NCBI RefSeq assembly: GCF_018502385.1 | Contig: NZ_CP075523.1 | Location: 62,001 to 126,000, forward strand | Length of the DNA: 64,000 nt | DNA from: Synechococcus sp. LA31 | Lineage (GTDB): Bacteria; Cyanobacteriota; Cyanobacteriia; PCC-6307; Cyanobiaceae | Direction of reading: 5' to 3' | Part shown: positions 1-64,000 of the stretch, piece by piece | Layout: every line of letters begins with the position of its first letter | Position numbering within the stretch: the first letter of the stretch is position 1 | The notes under the pieces: generated by a model | Seen by the model: only the letters and a program-made list of their open reading frames with translations | What the model was told of the DNA's origin: nothing | The model's database searches: none | Made by a program: the position numbers and the translations under genes

Positions 1-516
1 ACGCCATTGGCACCACCCACTCATTGCGGCAAGAAACACGCCTGCCCGCAGGCACGAGCGGGCTACATCCGGCAGCAGAACTCCATAGAGCAGATCACGA
101 AATTCACCCACCAGATCGCTACGCGGCGTTCCCAGCACCCCGCCACACATCGCGGCTGCCAGAAACAGCAACTGGAGCAGAGCGCCCGCAAGACCTGCCG
201 CTGCGAGCCGCTCAACGCGGTAGGCGTCTCCCACGACTTGAAGACGCTGGATCCAACGGGGCAGGAGCAGTGCCAGCGCAAACAGCGCCACCATCATGGG
301 CCCCACCAGCTGCAGCACTAGCAGGATTAATAACTCCAGGCTGAAGCGGCTGGTTTGTGCCAGTGGCCCGCTGGCCAGCTGCACAATTCCAAGACCCACC
401 ACGAAGCCGGCGACAATCACAGGACCACCGCAACGCTCGCCATAGCGCTCAGCCAGCTTGGCCATCGCGGAGAGGCTCTGAAGGCCAGCCATCGCTTTCA
501 TGATTCCCTTGATCAT
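1..516 (-). CDS. Partial membrane protein, possibly MlaE-like ABC permease
   Basis: An open frame of 172 codons runs off the left edge, so the C-terminus is missing. It starts at ATG 516 (a second in-frame ATG lies at 501). The protein has four hydrophobic segments, roughly residues 35-50, 58-85, 105-125 and 150-165. The pattern of a loop with an LVGP motif between helices, followed by a final helix preceded by a charged F-R-D-L-L stretch, resembles MlaE/permease proteins of lipid ABC transporters. The match is loose and the family's usual G-R-V-G-S motif is not evident. No partner ATPase is visible in the window. It could be another small polytopic membrane protein. Confidence 0.4.
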   Translation of the reverse strand, partial: MIKGIMKAMAGLQSLSAMAKLAERYGERCGGPVIVAGFVVGLGIVQLASGPLAQTSRFSLELLILLVLQLVGPMMVALFALALLLPRWIQRLQVVGDAYRVERLAAAGLAGALLQLLFLAAAMCGGVLGTPRSDLVGEFRDLLYGVLLPDVARSCLRAGVFLAAMSGWCQWR

Positions 517-627
517 TCCGTGATGTGCGTGCACCAGGCACGGCTTACCGCGAGGGCCAGGGCACGCACGGTTGGCTACTCAATTGCGCTGTGGCCGATG
601 AAGCCGATGTGACGTCCCAGGTCGCTC

Positions 628-1344
628 TTACTGGAAAAGAGTATTGAGCAGGTTGCCGAGGGCATTGCCCACAGCGGCATCGCGGTTGCTAGTGGTGTTG
701 CGGTTGGAATTCTCTTGGGTGGCCACCAGCTTGTAGTCACCGAAGCGGAAGATACCGGTGTTGCCGTGGTCGATGAAGGTCACCGGCCAGGTGCCACCAA
801 AACCATCACGAGTCTGGAAGCCCCCACCCACTTGCTGGAAGGTGTAGGTGTTGCCGTTCTGAAGTTGCACCTCGTAGCGGTTCTGGCCGCCCTGGCTCAC
901 CTGCTTGAGTAGGCAGGGGCCGTCGTAGACGCGTTGGCTACCGCGGCTGAGGCTGCAAAGCCCTGTATCTCGGCTCACCTGGGCCTGGCCGGGCCTGGTG
1001 CTGGAGCCGAACAGCTGATTGGTGAGTCCGGCTGCCACGTTGCGTTCACCCCATCCGTCGTTCCAGCAGGTGCGCTTGGCCACGCTGCAGGCCTGGCCAG
1101 TGCTCAGGCGGAAGTCGCGGCTGCTGGTTTGGCTGAGGTTTTTGGAGAGATGGTTGGCGGCCTTCTTGCCGTACACCTCTGAGGTGATCCCGATGGAGGG
1201 CCCGTAGCTGTCGTAGCAGGTTTTGCCAACCGAGTCGCACACCACGCCAGGACGCGGGTAGCTGAGGCTGGCGGGTTGGGCGAGGGCTGCGCTGCTGATC
1301 ACCAAAGGGAGGGCTGCTGCCAGGGTCAGCGTGTGTCGGAGCAT
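628..1344 (-). CDS. YcgJ-family secreted protein
   Basis: A 238-residue protein starting at ATG 1344. Residues 1-20 form a clear signal peptide (hydrophobic core, cleavage after SAALA), so the product is expected in the periplasm or outside. The first half carries the YcgJ-type pattern: P-G-V-V-C-D, a paired C-Y-D, a Y-G-K-K-A-A segment and two further cysteines (residues about 80-100), suggesting disulfides. The second half has a beta-rich sequence with a T-F-I-D-H-G-N-T-G-I motif. YcgJ proteins have no established biochemical role. It lies divergent to another small secreted protein across an intergenic region that holds a 20-bp inverted repeat. The reading frame extends upstream to 1614, but the signal peptide argues for the internal start. 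Confidence 0.65.
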   Translation of the reverse strand: MLRHTLTLAAALPLVISSAALAQPASLSYPRPGVVCDSVGKTCYDSYGPSIGITSEVYGKKAANHLSKNLSQTSSRDFRLSTGQACSVAKRTCWNDGWGERNVAAGLTNQLFGSSTRPGQAQVSRDTGLCSLSRGSQRVYDGPCLLKQVSQGGQNRYEVQLQNGNTYTFQQVGGGFQTRDGFGGTWPVTFIDHGNTGIFRFGDYKLVATQENSNRNTTSNRDAAVGNALGNLLNTLFQ

Positions 1345-1425
1345 GGCGAGCAGATCCTTGAGGTGATTGGCAAACCCTAGTGAGCAAGAGTTTGGTTGTC
1401 TTGTCTCCTGCTGAGTCTTGCGCTG

Positions 1426-1469
1426 ACAATCCTGGTTGGTGTCATCACAATGACGCCAACCAGGATTGT
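1426..1469. repeat. 20-bp inverted repeat in divergent intergenic region
   Basis: Two 20-bp arms (1426-1445 and 1450-1469) match at 19 of 20 positions around a 4-base loop CACA. The single mismatch becomes a G-U pair in RNA, so a transcript would fold into an unbroken 20-bp hairpin. No T-run follows on either strand. It ends three bases before the ATG at 1473 and lies 81 bases upstream of the ATG at 1344. It could be an operator shared by both genes or a 5' UTR structure of the plus-strand gene. Confidence 0.8.
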
Positions 1470-1472
1470 GTG

Positions 1473-1826
1473 ATGGCAGGCGGTAGTAAGCGACGTGATC
1501 GGCTAGCGGCTGGGATTCTCTCCCTTGCCATGGCGACCTGCATGCCGGCGATTGCCAAGGCTGAACCGCAGCAGGCGTTGGCGATCTTGCTGCGTGAGCT
1601 CCATGCCAAGCCACTTGGGCTTTACGACGGGGTGCGTCTGTTTCGCATCAACCAACCTGGCGGCGGCACCCTCACCCTCACGGTGAGCTGCGAGCGCGAA
1701 CAATGGCGTGTGCAAAACAGCGACAGCGCCAAGGGGCAGCCGAGTTTCTACGACACGCCCTTTCTCTCCGCCAAAGGCATCAACCGCACCTGGGTGTGCA
1801 CGGCGCCAGGGAGGGTGTTGGAGTGA
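1473..1826 (+). CDS. Small secreted hypothetical protein
   Basis: A 117-residue protein. Starting at ATG 1473 gives a positively charged N-terminus (G-S-K-R-R-D-R) followed by a hydrophobic stretch and a cleavage-like A-I-A-K-A/E-P site near residue 31, a typical signal peptide. The mature part contains two cysteines (in V-S-C-E-R and W-V-C-T-A) that could pair. I recognise no domain. The frame is open upstream to 1380, but that would translate through the inverted repeat and hide the signal peptide. It converges with the decayed gene to its right, leaving only seven bases between stops. Confidence 0.55.
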   Translation: MAGGSKRRDRLAAGILSLAMATCMPAIAKAEPQQALAILLRELHAKPLGLYDGVRLFRINQPGGGTLTLTVSCEREQWRVQNSDSAKGQPSFYDTPFLSAKGINRTWVCTAPGRVLE

Positions 1827-1833
1827 CTGCGGT

Positions 1834-2441
1834 TCAGCTGGCGGCCATGGCCTGGGCTTGAGCCATGGGGAGTTGGTCGCGCTCAAACCGCGCCACGATC
1901 TGAGTGAGCAGAGCCCGTTCTGCCGCCCACTAATCGTCGGCATGGGTGATCAACAGCACGCTCAGCTCCACAGCCAGCTCCTGGTGTGGGGGAGCGGCAC
2001 GGTGAGCTCGATCCCGGAGCGAAGGCGGGTGTGATTCACCACGTGCTCCAGCAGCAGTTCCGAGAGTTGTTCGGCCTGACGGCATAGGGCTTGATTGGCA
2101 TAGAGCAGCCGTAGCTGCGCATTCACCACCGACTGCTCGCCATGCAGCTGTGGTGACGCCACCACGAGTGCCGGAACCCCAAGGATTCGGATCGGCGCCA
2201 CCTCGTAGCTGCCGGCGCTGCGGCTGCCCACAACGTGCCGGCTGCCGCGTACGTATAGGCCGTAGAGGTTGGATTCGCGGCAGCGGGGATGCTCGCCGAT
2301 CACCGCGATCTCCAGGGCTTCGAAGGCCAGGCGGAGCTGCTGCCATTCCTGTTGATCGGTGCGTTCGCGGTGATTGGGCCTGAACAGGGGGATCGGCAGC
2401 ACAAACGCGAGGGCAAGCAGTGTTGGGATCATGGAAGGCAC
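1834..2441 (-). pseudogene. Decayed small exported protein gene (frameshift plus internal stop)
   Basis: An intact-looking frame starts at ATG 2441 with a signal-like N-terminus and runs 159 codons to a stop at 1962. The end of that frame (P-H-T-R-S-W-L-W-S) looks out of frame. Shifting at the C-run near 1995-2000 restores a plausible continuation ending in L-L-I-T-H-A-D-D, then TAG at 1930-1932. Reading through that TAG continues with W-A-A-E-R-A-L-L-T-Q-I-V-A-R-F to a stop at 1834. The simplest reading is a gene with one frameshift and one nonsense codon. A sequencing error in the C-run could explain the frameshift but not the TAG. The function is unknown. Confidence 0.5.
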
Positions 2442-2489
2442 TTGATCGGTTCTGCTCGCTCAAGGCATGTGATTCATCAGTGTGTGAGC

Positions 2490-3080
2490 TCAAGGGGCCT
2501 TGCACTGCAGGAGTTGGCCGTTCCAGTTGATCTGCGTGCTGCCCTGGTGCTCCCAGAGCTCCACACCCGCAGCGCTGTAGCGAGCGCCGCTACCCGAAGG
2601 CGCGATCGGAACCACCAGGGTCTCGTTCCCAATCGCGAGAACAACGCTGGGGGGATCTGCTTGGTTCAGGAACACCACCGATACAGGCGCCGTGATTGGG
2701 CCAGAGCACTGAAGCGGTTTGCGCCAGAACACTTGCAAGGTGAACTCCCCTTCTCTGGTGAAGCGGATGCCATCGGCGTTGTCAGCATGTTGGTGGCTGA
2801 TCCCGTGTTGATTGGCCGCGAAACTGAACGTTCCATGTGGCTGCATCGACACTGTTATGTCTCCATCGCGTTCCCTGAACGCACACGGCCCTCGCTGAAT
2901 CGGTAGCGTGTCATCGTGGCGTCTCAGGAGGCAGTAGGCCTCTAGCCCACGCCCCTCGGCCGCCCGATGGCCTTTCATCGCCTGGCCGTAGATGAAGCCG
3001 ATGATGTAGCCCTGGCCCCAGTAAAGGGCGGCTACGGCGGCACCGATGCAGGCTGCCGCCGTGGCCAGTGGTTTTACCAC
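2490..3080 (-). CDS. Membrane-anchored hypothetical protein
   Basis: A 196-residue protein from GTG 3080, whose start overlaps the stop of the upstream gene (3074-3412) by seven bases, suggesting translational coupling. The N-terminal 30 residues are hydrophobic and could be an uncleaved anchor. The remainder contains C-x-L-L-R and G-P-C-A-F cysteines and a beta-rich C-terminal half with W-N-G-Q-L-L-Q-C near the end. An upstream ATG at 3122 is in frame but would extend the overlap to 49 bases. I recognise no family. With its neighbour it appears to form a two-gene operon of exported proteins. Confidence 0.5.
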   Translation of the reverse strand: MVKPLATAAACIGAAVAALYWGQGYIIGFIYGQAMKGHRAAEGRGLEAYCLLRRHDDTLPIQRGPCAFRERDGDITVSMQPHGTFSFAANQHGISHQHADNADGIRFTREGEFTLQVFWRKPLQCSGPITAPVSVVFLNQADPPSVVLAIGNETLVVPIAPSGSGARYSAAGVELWEHQGSTQINWNGQLLQCKAP

Positions 3081-3412
3081 TGCTTGAACTCGTTCACCGT
3101 GCCGTCGTAGTTCACATTGCAATAGCCCTTGGCTGTTTTGCCGTCCACGGCCCAGTTGAAGCTGAGGCCGCTGGCCTTCACGTCTTTCATGGTCATCGCG
3201 CCGGAATCGAGGCTTTGCTTCAGCGTGGCGCCGAGGCTGATCCGCGCTTCAGCCATGCTCACGTCAAATTGCTCCACCACGCGCAATTTGCATGCGTTGC
3301 CTAGACGCTGGCTGACAGCGTCGAGTTTGTTGGCCAGGGCTGGGGCACTGATCACGGTGACTAGTCCGGCCGTTAGGCCAAGGCTGATCAGATGAGGTAG
3401 GGGGCGTGTCAT
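3074..3412 (-). CDS. Small secreted hypothetical protein
   Basis: A 112-residue protein starting at ATG 3412 with a clean signal peptide: T-R-P-L-P followed by a hydrophobic core and a cleavage-like A-P-A-L-A/N-K site around residue 28. The mature part holds two cysteines (in N-A-C-K-L and G-Y-C-N-V). No domain is recognised. It is the first gene of a tight pair with the membrane protein downstream. The frame allows an ATG six codons earlier (3430), which would push the charged residues away from the hydrophobic core. Confidence 0.55.
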   Translation of the reverse strand: MTRPLPHLISLGLTAGLVTVISAPALANKLDAVSQRLGNACKLRVVEQFDVSMAEARISLGATLKQSLDSGAMTMKDVKASGLSFNWAVDGKTAKGYCNVNYDGTVNEFKQW

Positions 3413-3426
3413 GGCGAAGTCGGAGC

Positions 3427-3642
3427 TCACCGCATTCTGAACATTGGAAAACCTTTTTCACCCCATGGATCGAGTCTTGCGAGTTGGGATCTGAGACCAA
3501 GCGGTTGTGGTGTCGTTGTGTTGCTCGCAGTCATCACGGCCAGCGCCAGCTTCCGGTCCGGGTGCAGATGTCGCCAGTGGGACTGCCTGGCCAGGGCCTC
3601 TCGCAGGCTGATTTTGATCAGAGCAAAATGCTCTCGGGTCAT
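3427..3642 (-). CDS. Possible small protein, unrecognised
   Basis: A 71-codon frame sits between the terminator of the psbC fragment and the small secreted protein, ending 14 bases before that gene's start. The sequence is basic, with a plausible amphipathic stretch (E-H-F-A-L-I-K-I-S-L-R-E-A-L-A-R) near its N-terminus. Nothing identifies a function, and it could be a chance open frame in GC-rich DNA. Confidence 0.25.
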   Translation of the reverse strand: MTREHFALIKISLREALARQSHWRHLHPDRKLALAVMTASNTTTPQPLGLRSQLARLDPWGEKGFPMFRMR

Positions 3643-3652
3643 CGGTGCAACC

Positions 3653-3677
3653 AAAAATCCCCGCCTTGCGGCGAGGG
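3653..3677 (-). terminator. Copy of the psbC terminator
   Basis: On the minus strand CCCTCGCC-GCAA-GGCGGGG folds into a stem followed by ATTTTT. It matches the terminator behind the full psbC gene (9495-9523) and lies at the same distance from the stop codon, so it was duplicated with the coding fragment. Confidence 0.7.
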
Positions 3678-3705
3678 TTTGAGGACGAACGAGTGATCGA
3701 GGCGA

Positions 3706-3974
3706 TCAGTCGAGGACGGGCATGGTCAGAGTGGGCTCGGCCTGACGGACGATGCCTTTCTCGAAGCCAGCAGCAGCGACGCGGGCGCGGCCGGCGTGCC
3801 AGAGGTGGCCCACCAGGAAGAAGAAGGCAAGCATGAATTGAGCCGCAGCCAGCCACTGGCGGATGTTCACGAATTTCACCGAGTTGGGCTCGGTGATGAT
3901 GCCGCCCACCGAGTTCAGAGAGGCGTTGGGTGCGTGGGTCATGTCTTCAGCCGCACGGCGCACTTGCCAGGGCT
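3706..3974 (-). pseudogene. Truncated 3' copy of psbC (CP43 C-terminus)
   Basis: The minus strand encodes about 89 residues closely matching the end of the full PsbC in this window, from P-W-Q-V-R-R-A-A-E to L-D at the stop. Shared signatures include [13 protein letters not shown] and [14 protein letters not shown]. Several substitutions exist (Y to D in A-A-E-x-M, N to K in N-S-V-x-F, D-R-K to V-R-Q). Similarity stops abruptly near 3974; upstream DNA does not resemble psbC and no start is usable for a functional antenna protein. Similarity also covers the downstream terminator. The five upstream helices and the Mn-ligand loop of CP43 are absent, so I call it a pseudogene. Confidence 0.85.
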
Positions 3975-4160
3975 CAGCGGCCGTGATGTCAACAGACCTG
4001 GCTGCAAACAGATGGCTTTTGGGGCCACCATCTCATAGCTGCACGGGATTCTGCCGCCTGCTGCTCCTCAGGCGTGGTGGTAGCCCATTGATTGTGGATG
4101 CCTGCACTGCCGGTGTGTTCTGGATGCGCCTGCTGCAGCCAAAGGCTTGGCAGATGTGGC

Positions 4161-4409
4161 TCAGTCGAGTGCAAACACGTTGATCCCAGGGGCAACCTCA
4201 CGCATCTCGCGGATCTCCTCGTCGATGGCCGCAAGGATCTCCTGGCTGTAGTCGGGGTGTTGCTTGAGCGTACGCACGATGTTTCGCACGCTGTCCACTG
4301 ACAAACCACCATGCAATACCTGCTGATGAATCTGTTCGCGGAACTGCTGCAGAGCCAGCTCTTCTTGTGGTGATAGGGGGCGCTTTGGCGCGGGATGGTT
4401 GATCTCCAT
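4161..4409 (-). CDS. Small acidic hypothetical protein
   Basis: An 82-residue protein from ATG 4409 (an ATG 14 codons upstream at 4451 is also in frame). The sequence is predicted largely helical, with alternating charged segments such as L-S-P-Q-E-E-L-A-L-Q-Q-F-R and I-D-E-E-I-R-E-M-R-E. No signal peptide or known motif is seen. The neighbouring genes are a psbC fragment and an ATPase, which gives no functional hint. Codon use looks normal for a coding gene. Confidence 0.5.
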   Translation of the reverse strand: MEINHPAPKRPLSPQEELALQQFREQIHQQVLHGGLSVDSVRNIVRTLKQHPDYSQEILAAIDEEIREMREVAPGINVFALD

Positions 4410-4716
4410 GTTCTCGCGAGCAGACCTCGCTTGAACCGTAGAGAGGTTCAAGTGATCTTCAAGGTTTCAGGGCCTTGGGTTTACGAAACAAACCATGCTG
4501 GAGCGGTAGGGGCGTGGCTTGCGCGGGGCGCCGCGCCGTGGCATCAGCGCAGCCGCTGAAGCACTGCCGTGCCAGCAGCGCCACGTCCTGAAGGAGCAGC
4601 GGCACCGGTGTCTTAACCGAAGCCGTCAAGCCAAAGTGGCGATGTTGGTAGCAGCGTTTGCGTGGGTCCAAGCTCCAGGCTTCCCTATCCAAGAGGTTGC
4701 GCTGCGCATTAAGCAC
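4410..4716. other. About 300 bases without a convincing gene
   Basis: Between the small acidic protein and the AAA ATPase only overlapping short frames of fewer than 90 codons are open on both strands, with no signal peptide, domain or start context to favour either. No clear terminator or repeat was seen. Confidence 0.4.
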
Positions 4717-5838
4717 TCACACCTTGTTTGATTCCGGCCAGCGCCAGCTGCCTCGCTCCAGCGTTGTTTGTGCTTGCACCTGGGTGGCCCCCAGCTCTCG
4801 TTCGAGTTGGAGATGCCGGCATTGGGGCTGTTGGGCCAGGGCGTTGATCAGCGCTGGGGCATGGGCGATCACCCACACCTGCGTGCGCTCGGCCGCTGCG
4901 TGAATCAATCGGGCTAAAGGGGCCAAGAGCTCTGGGTGCAGGCTGCTTTCCGGTTCGTTCAAGACCAACAGAGGCGGTAGCCGCGGGCTGAAGAGCGCCA
5001 CGGTGAGGAGGAGATAACGAAGTGTTCCATCGGAAAGTTCCGCTGCCTCCAGCGGCCGCAGTAGCCCTGGCTGATGCACATGCAGGCGAAACGATCCGCC
5101 ATCGGTTTGAACACTGAGATGACAGCCCGGGAAGGCATCATCCATCGCCTGTTGCAGACCGTTGCCATCCCCGTTTTCAAGAATTGTCTGCACAGCGGCT
5201 GGTAGATCACCACCATCGCCGCTGAGGGCAAAGCAACGGGTGCCCACCCGCGGCTGTCTGGCTGGCGCCTCAGGATCGGTGCGGAAGCTGTCGTAGAAGC
5301 GCCAACTGAGTATCTGCTCACGTAGCAGCATCACCTCCGGTTGTTGATCAGGATCAAAGCCGCGTTGAAACAGTGATTGATCGGGATGGTGTTGAGGCCC
5401 TGAGCTGCTGAGCACCGCCCTGGGGTGGAATCCCTCGCCCGCCCAGATCCATTCCCCTTTGAGCTGGGGATCAAGGGCAAAGGCGCTCTGTCGTTCCTGT
5501 GGGTAACCCAGTTCCACGGCATAGGAGAAGGGCTCGGCCGCAAACCCCAGCCGCAGCCGCACCGCCTGTTGGCGCGGACCTCCTTGAACGGGCTGCTCGC
5601 CTTGGCGCATCGCCCGGCTGAGGCGCTCCGGTCCAGCCCACATCACGGCTGGCAGGCCTCCCTCCTGGGCCAACGCTCCCACCATCGTTCCTCGAGCTGC
5701 GGCTGTGAGCAATCGCAGGGCCCGGTAGAGGTTCGATTTGCCACTGCCGTTGGCGCCGGTGACCAGCGTGAGCTGGCCGAAGGGCACGACCACGTTCTGC
5801 AGAGAGCGATAGCCGCTCACGGCGAGACGGTGAATCAT
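4717..5838 (-). CDS. AAA ATPase of the RecF/OLD-like type
   Basis: A 373-residue predicted ATPase. The N-terminus has the I-x-G-Y-R-S-L layout typical of SMC/RecF-type AAA_21 proteins, followed by Walker A G-A-N-G-S-G-K-S at residues 28-35. Near the C-terminus lies a Walker B-like L-L-V-L-N-E-P-E-S-S-L-H-P (about residues 295-307), with E-P-E replacing the more usual D-E-P, then V-W-V-I-A-H-A-P as the H-loop. The central 150 residues fit a coiled or lid insertion. Such stand-alone ATPases are often linked to DNA processing or phage defence when paired with a nuclease. No TOPRIM or nuclease gene sits beside this one, so the role is open. Confidence 0.75.
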   Translation of the reverse strand: MIHRLAVSGYRSLQNVVVPFGQLTLVTGANGSGKSNLYRALRLLTAAARGTMVGALAQEGGLPAVMWAGPERLSRAMRQGEQPVQGGPRQQAVRLRLGFAAEPFSYAVELGYPQERQSAFALDPQLKGEWIWAGEGFHPRAVLSSSGPQHHPDQSLFQRGFDPDQQPEVMLLREQILSWRFYDSFRTDPEAPARQPRVGTRCFALSGDGGDLPAAVQTILENGDGNGLQQAMDDAFPGCHLSVQTDGGSFRLHVHQPGLLRPLEAAELSDGTLRYLLLTVALFSPRLPPLLVLNEPESSLHPELLAPLARLIHAAAERTQVWVIAHAPALINALAQQPQCRHLQLERELGATQVQAQTTLERGSWRWPESNKV

Positions 5839-5902
5839 CGCGTTTGTTCAGCCTGCAGCCTCATCATTCCCTTCTGCTCACACGTTGTCCTCTGGCTGCA
5901 GG

Positions 5903-6010
5903 ATCGATCGCAAGGGCCATGCAAGCCACCACTTCCTCGTGCCTGAGATTGTGCGCGCATTGGGCATCAGCAAGGTAGCCGTTGACCAGCTGCGCCGTTT
6001 GAAAGATTGA
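5903..6010 (+). pseudogene. Possible 3' remnant of a small gene
   Basis: A 35-codon stretch ending in TGA at 6008-6010 reads I-D-R-K-G-H-A-S-H-H-F-L-V-P-E-I-V then R-A-L-G-I-S-K-V-A-V-D-Q-L. It has the look of a helix-turn-helix-like C-terminus, but there is no usable start upstream. It may be the tail of a lost gene. Evidence is limited to residue composition. Confidence 0.25.
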
Positions 6011-6025
6011 ATCATTGATTGCTGA

Positions 6026-6053
6026 GCAGGGAATGCTCAAAGCATTCCCCTGC
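6026..6053. terminator. Hairpin downstream of autotransporter gene
   Basis: Arms GCAGGGAATGC and GCATTCCCCTGC fold with one bulged base around TCAAA. It lies just after the stop of the minus-strand autotransporter and just after the plus-strand remnant at 5903-6010, so it may terminate either direction. The T-run is weak. Confidence 0.55.
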
Positions 6054-6058
6054 AGCTC

Positions 6059-9000
6059 TCACCAGCGCAGCTTGAGCCCCCCGCCATAGCTGAGCTCGTT
6101 GCCATTGCTCCAGAAGGCACCACCCACGCCGGCATAGAGGGAGAGGGCTTCAGACGTTTCGTATTCCAGCGAGAGGCCCACATCAAGCGCATTAGCCCCG
6201 CGGTTCTGACCGAGCACATCAACAGAGCCGAGGGCCGGCACGTTTGCGAAGGAAGCGGTGAGCTGGTGCTCCTCGTTGGAATCACCGTTGAAGTCGTACT
6301 CGTAGCCGAGGGAGAGGCGCGGGATCAGGCGTGATGTTTTGCCAGTGACGATTGGCGTCTCGATCTGGAAGCCGATGCCGTAGATGAGGGAATCGGCGGT
6401 GTGTGAGTTGAGGGCCAGGTTGAGGGAGTCAGCGCCGGTTTCCGAGAACGCTCCTTGGTTGTGGAGGGCGTAGGAGAAGAAGGTGTTGGGCTTGATGCGC
6501 ACAGCGGAGCGGCTGGTTTTATCGGAGGAGAGCACCCAGTCGTATTCGGCTGCCAGAGCTGCTGTGAAACCATTGCCGCTCCAGTTGGCATTGGCGGTGC
6601 GGTTGAGCCCCCCGAAGTTGATGTTGCGGTCTGATTCGTACTGGAGGTTCATGTAACCGGCCAGCGCCGTGAACTTCCAGCTCTCGGATGGGCGATAGAT
6701 GCCCCATGCAGCACCGGAGTAGGTGGAGGATTCGATGCGAACGTCGGCGTATTCGTAGTTGTAGAGATTGGCACGCCCGTAGCCAAAGGCAGCACCAGCA
6801 CTCCAGTTGCGATTGAAGTCGTACTGGAGGCCGTAGGAGCTGGAGAAGATGTTGTAGTCGAGGGAAGCGAGATCGTTGGTGCCGTTGAGGGTGGCTTGGG
6901 TGTTGGTGCCATCGATCAGCAACGACCAGGGCGTGAGCCTTTGAACGGTGCGCGGCTTGCAATCGGGCTGGAGCTGCTGGGCGCCATCGGCACGGGGCTC
7001 GACGTTGCCATCAACAGTGCAGACCTCTTCTTCTGCAATGAAGGGAATGGCCTTGGTGCCAGAGGTGAGGGCGAGTGTGTTGGCACGAAACTGCTCCATC
7101 GCTTCCAGGGCCACTGATTGCATGGAGGCGTAGGGCTCAGCGGAGATGGAGTGGAGGGCTTGGTTGAGCTGTTGCCGGGTGGGAACAGCAAACAGCGCAG
7201 CGATCACATTGGCGAAGTCAGGCGTGACGAGCGCTGCACTGGTTTGATTGGTGGTGTAGCCGGTTGTGCCGATTGCCTTGCCACCCGTTACACCAGATGT
7301 GACAGCTGCACTGACAGAAGCCCAGCCTGCATCGAGTGCCTTGGCAGTAGCCACTGTGTTGTTGTTGTTGCCAGAAGCCCCTGTGCCAGGCTTGTTCTGC
7401 TGCTGACAAGCCGATGCAGAACCACCGTTGCTGGTGCAGGTGTTGGTGTTGGAGTTGGGATTGCCGGATGAAGCTGTTGTAATTGCCCCACCAGTCTTAT
7501 TGACGTTGGCAATGGTTTCCTTTCCGGGCAGCTTGGTGGTATTCGGATTTAGTGGTTGACCGGTTGTGGGATCATTCTTTACCCAGGCGAATTGCAGCTT
7601 CGTGCAATTCTTTTGAATATTGGGATCCGAGCTGGTGCAGGTGGCGTAGTAGTTGGGATCGATTTTGCCAAAGAGTTTGTCTGTTTCGCGCGCGAAGGTG
7701 AAACCAGATGAGCCAATAACATTAAGACTGGTTGTCAGGCCAATTCCCTCTCCAGTTGAATCGGCACCGGTAACGTCAATAGCGGTATAGATCTTGTTGG
7801 CAGAGATGGGTGCACCTTGATAGGAGCTGATGTTCAGCTTGCCTCCCAGGAGTGCAACACGGTTAGGGCCTGTGATCTTCAGCAGGTCAGAGTCTGATCC
7901 GTTGACATCGATATTGAGGCTGGCGCTGGGATTTGTTATGCCCTGGAGGTAGTTGCCATCCACGGTGAGCGTGCCGATGTCATCGTTGCCCGGGGATACA
8001 TTGCCTTCATTGATGACATCTCCAAAAATAGTTCCTGTACCCTGTAGTGTCCCCCCAGTTTCTACCGTGGTCTCTGATGTGATGGATCCGATGATTGCGA
8101 GTCTCCCACCTCTAATGATTGTTGCTCCTGTATATGTATTTGTTCCGCTGAGAGCCTGAAGGTTGCTGCCAGTTTTGATGATTTTGCCTTTCCCTGAGGA
8201 GTCTATGATCGAGCCTGTAAATACTGCCGGGCTCGATGATGCGCTGCCAAGGGATAGACTATTGCCTTCTAGGTTCACGGTAGCGGTCCCGTGGGTCGAC
8301 CTTAGTGAGGCAATTGTTTCGTCGCCGCCTAGGATGGCTAGCTTGCTGTCGGGAGAAAAAAGGTATACATCTGAGGAGTCGGGTATGGCACCATAGCGGC
8401 TCACTAAAGTACTATCTCCGTCGATAATGGTGATTCCTGTATAGGTATTTCTGCCGCTAATCTCGATGTAGTTGCCGTTCGGTCTGAAGGTGATGTTTCC
8501 TGATGCGCCTGACGCGTCGCTAAAAATACCTGAAAACTTAACGGGAAATCCTTTGTTGTTGATGGCATTGTCGGTTGAGCTGCTTAACGTAAAATCTTGG
8601 TTATATGTCTGATTGTCTTGGTCGACAGTAAGCGTTCCTCCTTCGAACTGGGGCAGTAATCTGCCTGAAGACAGGTTGCTACTTACATTGTTATTGGTGC
8701 CATTAATGTTTCCCGCTGGATTGATCGGAGCAGTCGTCGGTGTAGGTGGAGCGGGATTAGGCACCGGTGATCCAAATGCCCATGGGAAAACGTTGCTATT
8801 GGATGTAAATGCTGCAAAACCATCGGAACTGCATTGGGATTTGTCTAGAGATGAGCAAACACCGTATACAGTGGTTTGACCTGCTTTGTAGGCGAAGTTT
8901 ACAATCTCTGTATCTCCGTATTGCGCACTCCAGCTATCCCTAAAGTCTTTGGCGAGCCACTCATCTCCCCACCAGGGAGAGTTTTCGTATCTTGGATCCT

Positions 9001-9181
9001 GTTGTGCAGTATTCCAGGGTTGCTTGTTAGGCCCGTAGCCAACTGTGTAGGTTTTGTTGTTGACGGTTATTATATTGGGGTTCGCTGATGCGGCTTGTGG
9101 GTTGCCTAGGTAGCAGAGCGCCAATGGCACAAGGGTTGTGCCCATGAGTGAGTGCAGTGAGACTCTTATGGCGTTGCTCAA
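6059..9181 (-). CDS. Autotransporter with beta-barrel domain (type V secretion)
   Basis: A 1040-residue protein with a signal peptide (hydrophobic core, A-A-S-A near residue 34). The passenger contains repeats of the autotransporter-associated beta-strand type, such as I-S-G-R-N-T-Y-T-G-I-T-I-I-D-G and A-L-S-G-T-N-T-Y-T-G-A-T-I-I-R-G, and a G-G-T-L-Q-G-T-G-T-I block, all indicating a parallel beta-helix. A low-complexity N/G/T/S region (about residues 560-630) carries paired cysteines. The last 280 residues alternate Y/F/W strands in the manner of an outer-membrane autotransporter barrel and end in G-L-K-L-R-W, the aromatic terminus recognised by the Bam machinery. No separate partner is nearby. 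The passenger half appears lower in GC than the barrel half, suggesting acquisition or recombination. Confidence 0.85.
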   Translation of the reverse strand: MSNAIRVSLHSLMGTTLVPLALCYLGNPQAASANPNIITVNNKTYTVGYGPNKQPWNTAQQDPRYENSPWWGDEWLAKDFRDSWSAQYGDTEIVNFAYKAGQTTVYGVCSSLDKSQCSSDGFAAFTSNSNVFPWAFGSPVPNPAPPTPTTAPINPAGNINGTNNNVSSNLSSGRLLPQFEGGTLTVDQDNQTYNQDFTLSSSTDNAINNKGFPVKFSGIFSDASGASGNITFRPNGNYIEISGRNTYTGITIIDGDSTLVSRYGAIPDSSDVYLFSPDSKLAILGGDETIASLRSTHGTATVNLEGNSLSLGSASSSPAVFTGSIIDSSGKGKIIKTGSNLQALSGTNTYTGATIIRGGRLAIIGSITSETTVETGGTLQGTGTIFGDVINEGNVSPGNDDIGTLTVDGNYLQGITNPSASLNIDVNGSDSDLLKITGPNRVALLGGKLNISSYQGAPISANKIYTAIDVTGADSTGEGIGLTTSLNVIGSSGFTFARETDKLFGKIDPNYYATCTSSDPNIQKNCTKLQFAWVKNDPTTGQPLNPNTTKLPGKETIANVNKTGGAITTASSGNPNSNTNTCTSNGGSASACQQQNKPGTGASGNNNNTVATAKALDAGWASVSAAVTSGVTGGKAIGTTGYTTNQTSAALVTPDFANVIAALFAVPTRQQLNQALHSISAEPYASMQSVALEAMEQFRANTLALTSGTKAIPFIAEEEVCTVDGNVEPRADGAQQLQPDCKPRTVQRLTPWSLLIDGTNTQATLNGTNDLASLDYNIFSSSYGLQYDFNRNWSAGAAFGYGRANLYNYEYADVRIESSTYSGAAWGIYRPSESWKFTALAGYMNLQYESDRNINFGGLNRTANANWSGNGFTAALAAEYDWVLSSDKTSRSAVRIKPNTFFSYALHNQGAFSETGADSLNLALNSHTADSLIYGIGFQIETPIVTGKTSRLIPRLSLGYEYDFNGDSNEEHQLTASFANVPALGSVDVLGQNRGANALDVGLSLEYETSEALSLYAGVGGAFWSNGNELSYGGGLKLRW

Positions 9182-9494
9182 GACTTGATCTTTTTGAATT
9201 TTTCTATTTTATTCTGTGACAGACTGCCTGTCATTATTTCTTTGGCACTTCAAGAACTGGCTCTTTTTCGGGGCTAAGGGTCAGCAGGATTTGGGGGTTG
9301 CGGCCTGCAGGAATGCACTGGAGCCCACGCTTTTATGAAATCTCCGCAGAAGATCGGAATCCGACACTAGCGAGTAGACGCTGTGTCCATCACCTCGGCT
9401 TGCACGTGTTCTCTCTCGCCTTTTCTGATTGTTTCTGGTGAGTACTGTTTCGGATTCTTTCTTCGCTACAGCTTGATAACTACCCAATTCCAGA
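9182..9494. other. Intergenic region upstream of the autotransporter
   Basis: About 310 bases, AT-richer than the surroundings, presumably holding the promoter of the minus-strand autotransporter. A 68-codon minus-strand frame here is low in plausibility. I see no repeat or RNA gene. Confidence 0.4.
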
Positions 9495-9523
9495 TAAAAA
9501 AGCCCCCGCCTTGCGGCGAGGGC
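9495..9523 (-). terminator. Rho-independent terminator of psbDC
   Basis: On the minus strand, CCCTCGCCGC-AA-GGCGGGGG is followed by CTTTTTTATC, a strong GC stem plus T-run 25 bases beyond the psbC stop. A diverged copy sits at 3653-3677. Confidence 0.85.
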
Positions 9524-9547
9524 TGAGGGTCGTTCGCTGATCTGAGA

Positions 9548-10936
9548 TCAGTCGAGGTCGGGCATGGCCAGAGTGGGCTCGGCCTTGCGGTCGATGCCTT
9601 TCTCGAAGCCAGCAGCAGCAGCGCGGGCGCGGCCGGCGTGCCACAGGTGACCCACCAGGAAGAAGAAGGCGAGCACGAACTGAGTCGCAGCTAGCCACTG
9701 GCGGATGTTTACGAAGTTCACCGAGTTGGGCTCGGTGATGATGCCGCCCACCGAGTTGATGGAGGCGTTGGGGGCGTGGGTCATGTATTCAGCCGCTCGG
9801 CGCACTTGCCAGGGCTGAATGTCGTTCTGGAGCTTGTCGAGGCTCAGGCCGTTGGGGCCGCGCAGGGGCTCCAGCCAGGGACCACGGAAGTCCCAGAAGC
9901 GCATGGTTTCACCACCAAAGATGATCTCGCCCGTAGGGGAGCGCATCAGGTACTTACCCAGACCGGTGGGGCCCATGGCTGAACCGATATTGGCGCCAAG
10001 GCGCTGGTCACGCACCAGGAAGGTGAAGCTCTGAGCCTGGGAGGCTTCGGCGTTGGTGGGGCCGTAGAACTCCGAGGGGTAGGCGGTGTTGTTGAACCAG
10101 ATGTAAGCCGAGGCGATGAAGCTCATGAAGCTCAAGGCGCCCAGGCTGTAGCTCAGGTAGGCCTCACCGTTCCAGATGAAGGCGCGGCGCACCCAGCCGA
10201 AGGGCTTGGTGATCACGTGCCAGATGCCACCGAAAATGCAGGTGAGTCCAAGCCAGATGTGGCCACCGATGATGTCTTCCATCGAGTTCACACCGATGAT
10301 CCAGCCCTCGCCGCCGAAGGGGGCGCGGAACAGATAACCGAAGATCACACCAGGATCAAGGGTGGGGTTGGTGATCAGGCGCACGTCGCCGCCACCAGGA
10401 GCCCAGGTGTCGTAGACGCCACCGAAGAACATGGCCTTGAACACCAGCAGCAGGCAGCCCACACCCAGAAGGATGAGGTGGTAGCCAATGATGTTGGTCA
10501 TCTGGTTTTTATCGCGCCAATCCTGCGAGAAGAAGGCGGAATAGTTTTCCAGAATTTCGGGTCCACGCAGTGCGTGGTACAGACCGCCGAGGCCGAGCAC
10601 GGCGGAGCTGATCAGGTGCAGCACACCCACCACGAAGAAGGGGTAGAGGTCAACAACCTCACCACCTGGGCCCACGCCATAGCCAAGGGTGGCCACGTGG
10701 GGGAACAGGATCAGGCCCTGCTCATACATCGGCTTATCGAAGGTGAAGTGGCTCACCTCGAACAGCATCATTGCGCCAGCCCAGAACACCATCAAACCGG
10801 CGTGGGCGACGTGGGCTCCCAGCAGGCGACCCGACAGGTTGATCAGACGAGCATTCCCCGACCACCAGGCATAGCCCGTGGAGTCGAGGTCCTTCCCGCC
10901 GATCCCGGAGAGAGAAGGATTAGAGAGCGTTACCAC
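9548..10936 (-). CDS. psbC: Photosystem II CP43 chlorophyll protein
   Basis: A 462-residue inner antenna protein of photosystem II in the thylakoid membrane. It carries six transmembrane segments and the large lumenal loop with G-G-E-T-M-R-F-W-D, whose Glu and Arg contact the Mn4CaO5 cluster in known structures. Histidine-rich helices (A-H-V-A-H-A-G, Y-H-L-I-L) supply chlorophyll ligands. I chose the GTG at 10936, giving V-T-L-S-N-P, because this is the conserved psbC start and gives a 17-base overlap with the end of psbD. The longer open frame to 11014 lies inside psbD. It is co-transcribed with psbD and ends at a strong terminator. Confidence 0.97.
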
Positions 10937-11975
10937 GGGGCAGAACCTCTTCAGGGAAGACGAAGTTTTCGTGCGGCTGGTCAGCCGGTGCCATCCAGGC
11001 ACGCAGACCTTCATTCAGAAGAATGTTCTTCGTGTAGAAGGTCTCGAATTCAGGATCCTCAGCAGCGCGGATTTCCTGCGACACGAAGTCGTAGGCACGC
11101 AGGTTGAGGGCCAGTCCGATGATGCCGATGCTGCTGGTCCACAGACCCATCACCGGCACAAACAGCATGAAGAAGTGCAGCCAACGCTTGTTGGAGAACG
11201 CGATCCCGAAGATCTGGCTCCAGAAGCGGTTGGCGGTGACCATCGAATAGGTCTCTTCTTCCTGGGTGGGCTCAAACGCCTTGAAGGTGTTGGCCTGCTC
11301 ACCGTCTTCAAACAGGGTGTTCTCCACCGTGGCGCCGTGGATGGCACACAGCAGAGCGCCACCGAGGATGCCGGCCACGCCCATCATGTGGAAGGGGTTC
11401 AGCGTCCAGTTGTGGAAGCCCTGCAGGAAGAGCAGGAAGCGGAAGATGGCGGCCACGCCAAAGCTGGGTGCAAAGAACCAGCTGCTCTGGCCGAGGGGGT
11501 ACATCAGGAAAACACTGACGAACACCGCAATCGGGCCGGAGAAGGCGATGGCGTTGTAAGGGCGGATGCCCACCAGGCGGGCGATCTCGAACTGACGCAG
11601 CATGAAGCCGATCAGGGAGAAGGCGCCGTGCAGGGCCACGAAGGTCCACAGACCGCCGAGCTGGCACCAGCGCACGAAGTCGCCCTGGGCTTCAGGGCCC
11701 CAGAGCAAGAGAAGGGAATGGCCCATGGCATCAGCCGGGCTGCTCACCGCAGCGGTGAGGAAGTTGCAGCCCTCCAAATAGGAGCTGGCAATGCCGTGGG
11801 TGTACCAGGAGGTGACAAAGGTGGTGCCGGTCAGCCAGCCACCCAGCGCCAGGTAGGCGGTGGGGAACAGGAGCAGACCCGACCACCCGACAAAAACGAA
11901 GCGGTCGCGCTTGAGCCAGTCATCGAGGACGTCAAACCATCCCCGCTGCGGCGCGCGCCCTACAGCGATCGTCAT
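10920..11975 (-). CDS. psbD: Photosystem II D2 reaction-centre protein
   Basis: A 351-residue protein, the standard D2 length, starting [10 protein letters not shown] at ATG 11975 and ending [10 protein letters not shown]2 pairs with D1 to bind P680, pheophytin, QA and the non-haem iron. Conserved segments visible include R-F-V-F-V-G-W-S-G, the [14 protein letters not shown] region, and [15 protein letters not shown], which contains an iron-ligand histidine. The frame extends 29 codons upstream without a recognisable extension, so the family start is preferred. It is first in the psbD-psbC operon and divergent from ycf4. Most picocyanobacteria also hold a second psbD elsewhere, which cannot be checked here. 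Confidence 0.98.
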
Positions 11976-12160
11976 GGGTGGAAAAAACCGCGGGCTGTGG
12001 GTTACCGGGCGATGGTAACAACGTTGAACCGCAGCGCGAGGCGGGTTTTGGCGGGCTGACACGGCCCGTCACCATTGCGTTTTGGGTATTTGTGCTCAGG
12101 CCCTGGCCAGCCTGGGCGCAAGGCGCGCCAAGATGGCAGGCCACCGGTTGTAACGCCTGT
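11976..12160. promoter_or_regulatory. Divergent promoter region psbD / ycf4
   Basis: A 185-bp intergenic region separates the starts of psbD (minus) and ycf4 (plus), so both promoters should lie here. I could not identify convincing -35/-10 boxes by eye. The inference rests on gene arrangement. Confidence 0.5.
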
Positions 12161-12727
12161 ATGGCCTCGGCATCTGCAGCGAAGGCTGCCTCTTCCTCCG
12201 AGCTGCTCGAGCAGGATGTGTTGGGCTCCCGCCGTCTGTCCAATGTGTTGGTGGCGGCTGTGGTGAGCACCGGCGGGCTTGGTTTTCTGCTCACCAGTGC
12301 CTCCAGTTACTTCGGAAAGGACCTGCTGCCGATCGGCAATCCGGCGGCCCTGAGCTGGGTCCCCCAGGGCCTGGTGATGGGCCTGTATGGCATCGCTGCA
12401 GCCCTGCTCTCTTCCTATTTATGGGCTGTGATCGCTCTCGATGTGGGCGCGGGTGCCAACAGCTTCGATAAGAGCTCCGGCACCCTCACCGTGACGCGCC
12501 GTGGCTTCCGTCAGCGGATCAGCGTGACCACCCCTCTCAAAGACATCCAGGCCGTGAAGGTGGATGTGCGCGACGGCCTCAACCCCCGCCGCCGCCTGGC
12601 CCTGCGGGTGCAGGGTCGCCGCGATCTGCCCCTCACCCGCGTTGGCGAACCGATGCCCCTGGCCGATCTCGAGCGCGGTGGTGCCGAGCTGGCCCGCTTC
12701 CTCGGCGTGCCGCTGGAGGGTGTGTGA
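12161..12727 (+). CDS. ycf4: Photosystem I assembly protein Ycf4
   Basis: A 188-residue protein with two transmembrane helices near residues 30-50 and 70-95, followed by a hydrophilic domain, matching Ycf4 in length and order. Recognisable stretches include [11 protein letters not shown] near the N-terminus and [10 protein letters not shown] in the soluble domain. Ycf4 acts as a scaffold in photosystem I assembly at the thylakoid membrane. I chose ATG 12161 because the 61 codons upstream in frame fall in the psbD promoter region and lack Ycf4 similarity. The stop overlaps the start of the cyclophilin gene by one base (TGATG), suggesting coupled translation. Confidence 0.93.
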
Positions 12728-13434
12728 TGCCCGCGATGCGTTCCCTTCTACTGGCGCTGCTGCTGCTGCTCAGCCCCTTCGGCCCCGTGGCCTGCGCAGC
12801 CCCTGGCCCGTCTACCAGCGTTGGCTGCGGCAGCTCTGGTGTGCCTTGCCTCAAGGGCACGGCCCTGGTGGAGCTCAACACCAGCAAGGGCAAGGTGGAG
12901 CTCAGCCTGGATGGCGCCGCCGCCCCGCTCACGGCTGGCAACTTCGTGGATCTCGTGCGCCGCGGTGCCTACAACGGCACCCTGTTCCACCGCGTGGTGA
13001 AGGAGCCCATCCCCTTCGTGGTGCAGGGGGGCGATCCCCAGAGCGCCAACCCCAACACCCCGGTTGATCTGCTGGGCACTGGCAGCTTCATCGACCCCAC
13101 CACGGGCCAGCCACGGCTGATCCCGCTGGAGCTCTTCCTTGATGGTGAGGGCAGCCCGCGCTACGGCGAAATCACCGTGGGCCCTGGTCAGGCCGAGCGC
13201 CTCAAGCTGCAGCATCAGCGCGGAGCGCTGGCGATGGCCCGATCCAACGACCCCAACTCGGCCAGCGCGCAGTTTTATATCGCTCTTCGTGCTCTGCCTG
13301 AGCTGGATGGTCGCTACGCCGTGTTTGGCCGGGTGACCAAGGGGATGGATGTGGTCGACCAGATCAGCCAGGGCGACAAGCTGATCAGCGCCAAGCTGCT
13401 GCAGGGCGGCACCCTGGTGCAAGACGCCAAGTAA
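12727..13434 (+). CDS. Cyclophilin-type peptidyl-prolyl isomerase, exported
   Basis: A 235-residue protein with a leucine-rich signal peptide ending near A-C-A-A-P (possible lipobox V-A-C-A), so it is likely periplasmic or lumenal and perhaps lipid-anchored. The cyclophilin fold is shown by L-F-H-R-V-V-K and F-V-V-Q-G-G-D-P, then A-M-A-R-S-N-D-P-N-S-A-S-A-Q-F-Y-I and Y-A-V-F-G-R-V. An insertion between the Q-G-G-D-P and A-M-A-R blocks (L-G-T-G-S-F-I-D-P-T-T) is typical of the cyanobacterial exported group. It is translationally coupled to ycf4, which suggests, but does not prove, a role in thylakoid protein folding. Confidence 0.88.
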   Translation: MPAMRSLLLALLLLLSPFGPVACAAPGPSTSVGCGSSGVPCLKGTALVELNTSKGKVELSLDGAAAPLTAGNFVDLVRRGAYNGTLFHRVVKEPIPFVVQGGDPQSANPNTPVDLLGTGSFIDPTTGQPRLIPLELFLDGEGSPRYGEITVGPGQAERLKLQHQRGALAMARSNDPNSASAQFYIALRALPELDGRYAVFGRVTKGMDVVDQISQGDKLISAKLLQGGTLVQDAK

Positions 13435-13446
13435 GCCGTTGCCGGC

Positions 13447-13977
13447 TCAGGCCGGCACGCGCTTATCAAGGCTGGTGACCTTGAGATAAGGGGTGCTCAC
13501 GCCTGAGGCACGTTCCAGGGAAATGCGGCCTGTGCGGGCGATTTCGAGGATGCCGTAAGGCTTGAGCACGTTTTCCAGGGCGACCAGCTTGCCTGGATCA
13601 CCCACCACCTCCACGGTGAGGGCTTCGCTGCCGAGATCCACCACACGGGCACGGAACACCTGCACCAGATCGAGGATCGCCGACCGCTTGCTCTCGGGTG
13701 CTGACACTTTCACGAGCATCAGTTCACGCTCCACGGCCGGGATGCGGGTGAGGTCGGTGACCTCGAGCACGTTGATCAACTTGTCGAGCTGTTTGCTCAT
13801 CTGAGCGAGGGTGCGATCGTCGCCCTCCACCACCATCGTGAGCCGAGAGACACCCTGGCGTTCAGCTGGCCCCACCGCCAGGCTCTCGATGTTGAAACCG
13901 CGGCGGGCAAACAGGCCGGAGATGCGGCTGAGCACGCCCGATTCGTCTTCCACCAGCACCGACAGGGTGTGCTTCAT
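13447..13977 (-). CDS. ilvH: Acetolactate synthase small (regulatory) subunit
   Basis: A 176-residue protein of normal family length. The N-terminal ACT domain is evident in [17 protein letters not shown] and [16 protein letters not shown]. The C-terminal half contains R-E-L-M-L-V-K-V and [14 protein letters not shown], which pack onto the catalytic subunit. The protein binds valine to inhibit branched-chain amino acid synthesis and activates the large subunit IlvB, which is not in the window. It converges with the cyclophilin gene; no operon partner is obvious. Confidence 0.96.
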
Positions 13978-13997
13978 GCCCAGGGCTGTGCGCGTGG

Positions 13998-14960
13998 CTA
14001 ATCAGCACCCAAATTACGCGCCAGCCAGCTCAACACGTGCCGATTGAACAAGGCCGGTTGCTCGTCATGGGGGCAGTGGCCCAGATCGGGCAAGAGCTGC
14101 AGCTCTAGATCCGCTTTGTGCCGCCGCAGTTGGCCGCTGATCACCGGCGGCACCAGCCGGTCGCGGCTGCCCCACACCACCAGCAGCGGCTGCTGCATCC
14201 GGGCCAGCAAGACCGCCGCTGTGGCGCCATGGGGCCGTAGGGCCATGCCGATGCTCATCGCCCGCAGCGCCTGGGGTGCCCGAGGTCGTAGCGCTGGCCG
14301 CGCCACCAGGCGGCGCAGCTCCCTGTCGATCGCTTCGGGATCGGTGTAAGCGCTGCGCAGGCCTAGGTCAAGCAGTGGTGAACGGGCGATCAGTGGCACC
14401 AGCAGCTCGAGGGGGAGCAGCCGGCAGAGCACCACCACCACTTGGCGCTTCAGCTGCCGGCGCCAGGGGCGCTGCCGCCGCCGCATGGGCATCAGCAGCG
14501 TGGGATCCGGTAGCGGTGCTGCCACCACCCCGGCCACCCACACCGGATAAAACACGGCACAGGTGATCGCCACCAGGCTGCCCAGGGAGTTGCCCACCAG
14601 CACGGCCGGCGTCTGCACCACCTGCTCAAGGAAGCCCTGCAGCTGGCGCGCCCAGAGGCGGTTGTCGAGCGGGCGGTGGCGTTGGTGCCCCGGCTGGCTG
14701 GAGGCGCCAAAGCCCACCAGATCGATCGCATACACACACCAGCCCGCTGCGGCCAGCTCTGCAGCGTTATGCCGCCAGTGGCCGCTGGCGGCACCGAAGC
14801 CATGGATCAGCACCAGAGCTGGATGGCGCCGATCGCCCAGCACGCGCCAATGGCAGGCATGCTCCTGCCATTGCCAGGTGCCGTGTTCACCCCACTGGGA
14901 CCCCGTGGGGGCAGGCTGGGGGTAGGGCGCAGAGGCTGGGGAAGCGGTGGTGGCCGACAC
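13998..14960 (-). CDS. Alpha/beta-fold hydrolase
   Basis: A 320-residue hydrolase. L-V-L-I-H-G-F-G forms the oxyanion strand-turn, [10 protein letters not shown] holds the nucleophile serine, [11 protein letters not shown] holds the acid, and [10 protein letters not shown] supplies the catalytic histidine, so the full triad is present. A basic lid segment ([13 protein letters not shown]) lies between. Many cyanobacterial relatives are annotated only as hydrolases, some acting on pigments or esters; no substrate can be assigned. It is divergent from the tRNA methyltransferase, with which its start nearly overlaps. Confidence 0.85.
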
Positions 14961-14979
14961 GGCAGAGCGCTCTGGGCAG

Positions 14980-16104
14980 ATGCATCACTATTGCGAAGGT
15001 GCTGCGGCGCTGGAGCTGGGGGCCGGATTTTTTCGGCCGGAATCCCGCCCCTCCCGCGATCTGGGGGTGCTGCTGGCAGCTCAGTTGGCCCAGCAGTCGC
15101 CGCTGCGGGTGCTGGATCTGATGGCCGGTTGCGGCATCCGCGCTCTGCGCTACGGCCTTGAGGCCAGGGCGGCAACGGTGTGGGCCAACGATGCCGATGG
15201 TGAGCGCCTGCCGCTGTTGCAGCGCAACCTCGCCCCCCTGGGCGACGCGGCTGCCATCACGGATCTCACGGCCCAGAAGCTGTTGGCAGGGTGCCTGCTC
15301 GAGGAACGCCGCTTCGGGTTGCTCGACCTCGATGCTTTCGGCTGCCCCACCGCTTTGGTGCCCGCCGCGCTGGAGGCCTTGAAGTTTGAAGGAGTGCTGT
15401 ATCTGGCTAGCACCGATGGCCGCTCCCCCACCGGCCACGACCGCCCTGCCGCCATCCGCTCTTTAGGTGCCGCGGCTCGTGCCCATCCCGCCAGCTGGGA
15501 GCTGGCCCTGCGCCTGCAGATCGCCGTGGTGGCCAGAGCTGCCTGGGCCCTCGGCCGAGGTATCCGGCCGCTGTTCAGCTTCAGTGAAGGCCGCACCTTC
15601 CGCACCGCCATTCAGTTGCAGCGCCGTGCGGATACCCATCAGGAGAAGCTGCTGGGGTTGCTGGCCCATTGCCACACCTGCGGCGATCAGCTGCAGCAGA
15701 GCCTGCTGCAGCTGCGGCAATGGCCCGCCTGCGCCTGCAGCGGCCCCGATCCCGCCCCGCCGCTGGCCGTCTCTGGCCCCCTTTGGCTGGGGCCGCTGCA
15801 GCACCCCCCCACCCTGAAAGCGATGTTGGCTGCAGCCGCAGCCGCGCCCGCAGATTTCGTCGCCCCGGCTAGCCGAAGGCTGATCGAGCGTTTGCTCGCG
15901 GATCCCGGCGAGCCGGCCCGTTGCTGGCCCAGCGCTGAGTTAGGGCGGCGCTTGGATGGTGGCACCCCGGCCACCGAGCCGCTGCTTCGCGCCCTGCGCG
16001 CCGAGGGCTACATCGCCCTGCGCTCTGGGGTGATGGATGGATTGTTTCGCTGCAATGCTCCCTGGCCACGCGTGTTGGAGCTGGCGGCTGCGCTAAACAG
16101 GTAG
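14980..16104 (+). CDS. trm1: Trm1-type tRNA (guanine-N2)-dimethyltransferase
   Basis: A protein of about 374 residues in the Trm1 family, which methylates guanine 26 (and in some bacteria 27) of tRNA using S-adenosylmethionine. Support comes from A-G-F-F-R-P-E-S-R-P-S-R-D-L, the SAM-binding L-D-L-M-A-G-C-G-I-R-A-L-R-Y, and the D-L-D-A-F-G-C-P catalytic motif. A later Cys cluster (C-H-T-C-G and C-A-C-S-G) may bind zinc. Trm1 is common in archaea and eukaryotes but sporadic in bacteria, cyanobacteria being one exception. GTG starts at 14947/14950 would overlap the divergent hydrolase gene; I use ATG 14980, but the true start is uncertain. Confidence 0.85.
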   Translation: MHHYCEGAAALELGAGFFRPESRPSRDLGVLLAAQLAQQSPLRVLDLMAGCGIRALRYGLEARAATVWANDADGERLPLLQRNLAPLGDAAAITDLTAQKLLAGCLLEERRFGLLDLDAFGCPTALVPAALEALKFEGVLYLASTDGRSPTGHDRPAAIRSLGAAARAHPASWELALRLQIAVVARAAWALGRGIRPLFSFSEGRTFRTAIQLQRRADTHQEKLLGLLAHCHTCGDQLQQSLLQLRQWPACACSGPDPAPPLAVSGPLWLGPLQHPPTLKAMLAAAAAAPADFVAPASRRLIERLLADPGEPARCWPSAELGRRLDGGTPATEPLLRALRAEGYIALRSGVMDGLFRCNAPWPRVLELAAALNR

Positions 16105-16122
16105 CCGTAACTGCACCTGGTC

Positions 16123-16224
16123 ATGGCCTCGGAGATCTTCGGCACTGCAGCGCTGTTCTGGGTTCTGATCCCCATCGGCCTCGTGGGTGGTGCTCTGCTG
16201 CTGAAGCTTGAGGGCAACAGCTGA
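16123..16224 (+). CDS. petM: Cytochrome b6f complex subunit PetM
   Basis: A 33-residue peptide beginning [13 protein letters not shown] and ending L-K-L-E-G-N-S, with one transmembrane helix (residues 8-27). Both sequence and length match PetM (subunit VII), a small peripheral helix of the cytochrome b6f dimer in the thylakoid membrane. It lies 18 bases after the Trm1 stop and 62 bases before ycf39. Confidence 0.95.
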
Positions 16225-16286
16225 GGTTCTGGCGAGCGCGCGGCAGCAGGCACACCACTAGGCTCGTGCCTCGCTGAACAAGCCTC

Positions 16287-17249
16287 ATGCAGGTGCTGGT
16301 GATCGGTGCTACGGGCACGCTGGGCAGGCAGATAGCCCGGCAAGCCCTCGATGCCGGCCATCAGGTTCGCTGCATGGTGCGATCGCCTCGGCGTGCCTCC
16401 TTCCTGCAGGAGTGGGGCTGCGAGCTCACCCGTGGTGACCTGCTCGAGCCCGACAGCCTCGATTACGCCCTTGAAGGCCAAGAGGCGGTGATTGATGCCG
16501 CCACGGCCCGGGCCAGTGATCCCGGCAGTAGTTACGACATCGATTGGAGCGGCAAGCTCAACTTGCTCAACGCCTGCGAGCGCGCCGGGGTTAAGCGGTT
16601 TGTGTTCGTGTCGCTGCTGGATGCGGCTAAGCATCGCGATGTTCCGTTGATGGACATCAAGCACTGCACGGAGCAGGCTTTGATCGATTCCGATTTCGAT
16701 TACACGATCCTGCGCTGCGTGGCCTTTATGCAGGGTCTGATCAGCCAGATCGCTATTCCGGTGCTGGAAAACCAAACGGTGTGGGTGAGCGGCACCCCCA
16801 CGCCGATCGCCTACATGAACACGCAAGACGTGGCCCGTTTTGCCGTGGCCGCTCTAAGCCGGGAAGAAACGATTCGCAAAGCTCTGCCGGTGGTGGGGCC
16901 CCGCGCCTGGAGCACGGGTGAAATCACCCAACTCTGTGAGAAGTACAGCAGCAAGAGCTCACGCTTGTTCCGCGTGCGCCCCTTCCTGTTGCGCATGATG
17001 CAGGGCGTTGCATCGTTCTTTGAGCCGGCCGTCAACGTGGCTGAGCGCCTCGCCTTCGACAAGGTGATCGGTGGTGGCACCCCTCTCGATGCACCGATGG
17101 AGGAGAGCTACGCCGCCTTCGGCTTGGATCCTGCCGATACCACCAGCCTCGAGAGCTACTTACGCGAGTATTACGACACCATTCTCAGGCGCTTGCGCGA
17201 GATGGAAGCCGACCTTGATAAGGACGCCAAGAAGAAACTGCCCTTCTGA
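16287..17249 (+). CDS. ycf39: Ycf39 photosystem II assembly factor (NmrA-type SDR)
   Basis: A 320-residue atypical short-chain dehydrogenase. The N-terminal nucleotide-binding motif V-I-G-A-T-G-T-L-G-R-Q-I is intact. The region C-M-V-R-S-P-R-R-A-S-F-L and the later D-I-K-H-C-T-E-Q-A-L match Ycf39, as does the C-terminal Y-L-R-E-Y-Y-D. In Synechocystis, Ycf39 joins Hlips to deliver chlorophyll to newly made D1. Enzymatic activity of this group is not established, and the usual Y-x-x-x-K pair is absent. Its position after petM and near psbD/psbC and ycf4 fits a photosynthesis-assembly neighbourhood. Confidence 0.93.
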   Translation: MQVLVIGATGTLGRQIARQALDAGHQVRCMVRSPRRASFLQEWGCELTRGDLLEPDSLDYALEGQEAVIDAATARASDPGSSYDIDWSGKLNLLNACERAGVKRFVFVSLLDAAKHRDVPLMDIKHCTEQALIDSDFDYTILRCVAFMQGLISQIAIPVLENQTVWVSGTPTPIAYMNTQDVARFAVAALSREETIRKALPVVGPRAWSTGEITQLCEKYSSKSSRLFRVRPFLLRMMQGVASFFEPAVNVAERLAFDKVIGGGTPLDAPMEESYAAFGLDPADTTSLESYLREYYDTILRRLREMEADLDKDAKKKLPF

Positions 17250-17340
17250 GGCCTGGCCTAAAGCCGTGACCGCACGGATGGCACCGTCTGTGGTGCGCCT
17301 GTACTATTGATTCAGTGTTGGCGCCGGCGGCGCGTGTGTG

Positions 17341-17556
17341 ATGGGCATTGCGCAAACGAAGAATCTCCAGCGCCGCCTCGGTGTGCTCGAGCAAGAGGCC
17401 ATCGAGGAGATCACTCGTGCCTGCGGTCATGAGCTCTGGCAGAGCGTGGGCTTCGAAGCCCTCGACAGCCTCTCTGATCCCGATCGGCGTGCCCGCGCCA
17501 ACTACTACTACGGGCAGTTGCAGGTGGTGCGTGAGCTCAAAGACACACTGGGCTGA
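17341..17556 (+). CDS. Small hypothetical protein
   Basis: A 71-residue soluble protein starting at ATG 17341 (preceded by an in-frame GTG). It contains a helical E-Q-E-A-I-E-E-I-T-R-A-C-G-H-E-L-W segment and ends R-E-L-K-D-T-L-G. I recognise no named family. Its end is 28 bases from the converging pseudouridine synthase gene. Confidence 0.55.
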   Translation: MGIAQTKNLQRRLGVLEQEAIEEITRACGHELWQSVGFEALDSLSDPDRRARANYYYGQLQVVRELKDTLG

Positions 17557-17583
17557 GGTTGGCGCCTCGTTCGCTAAGCCGCC

Positions 17584-18273
17584 TTATCCGCCGCCAGCGC
17601 CCCGGCCTGATTTCCCGCCTCCGGCTCGGCCGCCGCGACCCGGGGAGCGTCGCCCTGGTTGTTGAAGCAGAGCCTGCAGCCGTCGTTCCTCATCGCGATC
17701 CACCCAGCGCCACTCCCCGGGTCCAAGCCCTTCGAGCCTGAGAGGCGGTGCACCATCCATCAGATCGATCCCCACCCGCAGCAGCCTGAGGGTGGGCAGG
17801 CCTACGGCGGCCGTCATGCGCCGAACCTGCCGGTTGCGTCCCTCCCGCAGTTCTATCTCCAGCCAGCTGGTGGGGAGATGGAGGCGTTGGCGGATGGGTG
17901 GATTGCGCTCCGGCAGGCCCGGATCATTGATCGTTCGAGCCCGAGCTGGCAGGGTGCGCTGTTTCTGGATCAGCAGCCCCTGTTCGAGGCTGCGTAGCTG
18001 ATCAGGAGCAGCTTCCCCCTCCACCTGCACCCAATACCGGCGCCAGTGGCCCCAACTCGGATCGGTGAGCCGCTGTTGCAGCCGCCCATTGGCGGTGAGC
18101 AGGAGCAGACCTTCACTGTCGGCATCGAGCCGGCCTGCCGCGTATACATCCGGGATGGGGATGTGCTCTGCCAGGCAGCCCCAGCGGCTGCCCGGCTCCG
18201 GGGTGAATTGGCTCAGCACCCCATAGGGCTTATGGAAGAGAAGCGTGCTCAGGAGGCCTGGCGAGCGCGCCAC
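17584..18273 (-). CDS. rRNA pseudouridine synthase (RsuA/RluE type)
   Basis: A 229-residue enzyme lacking the N-terminal S4 domain, as RluE does. The catalytic motif G-R-L-D-A-D-S-E-G-L-L-L-L-T contains the essential aspartate. F-H-K-P-Y-G-V-L-S-Q-F and R-E-G-R-N-R-Q-V-R-R-M-T-A-A-V-G-L-P are the other family signatures. It isomerises a uridine in rRNA (RluE acts on 23S U2457 in E. coli; the site here is inferred). The C-terminal 25 residues form a G/R-rich tail, probably disordered and RNA-binding. It uses a GTG start. Confidence 0.9.
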   Translation of the reverse strand: MARSPGLLSTLLFHKPYGVLSQFTPEPGSRWGCLAEHIPIPDVYAAGRLDADSEGLLLLTANGRLQQRLTDPSWGHWRRYWVQVEGEAAPDQLRSLEQGLLIQKQRTLPARARTINDPGLPERNPPIRQRLHLPTSWLEIELREGRNRQVRRMTAAVGLPTLRLLRVGIDLMDGAPPLRLEGLGPGEWRWVDRDEERRLQALLQQPGRRSPGRGGRAGGGKSGRGAGGG

Positions 18274-18338
18274 AAATTCACCACCCCGATCGAGATCAGC
18301 AGCAACCCAAGATCCATCGTCACGGGAGGCAGCATCAT
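18249..18338 (-). CDS. Possible 29-residue membrane peptide
   Basis: A short frame (ATG 18338 or 18335) encodes a single hydrophobic helix, M-D-L-G-L-L-L-I-S-I-G-V-V-N-L-W-R, ending in A-R-Q-A-S. It overlaps the start of the pseudouridine synthase gene by 25 bases. It resembles no photosystem small subunit that I recognise. A chance frame is possible. Confidence 0.25.
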   Translation of the reverse strand: MMLPPVTMDLGLLLISIGVVNLWRARQAS

Positions 18339-18406
18339 CAGGGTCTCGGCTTGTGGGGTTGAGCGAGCGCCGACCCTAGCGGTTCTGGTGCGCGAACTAG
18401 ACTCTG

Positions 18407-18709
18407 ATGAGCAGTACGTCTTTCCAGCGGCAGCCGCGCATGATCGAGACTTCCGGTGTGATCGAGAAGGAGCAGGGCAACGGGTTTTACCTGGTCACCC
18501 TCGAGCAGCCAGCAGGCCACCAATGCCTCTGCCGGGCGGCCGGAAAGCTCACCAAGTTCCGCATCAAGTTGCTGGCCGGCGACAAGGTGCTGGTGGAGAT
18601 CAGCCCCTACGACCTGAGTCGCGGCCGCATCACCTATCGCGAGCGCAATGCTGCAGCGGGCGGCCCTCGCCCCGGTGGCAACCGTCCCGGCGGTCCGCGT
18701 CGTCGCTGA
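18407..18709 (+). CDS. infA: IF-1-like S1/OB-fold protein (infA paralogue)
   Basis: A 100-residue protein (or 89 from ATG 18440). The core reads I-E-T-S-G-V-I-E-K-E-Q, K-F-R-I-K-L-L-A-G-D-K-V-L-V-E and I-S-P-Y-D-L-S-R-G-R-I-T-Y-R, aligning with bacterial initiation factor IF-1. Two features differ from ordinary IF-1: an internal C-L-C-R-A-A-G-K-L segment where H-I-S-G-K is usual, and a basic G/P/R-rich tail (G-G-P-R-P-G-G-N-R). A ribosomal-operon IF-1 probably exists elsewhere, making this a second, specialised copy. It lies divergent from the rRNA pseudouridine synthase. Confidence 0.75.
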   Translation: MSSTSFQRQPRMIETSGVIEKEQGNGFYLVTLEQPAGHQCLCRAAGKLTKFRIKLLAGDKVLVEISPYDLSRGRITYRERNAAAGGPRPGGNRPGGPRRR

Positions 18710-18784
18710 TCGCTGATGACAGCAGCCGGGAATCAGGTGCTCTGAAGCCCTGACCCGGTTTGCTTTGGGTGTGTGTGTTGATGC

Positions 18785-18824
18785 TGTCCAAGTCGGGATA
18801 TCCACGGATATCCCGACTTGGACA
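18785..18824. repeat. Dispersed palindrome, copy A
   Basis: A perfect palindrome with 19-base arms around AC: left arm TGTCCAAGTCGGGATATCC. It lies in the convergent gap between the IF-1 paralogue and NTRC. Related copies are at 28778-28815, 56887-56924 and 62408-62445. Confidence 0.9.
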
Positions 18825-18862
18825 CTCTGTTGATGGGGCGACTGTGCCGCCCGGCTGGCTCG

Positions 18863-20263
18863 TCAGCCCACAGCAGCGCCTAGCAGCTGTTCGATCGCGG
18901 CCTTGAATTCGCTGCGCTGTTTCACGCCGCGGAATTGCTGCTTGAGCTCTTTCTGGAAGAACAGCTGCACCGTGGGGGTGCCGCTGACGCCAGCTTGTTG
19001 CGCGATGTCCTGATCGGCATCCACATCGATCTCAACGCCCTGCGCGCGGCCGCCGAGCTCATCGAGTACCCGTTTCAACTGGGGCTTGAGCACATGGCAG
19101 GGGCCGCAGGTGGGTGAGGTGTAGACCACCAGCAGGGGTTTGTCGCAGTCGTGGTACAGCTTGCGCAGGGCATAGCTGCCTTTTTGCCAGAGGGCGTTGG
19201 CATCGAAGTTGCTCTCATCGCTTTCGGCGGTGCGTTTCACCTCGCCCACCTCGGCTGGCTCCACCGGCTCCTGGCTCACGGTGACGGCCAGGTTGTGGTG
19301 GGTGAGCCAGCGCTCGGCCGCTAGGGCGGCCTGGCAGCCGCTGCCGGCGGCGGTGATGCCTTGGCGCCATTCGGCATCGGCCACATCGCCAGCGGCATAC
19401 ACGCCGTCAATGCTGGTTTCGGGGCGGCCTGGCTGAGTCACCAGGTAGCCGTGGTCATTCACCTCCAGCTGGCCCCGCACAAGGCGGGTGTTGGGGGTGT
19501 GACCGATGGCATAGAAGAGGCCCCGCACGGGCACTTGTTCGCTGGCGCCGCTGCCATCGGTGGCCACCAGGTCGATGGCTTCGAGCCATGCGCCGCCGCT
19601 GCAATCACGGATCTGGCGGTTCCAATGCACCGTGATGTTGGGGTTGGCCAGCACCCGATCCGCCATCGCTTTGCTGGCCCGCAGCTGAGCGGAACGCACG
19701 ATCAGATGCACGCGGCTGCCGTATTTGGTGAGGTACACCGCTTCTTCGCAGGCGGAGTCGCCGCCGCCCACCACCGCCAGCTCTTCATTGCGGAATTGAG
19801 GGGTGGCTCCGTCGCAAATGGCGCAGGCGCTGATGCCGGCATTCCAGAAGCGCTCCTCACTGGGAAGGCTGAGGCGGTTGGCGCTGGCGCCGGTGGCCAG
19901 GATCACCGATTGGGCGCTGATCGTTTGGCCGTCGGCCTGGATGCGGAAGGGGCGTTGAGAGAGATCAATGCTGTCGGCATCAGCCTCCACCAGGCGGGTG
20001 CCCCAGCGCACGGCCTGGGCCTTGAGCCGATCCATGAGATCCGGCCCCAGGATGCCGTCGGGAAAGCCTGGGAAGTTCTCCACGTGGGTGGTGGTCATCA
20101 GCTGACCGCCAGGGATGCCACCGTCTTGAAAGCCCGTGATCACGATGGGGCGCAAATTGGCGCGGGCGGCGTAGATAGCGGCGGTGTAACCAGCAGGGCC
20201 AGAGCCCACGATCACCACGTTTTCAACGGCAGCACCTGCGGCACTGGGAGCGGCATCGGCCAC
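18863..20263 (-). CDS. trxB: NADPH-thioredoxin reductase fused to thioredoxin (NTRC)
   Basis: A 466-residue two-domain enzyme. The N-terminal thioredoxin reductase has the FAD motif V-G-S-G-P-A-G-Y-T-A-A near residue 20, the redox C-A-I-C at residues 147-150 and the NADPH motif V-V-G-G-G-D-S-A-C-E-E-A. After a linker, the thioredoxin domain carries C-G-P-C at 386-389 and G-T-P-T for its cis-proline loop. NTRC proteins of cyanobacteria and plastids reduce 2-Cys peroxiredoxins and support redox control in the dark using NADPH. No partner gene is adjacent. The start at 20263 gives the normal length. Confidence 0.95.
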   Translation of the reverse strand: MADAAPSAAGAAVENVVIVGSGPAGYTAAIYAARANLRPIVITGFQDGGIPGGQLMTTTHVENFPGFPDGILGPDLMDRLKAQAVRWGTRLVEADADSIDLSQRPFRIQADGQTISAQSVILATGASANRLSLPSEERFWNAGISACAICDGATPQFRNEELAVVGGGDSACEEAVYLTKYGSRVHLIVRSAQLRASKAMADRVLANPNITVHWNRQIRDCSGGAWLEAIDLVATDGSGASEQVPVRGLFYAIGHTPNTRLVRGQLEVNDHGYLVTQPGRPETSIDGVYAAGDVADAEWRQGITAAGSGCQAALAAERWLTHHNLAVTVSQEPVEPAEVGEVKRTAESDESNFDANALWQKGSYALRKLYHDCDKPLLVVYTSPTCGPCHVLKPQLKRVLDELGGRAQGVEIDVDADQDIAQQAGVSGTPTVQLFFQKELKQQFRGVKQRSEFKAAIEQLLGAAVG

Positions 20264-20352
20264 GGCTTATGCGGATCGACTTCGCATAAGAGCCTAGCGG
20301 TGTGAAAGGGGCGGTTGGTTGACGCCCGGGGGTAAGCGGCTTTAGGTTTTTT

Positions 20353-20598
20353 TCAGATTTCTAAAAGTCCGTCGCTCTCGCTGCTGCCGCTTGATTGATT
20401 CAGCTTGCTGAAGTCGGGAACCATCAGCACCTGGTCTGCCATCAGCTCCGGATGCTGATCCACGCAGAGGATCCACTCGCGGAATTCCTCGGTGAGTGCA
20501 TAGCTGTCTTCGTAGCGCTCCCTGTCGTCGAGGCTGGCAATGCGGGCTGCCGACCAATTGATCGCAACGGTGAGGCGGCGCTGGATGGAGCCGTTCAT
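20353..20598 (-). CDS. Small hypothetical protein
   Basis: An 81-residue protein starting at ATG 20598, acidic and predicted helical (R-E-R-Y-E-D-S-Y-A-L-T-E-E-F-R-E-W). The frame extends upstream to 20706 into the helicase gene, so the internal start is preferred. I recognise no family; the serine-rich C-terminus is probably disordered. Confidence 0.5.
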   Translation of the reverse strand: MNGSIQRRLTVAINWSAARIASLDDRERYEDSYALTEEFREWILCVDQHPELMADQVLMVPDFSKLNQSSGSSESDGLLEI

Positions 20599-20692
20599 AA
20601 GTGTCCCGCGATGGCACCACGCTGGTCGGCAGCTAGGCCGATTGGGGTGCGATTTCGCAAAAGGTCGCACTTTTTGCTGCAATCGAATGTAT

Positions 20693-22129
20693 TTATCGCT
20701 GCACAAGGAAGTTCGGCAGCTCCGGCCCGCGCATGCGGATCACGGCCCCGGCGCCATCTTCCACGGCCTGCAGCGGCAGTGATGCCCCTCGCATCGCTCC
20801 ACTGCTCTCGGGTTCAGCTTCGTTGGTTTTCGGGCGCAGCACGTAGGGCTCGCTCAGCGACCACGTGCGGGCGTATTGCATCAGCAGCGGGTCGGCCGGG
20901 GCAAACACATACGACGGCTGGCGTGGCACCGGTTCGGTGGCGGTGCGCTCACCATCCATGCGCACGGCTCGGGTGATGCCCTGCACGAAGCGGGTGCGGG
21001 TCACCACGGTGGTGAGGTACGCCACCACCCGCAGACGCGGTGCATCGAAGCCCTCGGCGCACATATCGATGCTCACCAGCCAGTCGGCCTCGCCTGCCTT
21101 GAAGGTGTTCATGCGCTGCGAGGCCTCCGGATCCTGGGAGTGCACCAGGTGCACCCGATCGCCTTCTTCTTCGAGTAAGCCGCAGATGCGGCGGGCATGG
21201 GCGATGTCGCGGGCGATCACCAGGCCGCCGGCACCGGGGTGCTCCCGCCGTACCGCCTCTAGGCGCCGGCGGGCATTGAGCAGCAGCCGCAGGGCGATGC
21301 TGCTGCTGTCGCCCAGGCGGATGGCGCGGCGTAGGTTGCGGGCCCGCCAGCTCTCGCGTTGCTCCTGCGAGAGGGGTGAGCGCTCGCTGTCGCCCAGTTC
21401 CCCCTGGCGGCCGTGGTCGACCCATCCATCCTGGAAGCGGAATTCCAGGGGGCGCACATCGCCGGCGGCGATCAGCTCCCGGGGCTCCACGCTCAGGTCT
21501 GGTGCGATCTGCTCCACCCAGCCCTGGCCATCGTGCACCTGGATGCGGCGGGCGGCGCAGAAGGCCAGATTGTCGGCTCGGAAGGGTGTGCCGGTGAGCC
21601 CCAGCCGCAGGCTGGCCCCCGCGCTCAGCCGACTGAAGGCGTGGCCCCAGGCGGTGGCGTCTGGTTCCTCCGGGTCCATGCCCAGGTGATGCACCTCATC
21701 GGCGATGGCTAGCCAGGCCCCCCAGCCGGCCTGCTGCAGCTGTTGCTCGAGCGCTTCGAGATTGCGCCCTGCGGCCTGATAGGTGATCAGCAGGCCGTGC
21801 TGTGGCCCCTGGGGACTGCTGCTGGTGGTCCATTCCCGTAGATCCAGCCCCAGGCGCTCGGCGGCCCCCAGCCATTGGCTGGCAATGGAGCTGCGGTGGC
21901 AGAACACCAGCAGATGCTGGAGCCGGCCTTCGCGCTCCAGCCGCTCAAAGCTGAGCAGCGCGCCGAGGGTTTTGCCGGCGCCTGGGCCGGCGTTGATCAG
22001 CACGTCGTGGCTGCCGGGGCGCTCCAGGCGCCGGCGCAGCAGCTGGATCAACTGCGTTTGCCACTGGCGCGGTTGCAGCCCTGCTTGGGGGCGCCCCGGC
22101 GGGCTCAGATCGAACGACGGCAAACCCAT
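20693..22129 (-). CDS. DEAD/DEAH-box superfamily 2 helicase
   Basis: A 478-residue helicase. Residues 48-54 are Walker A (G-P-G-A-G-K-T). Motif II reads A-D-E-V-H-H-L-G and motif III is present as L-G-L-T-G-T-P-F-R. The C-terminal RecA domain has V-S-I-D-M-C-A-E-G-F-D-A-P-R-L-R (motif V) and F-V-Q-G-I-T-R-A-V-R (motif VI). This layout resembles phage-type and restriction-type helicases that act on nucleic acid, but there is no restriction or nuclease domain and no partner gene. The C-terminal tail after residue 410 is unrecognised. Confidence 0.85.
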   Translation of the reverse strand: MGLPSFDLSPPGRPQAGLQPRQWQTQLIQLLRRRLERPGSHDVLINAGPGAGKTLGALLSFERLEREGRLQHLLVFCHRSSIASQWLGAAERLGLDLREWTTSSSPQGPQHGLLITYQAAGRNLEALEQQLQQAGWGAWLAIADEVHHLGMDPEEPDATAWGHAFSRLSAGASLRLGLTGTPFRADNLAFCAARRIQVHDGQGWVEQIAPDLSVEPRELIAAGDVRPLEFRFQDGWVDHGRQGELGDSERSPLSQEQRESWRARNLRRAIRLGDSSSIALRLLLNARRRLEAVRREHPGAGGLVIARDIAHARRICGLLEEEGDRVHLVHSQDPEASQRMNTFKAGEADWLVSIDMCAEGFDAPRLRVVAYLTTVVTRTRFVQGITRAVRMDGERTATEPVPRQPSYVFAPADPLLMQYARTWSLSEPYVLRPKTNEAEPESSGAMRGASLPLQAVEDGAGAVIRMRGPELPNFLVQR

Positions 22130-22246
22130 CCCGCCATTTTGTGGGTATGCAGCGAAAAAAGTTGAGGGTTTCTACCTATTCGCTTTGGCGCTGGAGTCCT
22201 TAACTTCCGGCCATCACCCCCGCTCCGGGCCCCAACCCGTCAGCCC

Positions 22247-22423
22247 ATGCTTGAGCGCTCCCCCTTTTCCCTCAGCCCCGACGAACTGCGTCAGCGCTTT
22301 GAGCGTGCCCTCGATCTCGAGTGCGACCTCGATCCGATGATCCTGCGGGCTCGCCAGCTCAGACGGCAGGGCTCCACTCCCCAGGCCCGCTGCCTGGAGC
22401 AGGAGCTGCTGCCGCTGTTTTGA
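22247..22423 (+). CDS. Small hypothetical protein, 58 residues
   Basis: A 58-residue frame starting at ATG 22247. It reads as a compact acidic helical protein (P-D-E-L-R-Q-R-F-E-R-A-L-D-L-E-C-D-L-D) with a basic middle (R-A-R-Q-L-R-R-Q-G). It sits between the helicase and transhydrogenase genes, with its own upstream gap. The regular heptad-like pattern suggests real coding, but the function is unknown. Confidence 0.45.
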   Translation: MLERSPFSLSPDELRQRFERALDLECDLDPMILRARQLRRQGSTPQARCLEQELLPLF

Positions 22424-22535
22424 ATCGGGCCGGGTGCGGACTTGTGCGGATGTGAGCACACGCCCCTGAAAAGCGTTGCCCGTGCGGCCTCAGCAGGCAA
22501 ACACTGGGCCGTTGTGACATGAAGGCGGCGAAGGA

Positions 22536-23684
22536 TTGACTCGTGTGTTGGTGCCGCGGGAGTGCCGGCCTGGTGAAACCCGTGTGGCAGCCACCCCTGA
22601 AACGGTGCGTCGTCTCAGTGCCAAGGGCTGCACGCTGCATGTGGAGCAAGGGGCAGGAGCGGCCAGCGGCTTTGATGATGCGGCCTACAGCGAGGCCGGT
22701 GCTCAGTTGATCGACCCCGCTGCGGCGGCCGATCTCTGGCGCCAGGCCGATGTCGTTCTGGCAGTGCAGGCGGCAGCCCTTGCCGAGCAGCGGCCCGAAC
22801 TCGAGACCTTGCGGCCGGGCGCACTGTTGCTGGGCTTGCTGGAGCCCCATGGCAATGAGCCGCTCAAGCAACGGCTTGAGCAACGGCGCCTTTCGGCGAT
22901 GGCGCTGGAGCTGCTGCCGCGCATCAGCCGCGCCCAGAGCATGGATGTGCTCTCGTCTCAGGCCAACATCGCCGGCTACAAGGCTGTGCTGCTGGCAGCG
23001 GCAGCCCTGGATCGCTACGTGCCGATGCTGATGACGGCTGCTGGCACGATTCAGCCGGCGCGTGCCCTGATTCTTGGGGCTGGCGTCGCTGGCCTGCAGG
23101 CCTTAGCCACGGCCCGGCGCCTTGGGGCGGTGGTGTACGTGAGCGATGTGCGCGCTGCCGCCAAAGAACAGGTGGAATCGCTGGGTGGCCGCTTCATCGC
23201 ACCCCCGGAGCAGGAGCAGAAGCCCGGTGAATCCGGCGGCTATGCCCAACAGGCCACGGAGGCCTTCCTGGCCGAACAGCGCCGCCAGCTCACCGAGCAG
23301 TTGTCCCTGGCCGACATGGTGATCTGCACCGCCCAGGTGCCCGGCCGGCCGGCACCGCGCTTGATCGACGACGCCATGCTCCAGCACATGCGCGCCGGCA
23401 GCGTGGTGGTGGATCTGGCGGTGGCCCAGGGCGGTAACTGCGCAGGCAGTGAGCCCGGAACCACGGTGGTGCGCCATGGCGTGCAGCTGATTGGTGCTGA
23501 TCAGCTGCCCTGCAGCGTGGCCAACCACGCCAGTGCTCTCTATGCGCGCAATGTGGCGGCCCTGCTGGAGCACGTGCTCGCAGCGTCCGGCAGCGAGCCC
23601 AGCGCACTTCAACTCGACCTGGAGGATCCGATCGTGAGCGGTTGCCTATTCACCCACCACGCCCCGGCAGGAGTGGCGGCATGA
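22536..23684 (+). CDS. pntA: NAD(P) transhydrogenase alpha subunit part 1
   Basis: A 382-residue NAD(H)-binding domain I of proton-translocating transhydrogenase. Family features include R-V-A-A-T-P-E-T-V-R-R-L near the N-terminus, S-S-Q-A-N-I-A-G-Y-K-A-V, and the nucleotide-binding I-L-G-A-G-V-A-G-L-Q-A-L-A-T-A. The split of alpha into two genes is the arrangement usual in cyanobacteria. The apparent start is TTG 22536; a GTG two codons later is possible. The stop overlaps pntA2 by four bases (ATGA), so the three subunits are translated together. The enzyme couples H+ movement to NADPH formation. Confidence 0.93.
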   Translation: MTRVLVPRECRPGETRVAATPETVRRLSAKGCTLHVEQGAGAASGFDDAAYSEAGAQLIDPAAAADLWRQADVVLAVQAAALAEQRPELETLRPGALLLGLLEPHGNEPLKQRLEQRRLSAMALELLPRISRAQSMDVLSSQANIAGYKAVLLAAAALDRYVPMLMTAAGTIQPARALILGAGVAGLQALATARRLGAVVYVSDVRAAAKEQVESLGGRFIAPPEQEQKPGESGGYAQQATEAFLAEQRRQLTEQLSLADMVICTAQVPGRPAPRLIDDAMLQHMRAGSVVVDLAVAQGGNCAGSEPGTTVVRHGVQLIGADQLPCSVANHASALYARNVAALLEHVLAASGSEPSALQLDLEDPIVSGCLFTHHAPAGVAA

Positions 23685-23992
23685 CCACCCTTTCGCAAGC
23701 GCTCTGGGTGCTCCTGCTCGGCAGCCTGCTGGGCCTAGAGCTCATCGGCAAGGTGCCCCCCACCCTGCATACGCCGCTGATGAGCGGTGCCAATGCCATC
23801 AGCGGCATCACGGTGCTGGCCTCGATCACCTTGATCGCCAAGGCTCAGGGCAACCCGGCCCTGCTGATCCTCGGTTCGCTGTCGATGGGCTTTGCCCTGT
23901 TCAACGTGATCGGGGGCTTCCTGGTAACGGATCGGATGCTCGCGATGTTCAGCCGCAAATCCACCAGCAAGAAGAGCGGAGGCGCACGATGA
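23681..23992 (+). CDS. pntA: NAD(P) transhydrogenase alpha subunit part 2
   Basis: A 103-residue membrane subunit (domain II, alpha side) with three hydrophobic helices and the characteristic T-P-L-M-S-G-A-N-A-I-S-G-I stretch. I use ATG 23681, which makes the 4-base overlap with part 1; the longer frame from 23642 lies inside part 1. It also overlaps pntB by four bases. It helps form the proton channel in the cytoplasmic or thylakoid membrane. Confidence 0.93.
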   Translation: MTTLSQALWVLLLGSLLGLELIGKVPPTLHTPLMSGANAISGITVLASITLIAKAQGNPALLILGSLSMGFALFNVIGGFLVTDRMLAMFSRKSTSKKSGGAR

Positions 23993-25404
23993 ACGTGCTC
24001 GATCTCTTTGGCTACCTGATCGATCTGCTGGCGGTGCTCCTGCTGGCCCTGGGGCTAAAAGGCCTCTCCACGGTGCGTTCAGCCCGCTCTGCCAATGGCC
24101 TCGCAGCCTTGGCGATGGGCCTGGCGGTGCTGGGGCTGTTGCTTCAGCTCCAACCCGACCCCATGGCTTGGCTGTGGATCGCCATCGGCACCTCCATCGG
24201 TGGTCTGTTGGGGCTCCTCACTGCCCGACGGGTGCCGATGACGGCCATGCCCGAAACCGTGGCCCTGTTCAACGGCTGCGGCGGCATGGCTTCGCTGCTG
24301 GTGGCCATGGCCGTGGCCCTCTACGACAGCGATGGCGCTGATTTGGTGGAGCTGATCTCCATCGTGATCTCCGTGTTCGTGGGTGCGATCACCTTCAGTG
24401 GTTCGATCGCCGCCATGGGCAAGCTGCAGGGGTGGCTCGGCACCCCAGGCTGGACCCAGAGCAGCGTGCGCCATGGCGTGAACATCGCCCTGGCCATCGC
24501 CGCCCTGGTGGGGGCCTTCGCCTTGCCGGGCGATCCCACCGGTTCTCCCCTGTGGCTACTGCTGGTGGCCTCCAGCCTGCTGGGCATCGGCGTGACCCTG
24601 CCGATCGGCGGCGCCGACATGCCGGTGGTGATCTCGCTGCTCAACTCCTATTCGGGTGTGGCGGCAGCCGCAGCCGGCTTTGTGGTGGGCAGCCAACTGC
24701 TGATCGTGGCGGGCGCCATGGTGGGCGCGGCTGGCCTGATCCTCACCCAGGTGATGTGCACGGGCATGAACCGCTCCCTGGTGAGCGTGCTCTTCGGTGG
24801 GGCCCTCGGCGGCAGTGCTCCGGTGGGTGGTGGCGGCGGTGAGGCCGGCTACAGCCGCATCGTGAGCTGCAGCGCCGAGGAGTGCGCCATGGCACTGGAG
24901 AACGCCGAGCGGGTGGTGTTTGTGCCCGGCTATGGCCTGGCGGTGGCCCAGGCCCAGCACGCCCTGCGCGAGCTCTCCAAGCTGCTGGAAGCCAACGGCT
25001 CTGAAGTGAGCTACGCCATCCATCCGGTGGCGGGCCGCATGCCTGGCCACATGAATGTGCTGCTGGCGGAGGCTGATGTGCCCTACGAGCAGCTGCTCGA
25101 GATGGACACGATCAACCCCGAATTCCCCCGCACCGATGTGGTGATCGTGCTAGGCGCCAACGATGTGGTGAACCCCGACGCCAAAAACGACGCCCAGAGC
25201 CCCCTCTACGGCATGCCCGTGTTGGAGGTGGATCAGGCGCGCCAGGTGTTTGTGGTGAAGCGCAGTCTCGGCGCCGGCTACGCGGGCATTAAGAATGCTT
25301 TGTTCGAGCTGCCCCAGACGGCCATGGTGTTCGGTGATGCCAAGGCCGTGCTGCAACAGCTCTGCACGGAGCTGCGCAGCCAGGGTGTCGGAAAAGCTGC
25401 CTGA
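23989..25404 (+). CDS. pntB: NAD(P) transhydrogenase beta subunit
   Basis: A 471-residue subunit. About 270 N-terminal residues form the membrane part, with A-L-F-N-G-C-G-G-M and S-L-L-N-S-Y-S-G-V-A-A-A-A as conserved motifs. The C-terminal domain III binds NADP(H), with V-P-G-Y-G-L-A-V-A-Q-A-Q and I-H-P-V-A-G-R-M-P-G-H-M-N-V-L-L-A-E-A visible, then V-L-G-A-N-D-V-V-N-P. It is the last subunit of the pnt operon. The downstream hydrolase start lies within its 3' end. Confidence 0.96.
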   Translation: MNVLDLFGYLIDLLAVLLLALGLKGLSTVRSARSANGLAALAMGLAVLGLLLQLQPDPMAWLWIAIGTSIGGLLGLLTARRVPMTAMPETVALFNGCGGMASLLVAMAVALYDSDGADLVELISIVISVFVGAITFSGSIAAMGKLQGWLGTPGWTQSSVRHGVNIALAIAALVGAFALPGDPTGSPLWLLLVASSLLGIGVTLPIGGADMPVVISLLNSYSGVAAAAAGFVVGSQLLIVAGAMVGAAGLILTQVMCTGMNRSLVSVLFGGALGGSAPVGGGGGEAGYSRIVSCSAEECAMALENAERVVFVPGYGLAVAQAQHALRELSKLLEANGSEVSYAIHPVAGRMPGHMNVLLAEADVPYEQLLEMDTINPEFPRTDVVIVLGANDVVNPDAKNDAQSPLYGMPVLEVDQARQVFVVKRSLGAGYAGIKNALFELPQTAMVFGDAKAVLQQLCTELRSQGVGKAA

Positions 25405-26470
25405 TCACGTGTTGGATTCCAGGCAGGCCGCGGCGCTGCCCGCGGCCCTGGGCCTGCCGCTCTTTCGGCCACGACTGCCCTGGATCAACGGCGACCTGCA
25501 GACCCTGCGCGACACCCTGCGGCCGGAGCCCCTCCCGCCGGACACAGGCCTGCCCGTGCCGATTTCCGTGGGGCGTGGTGATCAGCTGCTGGGTTTGCTC
25601 GATCCGCCCCTGGATCAGGCCGAGCCGCGGGGCCTTGTTCTGTTGATGCATGGCCTGGGGGGCAGTAGTTCCCGCAGCGGCCTGCGCCGCATGGGCCACA
25701 CCCTCCAGCACGCGGGCTTGGCGGTGCTGCGGCTCAACATGCGGGGCGCTGGCCCCGGGCGAGAGCTGGCCCGCGGCACCTATGCCGCCAGCTGCAACAG
25801 CGATCTGCTGCCGGCCCTGGCCCGCGCCCGCGAGTTGGCCGCGGGCCGGCCGCTGCTGGGCATGGGTATCTCCTTGGGGGGCACCAAGCTGCTCAATGGG
25901 CTCCTGGCCTCGCCCGGCCAGCTCGATGGCCTGGTCACGATCAGCTCCCCGCTCGACCTGGCTGCCTGCTCAGCCCAGATCGAGCGGCCGCGCAATCGGA
26001 TCTACAAGCGTTGGCTGCTGCAGCGTCTGGTGGCCCAAACCCTCGCCGATCCCTTTGGTGTGAGCCAGCCGGAGCGTGAGCTACTGGAGGGCCGCAGTGC
26101 CATCGGCCCGATCACCAGCATCCGGGCTTTTGATGCCGCGATCACGGCACCGCGCTGGGGTTATCAGTCGGTGGAGCACTACTACCGCGAGGCCAGTCCG
26201 TTACAGCAGCTGCGGGCCCGCCCATCCGGGCTGCCGCCCACCCTGGTGCTCCATGCCATCGACGATCCCTGGGTGCCGGTGGATGGGGCCCGTGAGCTGG
26301 CAGCTCTGCAGCTACCGGGGGTGGAGGTGTTGCTCACCGCCGCAGGCGGCCACAACGGTTTTCATGCCCGCTGCGATGGCCGCGGCACTGAGCCGGGTAA
26401 CTGGGGGGATCGGCTCACAGCCCGCTGGTTTGACCAGCTGCTGCGGGATCAGCAAACGGCATCCGCTTGA
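25385..26470 (+). CDS. YheT-like alpha/beta hydrolase
   Basis: A protein of about 361 residues in the YheT/embryonic abundant hydrolase family. L-L-M-H-G-L-G-G is the oxyanion loop, G-M-G-I-S-L-G-G-T-K holds the nucleophile serine, and H-A-I-D-D-P-W-V-P and A-A-G-G-H-N-G-F supply the acid and histidine. It probably acts on esters or thioesters of unknown structure. I chose GTG 25385, which overlaps pntB by 20 bases; GTG 25409 is the alternative. Its stop lies inside the converging ferredoxin-like gene (56-base overlap). Co-transcription with pnt is likely. Confidence 0.85.
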   Translation: MSEKLPDHVLDSRQAAALPAALGLPLFRPRLPWINGDLQTLRDTLRPEPLPPDTGLPVPISVGRGDQLLGLLDPPLDQAEPRGLVLLMHGLGGSSSRSGLRRMGHTLQHAGLAVLRLNMRGAGPGRELARGTYAASCNSDLLPALARARELAAGRPLLGMGISLGGTKLLNGLLASPGQLDGLVTISSPLDLAACSAQIERPRNRIYKRWLLQRLVAQTLADPFGVSQPERELLEGRSAIGPITSIRAFDAAITAPRWGYQSVEHYYREASPLQQLRARPSGLPPTLVLHAIDDPWVPVDGARELAALQLPGVEVLLTAAGGHNGFHARCDGRGTEPGNWGDRLTARWFDQLLRDQQTASA

Positions 26471-26777
26471 TGATCCAGGCCTCGATCGGCTGCCGGCCGA
26501 TCACGTGCTCCCGCAGGATTCGCTCGATCCGCTCGGGCGTAACCCCGCCGTAGACGATCCCCTCTGGCCAGATCAGCAGCACCGGCCCCTCGACGCAGAT
26601 CCGCAGGCAATCAGCCTTGGTGCGCAGCACGATCCCCTCTGGGCGGGCAGGATCCTCCAGCCCCCATTCGCGCACCAGGCGTTTGAGGGTGTCCCAGCTG
26701 GCAGGTCCCACGGCCGGATCTGGGCAACAGAGCGCCTTAGCCGGCGTCGCACAGAGCAGCAGGTGGTGCGAAATCAC
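26415..26777 (-). CDS. Thioredoxin-like [2Fe-2S] ferredoxin
   Basis: A 120-residue protein with [13 protein letters not shown] near the N-terminus and [12 protein letters not shown] later, the spacing seen in (2Fe-2S) ferredoxin-domain proteins of the thioredoxin-like type. The following [19 protein letters not shown] is the usual continuation. It probably carries electrons in the cytoplasm; the partner is unknown. It starts four bases inside the dxr stop (ATGA), so it is translated with dxr. Confidence 0.82.
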
Positions 26778-28036
26778 GCCGGCAGCGCCGCCGAGGCCTG
26801 GGAATGAACCGTGGCGTTGAGCCGGGCTGCAGCTTCACGCACCGCCTCACGGCTCCAGGCGTCCACGGCCAGCACGTCGTCGAGAGAGGGGTTGGTTGTG
26901 AGGTCGGCCTTGTGGCGATCACACACCACGTCGATCAAACGCGGGATATCGAGGAAGTGGATCTGCTCCTCGAGGAAGAGCGCCACCGCTTGCTCGTTGG
27001 CGGCGTTCATCACCGCCGGCATCGTGCCGCCGGCGCGGCCGGCCGCGTAGGCCAGCTCCATGCAGGGGTATTTGGCCGGGTCGGGCTTGCGGAAGGTGAG
27101 TTGGCCCACCTCCGTGAGATCCAGTCGGCGCCAGGGGGTCTCCAGGCGCTCGGGCCAGCTGAGGCAGTAGAGGATCGGCAGCTTCATGTCGGGCCAGCCC
27201 AGCTGCCCCAGCACCGAGGAATCGGCCAGCTCCACCATTGAGTGGATGATCGATTGCGGGTGAATCACGATCTCGATGTGGTCGTAATCCAGGCCGAAGA
27301 GGTAGTGGGCTTCGATCACCTCCAGGCCCTTGTTCATCAAGGAGGCGCTATCGACCGTGATCTTGCGCCCCATGCTCCAGTTGGGGTGGCTGGTGGCATC
27401 AGCCACGGTGGCCTTGTGCAGATCGGCGGCATCCCAGTCGCGGAAGGCGCCGCCGCTGGCGGTGAGCTGAATGCGGCGCAGGCCAGGGTTGGGCACACCG
27501 GTGCTGAGGCGGGCGGTGTCAGCCCAGGGAGTGCCCTGCAGGCACTGGAAGATGGCGGAGTGCTCCGAATCAGCCGGCAGCAGGCGCGAGCCGCTCTTGG
27601 CCAGCTCCGGCAGCACCACTGGCCCTGCGGCGATCAGGGTTTCCTTGTTGGCCAGGGCGAGATCCTTACCGGCCCGGATCGCCGCCAGGGTGGGCAGCAG
27701 CCCGGCGCAGCCCACGATGCCGGTCACCACCAAATCAGCCGTGGGCCAGGCCGCGGCGGTGCAGAGGCCATCGGAGCCGCCCACCAGCTCAGGCAGCCTG
27801 GCCGGACGGGCGCCGGGTTCAAGCGCGTCCAGCCGCTGGCGCAATTCGGCCACGCGTTCGGCATTGGCCAGCGCCACCACTTCGGGAGCGTGACGTTGGA
27901 TCTGGCTGATCAGCAGGTCGAGGTTGTTGCCGGCCGTGAGGGCCACCACCCGGAATCGATCGGGGAAGTCCTCCACGATCTCAAGGGTTTGCGTTCCGAT
28001 CGAGCCCGTGGAGCCGAGCACAGAGAGGGCTTTCAC
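26774..28036 (-). CDS. dxr: 1-deoxy-D-xylulose 5-phosphate reductoisomerase
   Basis: A 420-residue enzyme of the MEP isoprenoid pathway, supplying precursors for carotenoids and the chlorophyll phytyl tail. The NADPH motif [12 protein letters not shown] is at the N-terminus. Catalytic and metal-binding motifs include [18 protein letters not shown] and T-A-S-G-G-A-F-R, with [25 protein letters not shown] typical of Dxr. It overlaps the upstream PIN-domain gene and the downstream ferredoxin gene by four bases each, an unusually tight operon. Confidence 0.98.
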
Positions 28037-28500
28037 GGCGGGATCGGCGAACGGCGCGGCCAGTCTCCCACTGTTGCGGGTTGCTTCGCCCCGATGCTGA
28101 GGCTGGTTAGCCCGGCAACCCTGGCTGCTTCCAGCAGTCTGGGGCTATGGCTGATCAGGCAGGGGCAGCGCCAGATGCGAGCGGCCTCCAGCTCCAGTGC
28201 ATCCAGGATTGACAGCCACGGGTGCGTTGGCTGGTGCCGAAGTGGCCCCAGCGGCAGAGATCGGATGGCGACGCCGGTGTGAAACGCCATCAGGACCGCC
28301 GGCAGGCTGAGGCCCTGCGGTTCTCCCTTGCGCTGGTTCGTTTCGAGGATCTGAAGGGCACGCATCAGCGCCATCTCGCTGCTCACCCAGGCGTCGTTGC
28401 TCTGCACAAACCAACGCCGCACTGCATCGCTGGTGGGGCCACTGCCCACAAGCGCGACCAGGATTGTGCTGTCTACGTAGCAGAGGGATGGGCGGCTCAT
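28033..28500 (-). CDS. PIN-domain toxin (VapC-like)
   Basis: A 155-residue protein starting [17 protein letters not shown], where the aspartate after Y-V is the first acidic PIN residue. A conserved S-E-M-A-L-M-R-A-L segment follows, and the fold ends with the S-I-L-D-A-L-E-L region. It is probably a Mg-dependent ribonuclease toxin. ATG 28500 overlaps the stop of the upstream AbrB-type gene by one base (TGATG), the usual antitoxin-then-toxin order. Its stop overlaps the start of dxr, tying an essential gene to a toxin-antitoxin module. Confidence 0.8.
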
Positions 28501-28889
28501 CACTGATCTGCCGCCGTCTGCAGGGCCTCACACAGGGCTAGGCGGCTGCGGCGCGGTGTTGGGGTGAGCAGCAACTGGCCACTCGGGAGTAGCTGAAGCT
28601 CCAGGTCATCGCCCAGTTGCAGGCGCAGCAGGTTGCTCAGTGCCTGCGGAAGCCGCACCGCCAGCACGTTGCCCCAGCGTCCGATCCGAAGCCGGCGCGG
28701 CTGAACGGGGGTGGAGTGAGCGTTGATGCCGTGCTGTTGGGAGTGGGCTTGGCTGGCGGGATGGGGTGGTGGCGCGTGTCCAAGACGGGATATCCATGGA
28801 TATCCCGTCTTGGACGGTTCACCAGACCCACCATCGCCCCCCTGTTGAGGGCTGGCTGATCTCCCCAGTTGCAGGCGCGATCGGGTCAT
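28500..28889 (-). CDS. AbrB/SpoVT-type antitoxin with inserted palindrome
   Basis: A 129-residue frame whose last 65 residues are a swapped-hairpin AbrB domain: R-L-R-I-G-R-W-G-N-V-L-A-V-R-L-P then [21 protein letters not shown] 28889 starts M-T-R-S-R-L-Q-L-G-R, which echoes the R-L-R-I-G-R of the domain. Between these two copies lies about 55 residues of low-similarity, H/P/S-rich sequence containing the dispersed palindrome (28778-28815). No other in-frame start exists downstream of the palindrome. Either the insert is translated as a long N-terminal extension, or the protein is truncated and uses a cryptic start. Confidence 0.7.
   Translation of the reverse strand: MTRSRLQLGRSASPQQGGDGGSGEPSKTGYPWISRLGHAPPPHPASQAHSQQHGINAHSTPVQPRRLRIGRWGNVLAVRLPQALSNLLRLQLGDDLELQLLPSGQLLLTPTPRRSRLALCEALQTAADQ
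28778..28815. repeat. Dispersed palindrome, copy B
   Basis: A perfect 18 + 2 + 18 palindrome with left arm GTCCAAGACGGGATATCC around AT. It lies inside the AbrB-type antitoxin frame, upstream of the folded domain. Confidence 0.9.
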
Positions 28890-28980
28890 GGGCGTCTTGA
28901 GGCTGAACTGCCCAGAGCGTTCCCCGATTTGCAGCTCATGCCCCGCAGCCGGGAAACTGGGCACACCTTTCCAGCGGCCC

Positions 28981-30342
28981 ATGCAGGATCAGATCGGTGC
29001 GGAGCGGGGACAGCCGCCCGAGCAGTGGGGCTCCTCGCTCGGCTTTGTGTTGGCAGCGGCCGGTAGCGCCGTAGGGCTGGGCAATCTCTGGGGCTTTGCC
29101 TATCGGGCCTCGCAGGGGGGCGGAGCAGCGTTCGTGCTGCTCTACGTGTTGATCGTGGTGGTGGTCTGCCTGCCGGTGCTGGTGGCAGAGATGGTGCTAG
29201 GCCGAAGCTCCGGCCATGCACCGCTGGTGGCGCCGATGACCGCTGGTGGGCGCCGTTGGGCGCCGCTCGGCTGGCTCTACATCGCCGCCTCGGTGGGGAT
29301 TCTGAGCTACTACGCCGTGCTGATGGGCTGGACCGGCCGCAGTCTCCTGCACGCCATCAACGCACCGCTGCCTGCCGATATCGCCGCCGCAGAAGACTTC
29401 TTTGCAGCCATCAGCAGTGGAGGTGATGCCGTGCTTGGCCTCCTGCTCAGCCTGGCGATCACCGGGTTGGTCGTGGCGGCCGGAATCCGCTCGGGCATCG
29501 AGCGACTGTCGCGCTGGGGGATCCCGCTCCTGTTTGTGATGCTGCTGGCCCTGCTGGTGTGGGCGGCCTTCCTACCCGGTGCCAACAGCGGCTACGCCGA
29601 GTTCCTCCTGCGCTGGGACATCAGCAAGCTCACCGACCCCACCACGATTCGCAACGCGTTCACGCAGGCCTTCTTCTCAATCGGGGCCGGGATTGGCTGC
29701 ATCCTGGCCTATGCGTCCTACCTGGATCGGCGCAGCGGCATTCCCGGTGAGGCGGTGGCCGTCGTGGGGATGGATACAGCCGTGGGCCTGATGGCTGGTT
29801 GCATCACGTTTCCGATCGTGGCGAGCTTTGCCCTGGGGGATGTGGTGAGCAGCAGCACCGTGGGCACGTTGTTCATCGCGCTGCCTACCGGTCTTGGATC
29901 GCTTGGGCTGGCGGGCCGGGTGGTGGCTGCTTGTTTCTTTGGCCTGGCCTATGTGGCAGCGATTACCTCCTCGGTGTCGTTGCTGGAGGTGCCGGTGAGC
30001 TCCGTGATGGATCGCCTGGGCTGGAGCCGCCGCCGGGCGGTGTGGCTGATGGTGTTCGTGATTGCTGTGATCGGCCTCCCCTCGGCGCTGGATGTGGGGG
30101 TGCTGGAGCGGATGGATGCGGTGTTCGGCGGGGTGTTCCTGATCACTGGTGGACTGCTGATGGCCCTGCTGATGGGTTGGCAAGCCCCGGCACGCTTCAG
30201 CGCGGATCTGCGTGCCTCGGGAACCTCTCCGCGCTTGCTGGCGTTGATGCTCTGGAGCTTGCGTTGGGTATCAGTGCCGGTGATCAGCCTGGGCCTTCTG
30301 GTGTCGGTTGTGGATCTTGCGAAGAGCTGGTCGGGCGGCTGA
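28981..30342 (+). CDS. Sodium-dependent transporter, NSS/SNF family
   Basis: A 453-residue membrane protein of the LeuT-like neurotransmitter:sodium symporter family. The first helix has the signature A-A-A-G-S-A-V-G-L-G-N-L-W-G-F, matching the unwound TM1 that binds Na+ and substrate. About 11 hydrophobic helices follow, with F-S-I-G-A-G-I-G and I-T-S-S-V-S-L-L-E in the TM6-8 region. It probably imports an amino acid or related compound with Na+. I chose ATG 28981; the upstream frame (28888) overlaps the divergent antitoxin start and lacks membrane character. Confidence 0.93.
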   Translation: MQDQIGAERGQPPEQWGSSLGFVLAAAGSAVGLGNLWGFAYRASQGGGAAFVLLYVLIVVVVCLPVLVAEMVLGRSSGHAPLVAPMTAGGRRWAPLGWLYIAASVGILSYYAVLMGWTGRSLLHAINAPLPADIAAAEDFFAAISSGGDAVLGLLLSLAITGLVVAAGIRSGIERLSRWGIPLLFVMLLALLVWAAFLPGANSGYAEFLLRWDISKLTDPTTIRNAFTQAFFSIGAGIGCILAYASYLDRRSGIPGEAVAVVGMDTAVGLMAGCITFPIVASFALGDVVSSSTVGTLFIALPTGLGSLGLAGRVVAACFFGLAYVAAITSSVSLLEVPVSSVMDRLGWSRRRAVWLMVFVIAVIGLPSALDVGVLERMDAVFGGVFLITGGLLMALLMGWQAPARFSADLRASGTSPRLLALMLWSLRWVSVPVISLGLLVSVVDLAKSWSGG

Positions 30343-30399
30343 GGCAGCAGATGGTGTGGCGGAGAGCGCTTAACTGGCCGCAGCAGGTGGGCCTTTTCC

Positions 30400-30615
30400 A
30401 TGGCGCTCGGACCGCAGTGGTTGCAGCGTTTCAATTTCATCGAACGCGCCAAACTCGAGCGCGAGCTCTGGGAGGCCTTCGAGCGAGGTGAGCCGATCGA
30501 GCAGCTGGTGGAGCAGTGCCAACCCGGCTTTCGCAAGGAGGTGTGGAGCACCACTGCCGTGCGCATTCGCAAGATCGAAGCGATGATGCGCGATCAGCAA
30601 CGTCCCTCTGATTGA
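30400..30615 (+). CDS. Small hypothetical protein
   Basis: A 71-residue soluble, charged protein starting at ATG 30400, rich in helical repeats (E-R-A-K-L-E-R-E-L-W-E-A-F-E-R-G-E). It is 57 bases after the transporter stop and may share its transcript. No motif or family is recognised. Confidence 0.5.
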   Translation: MALGPQWLQRFNFIERAKLERELWEAFERGEPIEQLVEQCQPGFRKEVWSTTAVRIRKIEAMMRDQQRPSD

Positions 30616-30650
30616 GGGATCCTTGCGACATCAGCCCTGATGCCCCGCTC

Positions 30651-31400
30651 TCAGTCGACGGCAGTGGCTTTCCGCACGGCTGTGGGCTCCATGCTGCGGT
30701 CCCGCCCCGGGGCCCAGTGGCGTAGCTGAAGTCGTGTGGCAGGAGCGAGGCTGAGGTTGGTGCGCCAGCCGCTGATCCAGTTGATCACCACGTCGGTTCC
30801 CTCCATGTGCCACACGCCCCCGGCCTGAGCATCGATGTCGTTGAAGGCCAGTCCGTTGGAGAGGAGCGCAGCGGTGTAGGGCTTCAGATCGCTTTGGGCT
30901 GGAGGGAAGAGATAGATGCCCACAGCTTCGGCAGCTGCTCCACCCAGCTTCACCGCCGTGCCGAAGTTGGCGGGAATCTCGCTGCGTACCTGGCCTGGGC
31001 GCCAGGCTGCATGACTGAGCCCGCTCGGCCCTACGTAGATCCAGTCGCTCCAGCCATCGGAATAGTCGACCCGGATGCCATTGCCCCAGGCCGACCAGCG
31101 GCCCAGTTCGCGGAACTGGGAATTGCGTAGTCGGGCTGATCCAGCGTTGGGTACACCCGCTGTGCCCACGGTGCTCACCGCCTTGCCATCGGGCTGGATC
31201 CGCACGTTGAACAGGTTGTTGTTGTTGTCGGTGAGTGCCCAGACACCGATGAAGGCGCGGCTGGCTTCATCGGGTGAGGCGCGCAGTGCGGTGCTCGTTG
31301 CGCCCTCTCGCGGCTGCGCTGATACCGGCGCCACCACGAGGCCCGGAGCTGTGATGTGGAGAGCAGCCCCCAGGCTGAGCAGGGCTAACGACCGGCGCAT
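30651..31400 (-). CDS. Secreted hypothetical protein
   Basis: A 249-residue protein with a signal peptide (R-R-S-L-A-L-L-S-L-G and cleavage near S-A-Q-P, residue 28). The mature part contains F-I-G-V-W-A-L-T-D-N-N-N-N-L-F-N-V-R and W-S-D-W-I-Y-V-G-P-S-G-L-S, a beta-rich composition. No enzyme motif is visible. The frame runs on to 31523 upstream, but the signal peptide fixes ATG 31400. It is likely periplasmic or extracellular. Confidence 0.6.
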   Translation of the reverse strand: MRRSLALLSLGAALHITAPGLVVAPVSAQPREGATSTALRASPDEASRAFIGVWALTDNNNNLFNVRIQPDGKAVSTVGTAGVPNAGSARLRNSQFRELGRWSAWGNGIRVDYSDGWSDWIYVGPSGLSHAAWRPGQVRSEIPANFGTAVKLGGAAAEAVGIYLFPPAQSDLKPYTAALLSNGLAFNDIDAQAGGVWHMEGTDVVINWISGWRTNLSLAPATRLQLRHWAPGRDRSMEPTAVRKATAVD

Positions 31401-31440
31401 TGGCGGATCAGGGCAGTGGTGATCCCATATTGGGAAGGAT

Positions 31441-32913
31441 TTAGGCGCGAAGCCACTCGGTGACGCCGCCAGGTTGATCGATGAGCTCGATGCCCTGGGC
31501 CTTGAGGGCCGCGCGGATGGCATCGGCGGCGGCGAAATCGCGGGCGGATTTAGCGGCTTTGCGCGCTTGGATCAGCTCCTCGATCTCCGCATCGCTGAGG
31601 CCAGCGGCGTTGGTTTCACCGCCCGCTTGCTGGCTCGCTTGAAGCTGCTCGTGCTGCAAACCGAGCACTCCCGCAAGCTCCTGAAGAAGGCCGGCCTGGG
31701 CCACGAGGTTGGGGGCAGACGCTTCGCTGCGGGCGCTGCTGTCACCACGATCGAGGCGGTTGGCCAGAGCCCGCAGCGGTTTGGCCAGCTCAAACAGCAC
31801 CGCCAGGCCAGCGGACGTGTTGAGGTCGTCGTTCATCGCAGCGGCGAAGCGCTGGCGGGCTGCGGCCAGCGATGGAGGGAGATCTGAAGAGGTAAGGGCA
31901 ACCTTGCTGCCGGTGCTGTCCGCCAGGCCCAGGGCGGCGTTGAGGCCCTTCCAGCCGGTGGCAGCTGCTTCGAGGGCTTCGGCGGTGAAGTCGAGCGGTT
32001 TGCGGTAGTGGGCCTGCAGGGTGAACAGGCGAAGCGTCATCGGCGAGACACCTGAATCCAGTAGGGCGCGAATGGTGGTGAAGTTGCCGAGCGATTTGCT
32101 CATCTTCTGGCCGCCCACATTCACCATGCCGTTGTGCAGCCAGTAGCGCGCCAGCTCCTTGCCGGTGGCCGCTTCAGATTGGGCGATCTCGTTTTCGTGG
32201 TGGGGAAACACCAGATCGGCGCCGCCGAGGTGGATGTCGATCGTGTCGCCGAGCTCCTCGCGCACCATGGCCGAGCACTCGATGTGCCAGCCCGGCCGGC
32301 CGGCGCCCCAGGGGGAGGGGAAGCTCGGTTCGCCTGGTTTGGTGCCCTTCCAGAGGGCGAAATCAAACGGGTGCTGCTTGCGTGCTTCCTCCTCGGAAGC
32401 CACGCGGCCGGCGGCGTTGTCTTGCTGCTGCTCGAGGTCGCGGCCGCTGAGCTTGCCGTAGCCGGCGTGTTTCATCACGGCGAAATACACATCGCCATCG
32501 GCGGAATAGGCGGCGCCTTTGGCCTCCAGTTCGCCGATCAGGCTGCGGATTGCATCAAGGCTGCGGGTGGCCCGCGGCATGCGATCGGGGGGGAGGATGT
32601 TGAGGCGGGCCATGTCGGCCACGAAGGCCTCGATATTGCGCTCGCTCACGGCCTCCATCGAGCTGCCTTCTTCGGCGGCGCGGTTGAGAATCTTGTCGTC
32701 AATGTCGGTGTAGTTCTGCACGAACGTCACCGCGTAGCCACTCCAGATCAGGTAGCGGCGCAGCACATCCCAGGCGATGTAACTGCGGGCGTGCCCGAGG
32801 TGGCAGAGGTCATACACCGTGACCCCGCAGCAATAGATGCTCACCTTGCCGGGCTCGAGCGGCCGGAACTCCTCAACGCGGCGGGTGAGGGTGTTGGTGA
32901 GCTTCAGGGTCAC
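31441..32913 (-). CDS. cysS: Cysteinyl-tRNA synthetase
   Basis: A 490-residue class I synthetase. The zinc-binding and catalytic N-terminus shows [17 protein letters not shown], containing the H-I-G-H-type signature as H-L-G-H. The KMSKS loop is K-M-S-K-S. The anticodon-binding C-terminal domain follows. It charges tRNA-Cys. It is single-copy housekeeping and not obviously in an operon; a gap of 289 bases separates it from the divergent AraC-type regulator. The length is normal for bacteria. Confidence 0.97.
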
Positions 32914-33202
32914 AGGTGATGGTCGAGCTGAGGTCCGGGTCGCATGGATCGTGGCACACGTGCTGGCGCTGATCCGCCGGTCAGATCAGGTCAACCTGAT
33001 GAAGTGAGGCCTTGGTTGCCACCGTTTCTTGGGTTGTATCAGTCGCTTTTGCATCCGCCTCAGGCACTGCCCTGCTGGCCGCGGCAGGAAATGATCCAGA
33101 CCTGATGACGCCCTGAGATGAAGGAGACTGCGGCAAGACGATCTGCGCGCGCGTCGGATCCGGCCTATTGCTTGTGCAGATCTGCTAGCCACTAAGTGGC
33201 TG

Positions 33203-34273
33203 TTGTATGTGATCACTAGATACGACCAGTTGTCCTGGTCCAAGGTGATCTCAACAGCGCATCTGGGCTGGCAGGTGGAGCCTGAGATGGCCGGCTGGCT
33301 ATCAAGGCTCCAACTGAATCGAGGCTCAGCCTTTGGTGGGTCGAGGATCCGCGATGTGCGATTGGCTGCCTATCGGGGTGCACAGCTTGTGGTCTTGAAG
33401 GTGTCGGCGGCTGGGATCTCCGATCTGCGCTTTCGTCATCATCCCGGCATGGTGAGCATCGCGATTCCCACCTGCGGCCGTTTTCAGGGTGTAGCTGCAG
33501 GTCGTGCTTTTTCGGCGGTGCTCAATCAAGTGAGCTGTGTGCTGCTGCCCGACGACCCTCTCGCTTTGACGGTGGCATCCGATGTGCTGTCGGCTCTGGT
33601 GATGCAGCTGCCGCTGCAGAGCCTCCTGGATGCATGTCGCCGCCAGGGCTTAGTGCAGCCAGATCTGCGCTTGTTGCTGGACGCCCTCACGGGACAGGAA
33701 GCGCTGTTAATGGCCTGCTGTGAGCGGTTGCTGGAGCTGGCCCTGCAGCCCGAGGGTGACGCGCGCTCCACATTGGCGCTGCCACTTGAGGCATCCGTGC
33801 TTGGTGCGATGGCGAGTGTGCTGGTGGGGCGCGATCAGTTGCCGCATGGTTGTGTGCAGGATCCGCATGCTCTGCATGTGGAGCACGCTATGGCTTACAT
33901 GGAAAGCCATCTGGCCGAGATGATCGCTTTGCGGGATCTGTGTCAGGCCTGCTACATCTCGGCGCGCACACTTCAGGTGTCGTTTCAGAGGGTGCGTGGC
34001 TGCACGCCTTTGCAGGCCCTGCAGGAGATCCGTCTGCTCAGTCTGCGCAAGCATCTGTTGAACCGGGTGGATTTAAGAGAAGCCTGCGCGTTGGTGGGTT
34101 TGCCGCCTACAGGTCGGATGGCTGCCAATTACAAGCGACTGTTCGGTGAACTGCCGAGTCGGACCCGTCAGCGCGCAGGCTGGGTGATCAGTCCGGTAGA
34201 CGGTTTGAGAGCTCCTGCAGCAGACTGCGATGGGCAATGCTCAGATAATCAACATCGCGCCGAAGCCTGGTGA
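33203..34273 (+). CDS. AraC-family transcriptional regulator
   Basis: A 356-residue protein. The C-terminal AraC domain has two helix-turn-helix segments: M-I-A-L-R-D-L-C-Q-A-C-Y-I-S-A-R-T-L-Q-V-S-F with G-C-T-P-L-Q-A-L, and D-L-R-E-A-C-A-L-V-G-L. The N-terminal 200 residues fit a sensor domain of the AraC-binding-like type. The start at TTG 33203 is weak; GTG 33209 or a later start is possible. It stands at the edge of the type I secretion cluster and is the best candidate for its control. Its last 86 bases overlap the converging DUF6447-like gene. Confidence 0.8.
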   Translation: MYVITRYDQLSWSKVISTAHLGWQVEPEMAGWLSRLQLNRGSAFGGSRIRDVRLAAYRGAQLVVLKVSAAGISDLRFRHHPGMVSIAIPTCGRFQGVAAGRAFSAVLNQVSCVLLPDDPLALTVASDVLSALVMQLPLQSLLDACRRQGLVQPDLRLLLDALTGQEALLMACCERLLELALQPEGDARSTLALPLEASVLGAMASVLVGRDQLPHGCVQDPHALHVEHAMAYMESHLAEMIALRDLCQACYISARTLQVSFQRVRGCTPLQALQEIRLLSLRKHLLNRVDLREACALVGLPPTGRMAANYKRLFGELPSRTRQRAGWVISPVDGLRAPAADCDGQCSDNQHRAEAW

Positions 34274-34415
34274 TCTGTGCTTCACAGTCGTAGGCAGCTC
34301 TGACCAGTTTCTGGGCTTCATCGCTGAGATCAGCAATCGGATAGCTGCGATCACCGATGGTGAGCGTCGCAGCTTTGTTGCCGTTCTCTGTACGAGTGAT
34401 GGTGGGTTGTTCCAT
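34188..34415 (-). CDS. Small DUF6447-like protein
   Basis: A 75-residue protein from ATG 34415, containing T-L-T-I-G-D-R-S-Y-P-I-A-D-L-S-D-E-A-Q-K-L and a helical A-Q-I-T-R-L-R-R-D-V-D-Y-L tail, the layout seen in small cyanobacterial DUF6447 proteins. It lies downstream of the secretion adaptor on the same strand and may be co-transcribed. Function is unknown. It overlaps the 3' end of the AraC-type gene by 86 bases. The frame extends upstream to 34562 within the adaptor gene. Confidence 0.6.
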   Translation of the reverse strand: MEQPTITRTENGNKAATLTIGDRSYPIADLSDEAQKLVRAAYDCEAQITRLRRDVDYLSIAHRSLLQELSNRLPD

Positions 34416-34503
34416 AACGTTGAAATGAAGAGGGGGATGGTCTGATCTTGCTGAGCGTGATGAGCCGGTCTGCTCTTTCAGGGTGAACGTGAGCGTGTAC
34501 ACA

Positions 34504-35622
34504 TCAGCGCCGCTCTGCCATCGGCTTGAAGATGTCCTCAAGAAAATCAAAAACCACGGCAATCACTGGCTTTTCATGCAGCACAACTCGGGCGGTAACG
34601 CCCATACCAGATCTCAGAGACTCCGCCGGGTAATGCTCGGGAATACCGCTTTTGTTAATGCGGATGCGGGCGATGTAGGCCTGTGCCTGCCCCTTGCTGT
34701 CCAACGCAGATGTGGTGGGAGATAGCGATTCCACGACACCTCGAAGGGTGCCGTGCTCATTGGCCGGGAAGGCATCCACGGTGATCTCCGCTTTTTTGCC
34801 CTGGCGGATGGGTGCCGCCAATTTTGATGACACCTGCACCGAGGCAATCAGGCCATCACTGGGCACCACTTTCGCGAGTACTTCACCTTGGTCTACCCGT
34901 TGACCGGTCACCTGAATCGCCAGTTGCTGCAGCGATCCTCCAATGGGTGATACCACATCAAATTGTGCAGAGCGCTCGCGCAATTCGCGGAGTTGCATGC
35001 TCAGATCGTTAATCTCGATCCTGCGCTGCAGATCCAACTTGGCTTTCTCTTCCAGCAGGGCCTCACGCTCGGCTTTGCTCTGAAAAAGCTCGTTTTCCTT
35101 ATCGAGTAATTGCACCTCCTGAGCGGAACCTTGCTGCACCAGGTTGCGCAGCCTGGCCACCAGGCCGGTGTTCAGCTGGATACGTGCCTTGGCCTGACTG
35201 AGGCGGATGGCAAAGGCGAGGTCATCGCGTTGGCCCTTTTGCTTGAGGAGTTCAAGCTTGAGGGGAATGCTCTCCAGTCGTGGCTGAAGATCAGCACGGC
35301 TGAGGGTGAATAGAACCTGGCCCCGTTTCACCATTTGGTGTTGCACGGCATTCACCCGCTCCACAACGGCTGCATCGGGACTTTTGATGCTGGCCTCCGC
35401 ACGGATCGTCTCGAGCTGTCCAGGCAGATTGCTGGTTTCTTCAATGCGGCTGAGGCATGACCAGCTGAGCAAAGCCAGAGAACCCAGGCCCAGGGACCAG
35501 ATCAGAGTGCGGCTCCAGCGCGGGGGAGGTGTGAGCAACATCTGGTGACTTGCTGTTGCCTCGTTGGCTTGCTGAAGCTTGTCTTTGGTCAGCTGTCTTA
35601 AATCGGATAAGAGTGATTTCAT
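34504..35622 (-). CDS. Type I secretion periplasmic adaptor (HlyD family)
   Basis: A 372-residue membrane fusion protein. A short cytosolic N-terminus precedes one transmembrane helix (about residues 40-57). A lipoyl/barrel-sandwich domain follows (I-K-S-P-D-A-A-V-V-E-R-V), then a coiled-coil hairpin of about 100 residues (A-K-A-R-I-Q-L through L-R-E-L-R-E-R) and a return lipoyl segment V-V-S-P-I-G-G-S-L-Q. It joins the ABC exporter to an outer-membrane TolC-like channel, which is not in the window. It starts immediately after the ABC exporter stop, so the two are one operon. Confidence 0.9.
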   Translation of the reverse strand: MKSLLSDLRQLTKDKLQQANEATASHQMLLTPPPRWSRTLIWSLGLGSLALLSWSCLSRIEETSNLPGQLETIRAEASIKSPDAAVVERVNAVQHQMVKRGQVLFTLSRADLQPRLESIPLKLELLKQKGQRDDLAFAIRLSQAKARIQLNTGLVARLRNLVQQGSAQEVQLLDKENELFQSKAEREALLEEKAKLDLQRRIEINDLSMQLRELRERSAQFDVVSPIGGSLQQLAIQVTGQRVDQGEVLAKVVPSDGLIASVQVSSKLAAPIRQGKKAEITVDAFPANEHGTLRGVVESLSPTTSALDSKGQAQAYIARIRINKSGIPEHYPAESLRSGMGVTARVVLHEKPVIAVVFDFLEDIFKPMAERR

Positions 35623-38526
35623 TTAGCCTCCAAACTGTTGTTGGTAGAGGGCGTAGTAGCGACCTGATTGGGCCATTAACTCGTCATGACTTCCTACGGA
35701 GTCGATTCGGCTGTTGTGCATCAGGACAATCTGATCGGCGTGAATCAAGGTGGAGAGTCGGTGGGTGATCATCAGTAAGGTTCGGCCTTTGGCATGGCTC
35801 CGAAGGTTCCTCACGACCTGCTGTTCTGTATCCACATCCAGGGCACTGGTGGCTTCATCCAGAATCATCAGATTGGGGTTTTGCAGCAGCATCCGCGCCA
35901 GGGCAATCCGCTGCCGTTGTCCGCCGGATAGGCCTGCTCCCTTCTCCCCTACCGGTGTGCTGTAGCCATAGGGAAGGCCCATGATGAAATCGTGGGCACA
36001 GGCCAGGCGCGCCGCTTCTACCACCTGATCCGTTGCGGCTTCCGGATCGGCTACGGCGATGTTGGAGTAGATGGAGCCTTCGAACAGCAGGCAGTCCTGA
36101 GGAATAAAGCCCAGCTGCCTGCGTAGGGAATAAAGCTCCACCTTGCTCACATCCAGGTCATCAATCAGCACCTTCCCCCGACTCGGTTCATACAGCCTGG
36201 GAATCAACTTGAGCAGGGTGCTCTTGCCACAGCCGCTCTGCCCTACCAGGCCGGTGAAGCTGCCCTTGGGGATCGTCAAGCTCACCCCCGATAGCTGTGC
36301 GGAACTGGTGGCCCCGTAGCTGAAGCTCACCTGATCAAAGCGAATCGTGCCTTCGATCGGGGGCATGCTGATGTTGGTGTCTTCGATGTCCTCGGTTTCC
36401 AGCGGTTGGTTCACCACATCCCCAAGTCGTTCCACGGCTAGAGAGACCTCCTGGAAGTTCTGCCAGGTGCCGGCCAGGCGCAGGATCGGTTGGGTCACAT
36501 AGCCGCTGATGATTCGGAACGCGATCAAACCGCCCAGTGTCAGCTGGTTATCCAGCACCAGCCATGCCCCCACCGTGATCACCAAAATGTTGCTGCTTTT
36601 ATTGATTAGTTGTAGGGCGTTGGAGCTGGCCGTATTGGCTAGAACCGACCGAAATCCCTTGTTGATGCCATCGAGGTGCCTGTCTTCCCAGTTCCGCCTT
36701 GTGCTCAGCTCACTGTTCTGCACCTTCACGGTCTGGATGCCGTTCAGCACTTCCACCATGTAGGACTGGGTTCTTGAGTACGCCTCAGCGCGCTGCCGGA
36801 TCAGGCGCTGGGTGATCGGTGTCAGGCCAAGGATCACCAGTAGCAGTAGTGGAATGCTGCCAAGGATGATGCCGGCAAGAATCGGCGAGTAGAAAAACAT
36901 CACGCCGAAGTAGAGCATCGCAAACAGCGCATCAAGCACCACCGTGAGTGCTGTGCCGGTGAGGAAGCTGCGGATCTTGTCGAGTTCATTGAGCCGGCTG
37001 GCCAGCTCGCCCACAGGATGCTTTTCGAAATAACGAATATTCAGTCTCAGTAGGCGAGAGATGATTGCTGAGCCCAGGCTGATATCCACCCTGTTGGAGA
37101 TCTCCATGAACTGGAAGGTGCGCAGATTGCCGAAGATCAGTTCCAGAACCATCAGTAACACCATCACAACAGCAAAGCCGCCGAGGGCATTTACCGAACC
37201 CTGGCCGATCACGCGGTCGATGATCTGTTGAAACAGCAGTGGTGTCGCCAGAGCAAACAATTGCGCCAGAAAGCTGGAGATGAATACCTCCACCAATCCC
37301 ACCTTGTAGCGGCTCAGGAAGGGCAGCACCCAACTCAGGCCAAAGCGCTGCTGTGGCGTATGCCGGCCCGCGCTGATGGTTACAGCCGTCAGATCCAACC
37401 CGTACTGCTGGCTCAGGGCATCACTGTTGAGGCGCTTAATCTTGGTGCTTGGGTTAAGAATCAACAGGCCTGATCCATTGGCTTCAACAATCAGGCTTGG
37501 ATTTCCCTGGGGATCAAGGATCACCGCAGGCGTGGGAATGCGGCTGGCATCGCCAGCGCGAAACGCCACGATGCGCCCGGCCAGCCCGAATTGATCCACA
37601 ACACTCACCAGCTTTTCAAGGCTGAGGTTCTGTTCGCTGGCGGCGAGAAAATGACCGGCTTTGCGCAGATTGTCTCGCCGCATCGGCAGCCCATAGAACT
37701 GGGCCAGCATTGTGAGGACAGCGGTATGGCACTCTGCCGCGGTGCCTCCTCCCACGGGGCGAAACCCTAGTTGTCGGACCTGCTGGGTCAGGCTGGGTAG
37801 ATGTTCATCTAGTGCTCCGGTCTGGAGCGGCCTGCTGGCCGGGGCCTCTCTTCGATCAAGCGGTTGTGGCTTGATGGCGTGTCGGGAGTGCTGTTTGGTG
37901 AGTTGTTCAGCATCGCTCCAGATCAGCACGCGCGGATTGTCGTCACCCAGGAAGCAGCGCAGCGCTTCCGCGGTGATCAGTTGTCCGTAATGAAACCCTT
38001 TCTTGGAGCGATCGGCATAGATCAATGGTCCTTTCAGATGGCTTTCGGGTGGAGGATTTCCTGTTGGTAGCAGCTGCCAGCGCCGCAGATAGATCTCAGG
38101 AGTTTGCTGATCCGCAGGTACGTTGATCCCGTAGCCCTGGATGTATTTCTGGATGAGCGGTAGTTCACTCGGGGATAGGCCGCTGCGTAAATGATCTAGA
38201 ACTGCTTCCTCCAGTTTTGGATCCAAGGGCAGCGTGCCGAGCACGATGGCTTCGCAGTCTGTGGAGGCCATCAGCTCTTCCCCCAGGTCGCTATTCAGCA
38301 GGGTCAGGGCACCGCAGAGATAGGGACTCTCCGGTCGCAGCACGGTGTGGCTGCCGAACCAGCGATCGGGATCCAGCAGCCGGCAATGCCCTTCCACCAC
38401 CAGCAGCACTTCGGGACTTGAGCCACTGGTCTGCAAGACCGATCCTGCGGGGAATCGGCGTTGGTCACAACCCAGTTGTTGTGCTAGAGCGCGCAAGGCA
38501 TCTGCATTCGCCGTTGTGAGTTGCAT
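35623..38526 (-). CDS. Type I secretion ABC exporter with N-terminal regulatory and degenerate C39 domains
   Basis: A 967-residue exporter. The first 150 residues resemble a cyclic-nucleotide-binding fold (F-P-A-G-S-V-L-Q-T-S-G then V-V-E-G-H-C-R-L-L-D). Next comes a C39-like region (about 265-400). The cysteine survives in A-E-C-H-T-A-V-L-T-M, but the preceding glutamine and the later histidine appear lost, so proteolysis is unlikely. Six transmembrane helices follow (about 405-690). The nucleotide-binding domain has Walker A G-Q-S-G-C-G-K-S-T, signature L-S-G-G-Q-R-Q-R and Walker B L-M-I-L-D-E-A-T-S-A-L-D. A degenerate C39 is typical of RTX exporters, fitting the giant RTX protein in this cluster. 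GTG 38529 precedes ATG 38526. Confidence 0.93.
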   Translation of the reverse strand: MQLTTANADALRALAQQLGCDQRRFPAGSVLQTSGSSPEVLLVVEGHCRLLDPDRWFGSHTVLRPESPYLCGALTLLNSDLGEELMASTDCEAIVLGTLPLDPKLEEAVLDHLRSGLSPSELPLIQKYIQGYGINVPADQQTPEIYLRRWQLLPTGNPPPESHLKGPLIYADRSKKGFHYGQLITAEALRCFLGDDNPRVLIWSDAEQLTKQHSRHAIKPQPLDRREAPASRPLQTGALDEHLPSLTQQVRQLGFRPVGGGTAAECHTAVLTMLAQFYGLPMRRDNLRKAGHFLAASEQNLSLEKLVSVVDQFGLAGRIVAFRAGDASRIPTPAVILDPQGNPSLIVEANGSGLLILNPSTKIKRLNSDALSQQYGLDLTAVTISAGRHTPQQRFGLSWVLPFLSRYKVGLVEVFISSFLAQLFALATPLLFQQIIDRVIGQGSVNALGGFAVVMVLLMVLELIFGNLRTFQFMEISNRVDISLGSAIISRLLRLNIRYFEKHPVGELASRLNELDKIRSFLTGTALTVVLDALFAMLYFGVMFFYSPILAGIILGSIPLLLLVILGLTPITQRLIRQRAEAYSRTQSYMVEVLNGIQTVKVQNSELSTRRNWEDRHLDGINKGFRSVLANTASSNALQLINKSSNILVITVGAWLVLDNQLTLGGLIAFRIISGYVTQPILRLAGTWQNFQEVSLAVERLGDVVNQPLETEDIEDTNISMPPIEGTIRFDQVSFSYGATSSAQLSGVSLTIPKGSFTGLVGQSGCGKSTLLKLIPRLYEPSRGKVLIDDLDVSKVELYSLRRQLGFIPQDCLLFEGSIYSNIAVADPEAATDQVVEAARLACAHDFIMGLPYGYSTPVGEKGAGLSGGQRQRIALARMLLQNPNLMILDEATSALDVDTEQQVVRNLRSHAKGRTLLMITHRLSTLIHADQIVLMHNSRIDSVGSHDELMAQSGRYYALYQQQFGG

Positions 38527-39346
38527 CACGGAATTGACCCTGCAACCAGCTCGAGAGCTGTTGCAGTTCGGTCTTGAGATCGCCGCAGATCCTCGACTTG
38601 AAATTCATTTCCTCGAGAAAGTTTTGCGTATGTGCGTCGTATACGCTGTCGAACCGGTACTCCAAGCGCAGCAGCGTGTGCCACTCAGCGGCTTCAAACG
38701 GGCCGATCAACTGGCCGGCCTGAGCCGTGCGCAACCGGCCGGCGATCTCCGGATGGGGGGTGGTCAAGTCGACAGGGCCGACAATGCCCTGGGTTTTTGC
38801 TTCCGGTCCCCGTGAATGGAGACGTGCCGCTTCACCGAAGCTGATCTCGCCGGCTTCAATGGCATAGAACAGTTCGCGGCAGAGACCCGGATCATCCACG
38901 CGAATCAAGCTGTATAGCACCCTGTCCAGATTATCCTTGTAGCGTAGGTAAAGTGATTCGATATTGCTGCTGGATTGCTCGCGCAGTTCTGTGCGGCGCC
39001 AGTCATGAATGGCTTCTGACAAGAGGTCGGCCTGGCTCATGCCGTGCTTCAGGCACCATTGTTGCCGCTCTTGCTCGTTGCTGAGCCCATGTTTGCTGCA
39101 ATATTCTTTCATGGCAGGCTCGGCAACCTGATTGGGATCGGACAGGTTGTTGTGTTCAAAGACCACGGCTCGTTCTTTCAGTTGCCTTAGGAAAGGTTCC
39201 ACTAAACCGAAGCGAAATAGCAGTGCAATCAGCTCTAGATTGCTGGCATCCTGAAGCGCTGTGAAAACTGATTCAGCTCCCTGATTCGACTGTTCTGTTG
39301 TGCTGGTGATTGCAGTGGGTGTAGCAGTAGTCATGGCAGTGCTCAT
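38465..39346 (-). CDS. Parvulin-like peptidyl-prolyl isomerase linked to type I secretion
   Basis: A 293-residue protein. The C-terminal half has the parvulin pattern: S-F-G-E-A-A-R-L-H-S-R-G-P-E-A, then G-I-V-G-P-V-D-L-T-T-P-H-P-E-I-A and G-Q-L-I-G-P-F-E-A-A-E-W-H-T-L-L-R. The helical N-terminal half resembles SurA-type chaperone segments. There is no signal peptide, so it probably acts in the cytoplasm before export. It overlaps the ABC exporter gene by 62 bases, longer than usual, which suggests coupled expression. Such isomerases are often encoded beside cyanobacterial peptide or RTX exporters. Confidence 0.75.
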   Translation of the reverse strand: MSTAMTTATPTAITSTTEQSNQGAESVFTALQDASNLELIALLFRFGLVEPFLRQLKERAVVFEHNNLSDPNQVAEPAMKEYCSKHGLSNEQERQQWCLKHGMSQADLLSEAIHDWRRTELREQSSSNIESLYLRYKDNLDRVLYSLIRVDDPGLCRELFYAIEAGEISFGEAARLHSRGPEAKTQGIVGPVDLTTPHPEIAGRLRTAQAGQLIGPFEAAEWHTLLRLEYRFDSVYDAHTQNFLEEMNFKSRICGDLKTELQQLSSWLQGQFRDATHNGECRCLARSSTTTGL

Positions 39347-39375
39347 GGCGATGGCATTCGTTGTGCTTGATGTGT

Positions 39376-42300
39376 TCAGGTCATGGAGGGCATCAATCCC
39401 AGCTGCACTTGGCAGTTGAGGAGTTCACTCACCATCAGGGCATCAGCCATGGCCTGATCAATGCCCTGGGCCAGCAAGAGTGATTGCTGCAACTGCTGCA
39501 GTTGGATTCGGTTGTCACGGTTGGCGGAAGGATCGCGGTGCCGTGCCATGTGATCCAGCCAGCTTCGCCAATTCAGCTCCTCCTCCTGGTGGTGGAGCAC
39601 GCGCTCGAGCATGCGGCTTACCTCGGCCAGCAGCGCGCCTGGATGGCTACTGCCGCAGATCAGCCGCCAGAGAGAAGCCTGCTGATCAAGATCACGGGTG
39701 ACCAGCAAGCTGGTCGGCGCATGGCTCTGATCGCTCTGCAGGCTGATGCGGCCGTGCTCGATCAGCAGTTGCAGCGGCACTGGAGTGCCGCTAACCGGGC
39801 AAAGCCACAGATGCCATGCCGCTTTCAGCTCCGGATTGCGGCGCCGCAGCTGAATCGCCCGGCCTAGTTTCGATTGGAGGACCAGGGAGCGCAGACCACG
39901 CTCACCACCGGCAGGCATCGTCATCATCGTGATCACCAGGCCCGCCAGGCTGGCCGGATGCTGGAAGGCCTCGAGCAGATTCCGCAGGATGTTGCTGAAG
40001 GCATCGGGTTGGCGCGCTTCCACTCGCCGCCGTTGTTGCCAGGGTTCGATCCCGGTGTTTCCCTGATCATCAGGATCTCCGGTTTGCTGCAGGGGTCGGC
40101 GCTTCAGGGCTGACTCGCTCAGGAGAGATGCGGGTTCATCCGTCTGCCTGGACTGGCTTCCTGCTGTGGGCTCGGGTAATAGCAGCGGTTGGTTGTTCCC
40201 CCGCATGTCGCGGCGCACTCTTCCGTCGTCCAGGGTCGGGAATTCGGCTGTGCGTGTCTCTGGTCCAGTAGGTGCTGGCGTGAACAGCTGCACCGGAGTG
40301 GTTAACTCTGCTGCTGATTCGGGGATCAGTTGGGGCACGATCAGCCTTGTTTCCATCCATGGGCTTTGCTGGATGCCGAAGCGACTGCCGTCATCACCGC
40401 GAACCCTGGTCCTGGTGGACACCGCCAGGAAGATGGCACCATCGCTGTTGGATTCAGGGGTGATCTCAAGCCAGTTGAGGTCAAAGATATCGCCGTTGTC
40501 TGCCAGCAGGGCAAGTAGCTCGGAGATCGGAATCGTCAGCTGTGTTGTGTCGGAGTCTTCCCCCGATGCACCCGTGTTCTGCCACTGGCGCTCCAACCGC
40601 CCAGCCTCAGCTGCGGAGAGGCCTGCTAGCGCCCGGAAGCTGTCGGAGAGGTGAACTCGCACCGGTTGGCTGCTGTTGATCTGGAGTTCGGTGCTATCCG
40701 CTTCGTCCTCGAAGAACAAAGGCTGTGCCTGCAGTAGTTTTCCCAGCGGGACGGACTCACCCTGCGTGTCATAGCGCCGGGGGGGGCTGGCATTGATGCT
40801 GACCATCTCGGCTGAGGGGATCAGCTCCAGATCAAAACTCTGGCTGGTTGACAGCTGTCCGTCGCTGGCAATGATTTCCACATTGCCACTCAAGATCTCT
40901 AGAAGACCTGGTGTCTTGAGCAGCAGCCGTGGTGTTTCAGTTGATTGATCAATCCTTAGTAGCTGGCTGAGCAGCTCGGTTTGTATTGGGCTCTCGCCAC
41001 GTACCTTGAGGTTGTAGCTCAAGGTTGATCCACGTGATGGTGTTGTGTCGGGATCATCGAATAGCTCAGATAGATCCAGGCTGATGATGCTTTTCTCCTT
41101 CAGCCTAGTGCTGCCAATGGTTCCGATCACCAGCGGTGCCAGGTTTGGCTTTGGGTTTGCTTCCCTGATGGGGCTCGTCGTTGCTATCGCACTGAATGAG
41201 CTGCTAGCCCTGACGTTGTTGCTCAGCATGGCTATGAGATCTCGAAGGCGAATGTTTTTTGCTCTGTTCTCTCCCTGGCGAATCAATCGATCAATCAACG
41301 TTTGACTGCTCAGCGACTTGATCTCCAGTTGTCCTCCTCCACCGCTGCCATCTGCCAGGGCGAGACCCAGTCCACCCGCTGTCTCCTGATTGAGCATCAG
41401 ATCGAGGCGGATCGGAGCAGTGGGATCCGTGAGCTCAAAATCAAGGACAACAAATGTCTCAGCGCGTTGGTCGCCGAGCGCTTCGCCCAGGCCCAGTGCC
41501 GGCAGGCTGGCAGCGCTGAAACGCAGGCGATTCTCATCTAGACGGCTTCGATCCACCTGCCGGAACAGGGGGAACACCTCACTGATCGATTCCTCCAAGG
41601 GACGATCTGCTGGCTGTTTCAGCTCCAGACCTGTCCAGCGCAGATCCAGATCAAGCCCGATGACCCCTGGATTGAGGCTGTTCTGTCGCTGGTCAGTGAG
41701 TTCCACACGCATGGAGAGTTGGCTGCCAGCCGGCAGGCTCCCCAGCTGCTCCGGACGGATGCTCTCGCCGCTCGCCGAGAGATAGAGGTTGGATTGAATG
41801 TTGAGCAGGTTGTCCTCACTGTAGGTCGGCTCCATGTCTCCCCCCTGCTCAGCCGTGATGACATCGAGGTTCAGCTGGTAAAGGCTGCTGGCACCACTGC
41901 GATCCGTTGCGGTGAGAAATAGTCGGTGTAGGCCTTTATCGCTTTCATCTGGTGAGAACCTCAGTTCACCTGTGCCAGGATCAAAGCCCAAATTGCTTTT
42001 GCGGTTTGTTTGGAGGCTGAAGCTGAGTTCGTCGCCATGAATTAGATCGAGATCTCCGAATAGATCCCTAGCATCCAGCCATAGATCGCTGCTCACCAGT
42101 ATGGGGCGCTCGTCAAAAGCACCATCCAGGCGAAAGGGGGCCTGGTTGTTATTCTCAACCTGCAGCAAGAAGCGCTTCTCCGCTAGGGATCCAGCTCGAT
42201 CAATCGCCTGCAGTCGGATGGCATGCCGGCCCACGGCATCGTTATCCGCGCTACCGATCAGGCTGTTGCGCTGTGGATCGAATTGCAGCCAGTTTGGAGC

Positions 42301-44088
42301 ATCCACCTCAAACCTGAGACGGTCACCAATTGGGATATCATCGTCCTGAAAGAGATTGCTGATCTCCAATTGGAATGTCTCGCCTTCCTGCAGGGTGATC
42401 TGCTCCAGCTCTGGACCAATCCGATAGGGGCTGCGGTTAAAGTCGTGATCAACCACCCTCAGACGCAGAGGCGCAGAGGCTGACGCACCGGCGAGATCCG
42501 TTGCGACCAGCTGAAGGTTCAGCACTCCTGTTTCATTTGCTGGAAGCAGGCCGCTAATCGTCCCACTTCCTGCATCGATTGTCAGTATCGAAGCAAGCTG
42601 CTGAGCATCCTGTAGATCCAAGCTGTAGCGCAGCTGATCTCCGGCATCAACATCGCTGAAGCTTTGCTCCGGCAGCCTGATCTCAAACGGACGGTCCTGC
42701 CGAACCCAGATCTCCGGCAGAGGTTGACCATTCCAGAGCGGTGCATCGTTGGTGTTGATCACCACAAGCTTCACGGTTTGCTCAGTGGTGGCTTCACTCT
42801 GATCCCGGGCTTCCACACCGATCTGCCAGCTGCCCACCTCGCCATTGCCCGGTTGCCCGCTTAGTAAGCCGCTTCGTTCATCCAGCACCAACCAATCCGG
42901 AGATCCGTTGCTCAGCTGATACCTGAGGCTGTCACCTACGCTGACATCGTCATCCTGGAAGGCATCAGCCAGGCTGATCGTGAAGGCTTCGTCCTCCAAG
43001 ATCTCGAACGCTTCCATCGCAATGGCCGTGGGCGCATCATTGACATTGAGAACGTTGAGAACCACCGTCTGCTGCCACGCTTGACCTGCGTTGTCGATGG
43101 CTTGTAGAACCAGTCGGTGCTCACCCACCTGTGCCTGCTGGGCCAGGCCGAACAGCACTGGAATGGGGCGGCTCTGACTGTCGACCACCACTATCTGTTC
43201 CGCAGAGAGGGTGGTGTTCCCGCGTGCGGGATAGTTGCGGGGAATGATCGTGAGATCGGGGCCTTCTGTCCCATTGCCGAGCAGCCGATAGTTGAGCTGC
43301 GCAAAGCTCTCTCGCCAGTTGTCGCCAAGAATTTCACCGTTGCCACTGCTGGGCAGGCTTGCGGCAACCAGCCCACTCAGGCTTCCTGCTGCTGCATCGA
43401 GGGTGCCTGTATCACGAAACAGCGGCAGTGATGGTGTGAGGTTGACTCGCTCCAGCTCCACTGCATCGGACTTCCAGAGCAGATCCAGCTCCAGGCCGAT
43501 CAGGCCGAGGCCGTCATGGCGCGTGTCTGTGACCACCACATCCAACTGCATCCCATCGCCTAAGGGATCTTGGAACAGGCCTTCAATCACCACCTTCTCT
43601 GCCAAGGTGGCATCGGGTAATCGCCACTCGTAAGTCAGCCAGTCGATGGGCTGACCGTCTGCCTGATTCAGGATCTGGAGCTGCTCCACGTTCTGCGCTT
43701 GCGGCAACAGGCTCTGAAGCTCAAGGCTGAAGGGGCGGTCTTCAAGCACCAGTCTCTGTTGCAGCGCCAGCGGCTGATAGGTCAGAAACGCGTCCTGGCC
43801 AATGGCTGATTGCAGAAGGGGGGGGGTGCTGACCTCCGTGGGACCTGTCAGTTGATCCGGGACGGTGGTTGTTGTGATCTCTCCTCCAAGGGCCGCGATG
43901 GCTGTATCCAGCTGATCGAACTGCTCTGGTGATCGGACTGGAGGTGTGCTGTCCAGAACTCCCAGCGTGTTCATCACATCGCTGGCTGTCTCAATGGGTT
44001 CGCTGAGCGGTGACGTCAGTGGCTCCTGTAGATCAACAGAGGCGCTGAAGTTGCTCTCGGTCTGCAGAGGATCGCTTGTGAGTGCCAT
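39376..44088 (-). CDS. 1570-residue protein with two cohesin-like modules and Ig/cadherin-like repeats
   Basis: No signal peptide. Cohesin-like modules lie at about residues 178-285 and 765-910; each has I-G-L-(E/D)-L-D-L-x-W, a P-L-F-R turn, A-A-S-L-P-x-x-G-x-G-E-x-L-G-D and a final beta strand. Between them are four Ig/cadherin-like repeats (about 350-745) with the D-D-D-x-x-x-G-D-x-L-R-Y and G-x-L-x-G-x-P pattern. Residues 1050-1260 hold further beta-rich sequence. The C-terminal 203 residues differ: a short hydrophobic stretch (about 1378-1392) and a helical tail rich in Q and L. No RTX nonapeptide repeats are visible. It lies upstream of the secretion genes on the same strand and divergent from the giant peroxidase. 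I infer a surface scaffold. Confidence 0.75.
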   Translation of the reverse strand: MALTSDPLQTESNFSASVDLQEPLTSPLSEPIETASDVMNTLGVLDSTPPVRSPEQFDQLDTAIAALGGEITTTTVPDQLTGPTEVSTPPLLQSAIGQDAFLTYQPLALQQRLVLEDRPFSLELQSLLPQAQNVEQLQILNQADGQPIDWLTYEWRLPDATLAEKVVIEGLFQDPLGDGMQLDVVVTDTRHDGLGLIGLELDLLWKSDAVELERVNLTPSLPLFRDTGTLDAAAGSLSGLVAASLPSSGNGEILGDNWRESFAQLNYRLLGNGTEGPDLTIIPRNYPARGNTTLSAEQIVVVDSQSRPIPVLFGLAQQAQVGEHRLVLQAIDNAGQAWQQTVVLNVLNVNDAPTAIAMEAFEILEDEAFTISLADAFQDDDVSVGDSLRYQLSNGSPDWLVLDERSGLLSGQPGNGEVGSWQIGVEARDQSEATTEQTVKLVVINTNDAPLWNGQPLPEIWVRQDRPFEIRLPEQSFSDVDAGDQLRYSLDLQDAQQLASILTIDAGSGTISGLLPANETGVLNLQLVATDLAGASASAPLRLRVVDHDFNRSPYRIGPELEQITLQEGETFQLEISNLFQDDDIPIGDRLRFEVDAPNWLQFDPQRNSLIGSADNDAVGRHAIRLQAIDRAGSLAEKRFLLQVENNNQAPFRLDGAFDERPILVSSDLWLDARDLFGDLDLIHGDELSFSLQTNRKSNLGFDPGTGELRFSPDESDKGLHRLFLTATDRSGASSLYQLNLDVITAEQGGDMEPTYSEDNLLNIQSNLYLSASGESIRPEQLGSLPAGSQLSMRVELTDQRQNSLNPGVIGLDLDLRWTGLELKQPADRPLEESISEVFPLFRQVDRSRLDENRLRFSAASLPALGLGEALGDQRAETFVVLDFELTDPTAPIRLDLMLNQETAGGLGLALADGSGGGGQLEIKSLSSQTLIDRLIRQGENRAKNIRLRDLIAMLSNNVRASSSFSAIATTSPIREANPKPNLAPLVIGTIGSTRLKEKSIISLDLSELFDDPDTTPSRGSTLSYNLKVRGESPIQTELLSQLLRIDQSTETPRLLLKTPGLLEILSGNVEIIASDGQLSTSQSFDLELIPSAEMVSINASPPRRYDTQGESVPLGKLLQAQPLFFEDEADSTELQINSSQPVRVHLSDSFRALAGLSAAEAGRLERQWQNTGASGEDSDTTQLTIPISELLALLADNGDIFDLNWLEITPESNSDGAIFLAVSTRTRVRGDDGSRFGIQQSPWMETRLIVPQLIPESAAELTTPVQLFTPAPTGPETRTAEFPTLDDGRVRRDMRGNNQPLLLPEPTAGSQSRQTDEPASLLSESALKRRPLQQTGDPDDQGNTGIEPWQQRRRVEARQPDAFSNILRNLLEAFQHPASLAGLVITMMTMPAGGERGLRSLVLQSKLGRAIQLRRRNPELKAAWHLWLCPVSGTPVPLQLLIEHGRISLQSDQSHAPTSLLVTRDLDQQASLWRLICGSSHPGALLAEVSRMLERVLHHQEEELNWRSWLDHMARHRDPSANRDNRIQLQQLQQSLLLAQGIDQAMADALMVSELLNCQVQLGLMPSMT

Positions 44089-44354
44089 ACACCAACCAAG
44101 ACCTCAGCCATGGTGATCAGCCGGTTTGTGAATGGCCTGGCTCAGGCATTGGAACGTCGCTTTTGGGACAAGCCTGCGTTTTGTGCTGCCTGAGTGCGCA
44201 GGTTTGTCCGATTTACGCGGTTCTGGCGTTCTGCCCCAGAAGGTCGCTGATCAGCTCGTCATGGTTATGGAGGTCATAGCTGGAAAGGCCTCAGGTTTCG
44301 TAGGCCTCCCTTGGCTATGTCACTTCCTCCTGTGCACTTCCTCGGACACAGTTC
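44089..44354. promoter_or_regulatory. Divergent promoter region of the scaffold and peroxidase genes
   Basis: A 266-base gap lies between two oppositely transcribed giant genes, so promoters for both should be here. No clear boxes, operator repeat or Shine-Dalgarno sequence before ATG 44355 were found by eye. Shared control is inferred from arrangement. Confidence 0.45.
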
Positions 44355-47300
44355 ATGGCCAGTTCATTCCACGTTAATTACGCCGACTTACAACGGATTC
44401 TTGAGAATATCAAGATTGCCGAGCGCGAATCTGCCGGTGAGAACCTGCTCGACATCATTACAGAGGTAGCCACTGGCTCCCCTGCGATCACGGGAACAAC
44501 CTTTGTCAATGCGGCGAATCTTCCCCTGGGCCTGCGCCATGTTGATGGTAGCTACAACCAGCTGATTCCTGGATCGCCAGACGGGGTTCTCACGGGCGCG
44601 GCTGATCAATCATTTGCTCGCCTGGTTGATCCCAGCTACATCAGCGAGACCGGAAGCCCCAGCCTGGATCTCAATCCTGATCCCGCCAGTTTGCTTGAGG
44701 TCACGAACAGCAGCTATGACCCAGAGTCTCCCAACCCTCAGAACGATCCGGGCATTCATCCCAACAGTGTCGTTGATGCATCTGTTCGCACCATTTCGAA
44801 TCTGATCGTTGATCAGACCATCAGCAACCCTGCTGCTATCGCATCCGCTCTACGTTTGGCGGGTCACGAGGATCCTGATGGCCAGGCGCTCATCCTGCAT
44901 GAGCAGGCGCGTGTGCTCCTTGATCCTTTGGCCGCCGAGGCGGACCAGGCTGATGCGCGAACGGCATTAACGAATGCCCTGGCTGAAACCGGTGTCACGA
45001 TCACGTCGGATGGCTCCATTGTTGTGGAGCATCGCAGCGCTGATATCGGCCTTTCGCCGGGTAACAGCAGCTGGATGACGATTTTTGGTCAGTTCTTCGA
45101 CCACGGACTTGACCTGCTTGCCAAGGGTGGCCAGGGAACGGTGTACATCCCGCTTCAACCTGATGACCCTTTGTATGTGGAGGGCAGTTCTTCCAATTTC
45201 ATGGCTCTCACTCGAGCCTCTGGCAACCCTGGCACGAATCTGATCACACCCTGGATTGATCAGAACCAGACCTATACCTCTCATCCCTCGCATCAGGTCT
45301 TCCTGAGGGAGTATCAGCGCATTGATCGTGTCACTGGTGCTCTGCTGACCGATCCTGCTCAGCCTGAGTGGGAGGCCGGTCTCACCGTGGCCACAGGCCG
45401 CTTGCTGAACGGTGCAGACGGTGGTGTTGCGACTTGGGCTGACGTGAAGGCACAGGCACTCACCTATCTCGGCATTGCTCTGGATGACCGGGATGTGCTC
45501 AAGATCCCCCAGGTTCTGACCGATCCTTACGGTCGCTTCATTGCGGGCCAGAACGGCTATGCCCAGTTGCTCGCTGTGGATGCACAGGGTCAGCCGATCA
45601 CTGTGGAAGGCACTGCTGAGGGTGTGATTCCATCCGCGCTAAATGTGAGCCGGATTGCCCAAGCTTTCCTGGATGACATCAATCGGGCCGCTGTTCCCGT
45701 GATCGTTGATGGACAGCTGCTGCCGGATGCCGACATGGCTGTTGGCCTCTCTGACGCGGTGCCGGATGCTCGGGGTGGCTTCACGACGTACGACAACGAA
45801 CTACTGGATGCTCACTATGTGACCGGCGATGGTCGTGGTAACGAAAATATCGCCCTCACGGCCATCCATAGTGTTTTTCATGGCGAGCATAACCGTGTGC
45901 TTGAGGCCAACAAGCTCACGATTCTGCGCAGCGGTGACCTGGAGGGTATCAATGAGTGGTTGCGTATCCCCCTCGCTGACGCTGTTGAACTCACGTCCGC
46001 TCAGGCCAGTGATGCTGACCTGACTGCTTTCGCTGCTGGGCTGCAGTGGGATGGTGAACGCCTGTTCCAGGCGGCAAAATTCTCCACCGAGATGCAGTAT
46101 CAGCATATCGTTTTTGAGGAATTTGCTCGTCGAATCCAGCCAAATATTGCTCCATTCGTGTTTACCAACTCGGCAGATCTTGATGCTCGTATTGTTGCCG
46201 AGTTCGCCCACGCGGTCTACCGCTTTGGTCACTCCCAGCTGGGTGATGGAGTCGCCAGACTGGAAGCGGATCTGGCTTCTAGCGATCTCGGCCTGATTCA
46301 ATCCTTTCTCAACCCGCTGGAGTTTGCCAATAGCGGCCTCGATGCCGAGGCGGCTACAGGTGCCATTGCCCGCGGGATCACGCGTGTGGTGGATCAAGAG
46401 ATCGATGAGTTCATCGTCGAAGCGCTGCGCAACAATCTGCTAGGGGCGCCGCTTGACTTGGCCAGTCTCAACTTGGCCCGCGGACGTGAACTGGGGATCC
46501 CGTCACTGAATCAGACCCGGGCTCAGCTCTATGCGATGACCGGGGCTGTTCAGCTCAAGCCCTACACCGGCTGGACGGTTGATCCAAATCAAGCTGATTC
46601 CCATGGTTTCTTCCAACATCTGAAGAATCCGATGTCGGTGGTGAATCTCATCGCTGCCTATGGCACACACACCACTATCACAGAGGCTACAAGCGTTGAG
46701 GCCAAGCGTCGCGCCGCGATGTCCATCGTGTTCAACACGTCGCTGGATGGTCAAGTTCCCCCTCCTGATGCTCTGGATTTCCTGAGGGGTACGGGTGCGT
46801 ATGCCGACCAGGAGACGGGCATCAATGATGTGGACCTCTGGATCGGGGGTCTGGCAGAGCAGGTGAATGAATTCGGCGGCCAGCTGGGAGAAACCTTCAA
46901 CGCAGTCTTCCAATACCAGATGGAGCAGCTGCAGAACGGAGACCGCTTCTATTACCTGAGTCGTACGCAGGGGATGAACCTACTGACCCAGTTGGAGGCC
47001 ACAACCTTCTCCGATCTGGTGATGCGGAACTCGGATCTTGGCGATCCCCATGCGACCCACCTGTCTGCGCACATCATGGGTGTGCCGGATCTCATTTTAG
47101 AGCTCGATCTGAATACGGCTCAAGCCAATTACAGCGGTGATCAAGCCCTTGATGATTTGGTTGGAAGCCAAAATACAGCTGAGCAACGCGGCTCTCTAGA
47201 CCCCACGGCGTCCACGCTCTTCGATTTTCTCCTGGGGGGTGCGGCCACGAGCAAGGTTGTCCGTCAGTACGGATCTGTAGATCTTGACGGTAACGGTTTT

Positions 47301-50300
47301 GTGGATGGCAACGTCTTGCGTTTCACCGGCGGTGAACATGTTGTTCTGGGCGGAACAGAGGGGAATGATGCCATCTATGGCGATAAGGGCATCGATACGC
47401 TATGGGGCGATGGCGGTGATGACTATCTCAATGCCGGCATGGAGTCTGATCAGGTCTTTGGCGGCGACGGCGATGACATTATTATTGATCCCTTCGGTGA
47501 TGATTTTCTCCGTGGTGAAAATGGAGATGACGTGATCGTCAATGGTGCTGGCCTTGATGTTGATTTTGGCGGTGCGGGTCAAGACGCGATGTTTGCCGTC
47601 GTTGATAGCACTGAAATGTTTGCCGGTGAGGATAACGACTTTATGCGTGGCGGTTCAGCTCCTGATCTCATGATGGGAGGTGAGGGCGACGACTGGATGG
47701 AGGGTGGCGAAGGCTTTGATTACATGGCTGGCGAAAATTCGGAGCTGTTCTTTAACAGCCCCATTGTTGGTCATGACATCATGAATGGCCAAGGTAACGA
47801 TACTGATTATGATGGTGAAAATGGCGATGATATTATGGTTCAGGGCGTAGGCATTCAGCGCAATAATGGTATGAACGGCTTTGACTGGGCTATTCATAAG
47901 GGCGATCCCGTTGCGGCTGATACGGACCTTACGCCGCAGATCCCCGGTCTAGTTGAAATCCCAGATGCTGCCTTGGCGGTGATACTGCGTGACCGTTTTG
48001 ATTCTGTTGAAGGCTTATCGGGCTGGAAGTATGACGACTATCTGAGGGGATCTGTTCGTTCCATTGACCAGAATCCCTGGTTCCAGAACCAGCTCACACA
48101 GGCTGGTGTCGACAGGATTCGTGGCCTGCGCGCTGTGCTTGGTGGTGAAGATCTTGCTGATCCAGATGCTGTTGCCTTCGGTGACCCCAATATCGATGGG
48201 AATTCGGACGGCCAGATCTTCCTCGGCGGTGATGGCAGTGACACCATTATGGGTGGAGTTGGCGATGATCTCATTGATGGTGATGCCTGGCTCAATGTGC
48301 GTATAGAGGGGACTCGTAAAGACGGTTCTTATTTTACGGTCGACAGCCTTAGCGATTTGTTCGTTGATCTCGTTTCAGGGGCCATTGATCCTGGTGAGAT
48401 GCATGCTGTGCGTGAGATTCTGTATGACGATCGCGCTGACGGCTCTAACCCCGATGATGTCAATCTCGATGTCGCTGTCTTCCAGGACCTGAGGGACAAT
48501 TACGACATTGCTTTTGACGCAGACGGTGCTGTCATTGTGTCGCATCTGAATGTTTCCGCGGGCCTGCAGAGTGACGGGACGGATCGGCTTCGCAATATTG
48601 AGGTCGCACGTTTCGCCGATCAGGATCTGCGGCTGGTTAATGATCCTGCACTCTCTTCGGGTCTGCTGGCAACCACGGAGCTGTCGACAACTGGCATTTT
48701 CGGTTTCTTCGGTGCCGCTAACCGCGTTGGCCTTGCCGCTCCTGCCCTTTTTGACGCGAATAACGTCACACCTGGTAATCCGCTAGGGCTTGTTGATCCA
48801 AGCTCAGTTTCTGTTTCCTTCTTTGATGCCGCTGATTCTGCCACTGCGCTGCCGCTCTCGGCTGCCGGTGAGCTGGTGTTGGCCGCCACGCCCGGCCGGC
48901 AGCTGTCGATGACAGCCAGCTATATCGATGCAGCTGGTTTCACTAATACCTTTGAGGCACCCATCTTCAATGCAATTGTTGGCACTGCTTCTGCCAATAC
49001 GCTGACGGGTACGGCTGATCTGGATTATATCTTTGGTGGTGCAGGAGCTGATATTCTGCTCGGTAATGGTGGTGATGACTATCTCTCTGGTGGCGTTGGT
49101 TCCGATCTGCTCAATGGCGGTGACGGTGTTGACCTTGCCAACTTTGCCGGAGTGGCCACTAGTCTTTTCAACGCGGCTAATCCTCCAGCACAGGCAGTTG
49201 TGGATGCCAGATTCGACCTGAATGGCGTCAACCTTACGGTCTCAACTCTCACCGGCGGTCTTGACACGCTTGTATCGATTGAACGCCTGCGCTTCAGTGA
49301 TGGCGTCTTTGATCTTGTCGCTGGTGCCACCAACGCTGCTGATGATCTGATTTATAGCGGTGAGCAGCGTGCGTTGCTGTTTGGTGGTGGTGGTGATGAC
49401 CATCTGCGTGGCGGAGCTGACGATGATGTTTTCACCTACACCGCAGCCGGCACGATTGTCGAGAACGCCAGTAGCGGCGGCGGCCGCGATTCTGTTGACG
49501 GTGGTGCTAACCGTGAGCTTGGTGATCGCCTGGTGATTCAAGGTGATAACACCACAGAGACGTTCCGTGTGATTGCCGTGGCAGGGGATGTCAATGCATC
49601 ACACCGTGCTGATTTAGCGGCGGCAGGTTTTGCGGCCATCGCTGACACTACCGAGATCGTGATTCTTCGGGGTACCGGTAATCTGTCTGCTATTGCGCCA
49701 CTGACGACCGATAACTTTGCCGTCATCGCTGAAGTGATAGAGATTGAAGAGTTAACGATTAATGTGAGTGGTGCTGGCCGAACTGGTACCCAACGTGTTC
49801 AGGTGATTGGTGACTTTAATCCCACCAGCCTGCGCACCAACACCATCACGATCAGTAGTGATGGCGCTGGCGTTGATGTTGATGTGACCAGCCTTGAATC
49901 CGATCACCGTGTTGTGCTTGATGCCGGCACGATCCTTGGTCAGCGCCCTCAGGATGTTGTTCAGACAGCTGCGAACGAAATCATGAAAGCTGATCCCATG
50001 ACGCCTGATCAGAACAATGAACTTGCTGATGGCAACGTGTCTGCATCGCTCACCTTGCGAGACGCCCAGGATCTTCTTGATCTTGTGCGTGGGATTGCCC
50101 CAGAGCGTCTCGATCCCGAGAATGCCGATGCGGTTGGTGTTCGTGATCTGGCTGGCGCTGAGAACAATCGCGCCAATGCCTCCTTCGGTGCAGCGAACGA
50201 ACCGTTCATTCGTCTCACTGAAGCGCGATTTGGCGCTGTTGACCCCGCCTCTGGCACCGCTGAGATCAACCCGATCTTCGCTGGGCTCGACCCCCGCCTG

Positions 50301-53300
50301 ATTTCCAACAGTGTGGCGACCCAGCAGCCGCAGACTCCCCCCAGCAGACAGGCGAACCTGTTCTGGATGTCCTTTGCCCAGTATTTCGACCACGGCCTCG
50401 ACTTCGTTGTGAAGGGTGGCAATGGGACCATTCCCATCGGCGGCGTCGGTTCTGGTGGTGCCGATAACCCTGCAGATCTCACGCGGGCAACGATCACCGG
50501 TTGGGATGCTGATGGCCCGCAGCACCTCAACCAGACATCCCCCTTCGTTGATCAAAACCAGGCTTATGGCTCCACTGCCCTGGTTGGTCAATTCCTGCGT
50601 GAATCCGACGGCGCGCGTGGTTTGGGATCTCATTTGATGTCAGGTGGCGATGATCCTTCCGCTCCCGGATTCAAGTTGCTGCCGACACTGCGCACACTGC
50701 TGGACCACCACATCGCAGCTCAGACTATTTTCACTGGCACCAAGCTTGGTGACTTGACCCTGACGGAGTACTACCCCGCTCTGATCAACGCTGACACCTC
50801 TGACTACGACTCGGCTGTCATCGCCGAGCTCAACCGTGATTTTCTCGGATCGGGCTACTCCCTGCTTGTTGATCTCAACCCATTTGTCTCGCCTCTCGAG
50901 CATGTTGTCGCTGGTGACGGCAGGCCGAACGAGAATGTCGCCCTCTCTTCGATTCACTCGATCTGGGCGCGTAATCACAACTATCACGTTGACCAACTAA
51001 CGGAGCTCTACTCAGCGGCTGGTCTTGATGTTACGCCGGAGGAGGTCTTCCAGGCAGCCAAAACTATCAACGAAACGGAGTATCAGCGCATCATCTTTAC
51101 TGAGTTTGCCGAGATTCTGTTGGGGAGTGCTGGGATACGTGGTTCTGGCGAGCACGGCTTCGATGATTATCAACCGGCTACGGACGCCCGCATTAGCCAC
51201 GAGTTTGCAGCAATGGCCTATCGCGTGGGCCACACTATGATTGCTGACGATTTCACGATCCTTGATGCTGACGGGCAGCCAGTGCGCGTGCCGCTGGTGG
51301 ATCTTTTCCTCAACCCCACCAATGAGGCGGGGGCCTTCACGTTTGACCCTGATGGTCCAGGCTCTGCGGCGCCCCTCACCGGCGATGCCGCGCTGAGTGT
51401 CTTGGCCTCTAGGGGTTACACCCCCGTGCCTGGCTATGAGCAGCTTGGCGTTGCCCGCATCCTCGGAGGTATGGCTCTGCAGCCTGCTGAGGAGGTTGAT
51501 CCGCAGGTGGTCGATGCCGTTCGCAACGATTTGGTGCGGGTGCGTGCTGATCTGGCTGCCTTCAATATCGCCAGGGGCTGGGATCTTGGCCTCGGCACGC
51601 TCAATCAGGTCAAGTCCGGCTTGCTTGCTTCCTCTAATCCTTATGTGCAGGAAGCCATCAGCTTTGTGGGTCTTGAGAGCATGACTCCCTACGCCAGCTG
51701 GGAGGATTTCCAGCTCCGTAATGGTCTTGCTGATGCGGAGCTGGAGCGGTTGCGTTCCGCCTATCCCGACCTTGAGATTCTGGCCACCGACGTGGAGGCC
51801 TTCCGTCAGTTCAATCCTGATGTACACCTGTTGATCCAGGACGACGGCAGTGCCTTGGTTTCGGGTATTGATCGCGTTGATGCCTGGGTGGGCGGTCTGG
51901 CTGAGCAGAAATTCGAGGATTCACTGCTGGGCTCCACCTTTTGGACCATCATTCATGAACAACTGGATCGTCTGCAGGAGGGTGATCGCTTCTACTACCT
52001 CTCTAGGGTCGATGACCTCGACTTTTATGAGGCCTGGGCCAAGGAACAGAGCTTTGCCGACATTGTTGAGCGCAATACTGGCCTCACAGGTCTACCCAAA
52101 GATATTTTTGCAGTCTCTGATTCCGAAGTATTAGTTGGATTGCCTGCTGCGGATGGGGCTCCTGCAGACGGTGGCGCTCCTGCTCCTGTCGATCCTGACC
52201 CCGCCGATGGGCTTTTGACTGACGCTGAATCCGATGTTGTGGCTAAGGCTTTGCATCTCGGGCTGAGTTTGCACAAGCTTCCGGATTTCACCGGCGATCA
52301 ATCGAATGAGCTCGTGCTGCGCCCCTTCGGTTCACAGGCTGAGCGCTCCGCTCAGTTCTACCTGATGCTCACGGCTGAGTCGTTGCGCGATGCCAGCATC
52401 GACACCCTGGATGTCACCTTCGACCTTGGTGACGACTTCCTCAATGTCTTTGAGCTCAGTGGGGAGCAGATCTTCTTCTCCGATGACCTTGCTGTGCAGC
52501 GTCGCGTCCAGCTTGATGGCAGCACCCTTCGTTTTGAAGGTGCTGGTCTGGGCGCCATGGGCGCTGGCCAGGGCATCTCGGAAAAAGCTCCGATTGCCGT
52601 GATCTCTCTCACCCCGCGCGATGATCTTGACCAGCAGATCCTTGCTGAGCGGCTGGCCGATCGCTACGGCTTTACGAACTCTGAATCCTGGCAGCAATCG
52701 CTGCAGTTCAGTGTTGCTGCCAATGTTCATGAGATCATGTTCTCTGACCTCATGTCGCTCGGTGATCTCGGCGGCGAGGCGGCCTTGCTCACCGATGAGC
52801 TTCAGCTGATTGCCCGTGCTGCGCAGGTGGATCTGTTGACGGATGATGTCTTCGCCTTGGGGACTGAGCGCCAGGTAATCAAGCCGGGTGAAGGAGGATT
52901 CACCAATCTGATTCGTTCAGGAGACACTCTAGAGCGCACCACACAGTGGCGTAATGAAGGTGAATTTACCCTTCAGGATCTGTCGCTCACTGACCTCAGC
53001 CAGGCTGGCGTTGCCACCTCTAAGAGCTGGATTGCAGGTGGTTCAGACGCCTTGGCTGTTGGTGCTACAGCCGAGATCACCACAGAGATCAATGTGTACG
53101 GTGATGCTGGATCGGTTCTTGACAGTGCAGCCCTCGGCTTCCAAATTGACGCGCTCGGTGGCTATCACTGGGATACGGCTGCCATGTCTGCATTCCAGCA
53201 GAAAAATCTGGTCACCTACCAGGCCGACCTCAACTATGACGGTCGCGTCAGCATGAAAGACTTGGCCTTCCTGAATGCAGGTGTCAGCCGTGGTTACAGC

Positions 53301-53618
53301 CGTGATGTTGATGCCAACTTTGATGGTGCCCTCGATATCAATGATCTCGCGGTGATTGATGCCGAATGGGGGCAAAGCCTGCATCAGGGTGAAGGTCAGT
53401 ACTTAGGTTCTGATTCCATGTCTATGGCTGATCTCTCTCAACAGGGCATGCAGCAGTGGGACAGCTCAGCCTTCATTGGCCAAAACGCCATTGAAGCGGA
53501 GCAGCAGGTGCCGGATCCTGTTGCTGAATCCACGGGCACTCTCGTGACGGTGCAGGGCTTTGACGCGCTCCTTACTCAGCTGGAGCAGCAGCAGACTCAG
53601 CAGTACGACATGACTTAA
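44355..53618 (+). CDS. Giant dual-domain haem peroxidase with RTX, cohesin-like and dockerin-like modules
   Basis: A 3087-residue protein without signal peptide, fitting type I export. Peroxidase domain 1 (about 150-900) has F-F-D-H-G-L-D (distal His250), G-E-H-N-R (510-514) and R-F-G-H-S (proximal His626). RTX blocks follow at about 995-1130, 1289-1312, 1555-1595 and 1665-1690, with G-G-x-G-x-D repeats. Peroxidase domain 2 (about 1880-2600) has Y-F-D-H-G-L-D (His2013), A-R-N-H-N (Arg2206) and R-V-G-H-T (His2293). A cohesin-like module covers about 2630-2755. Residues 2957-3007 hold two EF-hand loops, L-N-Y-D-G-R-V-S-M-K-D-L and V-D-A-N-F-D-G-A-L-D-I-N-D-L, spaced as in dockerin type I. It probably oxidises substrates at the cell surface with H2O2. 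Confidence 0.85.
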   Translation: MASSFHVNYADLQRILENIKIAERESAGENLLDIITEVATGSPAITGTTFVNAANLPLGLRHVDGSYNQLIPGSPDGVLTGAADQSFARLVDPSYISETGSPSLDLNPDPASLLEVTNSSYDPESPNPQNDPGIHPNSVVDASVRTISNLIVDQTISNPAAIASALRLAGHEDPDGQALILHEQARVLLDPLAAEADQADARTALTNALAETGVTITSDGSIVVEHRSADIGLSPGNSSWMTIFGQFFDHGLDLLAKGGQGTVYIPLQPDDPLYVEGSSSNFMALTRASGNPGTNLITPWIDQNQTYTSHPSHQVFLREYQRIDRVTGALLTDPAQPEWEAGLTVATGRLLNGADGGVATWADVKAQALTYLGIALDDRDVLKIPQVLTDPYGRFIAGQNGYAQLLAVDAQGQPITVEGTAEGVIPSALNVSRIAQAFLDDINRAAVPVIVDGQLLPDADMAVGLSDAVPDARGGFTTYDNELLDAHYVTGDGRGNENIALTAIHSVFHGEHNRVLEANKLTILRSGDLEGINEWLRIPLADAVELTSAQASDADLTAFAAGLQWDGERLFQAAKFSTEMQYQHIVFEEFARRIQPNIAPFVFTNSADLDARIVAEFAHAVYRFGHSQLGDGVARLEADLASSDLGLIQSFLNPLEFANSGLDAEAATGAIARGITRVVDQEIDEFIVEALRNNLLGAPLDLASLNLARGRELGIPSLNQTRAQLYAMTGAVQLKPYTGWTVDPNQADSHGFFQHLKNPMSVVNLIAAYGTHTTITEATSVEAKRRAAMSIVFNTSLDGQVPPPDALDFLRGTGAYADQETGINDVDLWIGGLAEQVNEFGGQLGETFNAVFQYQMEQLQNGDRFYYLSRTQGMNLLTQLEATTFSDLVMRNSDLGDPHATHLSAHIMGVPDLILELDLNTAQANYSGDQALDDLVGSQNTAEQRGSLDPTASTLFDFLLGGAATSKVVRQYGSVDLDGNGFVDGNVLRFTGGEHVVLGGTEGNDAIYGDKGIDTLWGDGGDDYLNAGMESDQVFGGDGDDIIIDPFGDDFLRGENGDDVIVNGAGLDVDFGGAGQDAMFAVVDSTEMFAGEDNDFMRGGSAPDLMMGGEGDDWMEGGEGFDYMAGENSELFFNSPIVGHDIMNGQGNDTDYDGENGDDIMVQGVGIQRNNGMNGFDWAIHKGDPVAADTDLTPQIPGLVEIPDAALAVILRDRFDSVEGLSGWKYDDYLRGSVRSIDQNPWFQNQLTQAGVDRIRGLRAVLGGEDLADPDAVAFGDPNIDGNSDGQIFLGGDGSDTIMGGVGDDLIDGDAWLNVRIEGTRKDGSYFTVDSLSDLFVDLVSGAIDPGEMHAVREILYDDRADGSNPDDVNLDVAVFQDLRDNYDIAFDADGAVIVSHLNVSAGLQSDGTDRLRNIEVARFADQDLRLVNDPALSSGLLATTELSTTGIFGFFGAANRVGLAAPALFDANNVTPGNPLGLVDPSSVSVSFFDAADSATALPLSAAGELVLAATPGRQLSMTASYIDAAGFTNTFEAPIFNAIVGTASANTLTGTADLDYIFGGAGADILLGNGGDDYLSGGVGSDLLNGGDGVDLANFAGVATSLFNAANPPAQAVVDARFDLNGVNLTVSTLTGGLDTLVSIERLRFSDGVFDLVAGATNAADDLIYSGEQRALLFGGGGDDHLRGGADDDVFTYTAAGTIVENASSGGGRDSVDGGANRELGDRLVIQGDNTTETFRVIAVAGDVNASHRADLAAAGFAAIADTTEIVILRGTGNLSAIAPLTTDNFAVIAEVIEIEELTINVSGAGRTGTQRVQVIGDFNPTSLRTNTITISSDGAGVDVDVTSLESDHRVVLDAGTILGQRPQDVVQTAANEIMKADPMTPDQNNELADGNVSASLTLRDAQDLLDLVRGIAPERLDPENADAVGVRDLAGAENNRANASFGAANEPFIRLTEARFGAVDPASGTAEINPIFAGLDPRLISNSVATQQPQTPPSRQANLFWMSFAQYFDHGLDFVVKGGNGTIPIGGVGSGGADNPADLTRATITGWDADGPQHLNQTSPFVDQNQAYGSTALVGQFLRESDGARGLGSHLMSGGDDPSAPGFKLLPTLRTLLDHHIAAQTIFTGTKLGDLTLTEYYPALINADTSDYDSAVIAELNRDFLGSGYSLLVDLNPFVSPLEHVVAGDGRPNENVALSSIHSIWARNHNYHVDQLTELYSAAGLDVTPEEVFQAAKTINETEYQRIIFTEFAEILLGSAGIRGSGEHGFDDYQPATDARISHEFAAMAYRVGHTMIADDFTILDADGQPVRVPLVDLFLNPTNEAGAFTFDPDGPGSAAPLTGDAALSVLASRGYTPVPGYEQLGVARILGGMALQPAEEVDPQVVDAVRNDLVRVRADLAAFNIARGWDLGLGTLNQVKSGLLASSNPYVQEAISFVGLESMTPYASWEDFQLRNGLADAELERLRSAYPDLEILATDVEAFRQFNPDVHLLIQDDGSALVSGIDRVDAWVGGLAEQKFEDSLLGSTFWTIIHEQLDRLQEGDRFYYLSRVDDLDFYEAWAKEQSFADIVERNTGLTGLPKDIFAVSDSEVLVGLPAADGAPADGGAPAPVDPDPADGLLTDAESDVVAKALHLGLSLHKLPDFTGDQSNELVLRPFGSQAERSAQFYLMLTAESLRDASIDTLDVTFDLGDDFLNVFELSGEQIFFSDDLAVQRRVQLDGSTLRFEGAGLGAMGAGQGISEKAPIAVISLTPRDDLDQQILAERLADRYGFTNSESWQQSLQFSVAANVHEIMFSDLMSLGDLGGEAALLTDELQLIARAAQVDLLTDDVFALGTERQVIKPGEGGFTNLIRSGDTLERTTQWRNEGEFTLQDLSLTDLSQAGVATSKSWIAGGSDALAVGATAEITTEINVYGDAGSVLDSAALGFQIDALGGYHWDTAAMSAFQQKNLVTYQADLNYDGRVSMKDLAFLNAGVSRGYSRDVDANFDGALDINDLAVIDAEWGQSLHQGEGQYLGSDSMSMADLSQQGMQQWDSSAFIGQNAIEAEQQVPDPVAESTGTLVTVQGFDALLTQLEQQQTQQYDMT

Positions 53619-53625
53619 CGGCGAT

Positions 53626-53653
53626 AGCCCCTCAGCCTTAGGGCTGAGGGGCT
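53626..53653 (+). terminator. Terminator of the giant peroxidase gene
   Basis: The stem AGCCCCTCAGCC-TTA-GGGCTGAGGGGCT has at least 11 paired bases and is followed by TCTCGTCTT. It sits eight bases beyond the stop codon. Confidence 0.8.
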
Positions 53654-53760
53654 TCTCGTCTTCAGAAGCTGGTTAACAGATCGATGCAGGAGGGTGGCGA
53701 CTCCTGCATCGATTGTTTTGTGTCCTTCAGCGATTGATCTGTGTTGGAGGGTTCCGAGCT

Positions 53761-53766
53761 GCTAGG
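53761..53766. repeat. Left target-site duplication GCTAGG of IS481 element
   Basis: GCTAGG directly precedes the TGT end of the element and recurs at 54811-54816 after its ACA end. The six-base direct repeat fits the insertion footprint of IS481-type transposases. Confidence 0.8.
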
Positions 53767-54810
53767 TGTTCAGTCTCAGCAGGTTGGTCAGCTGACAAGA
53801 AGGTGTGAGGCCGCTACGGGTTGAGGTGCGACCCAGCAACCCAGACCTCACGCCCCATGCATAGCCATCCCAATGCCCGACTGACACAGAAGAGCCGTCT
53901 CAGGCTCGTCAATCAACACCTCCAAGACCGTCGTCCCCTCGCTGAACTGGCTGCAGAAGCAGGCATCAGTCTCCGCTGCGCCTACAAGTGGCTGGCCCGC
54001 TACCGCTCAGGTGGTGCTGCTTCTCTGGCTGATCGACGGAGTGTTCGCCGCACCCAGCGGCGGACGCTCGATCCGCGGCAACTGCAGCAGGCCGTGGATC
54101 TCCGTCACCAACGCCTCCACCTCCGCCACATCGCCAGGCTTCTGGTCGCACCCTTCTCCACCGTGGCCAGGGTGCTCAACCGCCTTGGTCTGGGGCGGTT
54201 GCGGAATCTCGAGCCCAAACCTCCAGTCCAGCGCTACGAGCGGGAGCATCCCGGAGAGCTGATCCATATCGACGTCAAAAAGCTCGCCCGCTTTCGCAAA
54301 GTCGGTCACCGCATCACTGGCAACCGCCAGCAGGGCCGCTCCACGGGCGTTGGCTACGACCGCGTCCACGTCGCCATTGATGACGCCACACGGCTTGCTT
54401 ATGTCGAGGTGCTCGCGGACGAGCAGCAGGCCACGGCCATTGGCTTTATGAGCCGAGCTGTGGCTTGGTTCAACAGTCAGGGCGTCGAGTGCCGGCAGGT
54501 CATGTCTGACAACGGTCCCGCCTACGTCTCACGCAGCTTTGCCAAGGCGTGCAAGGTCCTGGGCCTCAGGCACATCCGCACCAGGCCCTACACGCCGAGG
54601 ACCAACGGCAAAGCCGAACGGTTCATCCAGACCCTGTGCCGGGAATGGGCCTACGGGATGCCGTTCCAGAACTCAGAAGAACGCAATCAGTGGCTGCCTC
54701 GCTACCTGTCGATCTATAACCGTCTCAGGAAGCACACAGCACTCGGCGGCCGATCACCTCAGCAGCGGCTCAACGAGCTGCTCTGCTGATCAACGTGGTG
54801 AGACACAACA
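53767..54810 (+). mobile_element. IS481-family insertion sequence, complete
   Basis: A 1044-bp element with imperfect terminal inverted repeats of about 28 bases: the left end TGTTCAGTCTCAGCAGGTTG pairs with the reverse complement of the right end, TGTTGTGTCTCACCACGTTG. It begins TGT and ends ACA, is flanked by GCTAGG duplications, and contains one intact transposase. It lies between the giant peroxidase gene and polA and disrupts neither. Intact ends and duplication suggest recent movement. Confidence 0.85.
53857..54789 (+). CDS. IS481-family transposase
   Basis: A 310-residue transposase starting at ATG 53857 (an earlier in-frame TTG at 53821 is less likely). The N-terminal helix-turn-helix has A-G-I-S-L-R-C-A-Y-K-W-L. 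The DDE catalytic residues are in L-I-H-I-D-V-K-K-L, V-M-S-D-N-G-P-A-Y and N-G-K-A-E-R-F-I-Q-T. The protein appears full length and undamaged, so the element could be active. Confidence 0.93.
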   Translation: MHSHPNARLTQKSRLRLVNQHLQDRRPLAELAAEAGISLRCAYKWLARYRSGGAASLADRRSVRRTQRRTLDPRQLQQAVDLRHQRLHLRHIARLLVAPFSTVARVLNRLGLGRLRNLEPKPPVQRYEREHPGELIHIDVKKLARFRKVGHRITGNRQQGRSTGVGYDRVHVAIDDATRLAYVEVLADEQQATAIGFMSRAVAWFNSQGVECRQVMSDNGPAYVSRSFAKACKVLGLRHIRTRPYTPRTNGKAERFIQTLCREWAYGMPFQNSEERNQWLPRYLSIYNRLRKHTALGGRSPQQRLNELLC

Positions 54811-54816
54811 GCTAGG
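54811..54816. repeat. Right target-site duplication GCTAGG of IS481 element
   Basis: Second copy of the six-base direct repeat next to the ACA terminus of the element. Confidence 0.8.
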
Positions 54817-54999
54817 GCTGAGAACGCTCTGTCGGGTTGGCTGCGCTGAACACTTGTTCAGCGCCACAGAGTTGATTCGGTAGCTGAAGCGGAGGGCCAT
54901 GCGGTCTGCTCGCTGTGTTGCTGAGTTCAGACGTTTAACTTGTTTGCAACGGCTTGTGATCAACCGCTGTGCATTTGCCCCGCGGCTGCATCAGTGCTC

Positions 55000-57927
55000 T
55001 TACTTCGCTTCCATCCAGTTGGGGCCGACGCCTGTTTCCACCCGCAGGGGAACAGATAGCTCAACCGCGCGCTCCATGGTTTCACGTGTGAGGTTCAGCA
55101 CCTGCTCGAGGGCGTCGGGGGCGGCCTCCAGCACCAGTTCGTCGTGCACCTGCAGCAGCAGCCTGGCCGGCAAGCCGCTGGCGATGAGCTTGTGATGGAG
55201 CTGCACCATCGCCACCTTGATGATGTCGGCGCTGGAGCCCTGGATCGGCGCATTGGCCGCGGCGCGTAACTGCTGGGCCTCCATGCCCCCTCGGCGGGCG
55301 ACCTCCAAATCGATCTCCAGCGGGTCTTTGCCCAACAGGCGCCCCAGGCCACTTGGGTCGAAGGCGAAGGGGCGCCGGCGGCCCAAAATCGTTTCCACGT
55401 AGCCGCGGCTCAAGGCCAGCCGCTCTTGCAGCTCCAGGAAGGCAAACACCTTTGGGTAGCGCTGCTTGTATTTGCTCAGAAACTCCTTGGCCTGAGCCTG
55501 GCTGACGCCGGTTTCACGGGCGAAGCGCTGGGCACCCATGCCGTAGATCACGCCGAAGTTGATCGTTTTGCCGAGGCGGCGTTCATCGGCGCTCACCTCG
55601 TCTTTCTCCAGCAGCAGCCGGGCGGTGAGGGCGTGTACGTCGTCGCCGTTGCGGTAGGCCTCCACCAGCACCTCTTCACCGGAGAGGTGGGCCAGGATGC
55701 GCAGCTCGATCTGGGAGTAGTCGGCGCTGATCAGCTGCCAGCCGGCTTCCGGCAGGAAGGCCTTGCGGATGCGGCGCGAAAACTCGGTGCGCACCGGGAT
55801 GTTTTGCAGGTTGGGATTGCTGCTGGAGAGGCGCCCGGTAGCGGTCACCGCTTGGTTGAAATCGGTATGCACCCGTCCCGTTTCCGGTTCCATCAACGCC
55901 GGCAGCGCATCCACGTAGGTGCTCTTGAGCTTGCTGAGGGTGCGGTGCTCAAGCACCAGGGCCACCACCGGGTGGGCGTCTTCCAGCTTTTCAAGCACGG
56001 CGGCATCGGTGCTCCAGCCGGTTTTGGTTTTGCGGGATTTCTTGCGATCCAGGCCCAGTGTGTCGAACAGCAGTTCGCCTAGCTGCTTGGGCGAGGCGAG
56101 GTTGAAGTCCGTCCCGGCGGCTGCTTTGGCTTCCGCATCAAGGCGCAGCAGTGTGCCGCCCAGTTCGGTGCTCAGTTCCGCCAGATAGGCCGTGTCGATG
56201 CGGATGCCGGTGGCTTCCATCAGCGCCAGCACCGGCTCCAGGGGTAGCTCCACCTGATCCAGCAGCTGCGGCAACTGCGGGCCGAGCTCTTCCAGTTGGG
56301 CCCGCAGCAGCGGTGCCAAGCGGCGGGTCACGTGCACGTCCATGCCGCAGTAGAGAGCGGCCTGCTCGATCGGCACCACAGAAAAATCAGCGCCCTTGGG
56401 CACCAGCTCGCTGTAGCTCGTCGGCAGGAAGCCGAAGTTGCGCTGGGCCAGCAGCTCCAGGCTGTGCTTGGCGTTGGCATCGCGTAGGTAATCGGCCAGC
56501 AGCGTGTCCATCACCACGCCTTCGAGGGGCAGGCCATGGCGCAGCAGGATCAATCGGTCGTATTTGGCGTTTTGCAGGGTTTTGGGGTGCTGGCGGCTGC
56601 CCAGCCACGGCGCCAGGGCGGTGAGCACCTGATCCAGGGGCAGCGGATGACCAATCGGGATGTAGGCCAGATCCGCTGGCCCGTCTCCCCAGGCCACCCC
56701 CACCCCCACTAACTCGGCCTGGAAGGGGTTGAGGCTGGTGGTTTCCGTGTCCAGCGCCACTGGTGCTGTGGCGGTGGTGCAGGCCAGCAATCGCTCCGTC
56801 AGGGCCGCCAGGGAGTCGGCGCTGTCGATCAGCTGGGGCTCTAGTTGCGGGGCTTCGCTCGAGGGGGGCGTGGTTGTTGCGGTGGTGTCCGCGTCTGGAT
56901 ATCCGTGGATATCCGGCTTCGGAGAGTCCTGCTCAGCGCCGGTCGCTTCCGCTGAGAACACCTCAGCAAACTGGTTCACCTGGCGCCGCAGGCTGAACAG
57001 CTCCAGCTCCTCGAGGCTTTCGGCCAGTGCTTCGGCATTCACCGCACCTAGCTGCAGGCGCGGCTCCTGGGGCAGCGGAATGTCCACCAGGATTTCGGCG
57101 AGCATGCGCGAGCGGTAGGCGCTGTCACGGTCGGCATCAAGCTTGCCCAGCAGTGCCCCCTTGAGCACGCCTTTGGGGTCCTTGGCCTTCGGTCCCGCGG
57201 CCTGGAGATCGGCTAGGGCGGTGTAGATGCCATCGAGATCGGTGTAGGCGTTCAGCAGGTTGATCGCCGTCTTCGGGCCGACGCCCTTCACGCCTGGGAT
57301 GTTGTCGCTGCTGTCGCCGGTGAGGGCCTTGAGGTCCACCACCTCTTCGGGGGTGACGCCGAGCTTGGCGACCACGCCATCGCGGCGCATCTCTACCGGG
57401 CCGCTGCTCTTGGCGTAGGGGCCGCCACCCATGTAGAGCACCGCGATGTCGCGCTGGTCATCCACCAGCTGAAAGAGGTCGCGGTCGCCCGACAGGATCC
57501 GCACCCGCCAGCCGGCGTTGGCGGCGCGGTTGGCCAGGGTGCCGAGCACGTCATCGGCTTCGTAGCCGGGGGCCATGCACAGCGGGATATCGAGCGCCTG
57601 CTGCAGGATCTGCTGCAGGTTGCCCAAGTCCTGGAAGAAGTGCTCAGGCGCCACATCGCGGTGAGCTTTGTAGGTCTCATCCGCTTCATGGCGGAAGGTG
57701 GGCTCGGCCGTGTCGAAGGCGATCACCACCCCCTGCGGGACCAGACCTTTGCAGTTATCGAGCAGGGCCTTGAGGAAGCCGTAGGTCACGGAGGTGGGTA
57801 CGCCTTCCTTGGTGCTCAGGCCTCCCTCGCCTCCTTTGCTGAAGGCATAGAAACTGCGGAATGCCAGCGAGTGGCCATCCACCAGCAGCAGCAGAGGTTG
57901 GGTGCTGGTGGAGTTGGCCGCCGCCAC
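55000..57927 (-). CDS. polA: DNA polymerase I
   Basis: A 975-residue polymerase. Residues 1-320 form the 5'-3' exonuclease (L-L-L-V-D-G-H-S-L-A-F-R-S-F-Y at the start, L-T-G-D-S-S-D-N-I-P-G-V-K-G-V-G). The 3'-5' exonuclease shows an intact V-A-L-D-T-E-T-T-S-L motif, so proofreading is probably active. The polymerase domain has S-A-D-Y-S-Q-I-E-L-R-I-L-A-H, the helix K-T-I-N-F-G-V-I-Y-G-M and Q-V-H-D-E-L-V-L-E. It serves in Okazaki fragment processing and repair. The linker (about residues 325-365) is low complexity and contains a degenerate copy of the dispersed palindrome, translated in frame as P-D-I-H-G-Y-P-D. Confidence 0.98.
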   Translation of the reverse strand: MAAANSTSTQPLLLLVDGHSLAFRSFYAFSKGGEGGLSTKEGVPTSVTYGFLKALLDNCKGLVPQGVVIAFDTAEPTFRHEADETYKAHRDVAPEHFFQDLGNLQQILQQALDIPLCMAPGYEADDVLGTLANRAANAGWRVRILSGDRDLFQLVDDQRDIAVLYMGGGPYAKSSGPVEMRRDGVVAKLGVTPEEVVDLKALTGDSSDNIPGVKGVGPKTAINLLNAYTDLDGIYTALADLQAAGPKAKDPKGVLKGALLGKLDADRDSAYRSRMLAEILVDIPLPQEPRLQLGAVNAEALAESLEELELFSLRRQVNQFAEVFSAEATGAEQDSPKPDIHGYPDADTTATTTPPSSEAPQLEPQLIDSADSLAALTERLLACTTATAPVALDTETTSLNPFQAELVGVGVAWGDGPADLAYIPIGHPLPLDQVLTALAPWLGSRQHPKTLQNAKYDRLILLRHGLPLEGVVMDTLLADYLRDANAKHSLELLAQRNFGFLPTSYSELVPKGADFSVVPIEQAALYCGMDVHVTRRLAPLLRAQLEELGPQLPQLLDQVELPLEPVLALMEATGIRIDTAYLAELSTELGGTLLRLDAEAKAAAGTDFNLASPKQLGELLFDTLGLDRKKSRKTKTGWSTDAAVLEKLEDAHPVVALVLEHRTLSKLKSTYVDALPALMEPETGRVHTDFNQAVTATGRLSSSNPNLQNIPVRTEFSRRIRKAFLPEAGWQLISADYSQIELRILAHLSGEEVLVEAYRNGDDVHALTARLLLEKDEVSADERRLGKTINFGVIYGMGAQRFARETGVSQAQAKEFLSKYKQRYPKVFAFLELQERLALSRGYVETILGRRRPFAFDPSGLGRLLGKDPLEIDLEVARRGGMEAQQLRAAANAPIQGSSADIIKVAMVQLHHKLIASGLPARLLLQVHDELVLEAAPDALEQVLNLTRETMERAVELSVPLRVETGVGPNWMEAK
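56887..56924. repeat. Dispersed palindrome, copy C (inside polA)
   Basis: The core GGATATCC-GT-GGATATCC is intact while the outer arms have diverged from the perfect copies A and B. It lies in the polA linker between the two exonuclease domains and keeps the reading frame. Confidence 0.75.
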
Positions 57928-57947
57928 GGTGGATCGCCCGAATCGGC

Positions 57948-58340
57948 TCAGCCTGCCAGATGTGCTGCGGCGATCTGCACAACAGCTTCTGCGGTGGTCA
58001 GTGCTTCCTTGCTGTCGTTCGCGTCAAACAAATCAATGGGGGCCTCGTCTCCATGGGGATAACAGGTCTCACTGCTCATCCTGCTCAAGGGTTTGAGACG
58101 AAGAGCACGGATGGCGGCGGTATCGAGGTCGTGTTGCTCCAGAACCTCAACCAAGCGCTCCAACGCATGGCTGTGAGGCGGTGTGATCCCGATGGCAACA
58201 ACCAAAGCCTTCAAGGCCTTCTCGGCCGCTTGCCCTGCGAGATAGCAGGCCTGCGCATAAAAACCTTCCGACTTCATGCAACGCCCAGCCTTGAGATCGC
58301 TCGTGGCTTGACGGATCCAAGCCTCTGCTCGCGGTGTCAT
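57948..58340 (-). CDS. HEPN-domain protein of a HEPN/MNT pair
   Basis: A 130-residue helical protein. The N-terminus (A-E-A-W-I-R-Q-A-T-S-D-L-K-A-G) and C-Y-L-A-G-Q-A-A-E-K-A-L-K-A-L match HEPN proteins, followed by S-H-A-L-E-R-L. The usual C-terminal R-Y-P pattern appears as S-E-T-C-Y-P-H-G, so the RNase motif may be altered. It overlaps the upstream nucleotidyltransferase by four bases. Such pairs act as toxin-antitoxin or defence modules, with HEPN as the RNase. Confidence 0.8.
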   Translation of the reverse strand: MTPRAEAWIRQATSDLKAGRCMKSEGFYAQACYLAGQAAEKALKALVVAIGITPPHSHALERLVEVLEQHDLDTAAIRALRLKPLSRMSSETCYPHGDEAPIDLFDANDSKEALTTAEAVVQIAAAHLAG

Positions 58341-58675
58341 GGCCGGACGAGTGGCAGGGCTTCTTGGCCGATCGCGCGCCAGTACGGATCGTCTCCGTTT
58401 TTCAGCTGCTGCCAGCGATCGGTGCTGAGGGCAAGGACATCGTCACCAATGCAGGCAGCTTGCAGGGCATCCGCCAGTGCAGCGGCGTCTGCCTTCGAGG
58501 GAGCAACCGCGAGCAAATCGATGTCTGAATAGGCATCCCCGTCGCCCCGAGCTAAGGAGCCAAACAGCCAGACCTCTGATCCGGGGTGATGGGGAACAAT
58601 CGCGCCGACTTCTTTGCGCAGCTGGTCAAGCCTGCTGCTCCGTAGGCGCTCGCGGATGGCGGCAAGGCTGGCCAT
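58337..58675 (-). CDS. Minimal nucleotidyltransferase (MNT) of a HEPN/MNT pair
   Basis: A 112-residue protein with the polymerase-beta signature V-W-L-F-G-S-L-A-R-G-D-G-D-A-Y-S-D-I-D-L, retaining G-S and D-x-D catalytic residues. MNT partners can AMPylate and silence the HEPN toxin. The gene is first in the pair with a four-base ATGA overlap. The order MNT then HEPN and the small size fit the type VII module. Confidence 0.85.
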   Translation of the reverse strand: MASLAAIRERLRSSRLDQLRKEVGAIVPHHPGSEVWLFGSLARGDGDAYSDIDLLAVAPSKADAAALADALQAACIGDDVLALSTDRWQQLKNGDDPYWRAIGQEALPLVRP

Positions 58676-58708
58676 GGCATCAGGCTAGATGGAATCTTTT
58701 CAACGCAG

Positions 58709-59269
58709 GTGGTTGCGATCGCTCTGCCACACATCCTCTTTGGGGCGCAGTTCAGCCCCTGCGGCCTCTACCGCTGGAGGCTCGAGCGCGTGTGGGATCC
58801 GGCCCGGCCGCGGCTGCTGTTCATCGGCTTGAACCCCTCGCGGGCGGATGCGGAGCGCGACGATCCCACCCTGCGCCGCCTGAGTGGTTTTGCCCAGAGC
58901 TGGGGGTTTGGGTGCCTGGAGGTGGTGAATCTGTTTGGTCGTTGTTCGGCCAGCCCCGCCGTGCTGCGCCGCTGCAGCGATCCGATTGGCCCTGAGAGCG
59001 ATCATTGGCTCAGGCAGGGTCTGGCGCGGCTCCAGTCTCAGGCCGGCGATGCCCTGTGGCTGGGTTGGGGCAACGGTGGCACCTGGAGGCAGCGGGATCA
59101 GCAGGTGCTCGCGCTCCTGGCGGAGAAGCTTCCCGCGGATCTGCCGCTCTTGGCGATCGGGCTGACTGCCAGTGGCCAGCCCCGTCACCCGCTTTACGCC
59201 CCAGCTGCTGCACAACCCTTGCTGCTGCAGCATCCTGGTGCTGCGCTTCGGCTCCTCGAGTCTTTTTGA
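58709..59269 (+). CDS. DUF1643 family protein
   Basis: A 186-residue protein with the DUF1643 hallmark I-G-L-N-P-S-R-A-D-A-E-R-D-D-P-T-L-R-R, followed by G-F-A-Q-S-W-G-F and V-V-N-L-F-G-R. The function of this family is not known. The start is uncertain: GTG 58709 is used here, with no ATG nearby. Its TGA overlaps the ATG of the next gene (TGATG), suggesting coupled translation. It begins only 33 bases from the divergent MNT gene. Confidence 0.8.
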   Translation: MVAIALPHILFGAQFSPCGLYRWRLERVWDPARPRLLFIGLNPSRADAERDDPTLRRLSGFAQSWGFGCLEVVNLFGRCSASPAVLRRCSDPIGPESDHWLRQGLARLQSQAGDALWLGWGNGGTWRQRDQQVLALLAEKLPADLPLLAIGLTASGQPRHPLYAPAAAQPLLLQHPGAALRLLESF

Positions 59270-59520
59270 TGGCCCGGACCCCCAGTCGCTACGCGATCCA
59301 CCTGTTGCTGGCCGGCGGGCACACCCAGGTGGTGCACTTCGCTTCACTCGATGCGTTCCAGCAGTGGTACGGCACCGTGCTCAACGCAGGCCCTGCCGAC
59401 GCCTTCATCAACGTGCCCATTACCGAGCTTCCCGGTGAATATCTGGTAGTGCGGCCCAGTGCCGTGCAGGGCATCAGGGTGGAGCCCATCTACGGCGCCC
59501 TGGATGACGACGAATTCTGA
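59269..59520 (+). CDS. Small conserved-looking hypothetical protein
   Basis: An 83-residue protein starting at ATG 59269 directly on the stop of the DUF1643 gene. It begins A-R-T-P-S-R-Y-A-I-H-L-L-L-A-G-G and ends with an acidic A-L-D-D-D-E-F. No family is recognised, although the regular beta-alpha pattern suggests a folded domain. Its end overlaps the antiporter start by 17 bases. Confidence 0.6.
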   Translation: MARTPSRYAIHLLLAGGHTQVVHFASLDAFQQWYGTVLNAGPADAFINVPITELPGEYLVVRPSAVQGIRVEPIYGALDDDEF

Positions 59521-60793
59521 GCTGATCTGGGGCGCGTCTTTCTTCTCAGGCTCTCTGGCTCAGTTGATCGCCCGCTTCAGCGGCTTGCCATCAGTGGTGC
59601 TGCTGCTGGCACTGGGGTTGTTTGTGGGCCAGGCGGGTCTGGATCTTGTCCAACCTGAGGCGCTCGGTCAGGGCCTTGAGCCCCTGGTGGGGCTGCTGGT
59701 GAGCCTGGTGCTCTTCGACGGCGGCCTCAAACTGCGGCTCGCTGGCCGGGAGCTTCAGCGCACGGTGATCCAGTTGGTGCTGGTGCGCGGGGTGCTGGGG
59801 CTTGTGGGAGGTGCCGCACTGGCCCATGAGTTGGCTGGGCTGGGTTGGCCGCTGGCCTGGGTGTTTGGAGCGATTGCACTGGCCACAGGCCCCACTGTGA
59901 TTTCGCCGATGGTGCGCCAGATGCGGCTGCTTCCGGGCCTGGCGCAGGTGCTGGAGGCGGAAGGGTTGATCCTTGAGCCCGCAGCAGCGGTGCTCGCCCT
60001 GCTCCTGTTGCAGTTGGCTCTCGGAGCCTTGCCCGATTGGCCGGCGGTGGCGGAGCTGTTGCTGCTGCGGTTGGGAGGCGGTGCGCTGCTGGGTGCTCTC
60101 ACGGGTGGCCTGTTGGTGCTGTTGCTGGAGCGACTGCCGGCCGATTCCGATGGTTTGCGGCTGCAGCTGGTGTTGGGTGTGTTGTTTTTGCTGGTGGCCG
60201 GCACCCAGATGCTGTTGCCGGAGGGGGGCTTCCCGGCGGCTGTGATGGCTGGTGTGGTGGTGGGGCTACGCCTGGAACAACAGGCGACGCAGCTGGATGA
60301 GTTGATTTTTCAGTTGGCCCAGCTGGCGATCACGGTGCTGTTTCCCCTGCTGGCGGCTGATGTGTCGTGGGGGGAGCTCAGCCCGCTGGGTTGGGGCGGG
60401 GTGGCGTGCGTGCTCTGCCTGATGCTCTACCGCTGGCTGGTGGTGCAAGTGGCCGGGCTGGGGATCGGCTCGCTGGCCTGGCGAGAGAAATTGATGCTCA
60501 GCTGGGTGGCCCCGCGCGGCATCGTCACCGCTGCTGTGGCCAGCTTGTTCGCGCTTCAGCTCGATGCCGCCGGCGTGAGCGGCGGTGGATCGTTGAAGGG
60601 TCTGGTGTTTCTCACCATCCTGCTCAGCGTGGGGTTGCAGGGATTCAGTGCCCCATGGCTCGCCCAGCGACTCGGGTTGGTGCAGGTGGAAGCCCCTTCA
60701 GAGGCTGCGCTCGATGCGGCCTCGGGCCTCACCGCTGGGCTGGAGCAGCAGCCAGGTGGTGAGCAAATCGGGGCCTTGAAGGCTGCCGAGTAG
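59504..60793 (+). CDS. Na+/H+ (cation:proton) antiporter, CPA1 type
   Basis: A 429-residue membrane protein with about 12 hydrophobic helices. L-F-D-G-G-L-K-L in the TM3-4 region and [13 protein letters not shown] in the ion-binding helices are typical of NhaP-type antiporters, although T-G-P-T replaces the more usual T-D-P-V. If real, this substitution removes a conserved acidic residue. The loop [13 protein letters not shown] is also family-typical. I chose ATG 59504. The last 96 bases overlap the converging gltX gene. Confidence 0.88.
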
Positions 60794-62140
60794 GGCGGCG
60801 CGCAGGGTTTTCATCAGCACGCCTTTCTTCACACCGGCGGTCGCCACGGCTTCGCCCAGCAGAGCCTGGGCGGCTTCTGCGGTGAGCGGTCCTTCTGGCA
60901 GGTGCTCCAGCAGCGCTGACAAGGCAGGGCGAGCCCCGTCATTAGCCAGCTGCTGCTGAGCCGCCTCGTTGAGTTCGGGCCGCTCGAAGAAGGGGCGGGC
61001 CTGTTCGATGCCGTCTTTCAGGGTCACCAGTGATGGGCCAATCAGGGCGCAGAGCTGCTGGAGCCAGCTGGCCGCGGCGGTATCGGTGCTCCAGCCCTGG
61101 GCGCTCCAGAGCGGCAGCAGGTCGGATAGCAGCTGCTCGGGGCCGCGCTCGTGCAGCACCTGGCTGTTGAGCCAGTTGAGCTTGTCCCAATCGAAGCGGG
61201 CGCCGGCTTTGTTCACCCGATCAAAAGAGAACACGCCTGCGGCGTCGGCGAGGCTGAAGCGTTCGCCCATGCCCTCCGGCGGCGACCAGCCCAGCAAGGT
61301 CATGTAATTGGCTAGGGCCTCAGCGGTGTAGCCCTGGTTGCGAAAGTCGCTCACCGACGTGACGCCATCACGCTTGGAGAGCTTCTTGCCCTCCTTGTTG
61401 AGGATCAGCGGCGTGTGGGCAAACACCGGCGCCGAGGCACCAAGGGCCTCGTAGAGCAGCAGTTGTTTAGCGGTGTTAGCGATGTGGTCTTCGCCGCGGA
61501 TTACGTGGGTGATCGCCATGGCGGCGTCGTCCACCACCACCACCAGGTTGTATAGGGGGTCACCGATCTGATCGGCGGGCGCCCGGCGGGCGATCACCAT
61601 GTCGCCACCGAGATCAGCGCCGCTCCAGCGCATCTCGCCCCGCACCAGATCGGTCCAGGTGATCACGGCGTTGTCGTCGATGCGGAAGCGGATCGTGGCT
61701 TCGCGCCCTTCGGCGATGAAGGCCTGCTCCTGCTCGGGGCTGAGATCGCGGTGGCGATTGTCGTAGCGGGGAGCGCGGTTCTCGGCGGCCTGCCGCTCAC
61801 GCATCTCGGTGAGTTCGGCCTCGGTGGCGTAGCAGCGGTAAGCCCGGCCGCTGTTGAGCAGTTGCTGAATGGCGGCCCGGTGTTCAGCGATGCGCTCGCT
61901 TTGCACCACCGGCTCGCCATCCCAGCTCAGACCAAGCCACTGCAGGCCTTCGAGGATGTTGGCGGTGTACTCCGGCTTGCTCCGTTCCTTGTCGGTGTCT
62001 TCAATGCGCAGCAGGAACTGGCCGCCGTGATGGCGAGCAAACAGCCAGTTGAACACCGCCGTGCGGGCCGTACCGATGTGGAGTGTGCCGGTGGGGCTGG
62101 GGGCGAGACGCACACGCACCGCCGCTCCAGTTGCCACCAC
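60698..62140 (-). CDS. gltX: Glutamyl-tRNA synthetase
   Basis: A 480-residue class I synthetase with [13 protein letters not shown] at the N-terminus and the KMSKS loop as K-L-S-K-R-D-G. It charges tRNA-Glu, which in cyanobacteria also feeds chlorophyll synthesis and Gln-tRNA through transamidation. It starts at GTG 62140, just downstream of tRNA-Asp on the same strand. The 96-base convergent overlap with the antiporter is unusual for two long genes. Confidence 0.97.
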
Positions 62141-62166
62141 TGGCTTTGTCCTCAGATGAAATGGAA

Positions 62167-62240
62167 CGGGACTGACGGGGCTCGAACCCGCAACTTCCGC
62201 CGTGACAGGGCGGTGCTCTAACCGATTGAACTACAGTCCC
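62167..62240 (-). tRNA. tRNA-Asp (anticodon GTC)
   Basis: The minus strand folds into a standard cloverleaf: acceptor stem GGGACTG/CAGTCCC with discriminator G, anticodon loop containing GTC, and T-arm GCGGGTTCGAGCCCCGT. CCA is not encoded. Confidence 0.95.
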
Positions 62241-62407
62241 ATGAGTGCTCCAAGAGCTCTCGCAGACAGGGGTTTGAAACCTGCGCTGCATCGCGTCGGC
62301 GACCACAAAAGTATCCTCTGTCGCCCTGCCCTCCGTCAACTGGGCTGGGGTAGTGGAGAGGCTGAAGGATGGTTGGCCAAAGCCGTTGCCGTGGTTTTTT
62401 GAACGCT

Positions 62408-62445
62408 CTCCAGATGTGGATATCCATGGATATCCCGAGTTGGAC
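62408..62445. repeat. Dispersed palindrome, copy D
   Basis: The inner core GGATATCC-AT-GGATATCC is intact and the right arm closely follows the consensus, while the left arm has diverged. It lies in the intergenic region between tRNA-Asp and the terminator of the 62-residue protein gene. Confidence 0.75.
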
Positions 62446-62577
62446 AGTTCCCTTGCACCCCTGCCCCACCGGCCAGCCTTAGTCGTCAACTCGCGATCAT
62501 GGCGCTCCTACGAAGGAATTCGCTCCAGCAAGCCCACGGGAGCCTTCTTCCAGGATGAGAGGGATCTCGCGCGCATG

Positions 62578-62607
62578 AAAAAAAGCCCGCCATGGGACGG
62601 GCTTGAG
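62578..62607 (-). terminator. Terminator downstream of the 62-residue protein gene
   Basis: On the minus strand AAGCCCGTC-CCATG-GCGGGCTT is followed by a run of seven T, a good rho-independent terminator 27 bases after the stop codon. Confidence 0.8.
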
Positions 62608-62633
62608 GAGTCTGCGGTGGATTCGCAGCTCAA

Positions 62634-62822
62634 TCAGGGGCGAAAGCCAGCGGGTTCGATCAAGCGCACCTGGTTACCGCGAGCAGTGAATTCACGACCT
62701 TGATCGCTTTGAACGACGACGCGACCACCAGATTTCACACGGATCACCCGGGCACGAACCCAGCCGAGGGCGGCGGATTCGAGAACCTTGACGACATCAC
62801 CGGGCTGTAGATCCAACTCCAT
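62634..62822 (-). CDS. 62-residue protein resembling the picocyanobacterial hyper-conserved protein
   Basis: Starting at ATG 62822 (M-E-L-D-L-Q-P-G-D-V-V-K-V-L) gives exactly 62 residues. From memory, an almost invariant 62-residue protein next to rplS, tRNA and gltX was described in Prochlorococcus and marine Synechococcus and proposed to associate with ribosomes. Length, context and a small SH3/KOW-like beta layout (G-D-V-V-K-V-L, A-R-V-I-R-V-K-S-G-G-R-V-V-V) fit. Identity to the published sequence must be checked. A longer frame to 62855 would add 11 residues and lacks support. Confidence 0.8.
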   Translation of the reverse strand: MELDLQPGDVVKVLESAALGWVRARVIRVKSGGRVVVQSDQGREFTARGNQVRLIEPAGFRP

Positions 62823-62859
62823 GTCCGGAACGTAGAAACTGCAGGGAGGAAACACCGAA

Positions 62860-62932
62860 CGCGCCGTGGAGGACTTGAACCCCCGACATCAGGTTTTGGA
62901 GACCTGCGTTCTACCAACTGAACTAACGGCGC
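62860..62932 (-). tRNA. tRNA-Trp (anticodon CCA)
   Basis: The minus strand folds into a cloverleaf with acceptor stem GCGCCGT/ACGGCGC, discriminator G, anticodon CCA in a GTCTCCAAAAC loop region, and T-arm GGGGGTTCAAGTCCTCC. CCA is not encoded. Confidence 0.95.
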
Positions 62933-62950
62933 AGGGCCGATGTTCCCTCA

Positions 62951-62985
62951 GCCGGATGATTGGGTTGGTGACCAAATCATCCGGC
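62951..62985. repeat. Inverted repeat between rplS and tRNA-Trp
   Basis: Arms GCCGGATGATT and AATCATCCGGC (11 bp) enclose a 13-base loop. It lies 45 bases beyond the rplS stop and may act as a terminator or processing site, although no T-run follows. Confidence 0.6.
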
Positions 62986-63030
62986 GGGCCGATCAACAAG
63001 TGATGGCCAGGTGCTGAAGGCGGAAAGCGA

Positions 63031-63528
63031 TCAGCGATCGAAGCGCTGCTTGACGCGGGTGGCTTTGCCCACTCGGTCGCGCAGATAGAAGAGCTTCGCT
63101 CGACGCACCTTACCCCGGCGCTCCACCTTGATGGAAGCCACCTGGGGGCTGTGGATCAGGAACACACGCTCAACGCCCACACCCTGGAAGATGCGGCGCA
63201 CGGTGATGGTCTCGTTGAGGCCGCCATGGCGCTTGGCGATCACCACACCCTCGTAAGGCTGGATGCGCTCTTTGTTGCCCTCAGTGATGCGCACGCCCAC
63301 GCGAACGGTGTCACCCACGTAGATCTCGGGGTGATCTTTGGCTTGCTTGGCGATCTGCTCGGCCTCGAAGGCACGGATCAGTTCACTGGCGCTCAGCTTG
63401 CCCACACTCACTTTGGCGGCAGGCTTCTCAGCTACGGCCACGCTGGGCTCAGCTGCGACCTCGGTGCTGGTGGTGTCGCTGGTGGTCTCTTTGATGTCGT
63501 CAGTCATGTCCTTGGATTCCGCTGCCAT
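63031..63528 (-). CDS. rplS: 50S ribosomal protein L19
   Basis: A 165-residue L19, about 45 residues longer than usual because of an acidic, A/T/S-rich N-terminal extension (residues 1-45). The conserved core begins L-I-R-A-F-E-A-E-Q and includes [14 protein letters not shown] and [13 protein letters not shown], with the [14 protein letters not shown] tail. L19 sits at the 30S/50S interface. Extensions of this kind occur in picocyanobacteria. M8 (63507) is another possible start. Confidence 0.95.
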
Positions 63529-63570
63529 CCAGCTCCGAAAAACGCCTGGCCAAACAACCAGTGTACTGGC

Positions 63571-63876
63571 TCAGGGTGCAGGGGTGCCTCGGGGCTTTCT
63601 CTGCTGCCAGCGCCTGATGAGCAGCAGGGCTCCACTGCCCAGCATCCAAAGGAGCCCCAGACCATTGAGCAGCACATAGACGGGTTCTGCCCAGGGGCCG
63701 AGCCACTCGCCCTCATGCACCACCATCAGCCAATGCACCTGATCGCGGCCCAGTCCACCCCAATCCTTAAGTAGCCGGTAGCTCATGCCGCTCAACACAG
63801 TGATCAGCAGCGGTGCCAGCACCACCGGAGCCACAGCGGCATGCCAACGGCGCAGGTGAACCAACGGCGAGCTCAT
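63571..63876 (-). CDS. PepSY-like small membrane protein
   Basis: A 101-residue protein with two transmembrane helices (about 14-32 and 66-86). The N-terminal L-R-R-W-H-A-A-V-A-P-V-V-L-A-P and V-L-S-G-M-S-Y-R segment resembles the first helix of PepSY-type membrane proteins. The C-terminus is basic and proline-rich. Function is unknown. Same strand as rplS, 43 bases upstream. Confidence 0.6.
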   Translation of the reverse strand: MSSPLVHLRRWHAAVAPVVLAPLLITVLSGMSYRLLKDWGGLGRDQVHWLMVVHEGEWLGPWAEPVYVLLNGLGLLWMLGSGALLLIRRWQQRKPRGTPAP

Positions 63877-63941
63877 GGCAAGGGATCGGCCGGGCTGTGG
63901 TTTCAGGTTCTAACTTGAACCAAAGGGCCCGTATCGCCGAG

Positions 63942-64000
63942 ATGAACCTGTTCGCTGAACTGCTCGCCGCTACGCAGAAGTCTCAAGGTGGAGCTGAACA
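63942..64000 (+). CDS. Partial gene at right edge
   Basis: A frame from ATG 63942 reads M-N-L-F-A-E-L-L-A-A-T-Q-K-S-Q-G-G-A and runs off the window. Too little is visible to identify it. Confidence 0.35.
   Translation, partial: MNLFAELLAATQKSQGGAE

Follow-up and report, generated by a model that had tools for sequence, protein, structure and literature searches.

Why does the 3' end of psbC, together with its terminator, occur a second time only 5.8 kb from the intact gene in Synechococcus sp. LA31? We address this question in a window of 64,000 nucleotides, the whole stretch of DNA that was analysed. The copy, hereafter the tail, matches its parent in the same orientation (window 3653-3974 against 9498-9816), with 285 of 322 bases identical (89%, 3 gaps, BLASTN E 4e-116), both being on the minus strand. 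It comprises the final 89 psbC codons, the stop codon and the terminator hairpin. A first-pass annotation had thus described it correctly as a truncated, decaying 3'-end duplicate with terminator, from the match of about 320 bases to the distance from the parent. Pfam recognizes the tail as PSII (profile positions 410-493 of 500). Its reading frame (3706-3974) is open and has an in-frame stop shortly upstream; there is no plausible start codon except an internal GTG at 3963, no ribosome site and no upstream coding sequence. By BLASTN and translation, psbC homology ends at a truncation junction (3975-4000, minus strand), and no clear donor end is seen at 3975. On the other side, the copied rho-independent terminator (CCTCGCCGCAAGGCGGGG followed by a T run; 3659-3676, minus strand) is intact, and the same hairpin, identical, is present in the tail of another genome of the genus, G003. 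Rfam gives no match at the tail.

The sequences just past the terminator, all on the minus strand, have counterparts in other genomes. A flank (3609-3658) is 80% identical to the stretch before the AAA gene in G271, and a short remnant (3546-3597) resembles the 3' end of AAA-ATPase genes (81-83% over 52 bp to those of G271 and G208), with a weak match also to window 4791-4842. A larger block (2723-3767), which spans the tail end, the terminator, the flank, the gene g3074 and the 5' part of the MliC gene, is about 98% identical to a block located 193 kb from psbC in G003. The gene g3074 was considered as the original neighbour of psbC on the basis of Cyanobium and Aphanothece and was rejected, as it follows cobQ there.

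The parent (ORF 9548-11014, minus strand; Pfam PSII E 6e-132; likely true start near 10936, overlapping psbD) is the sole complete psbC in the single-contig 2.75-Mb genome. Tail and parent are the only two DNA matches in a whole-genome search, and the other psbC-like matches besides the tail are a distant 33% paralogue and the end of psbD2. A psbD-psbC operon remnant elsewhere in the genome was considered and discarded: the only other close psbC-like piece (at 2498021) is not a psbC2 but the stretch with which the second psbD copy overlaps psbC at its end.

Comparison with 30 intact psbC 3' ends reveals how the tail has evolved. It carries about 9-14 non-synonymous differences, whereas the intact genes show 1-5 relative to the parent and have 0-5 private amino-acid changes. 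The count of synonymous and non-synonymous changes that the first-pass annotation had proposed, made here as a three-way comparison with G009, assigns about 6 synonymous and about 10 non-synonymous private changes to the tail, as opposed to 5.5 and 1.5 on the parent branch. A psbC-like dN/dS of 0.05 is rejected for the tail (P 1.6e-5) and neutrality is not (P 0.13). The changes include Y to D, N to K and two D to V at residues invariant across all 30 intact sequences. Synonymous distances to relatives are equal for the tail and the parent gene. The tail has thus lost its 5' part and start and is under relaxed selection; given that it has no upstream coding sequence and that one complete psbC lies elsewhere, it is an ordinary-looking pseudogene, a once-constrained psbC end that later decayed. 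This bears out the purifying history followed by decay that had been suggested for it. The accompanying suggestion of gene conversion with the parent finds no support here, and the dS between tail and parent (0.20) is no smaller than the distances between species of the genus (0.16 between this genome and G015). A tree places the tail inside its own genus, which includes Vulcanococcus limneticus LL and Synechococcus sp. GreenBA-s, with weak support. The remnant itself has no evident function. Truncated and relaxed, it resembles any decaying bacterial pseudogene, but differs in that the information resides in its position and company rather than in the remnant.

The company of the tail becomes clear from the psbC-downstream DNA of 64 genomes, this one included. 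A convergent maf gene lies 0.1-3.5 kb from psbC in 37 of the 64 loci, at about 95-150 bp in several genera; the distance here is 28.9 kb. The two genes are convergent in nine or so genera. In other loci, the gap is occupied by a YcgJ gene, by MNT-HEPN genes immediately after psbC (G003, G208, G068), by an autotransporter or by other genes. Because the arrangement can be empty and its content differs between relatives, the psbC-to-maf gap is a slot of variable content, bordered by two convergent core genes that stay in place. Here, the order downstream of psbC is an autotransporter, an AAA ATPase, a small gene, the psbC tail, the AAA 3' remnant, g3074, an MliC-domain gene, g1962, g1467 and a YcgJ gene; beyond the window start, the slot continues with MlaD, sulfotransferases, a TPR/glycosyltransferase protein and a YadA-like autotransporter, and ends at maf. 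The YadA-like gene encodes a trimeric autotransporter of 2399 aa (46079-53278 of the genome), with the sulfotransferases nearby.

Three genes on the minus strand separate psbC from its tail. The classical autotransporter (6059-9181; Pfam Autotransporter E 5e-38) is placed similarly in G002, G219, G271, G197 and G267, and in G003 a fragment 99.4% identical to its 3' end (6035-6196) lies directly against the psbC tail. The AAA ATPase (AAA_21/AAA_15; 4717-5838) shares 92% DNA identity with G271 and 89% with G208, and the small gene g4161 (4161-4451) has 42-44% homologs in two genomes. No recombinase, integrase, transposase or relaxase family was found by Pfam among the larger ORFs of the slot, and there are no phage or plasmid genes nearby. 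It is worth noting that the AAA ATPase resembles the HEC-01A, AriA and Mad3 ATPases of candidate defence systems, with none of their known partner genes identified, and that a nucleotidyltransferase/HEPN pair (MntA-HepT-like toxin-antitoxin) adjoins psbC downstream in three genera (L027 7051-7802, L093 10508-11232 and the start of the psbC downstream region in L099). An 84-bp stretch between the AAA gene and g4161 (4544-4627) is repeated at 88% at 1551987-1552071 of the genome.

The borders of recent exchange can be located by comparison with G219, a genome of another genus. The last 13 psbC codons, the terminator and the downstream spacer (9263-9585, minus strand), a tract of about 99% identity, differ from G219 by 1 indel and 2 substitutions only, whereas the adjoining psbC stretch 9587-9760 shows about 20 differences. 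The identity step at 9586, one case, marks a recombination breakpoint within the last 13 psbC codons. Two further tracts are 97.9% (5275-8011) and 99.5% (1-1466) identical to G219, the latter ending at an inverted repeat. Since the identity step in psbC accompanies tracts of 98-100% identity, DNA has moved between the two genera with a boundary inside the psbC 3' end. This exchange is younger than the tail, with its dS of 0.20 to the parent, and hence is not the event from which the tail originated; it nevertheless shows the psbC 3' end acting as a boundary of recombination. The inverted repeat is of 19 bp (CAATCCTGGTTGG...CCAACCAGGATTG, window 1427-1468) and lies exactly where the 99.5% identity stops.

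The tail block has probably moved as well, because it is about 98% identical to G003, as opposed to 88% for the psbDC region. Within this block, the 20-codon tail of G003 matches the intact psbC here at 59 of 60 positions and the tail here at about 90%, with the adjoining flank at about 98% (excess P 0.002), a mismatch that could stem from uneven divergence or from a further exchange at the stop codon.

The strongest single argument on the nature of the psbC tail comes from the opposite border. A truncated maf 3' end lies inside the slot, in the same orientation as the full gene and 92% identical to it over 185 bp. The 3' ends of both border genes point into the slot, and both have left 3' tails inside it. 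Because the maf tail mirrors it, the psbC tail is best regarded as part of a process acting on the slot and not as a stray duplication. What the first-pass annotation had not seen is this pairing, in which the tails of two core genes mark a psbC-maf recombination slot that has expanded. G219 has this same maf fragment too, and G197 retains a remnant of maf.

The same annotation had advised a search for second psbC remnants in relatives, and this search succeeded in two further genomes. A substantial second psbC 3' end is present in at least 3 of 256 psbC-bearing genomes of the family (this one, G003 and G197), a lower bound from a scan that scored two candidates per genome, with a deeper check in 16 genomes. 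In G003, of the same genus, the last 20 psbC codons remain with the terminator and some 1 kb of the downstream block found here, joined 24 bp past the stop of an autotransporter 3' fragment with about 2 bp in common at the junction. The psbC piece of G197, a genome of another genus, has an internal deletion; it starts about 20 bp behind the stop codon of an autotransporter and continues, past a decayed terminator, into the start of a nucleotidyltransferase gene. In G208, a congener of G197, this gene stands immediately after psbC (72% over 295 bp). Since the same gene follows the tail of one and the psbC of the other, G208 and G197 constitute an empty/filled pair. The psbC break positions differ between the genomes with tails. 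Of the 7 loci that have an autotransporter close to psbC, 3 are accompanied by scars, as against none of the other 57 (Fisher P 8e-4), a count that ignores relatedness and in which the G003 scar lies elsewhere in its genome and shares one block with the scar here. The tail is absent in G015 and other relatives. Two other candidates were rejected as psbC scars: the second match in G176 is a 30-bp terminator hairpin only, and the terminator-only piece in G271 has an upstream spacer that is not psbC-like, such hairpins being common.

Based on the above data, we propose that the tail is a recombination scar, in which gene cassettes entered by recombination at the 3' ends of the border genes, leaving truncated tails behind, a reading to which we assign a probability of about two in three. 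Incoming DNA from related picocyanobacteria, carrying a psbC 3' end and its downstream genes, would recombine homologously in the resident psbC 3' end and, on the other side of the slot, in the maf 3' end. At its other end it would be joined to the resident DNA, inside the old psbC end or adjacent to it, either as a shortened circle that enters by a single crossover or through homology-facilitated illegitimate recombination (HFIR). The result would be a complete psbC, followed by new genes (the autotransporter, the AAA ATPase and others) and then by an additional tail that lacks its 5' part and would subsequently decay. We infer that uptake of free DNA was the vehicle, and likewise which end of the slot is the resident one. 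ComEC and DprA are encoded in this genome, and there are cyanobacteria with documented natural competence (PMC7690421). When shortened circles integrate by single crossover in E. coli, they generate duplications of 109-950 bp of the anchoring gene end (PMC3240628), and hotspots without mobile elements, with recombination in the border core genes, are commoner in transformable bacteria (2017, PMC5635113). We have counted against this scar reading that the tail here follows g4161 and not the autotransporter, that the source of the tail is weakly resolved in the tree, and that 3975 has no clear donor end.

One alternative is that the psbC 3' end was simply duplicated in tandem within the genome, that insertion and decay followed, and that foreign DNA had no part in making the tail. 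The anatomy alone would fit, and so would the position of the tail among the psbC genes of its own genus. Nevertheless, the tail is as distant from its parent at synonymous sites as species are from each other, yet G015 and other relatives have no tail, and the mirrored maf tail and the tail in another genus would each demand the same coincidence again. We therefore consider such a duplication unlikely and infer that an exchange process made the tail. A complete gene with a displaced truncated 3' end is also the classical outcome of site-specific integration of a mobile element at the psbC 3' end, which restores psbC and displaces the old tail; here, the break points vary between genomes, a second tail lies at the maf boundary and the tested ORFs of the slot encode no integrase, transposase or relaxase family, so that little credence is left for this route.

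We consider it just as improbable that the tail is kept for use, whether as a terminator for upstream genes or as an expressed C-terminal CP43 peptide. The hairpin is intact both here and in G003 and the reading frame is still open, but the peptide would have to be made without a start or ribosome site and tolerate changes at invariant residues amid an excess of non-synonymous substitutions, while hairpins of the psbC-terminator type are common in the genomes compared; reuse of this one as a terminator is possible. An assembly artefact has nothing to recommend it beyond the repetition itself and can practically be dismissed: an identity of 89% is unlike a collapsed or duplicated read, the genome is a single contig and the same block recurs in an independent genome. 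A search for a misassembly or for a psbC-like gene that is complete across 3974, either of which would have overturned the first description of the tail, found neither, and comparable scars occur in independent assemblies.

The scar that we propose is of an already known kind. The psbC-maf slot resembles the horizontal-transfer hotspots that lack mobile elements (PMC5635113) in its fixed core borders, the fast turnover of its variable content, the absence of integrase or transposase among the tested ORFs and, in one case, recombination in a border gene. The hotspot model invokes a double recombination that is scarless, whereas this slot keeps the truncated 3' ends of both borders. In the latter respect, it resembles the products of single crossover or HFIR (PMC3240628), as a complete psbC and a truncated duplicate of its end flank foreign DNA; those products were obtained by laboratory conjugation in E. 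coli, while the tail is read from sequence after later rearrangement. The literature searched contains no psbC pseudogene and no description of the psbC-maf slot. A 3'-end duplication beside acquired genes is also seen in tycheposons and similar genomic islands at tRNA 3' ends, which employ a tyrosine recombinase together with a fixed attachment site. The slot differs from them in its variable break points and in having no recombinase in the tested ORFs.

A broader proposal, which we regard as speculative and rather doubtful, is that the psbC-maf slot is a standing site of cross-genus exchange for surface-protein and defence-like cassettes in freshwater picocyanobacteria, where border-gene tails travel or stay as homology arms that ease the next exchange. 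If so, core photosynthesis genes would act as anchoring arms through which genera of picocyanobacteria trade surface proteins without a mobile element; the left-over tails would be a countable footprint of exchange events, and truncated border-gene 3' ends could reveal and date recombination slots in other genomes.

Lastly, three minor features of the locus and of the genome deserve mention. The autotransporter 3' end (window 6059-6107) is repeated elsewhere near the slot, here and in G219, and might be a recombination handle. Rfam reports IsrR, the antisense RNA of isiA, at 10333-10519 on the plus strand, antisense to psbC (154 bits, far over threshold); the match probably reflects the homology between psbC and isiA, and an antisense RNA to psbC is possible at this position. 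The second psbD copy (about 2497056-2498115 of the genome) shares 99% DNA identity with the operon psbD (window 10917-11976) and keeps the overlap with the psbC start, a similarity that suggests ongoing gene conversion between the two psbD copies.

Follow-up and report, generated by a model that had tools for sequence, protein, structure and literature searches.

An autotransporter gene lying next to the photosystem gene psbC in Synechococcus sp. LA31 bears on the ways in which picocyanobacteria diversify their cell surface, a trait that may determine which cells fall to grazers or to infection. We analysed a 64,000-nt stretch of this genome (contig NZ_CP075523.1, positions 62,001 to 126,000; hereafter the window) together with related genomes, and the features of the locus are collected in Table 1. 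An initial annotation of the same DNA had overlooked a relic of the psbC 3' end, the exchange of the locus between genera and the mosaic nature of the passenger.

Table 1. Features at the psbC end of the slot, with positions in the window
Feature	Position	Strand	Remarks
YcgJ-like protein, slot cargo	628..1614	-	PF05666, 86.1 bits
MliC-domain protein, slot cargo	2490..3122	-	PF09864, 50.6 bits
118-aa probably exported protein, behind relic	3074..3430	-	98% identical in G009; no family
Second psbC terminator copy, behind relic	3653..3677	-	Direct repeat D8; most like G265 and G193 (another genus)
Decaying psbC 3' relic	3704..3974	-	271 nt, 92% to intact copy (direct repeat D1); TIGR01153, 130.8 bits on 85-aa ORF
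96-aa ORF between AAA gene and relic	4161..4451	-	No family above cut-off
AAA ATPase, cargo	4717..5838	-	PF13304, 91.5 bits; PADLOC HEC-01A, 145.2 bits
Type Va autotransporter	6059..9181	-	Passenger ~residues 34-670, barrel region ~671-1040; PF03797 and PF12951 above cut-off; mosaic identities
psbC terminator and intergenic DNA	9182..9547	.	~88-100% to G205 (other genus) per 60-column bin; one bin of 78% further into gene start
psbC (CP43), intact, left anchor	9548..11014	-	TIGR01153, 918.8 bits; last ~36 nt hold the breakpoint relative to G205

The autotransporter, its distribution and its mosaic passenger

The gene is an intact ORF with a TTG start, and its translation of 1040 aa begins with a putative Sec signal peptide (about residues 1-33, judged by eye). 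The initial annotation had described a type Va autotransporter with a beta-helical passenger and a complete barrel ending in an aromatic residue, and the two HMM searches that it had proposed, with PF03797 and PF12951, both gave scores above cut-off. The Pfam Autotransporter family PF03797 matched residues 758-1019 with 131.8 bits (cut-off 26), covering profile positions 5-254 of 255, and the terminal W1040 was invariant across the 10 aligned homologues. For the passenger, PF12951 (PATR) matched residues 335-363 with 29.3 bits, barely above the cut-off of 27; the NCBIfam autotransporter repeat TIGR02601 gave 30.5 bits; and a profile of 7 homologues matched the Serratia autotransporter of solved structure 8e7f at profile positions 339-455 (E 5.4e-18). 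An AlphaFold model, run on 7 sequences, had a mean pLDDT of 48.3, with about 65-92 in the passenger (~250-470) and mostly <50 in the barrel, which was unreliable, so that our statements on the barrel rest on the other evidence. Among PDB folds it came closest to 7jvi, a beta-helix, and to 8e7f, the autotransporter Ssp, the modelled passenger resembling beta-helices. A Pfam search found no protease or other enzymatic domain in the 1040-aa protein and no family in residues 34-165 (window ~8690-9080); relatives have in common a loose pattern in this stretch, with G..Y near residue 50 and W.G near residue 75. Judged from its sequence, the protein is a classical type Va autotransporter, with a barrel anchoring a beta-helical passenger and a predicted location at the cell surface. 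It is probably an adhesin or a surface-coat protein; that it serves adhesion or grazing resistance, as had been proposed, is a guess.

The class had also been called uncommon in this lineage, which holds as far as patchiness is concerned but not as rarity. PF03797 was present in 9 of 25 genomes of the genus, not a broad distribution, and in 109 of 400 genomes of the family, including 79 of 251 high-quality ones. With the window protein as query, homologues were found in 7/25 genus genomes and 16/121 genomes of the family sample; the window gene is the sole PF03797 match of its own 2.75-Mb genome. The distribution is patchy, neither rare nor simply vertical. Carriage of the autotransporter by phages was rejected, as 50,697 phage records gave no match and no viral-contig candidate was confirmed by tblastn.

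Comparison with individual relatives showed the protein to be a mosaic. Residues 1-670 were 22-53% identical to the homologue in genome G115 and residues 671-1040 were 90-99% identical, whereas in comparison with G181 the identities were 58-76% for residues 366-670 and 52-75% for the barrel. Since the nearest relatives differ, G115 for the barrel and G181 for residues 366-670, the passenger and the barrel have different histories. Passengers are the exposed part of autotransporters, and exposed parts often evolve fast, so that point mutation under diversifying selection, instead of exchange, might explain the varying passenger. However, the DNA match to G115, of 92% identity, runs from the stop codon to position 7182 and stops there, blastn finding nothing past that point, and the order of relatedness of residues 366-670, nearer to G181 than to G115, is reversed in the barrel; we therefore give this explanation hardly any credence.

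The slot between psbC and cobQ

We found that the autotransporter is the first cargo behind psbC, starting 366 bp downstream of the psbC end, in a slot limited by psbC at one side and by maf and cobQ at the other. For a survey of the slot, stretches of 26 other genomes were taken; its length was measurable in 21 genomes including our own, maf or psbC lying outside the stretch elsewhere, and the psbC-maf distance in these 21 ranged from 374 to 28,881 bp, the LA31 slot being the longest. Linkage between psbC and the barrel was followed by searching psbC in 74 of the 109 barrel-bearing genomes, the rest, mostly fragmented assemblies, being dropped, and only pairs on the same contig can be judged. 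Among the matches listed, the barrel lay 2.6-5.9 kb behind psbC on the same strand in 8 of the 30 genomes compared, representing four genera, and about 30 kb or more from psbC in the remaining 22; this count omitted G167, G175, G197 and G198, in which the two are on one contig but more than 100 kb apart. No PF00589 integrase was present inside the slots examined, the matches of 19 genomes all being outside them. Transposase-like ORFs, judged by eye, were seen in and beside the autotransporter in the slot of G205.

The other cargo has relatives of varied location. The lone AAA gene, which together with the 96-aa ORF and the autotransporter made up the scope of the PADLOC scan, is 92% identical at the nucleotide level in G265, where it also lies behind an autotransporter, and 89% identical in G193 (another genus), where it occurs without one; with flanks upstream of psbDC in both genomes that show only about 70% identity to the window, the gene is a second case of sharing across genera. 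Relatives of the 118-aa protein were found in 14 of 201 genomes; an autotransporter is close by in G165, G258, G281 and the window. A specific tie between the two was rejected in favour of a loose association, given that in G198 and G132 the relative lies behind cobQ with no autotransporter match within the stretch taken.

Other surface genes were noted nearby. Near its maf end, and beyond the limits of the window, the LA31 slot also contains a YadA-like trimeric autotransporter of 2399 aa (L128:4082-11278, minus strand; genome position ~46-53 kb), which matched PF05658 with 406.5 bits and PF03895 with 33.3 bits; sulfotransferase-like proteins adjoin it. Window positions 34504-53618, which lie in a stretch of lower G+C, encode an HlyD-like protein, an ABC exporter and two large proteins, one of 1570 aa that is Ig/cadherin-like and one of 3087 aa that has animal-haem-peroxidase domains and RTX repeats; they make up a second surface-protein island, with probable type I secretion. 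An IS481-type transposase (53821-54789) adjoins the 3087-aa peroxidase gene.

Probable exchange with another genus, and psbC 3' relics

Much of the island is 95-100% identical between LA31 and G205, a genome of another genus, whereas the flanks are 64-89% identical. Upstream of psbDC the identity to the window was 72.6%, and in psbDC itself 84-94%. Up to 58 nt before the stop codon (-58), psbC of G205 resembles that of its congeners, apart from a single window-like site at position -223. The difference from the window that is closest to the stop is at -36; downstream of it, across most of the intergenic DNA, G205 is almost the same as the window and departs from its congeners. Beyond the terminator, this intergenic DNA is also unlike that of G115. 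Further identity was seen in the barrel together with the AAA gene (97.9%) and in a block running from window position 1466, within the YcgJ-like gene, through the window start to 1479 bp beyond it (99.3%). At the far end, 93-100% identity extended through maf and about 150 nt of cobQ and then fell to 75-89%, G205 being congener-like again. For this one pair, one breakpoint thus falls within the final ~36 nt of psbC and the other about 150 nt inside cobQ. A passenger stretch is only 72% identical, and the two islands differ internally by gains and losses. A double crossover in the core genes at the two flanks would produce such a pattern, and the transfer was likely from this genus to G205, because G205 resembles LA31 and G115 in maf and at the start of cobQ. 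The slot of G205 also has an apparent second, internally deleted autotransporter (L129:3684-4585, 573.7-574.6 kb), which starts like a passenger and closes with 49 bp from the 3' end of the barrel.

The same order and strand of psbC and autotransporter in four genera could be taken as an ancestral arrangement, inherited vertically with many losses, the psbC relic being a simple local duplication. For the G205 pair, this is contradicted by the high identity to another genus, with sharp edges in a far more divergent background. In addition, the DNA behind psbC is near-identical to that of G205 but unlike that of the G205 congeners and G115, and the passenger is closer to another genus while the barrel is closer to G115; vertical inheritance is therefore highly unlikely.

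Displaced psbC 3' ends were found behind the autotransporter in the window, in G181, in G265 and at a moved copy in G009, the psbC pieces of the last three being shorter than the 271 bp of the window. In the window, the autotransporter, the AAA gene and the 96-aa ORF separate the intact psbC from the relic, which we consider to be decaying because it has 9-10 amino acid changes in 85 relative to other psbC, as compared with 1-3 in the intact copy. The coding part of the relic has its closest match within the own genus (G200, 92.5%), whereas its terminator is most like another genus. In G181, a psbC 3' piece lies within ~20 bp behind the autotransporter stop, and the 294 bp from the last psbC codons onward are 88.8% identical to the native psbC end and downstream DNA of its congener G204, showing that the native end was displaced; the intact psbC carries another terminator. 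The relic of G265 is weaker, consisting of a psbC-type terminator only, within ~15 bp behind the autotransporter stop. In G009, at a site away from psbC, a 162-bp piece 99.4% identical to the 3' end of the window autotransporter joins the last ~60 nt of psbC, followed by sequence 94% identical to window 2523-3767. The genomes also have, at other places, widespread matches of ~96 bp to the 5' end of psbC; these were rejected as relics, since we take them to come from a second copy of psbD, whose 3' end overlaps psbC. G009 (L096, L097) was also found to have three autotransporter genes with 3' parts 97-98% identical, two near psbC and the third inverted and ~195 kb away, which an inversion between copies would explain.

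Many islands insert at the 3' ends of tRNA or other genes, and the relics might likewise be displaced half-sites of a site-specific element attaching at the psbC 3' end, with the intact psbC carrying the 3' end brought by the element. The restored psbC with its older 3' end and native downstream DNA displaced, clearest in G181, agrees with such an element, as does the G205 breakpoint within the last ~36 nt of psbC; in addition, a broken ORF upstream of the moved copy in G009 (L097:7370-7909) looks, by eye only, like a recombinase. However, this ORF matched no Pfam or PHROGs family at 0.01, and the other end of the G205 block is in cobQ. Furthermore, the relics begin at about codon 399 in the window, at codon 431 in G181, at about codon 470 in G009 and behind the stop in G265. 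Four different starting points, even though later trimming is possible, argue against a fixed attachment core, and together with the absence of PF00589 matches from the slots examined they make an integrase-driven element less likely. We set integrase-driven insertion aside on these grounds, and a site-specific element in general we regard as unlikely, although the G205 breakpoint is close to the psbC stop.

Proposed flank recombination and comparison with known systems

The data may be better explained by an adhesin-type autotransporter at a hotspot diversified mainly by homologous recombination between conserved flanks, with occasional illegitimate joints, a reading that we consider reasonably probable. 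Incoming DNA that has psbC at one end and, at the other, either cobQ or the conserved barrel would replace the intervening DNA, so that whole islands could move between genera by recombination in the flanks and passengers could be swapped onto resident barrels, the barrel possibly acting as an inner anchor. Some right-side joints would be illegitimate, inside or just behind the 3' end of the recipient psbC, and would leave psbC 3' relics behind the new cargo. The DNA may arrive, for example, by natural transformation; comEC and dprA were present in all six genomes looked at, but they are also present in E. coli and thus have little bearing on competence.

Several observations stand against recombination between conserved flanks as the main process. 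Island-wide exchange is seen in one genome pair only, and its left breakpoint falls within the final ~36 nt of psbC, despite the 2.5 kb of psbDC over which it could have occurred. This preference for the psbC end, seen in the breakpoint and in the relic with its terminator of another genus and coding part of the own genus, is unlike what plain homologous recombination predicts. The window-like site at -223 of G205 lies inside the congener-like part, the window relic does not adjoin the autotransporter, and that of G265 is a terminator only. More tentatively, psbC, which ranks with the most conserved picocyanobacterial DNA, and the autotransporter barrel may be the homology anchors of a cassette-like exchange of surface genes across genera, covering both passengers and whole adhesin islands, with joints perhaps favoured at the psbC 3' end, an idea that we put at somewhat less than even chances.

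On these data, a photosystem gene marks a site at which adhesin-type genes appear to have been exchanged between genera, and psbC 3' relics and sharp breakpoints make such exchange countable, so that the locus is a concrete place to seek surface variation in populations and metagenomes. Among the papers listed on cyanobacterial autotransporters, psbC and genomic islands, and illegitimate recombination, including PMC8507841 and PMC4793230, no title or opening of an abstract described this locus.

The protein resembles type Va autotransporters (PF03797) such as Serratia Ssp (8e7f) in its C-terminal barrel, final aromatic residue and beta-helical PATR passenger, but differs from them in having no detected enzymatic domain and an N-terminal stretch outside any Pfam family. 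Integrative elements at the 3' ends of genes are similar in that the target is restored and the older 3' end is displaced behind the cargo, whereas the slot described here has neither a PF00589 integrase nor a fixed core. On the features tested, the psbC-maf-cobQ locus fits the hotspot system described in the excerpted text of PMC5635113, in that the cargo varies while the core genes around it are fixed, an integrase is absent and the recombination tract ends in both flanks. Compared with the system as given in that excerpt, the tract here crosses genera and not strains of one species, joints within one of the flanks, probably illegitimate on one side, have left a record in the psbC 3' relics, and the cargo gene may itself supply an inner anchor in its conserved barrel.
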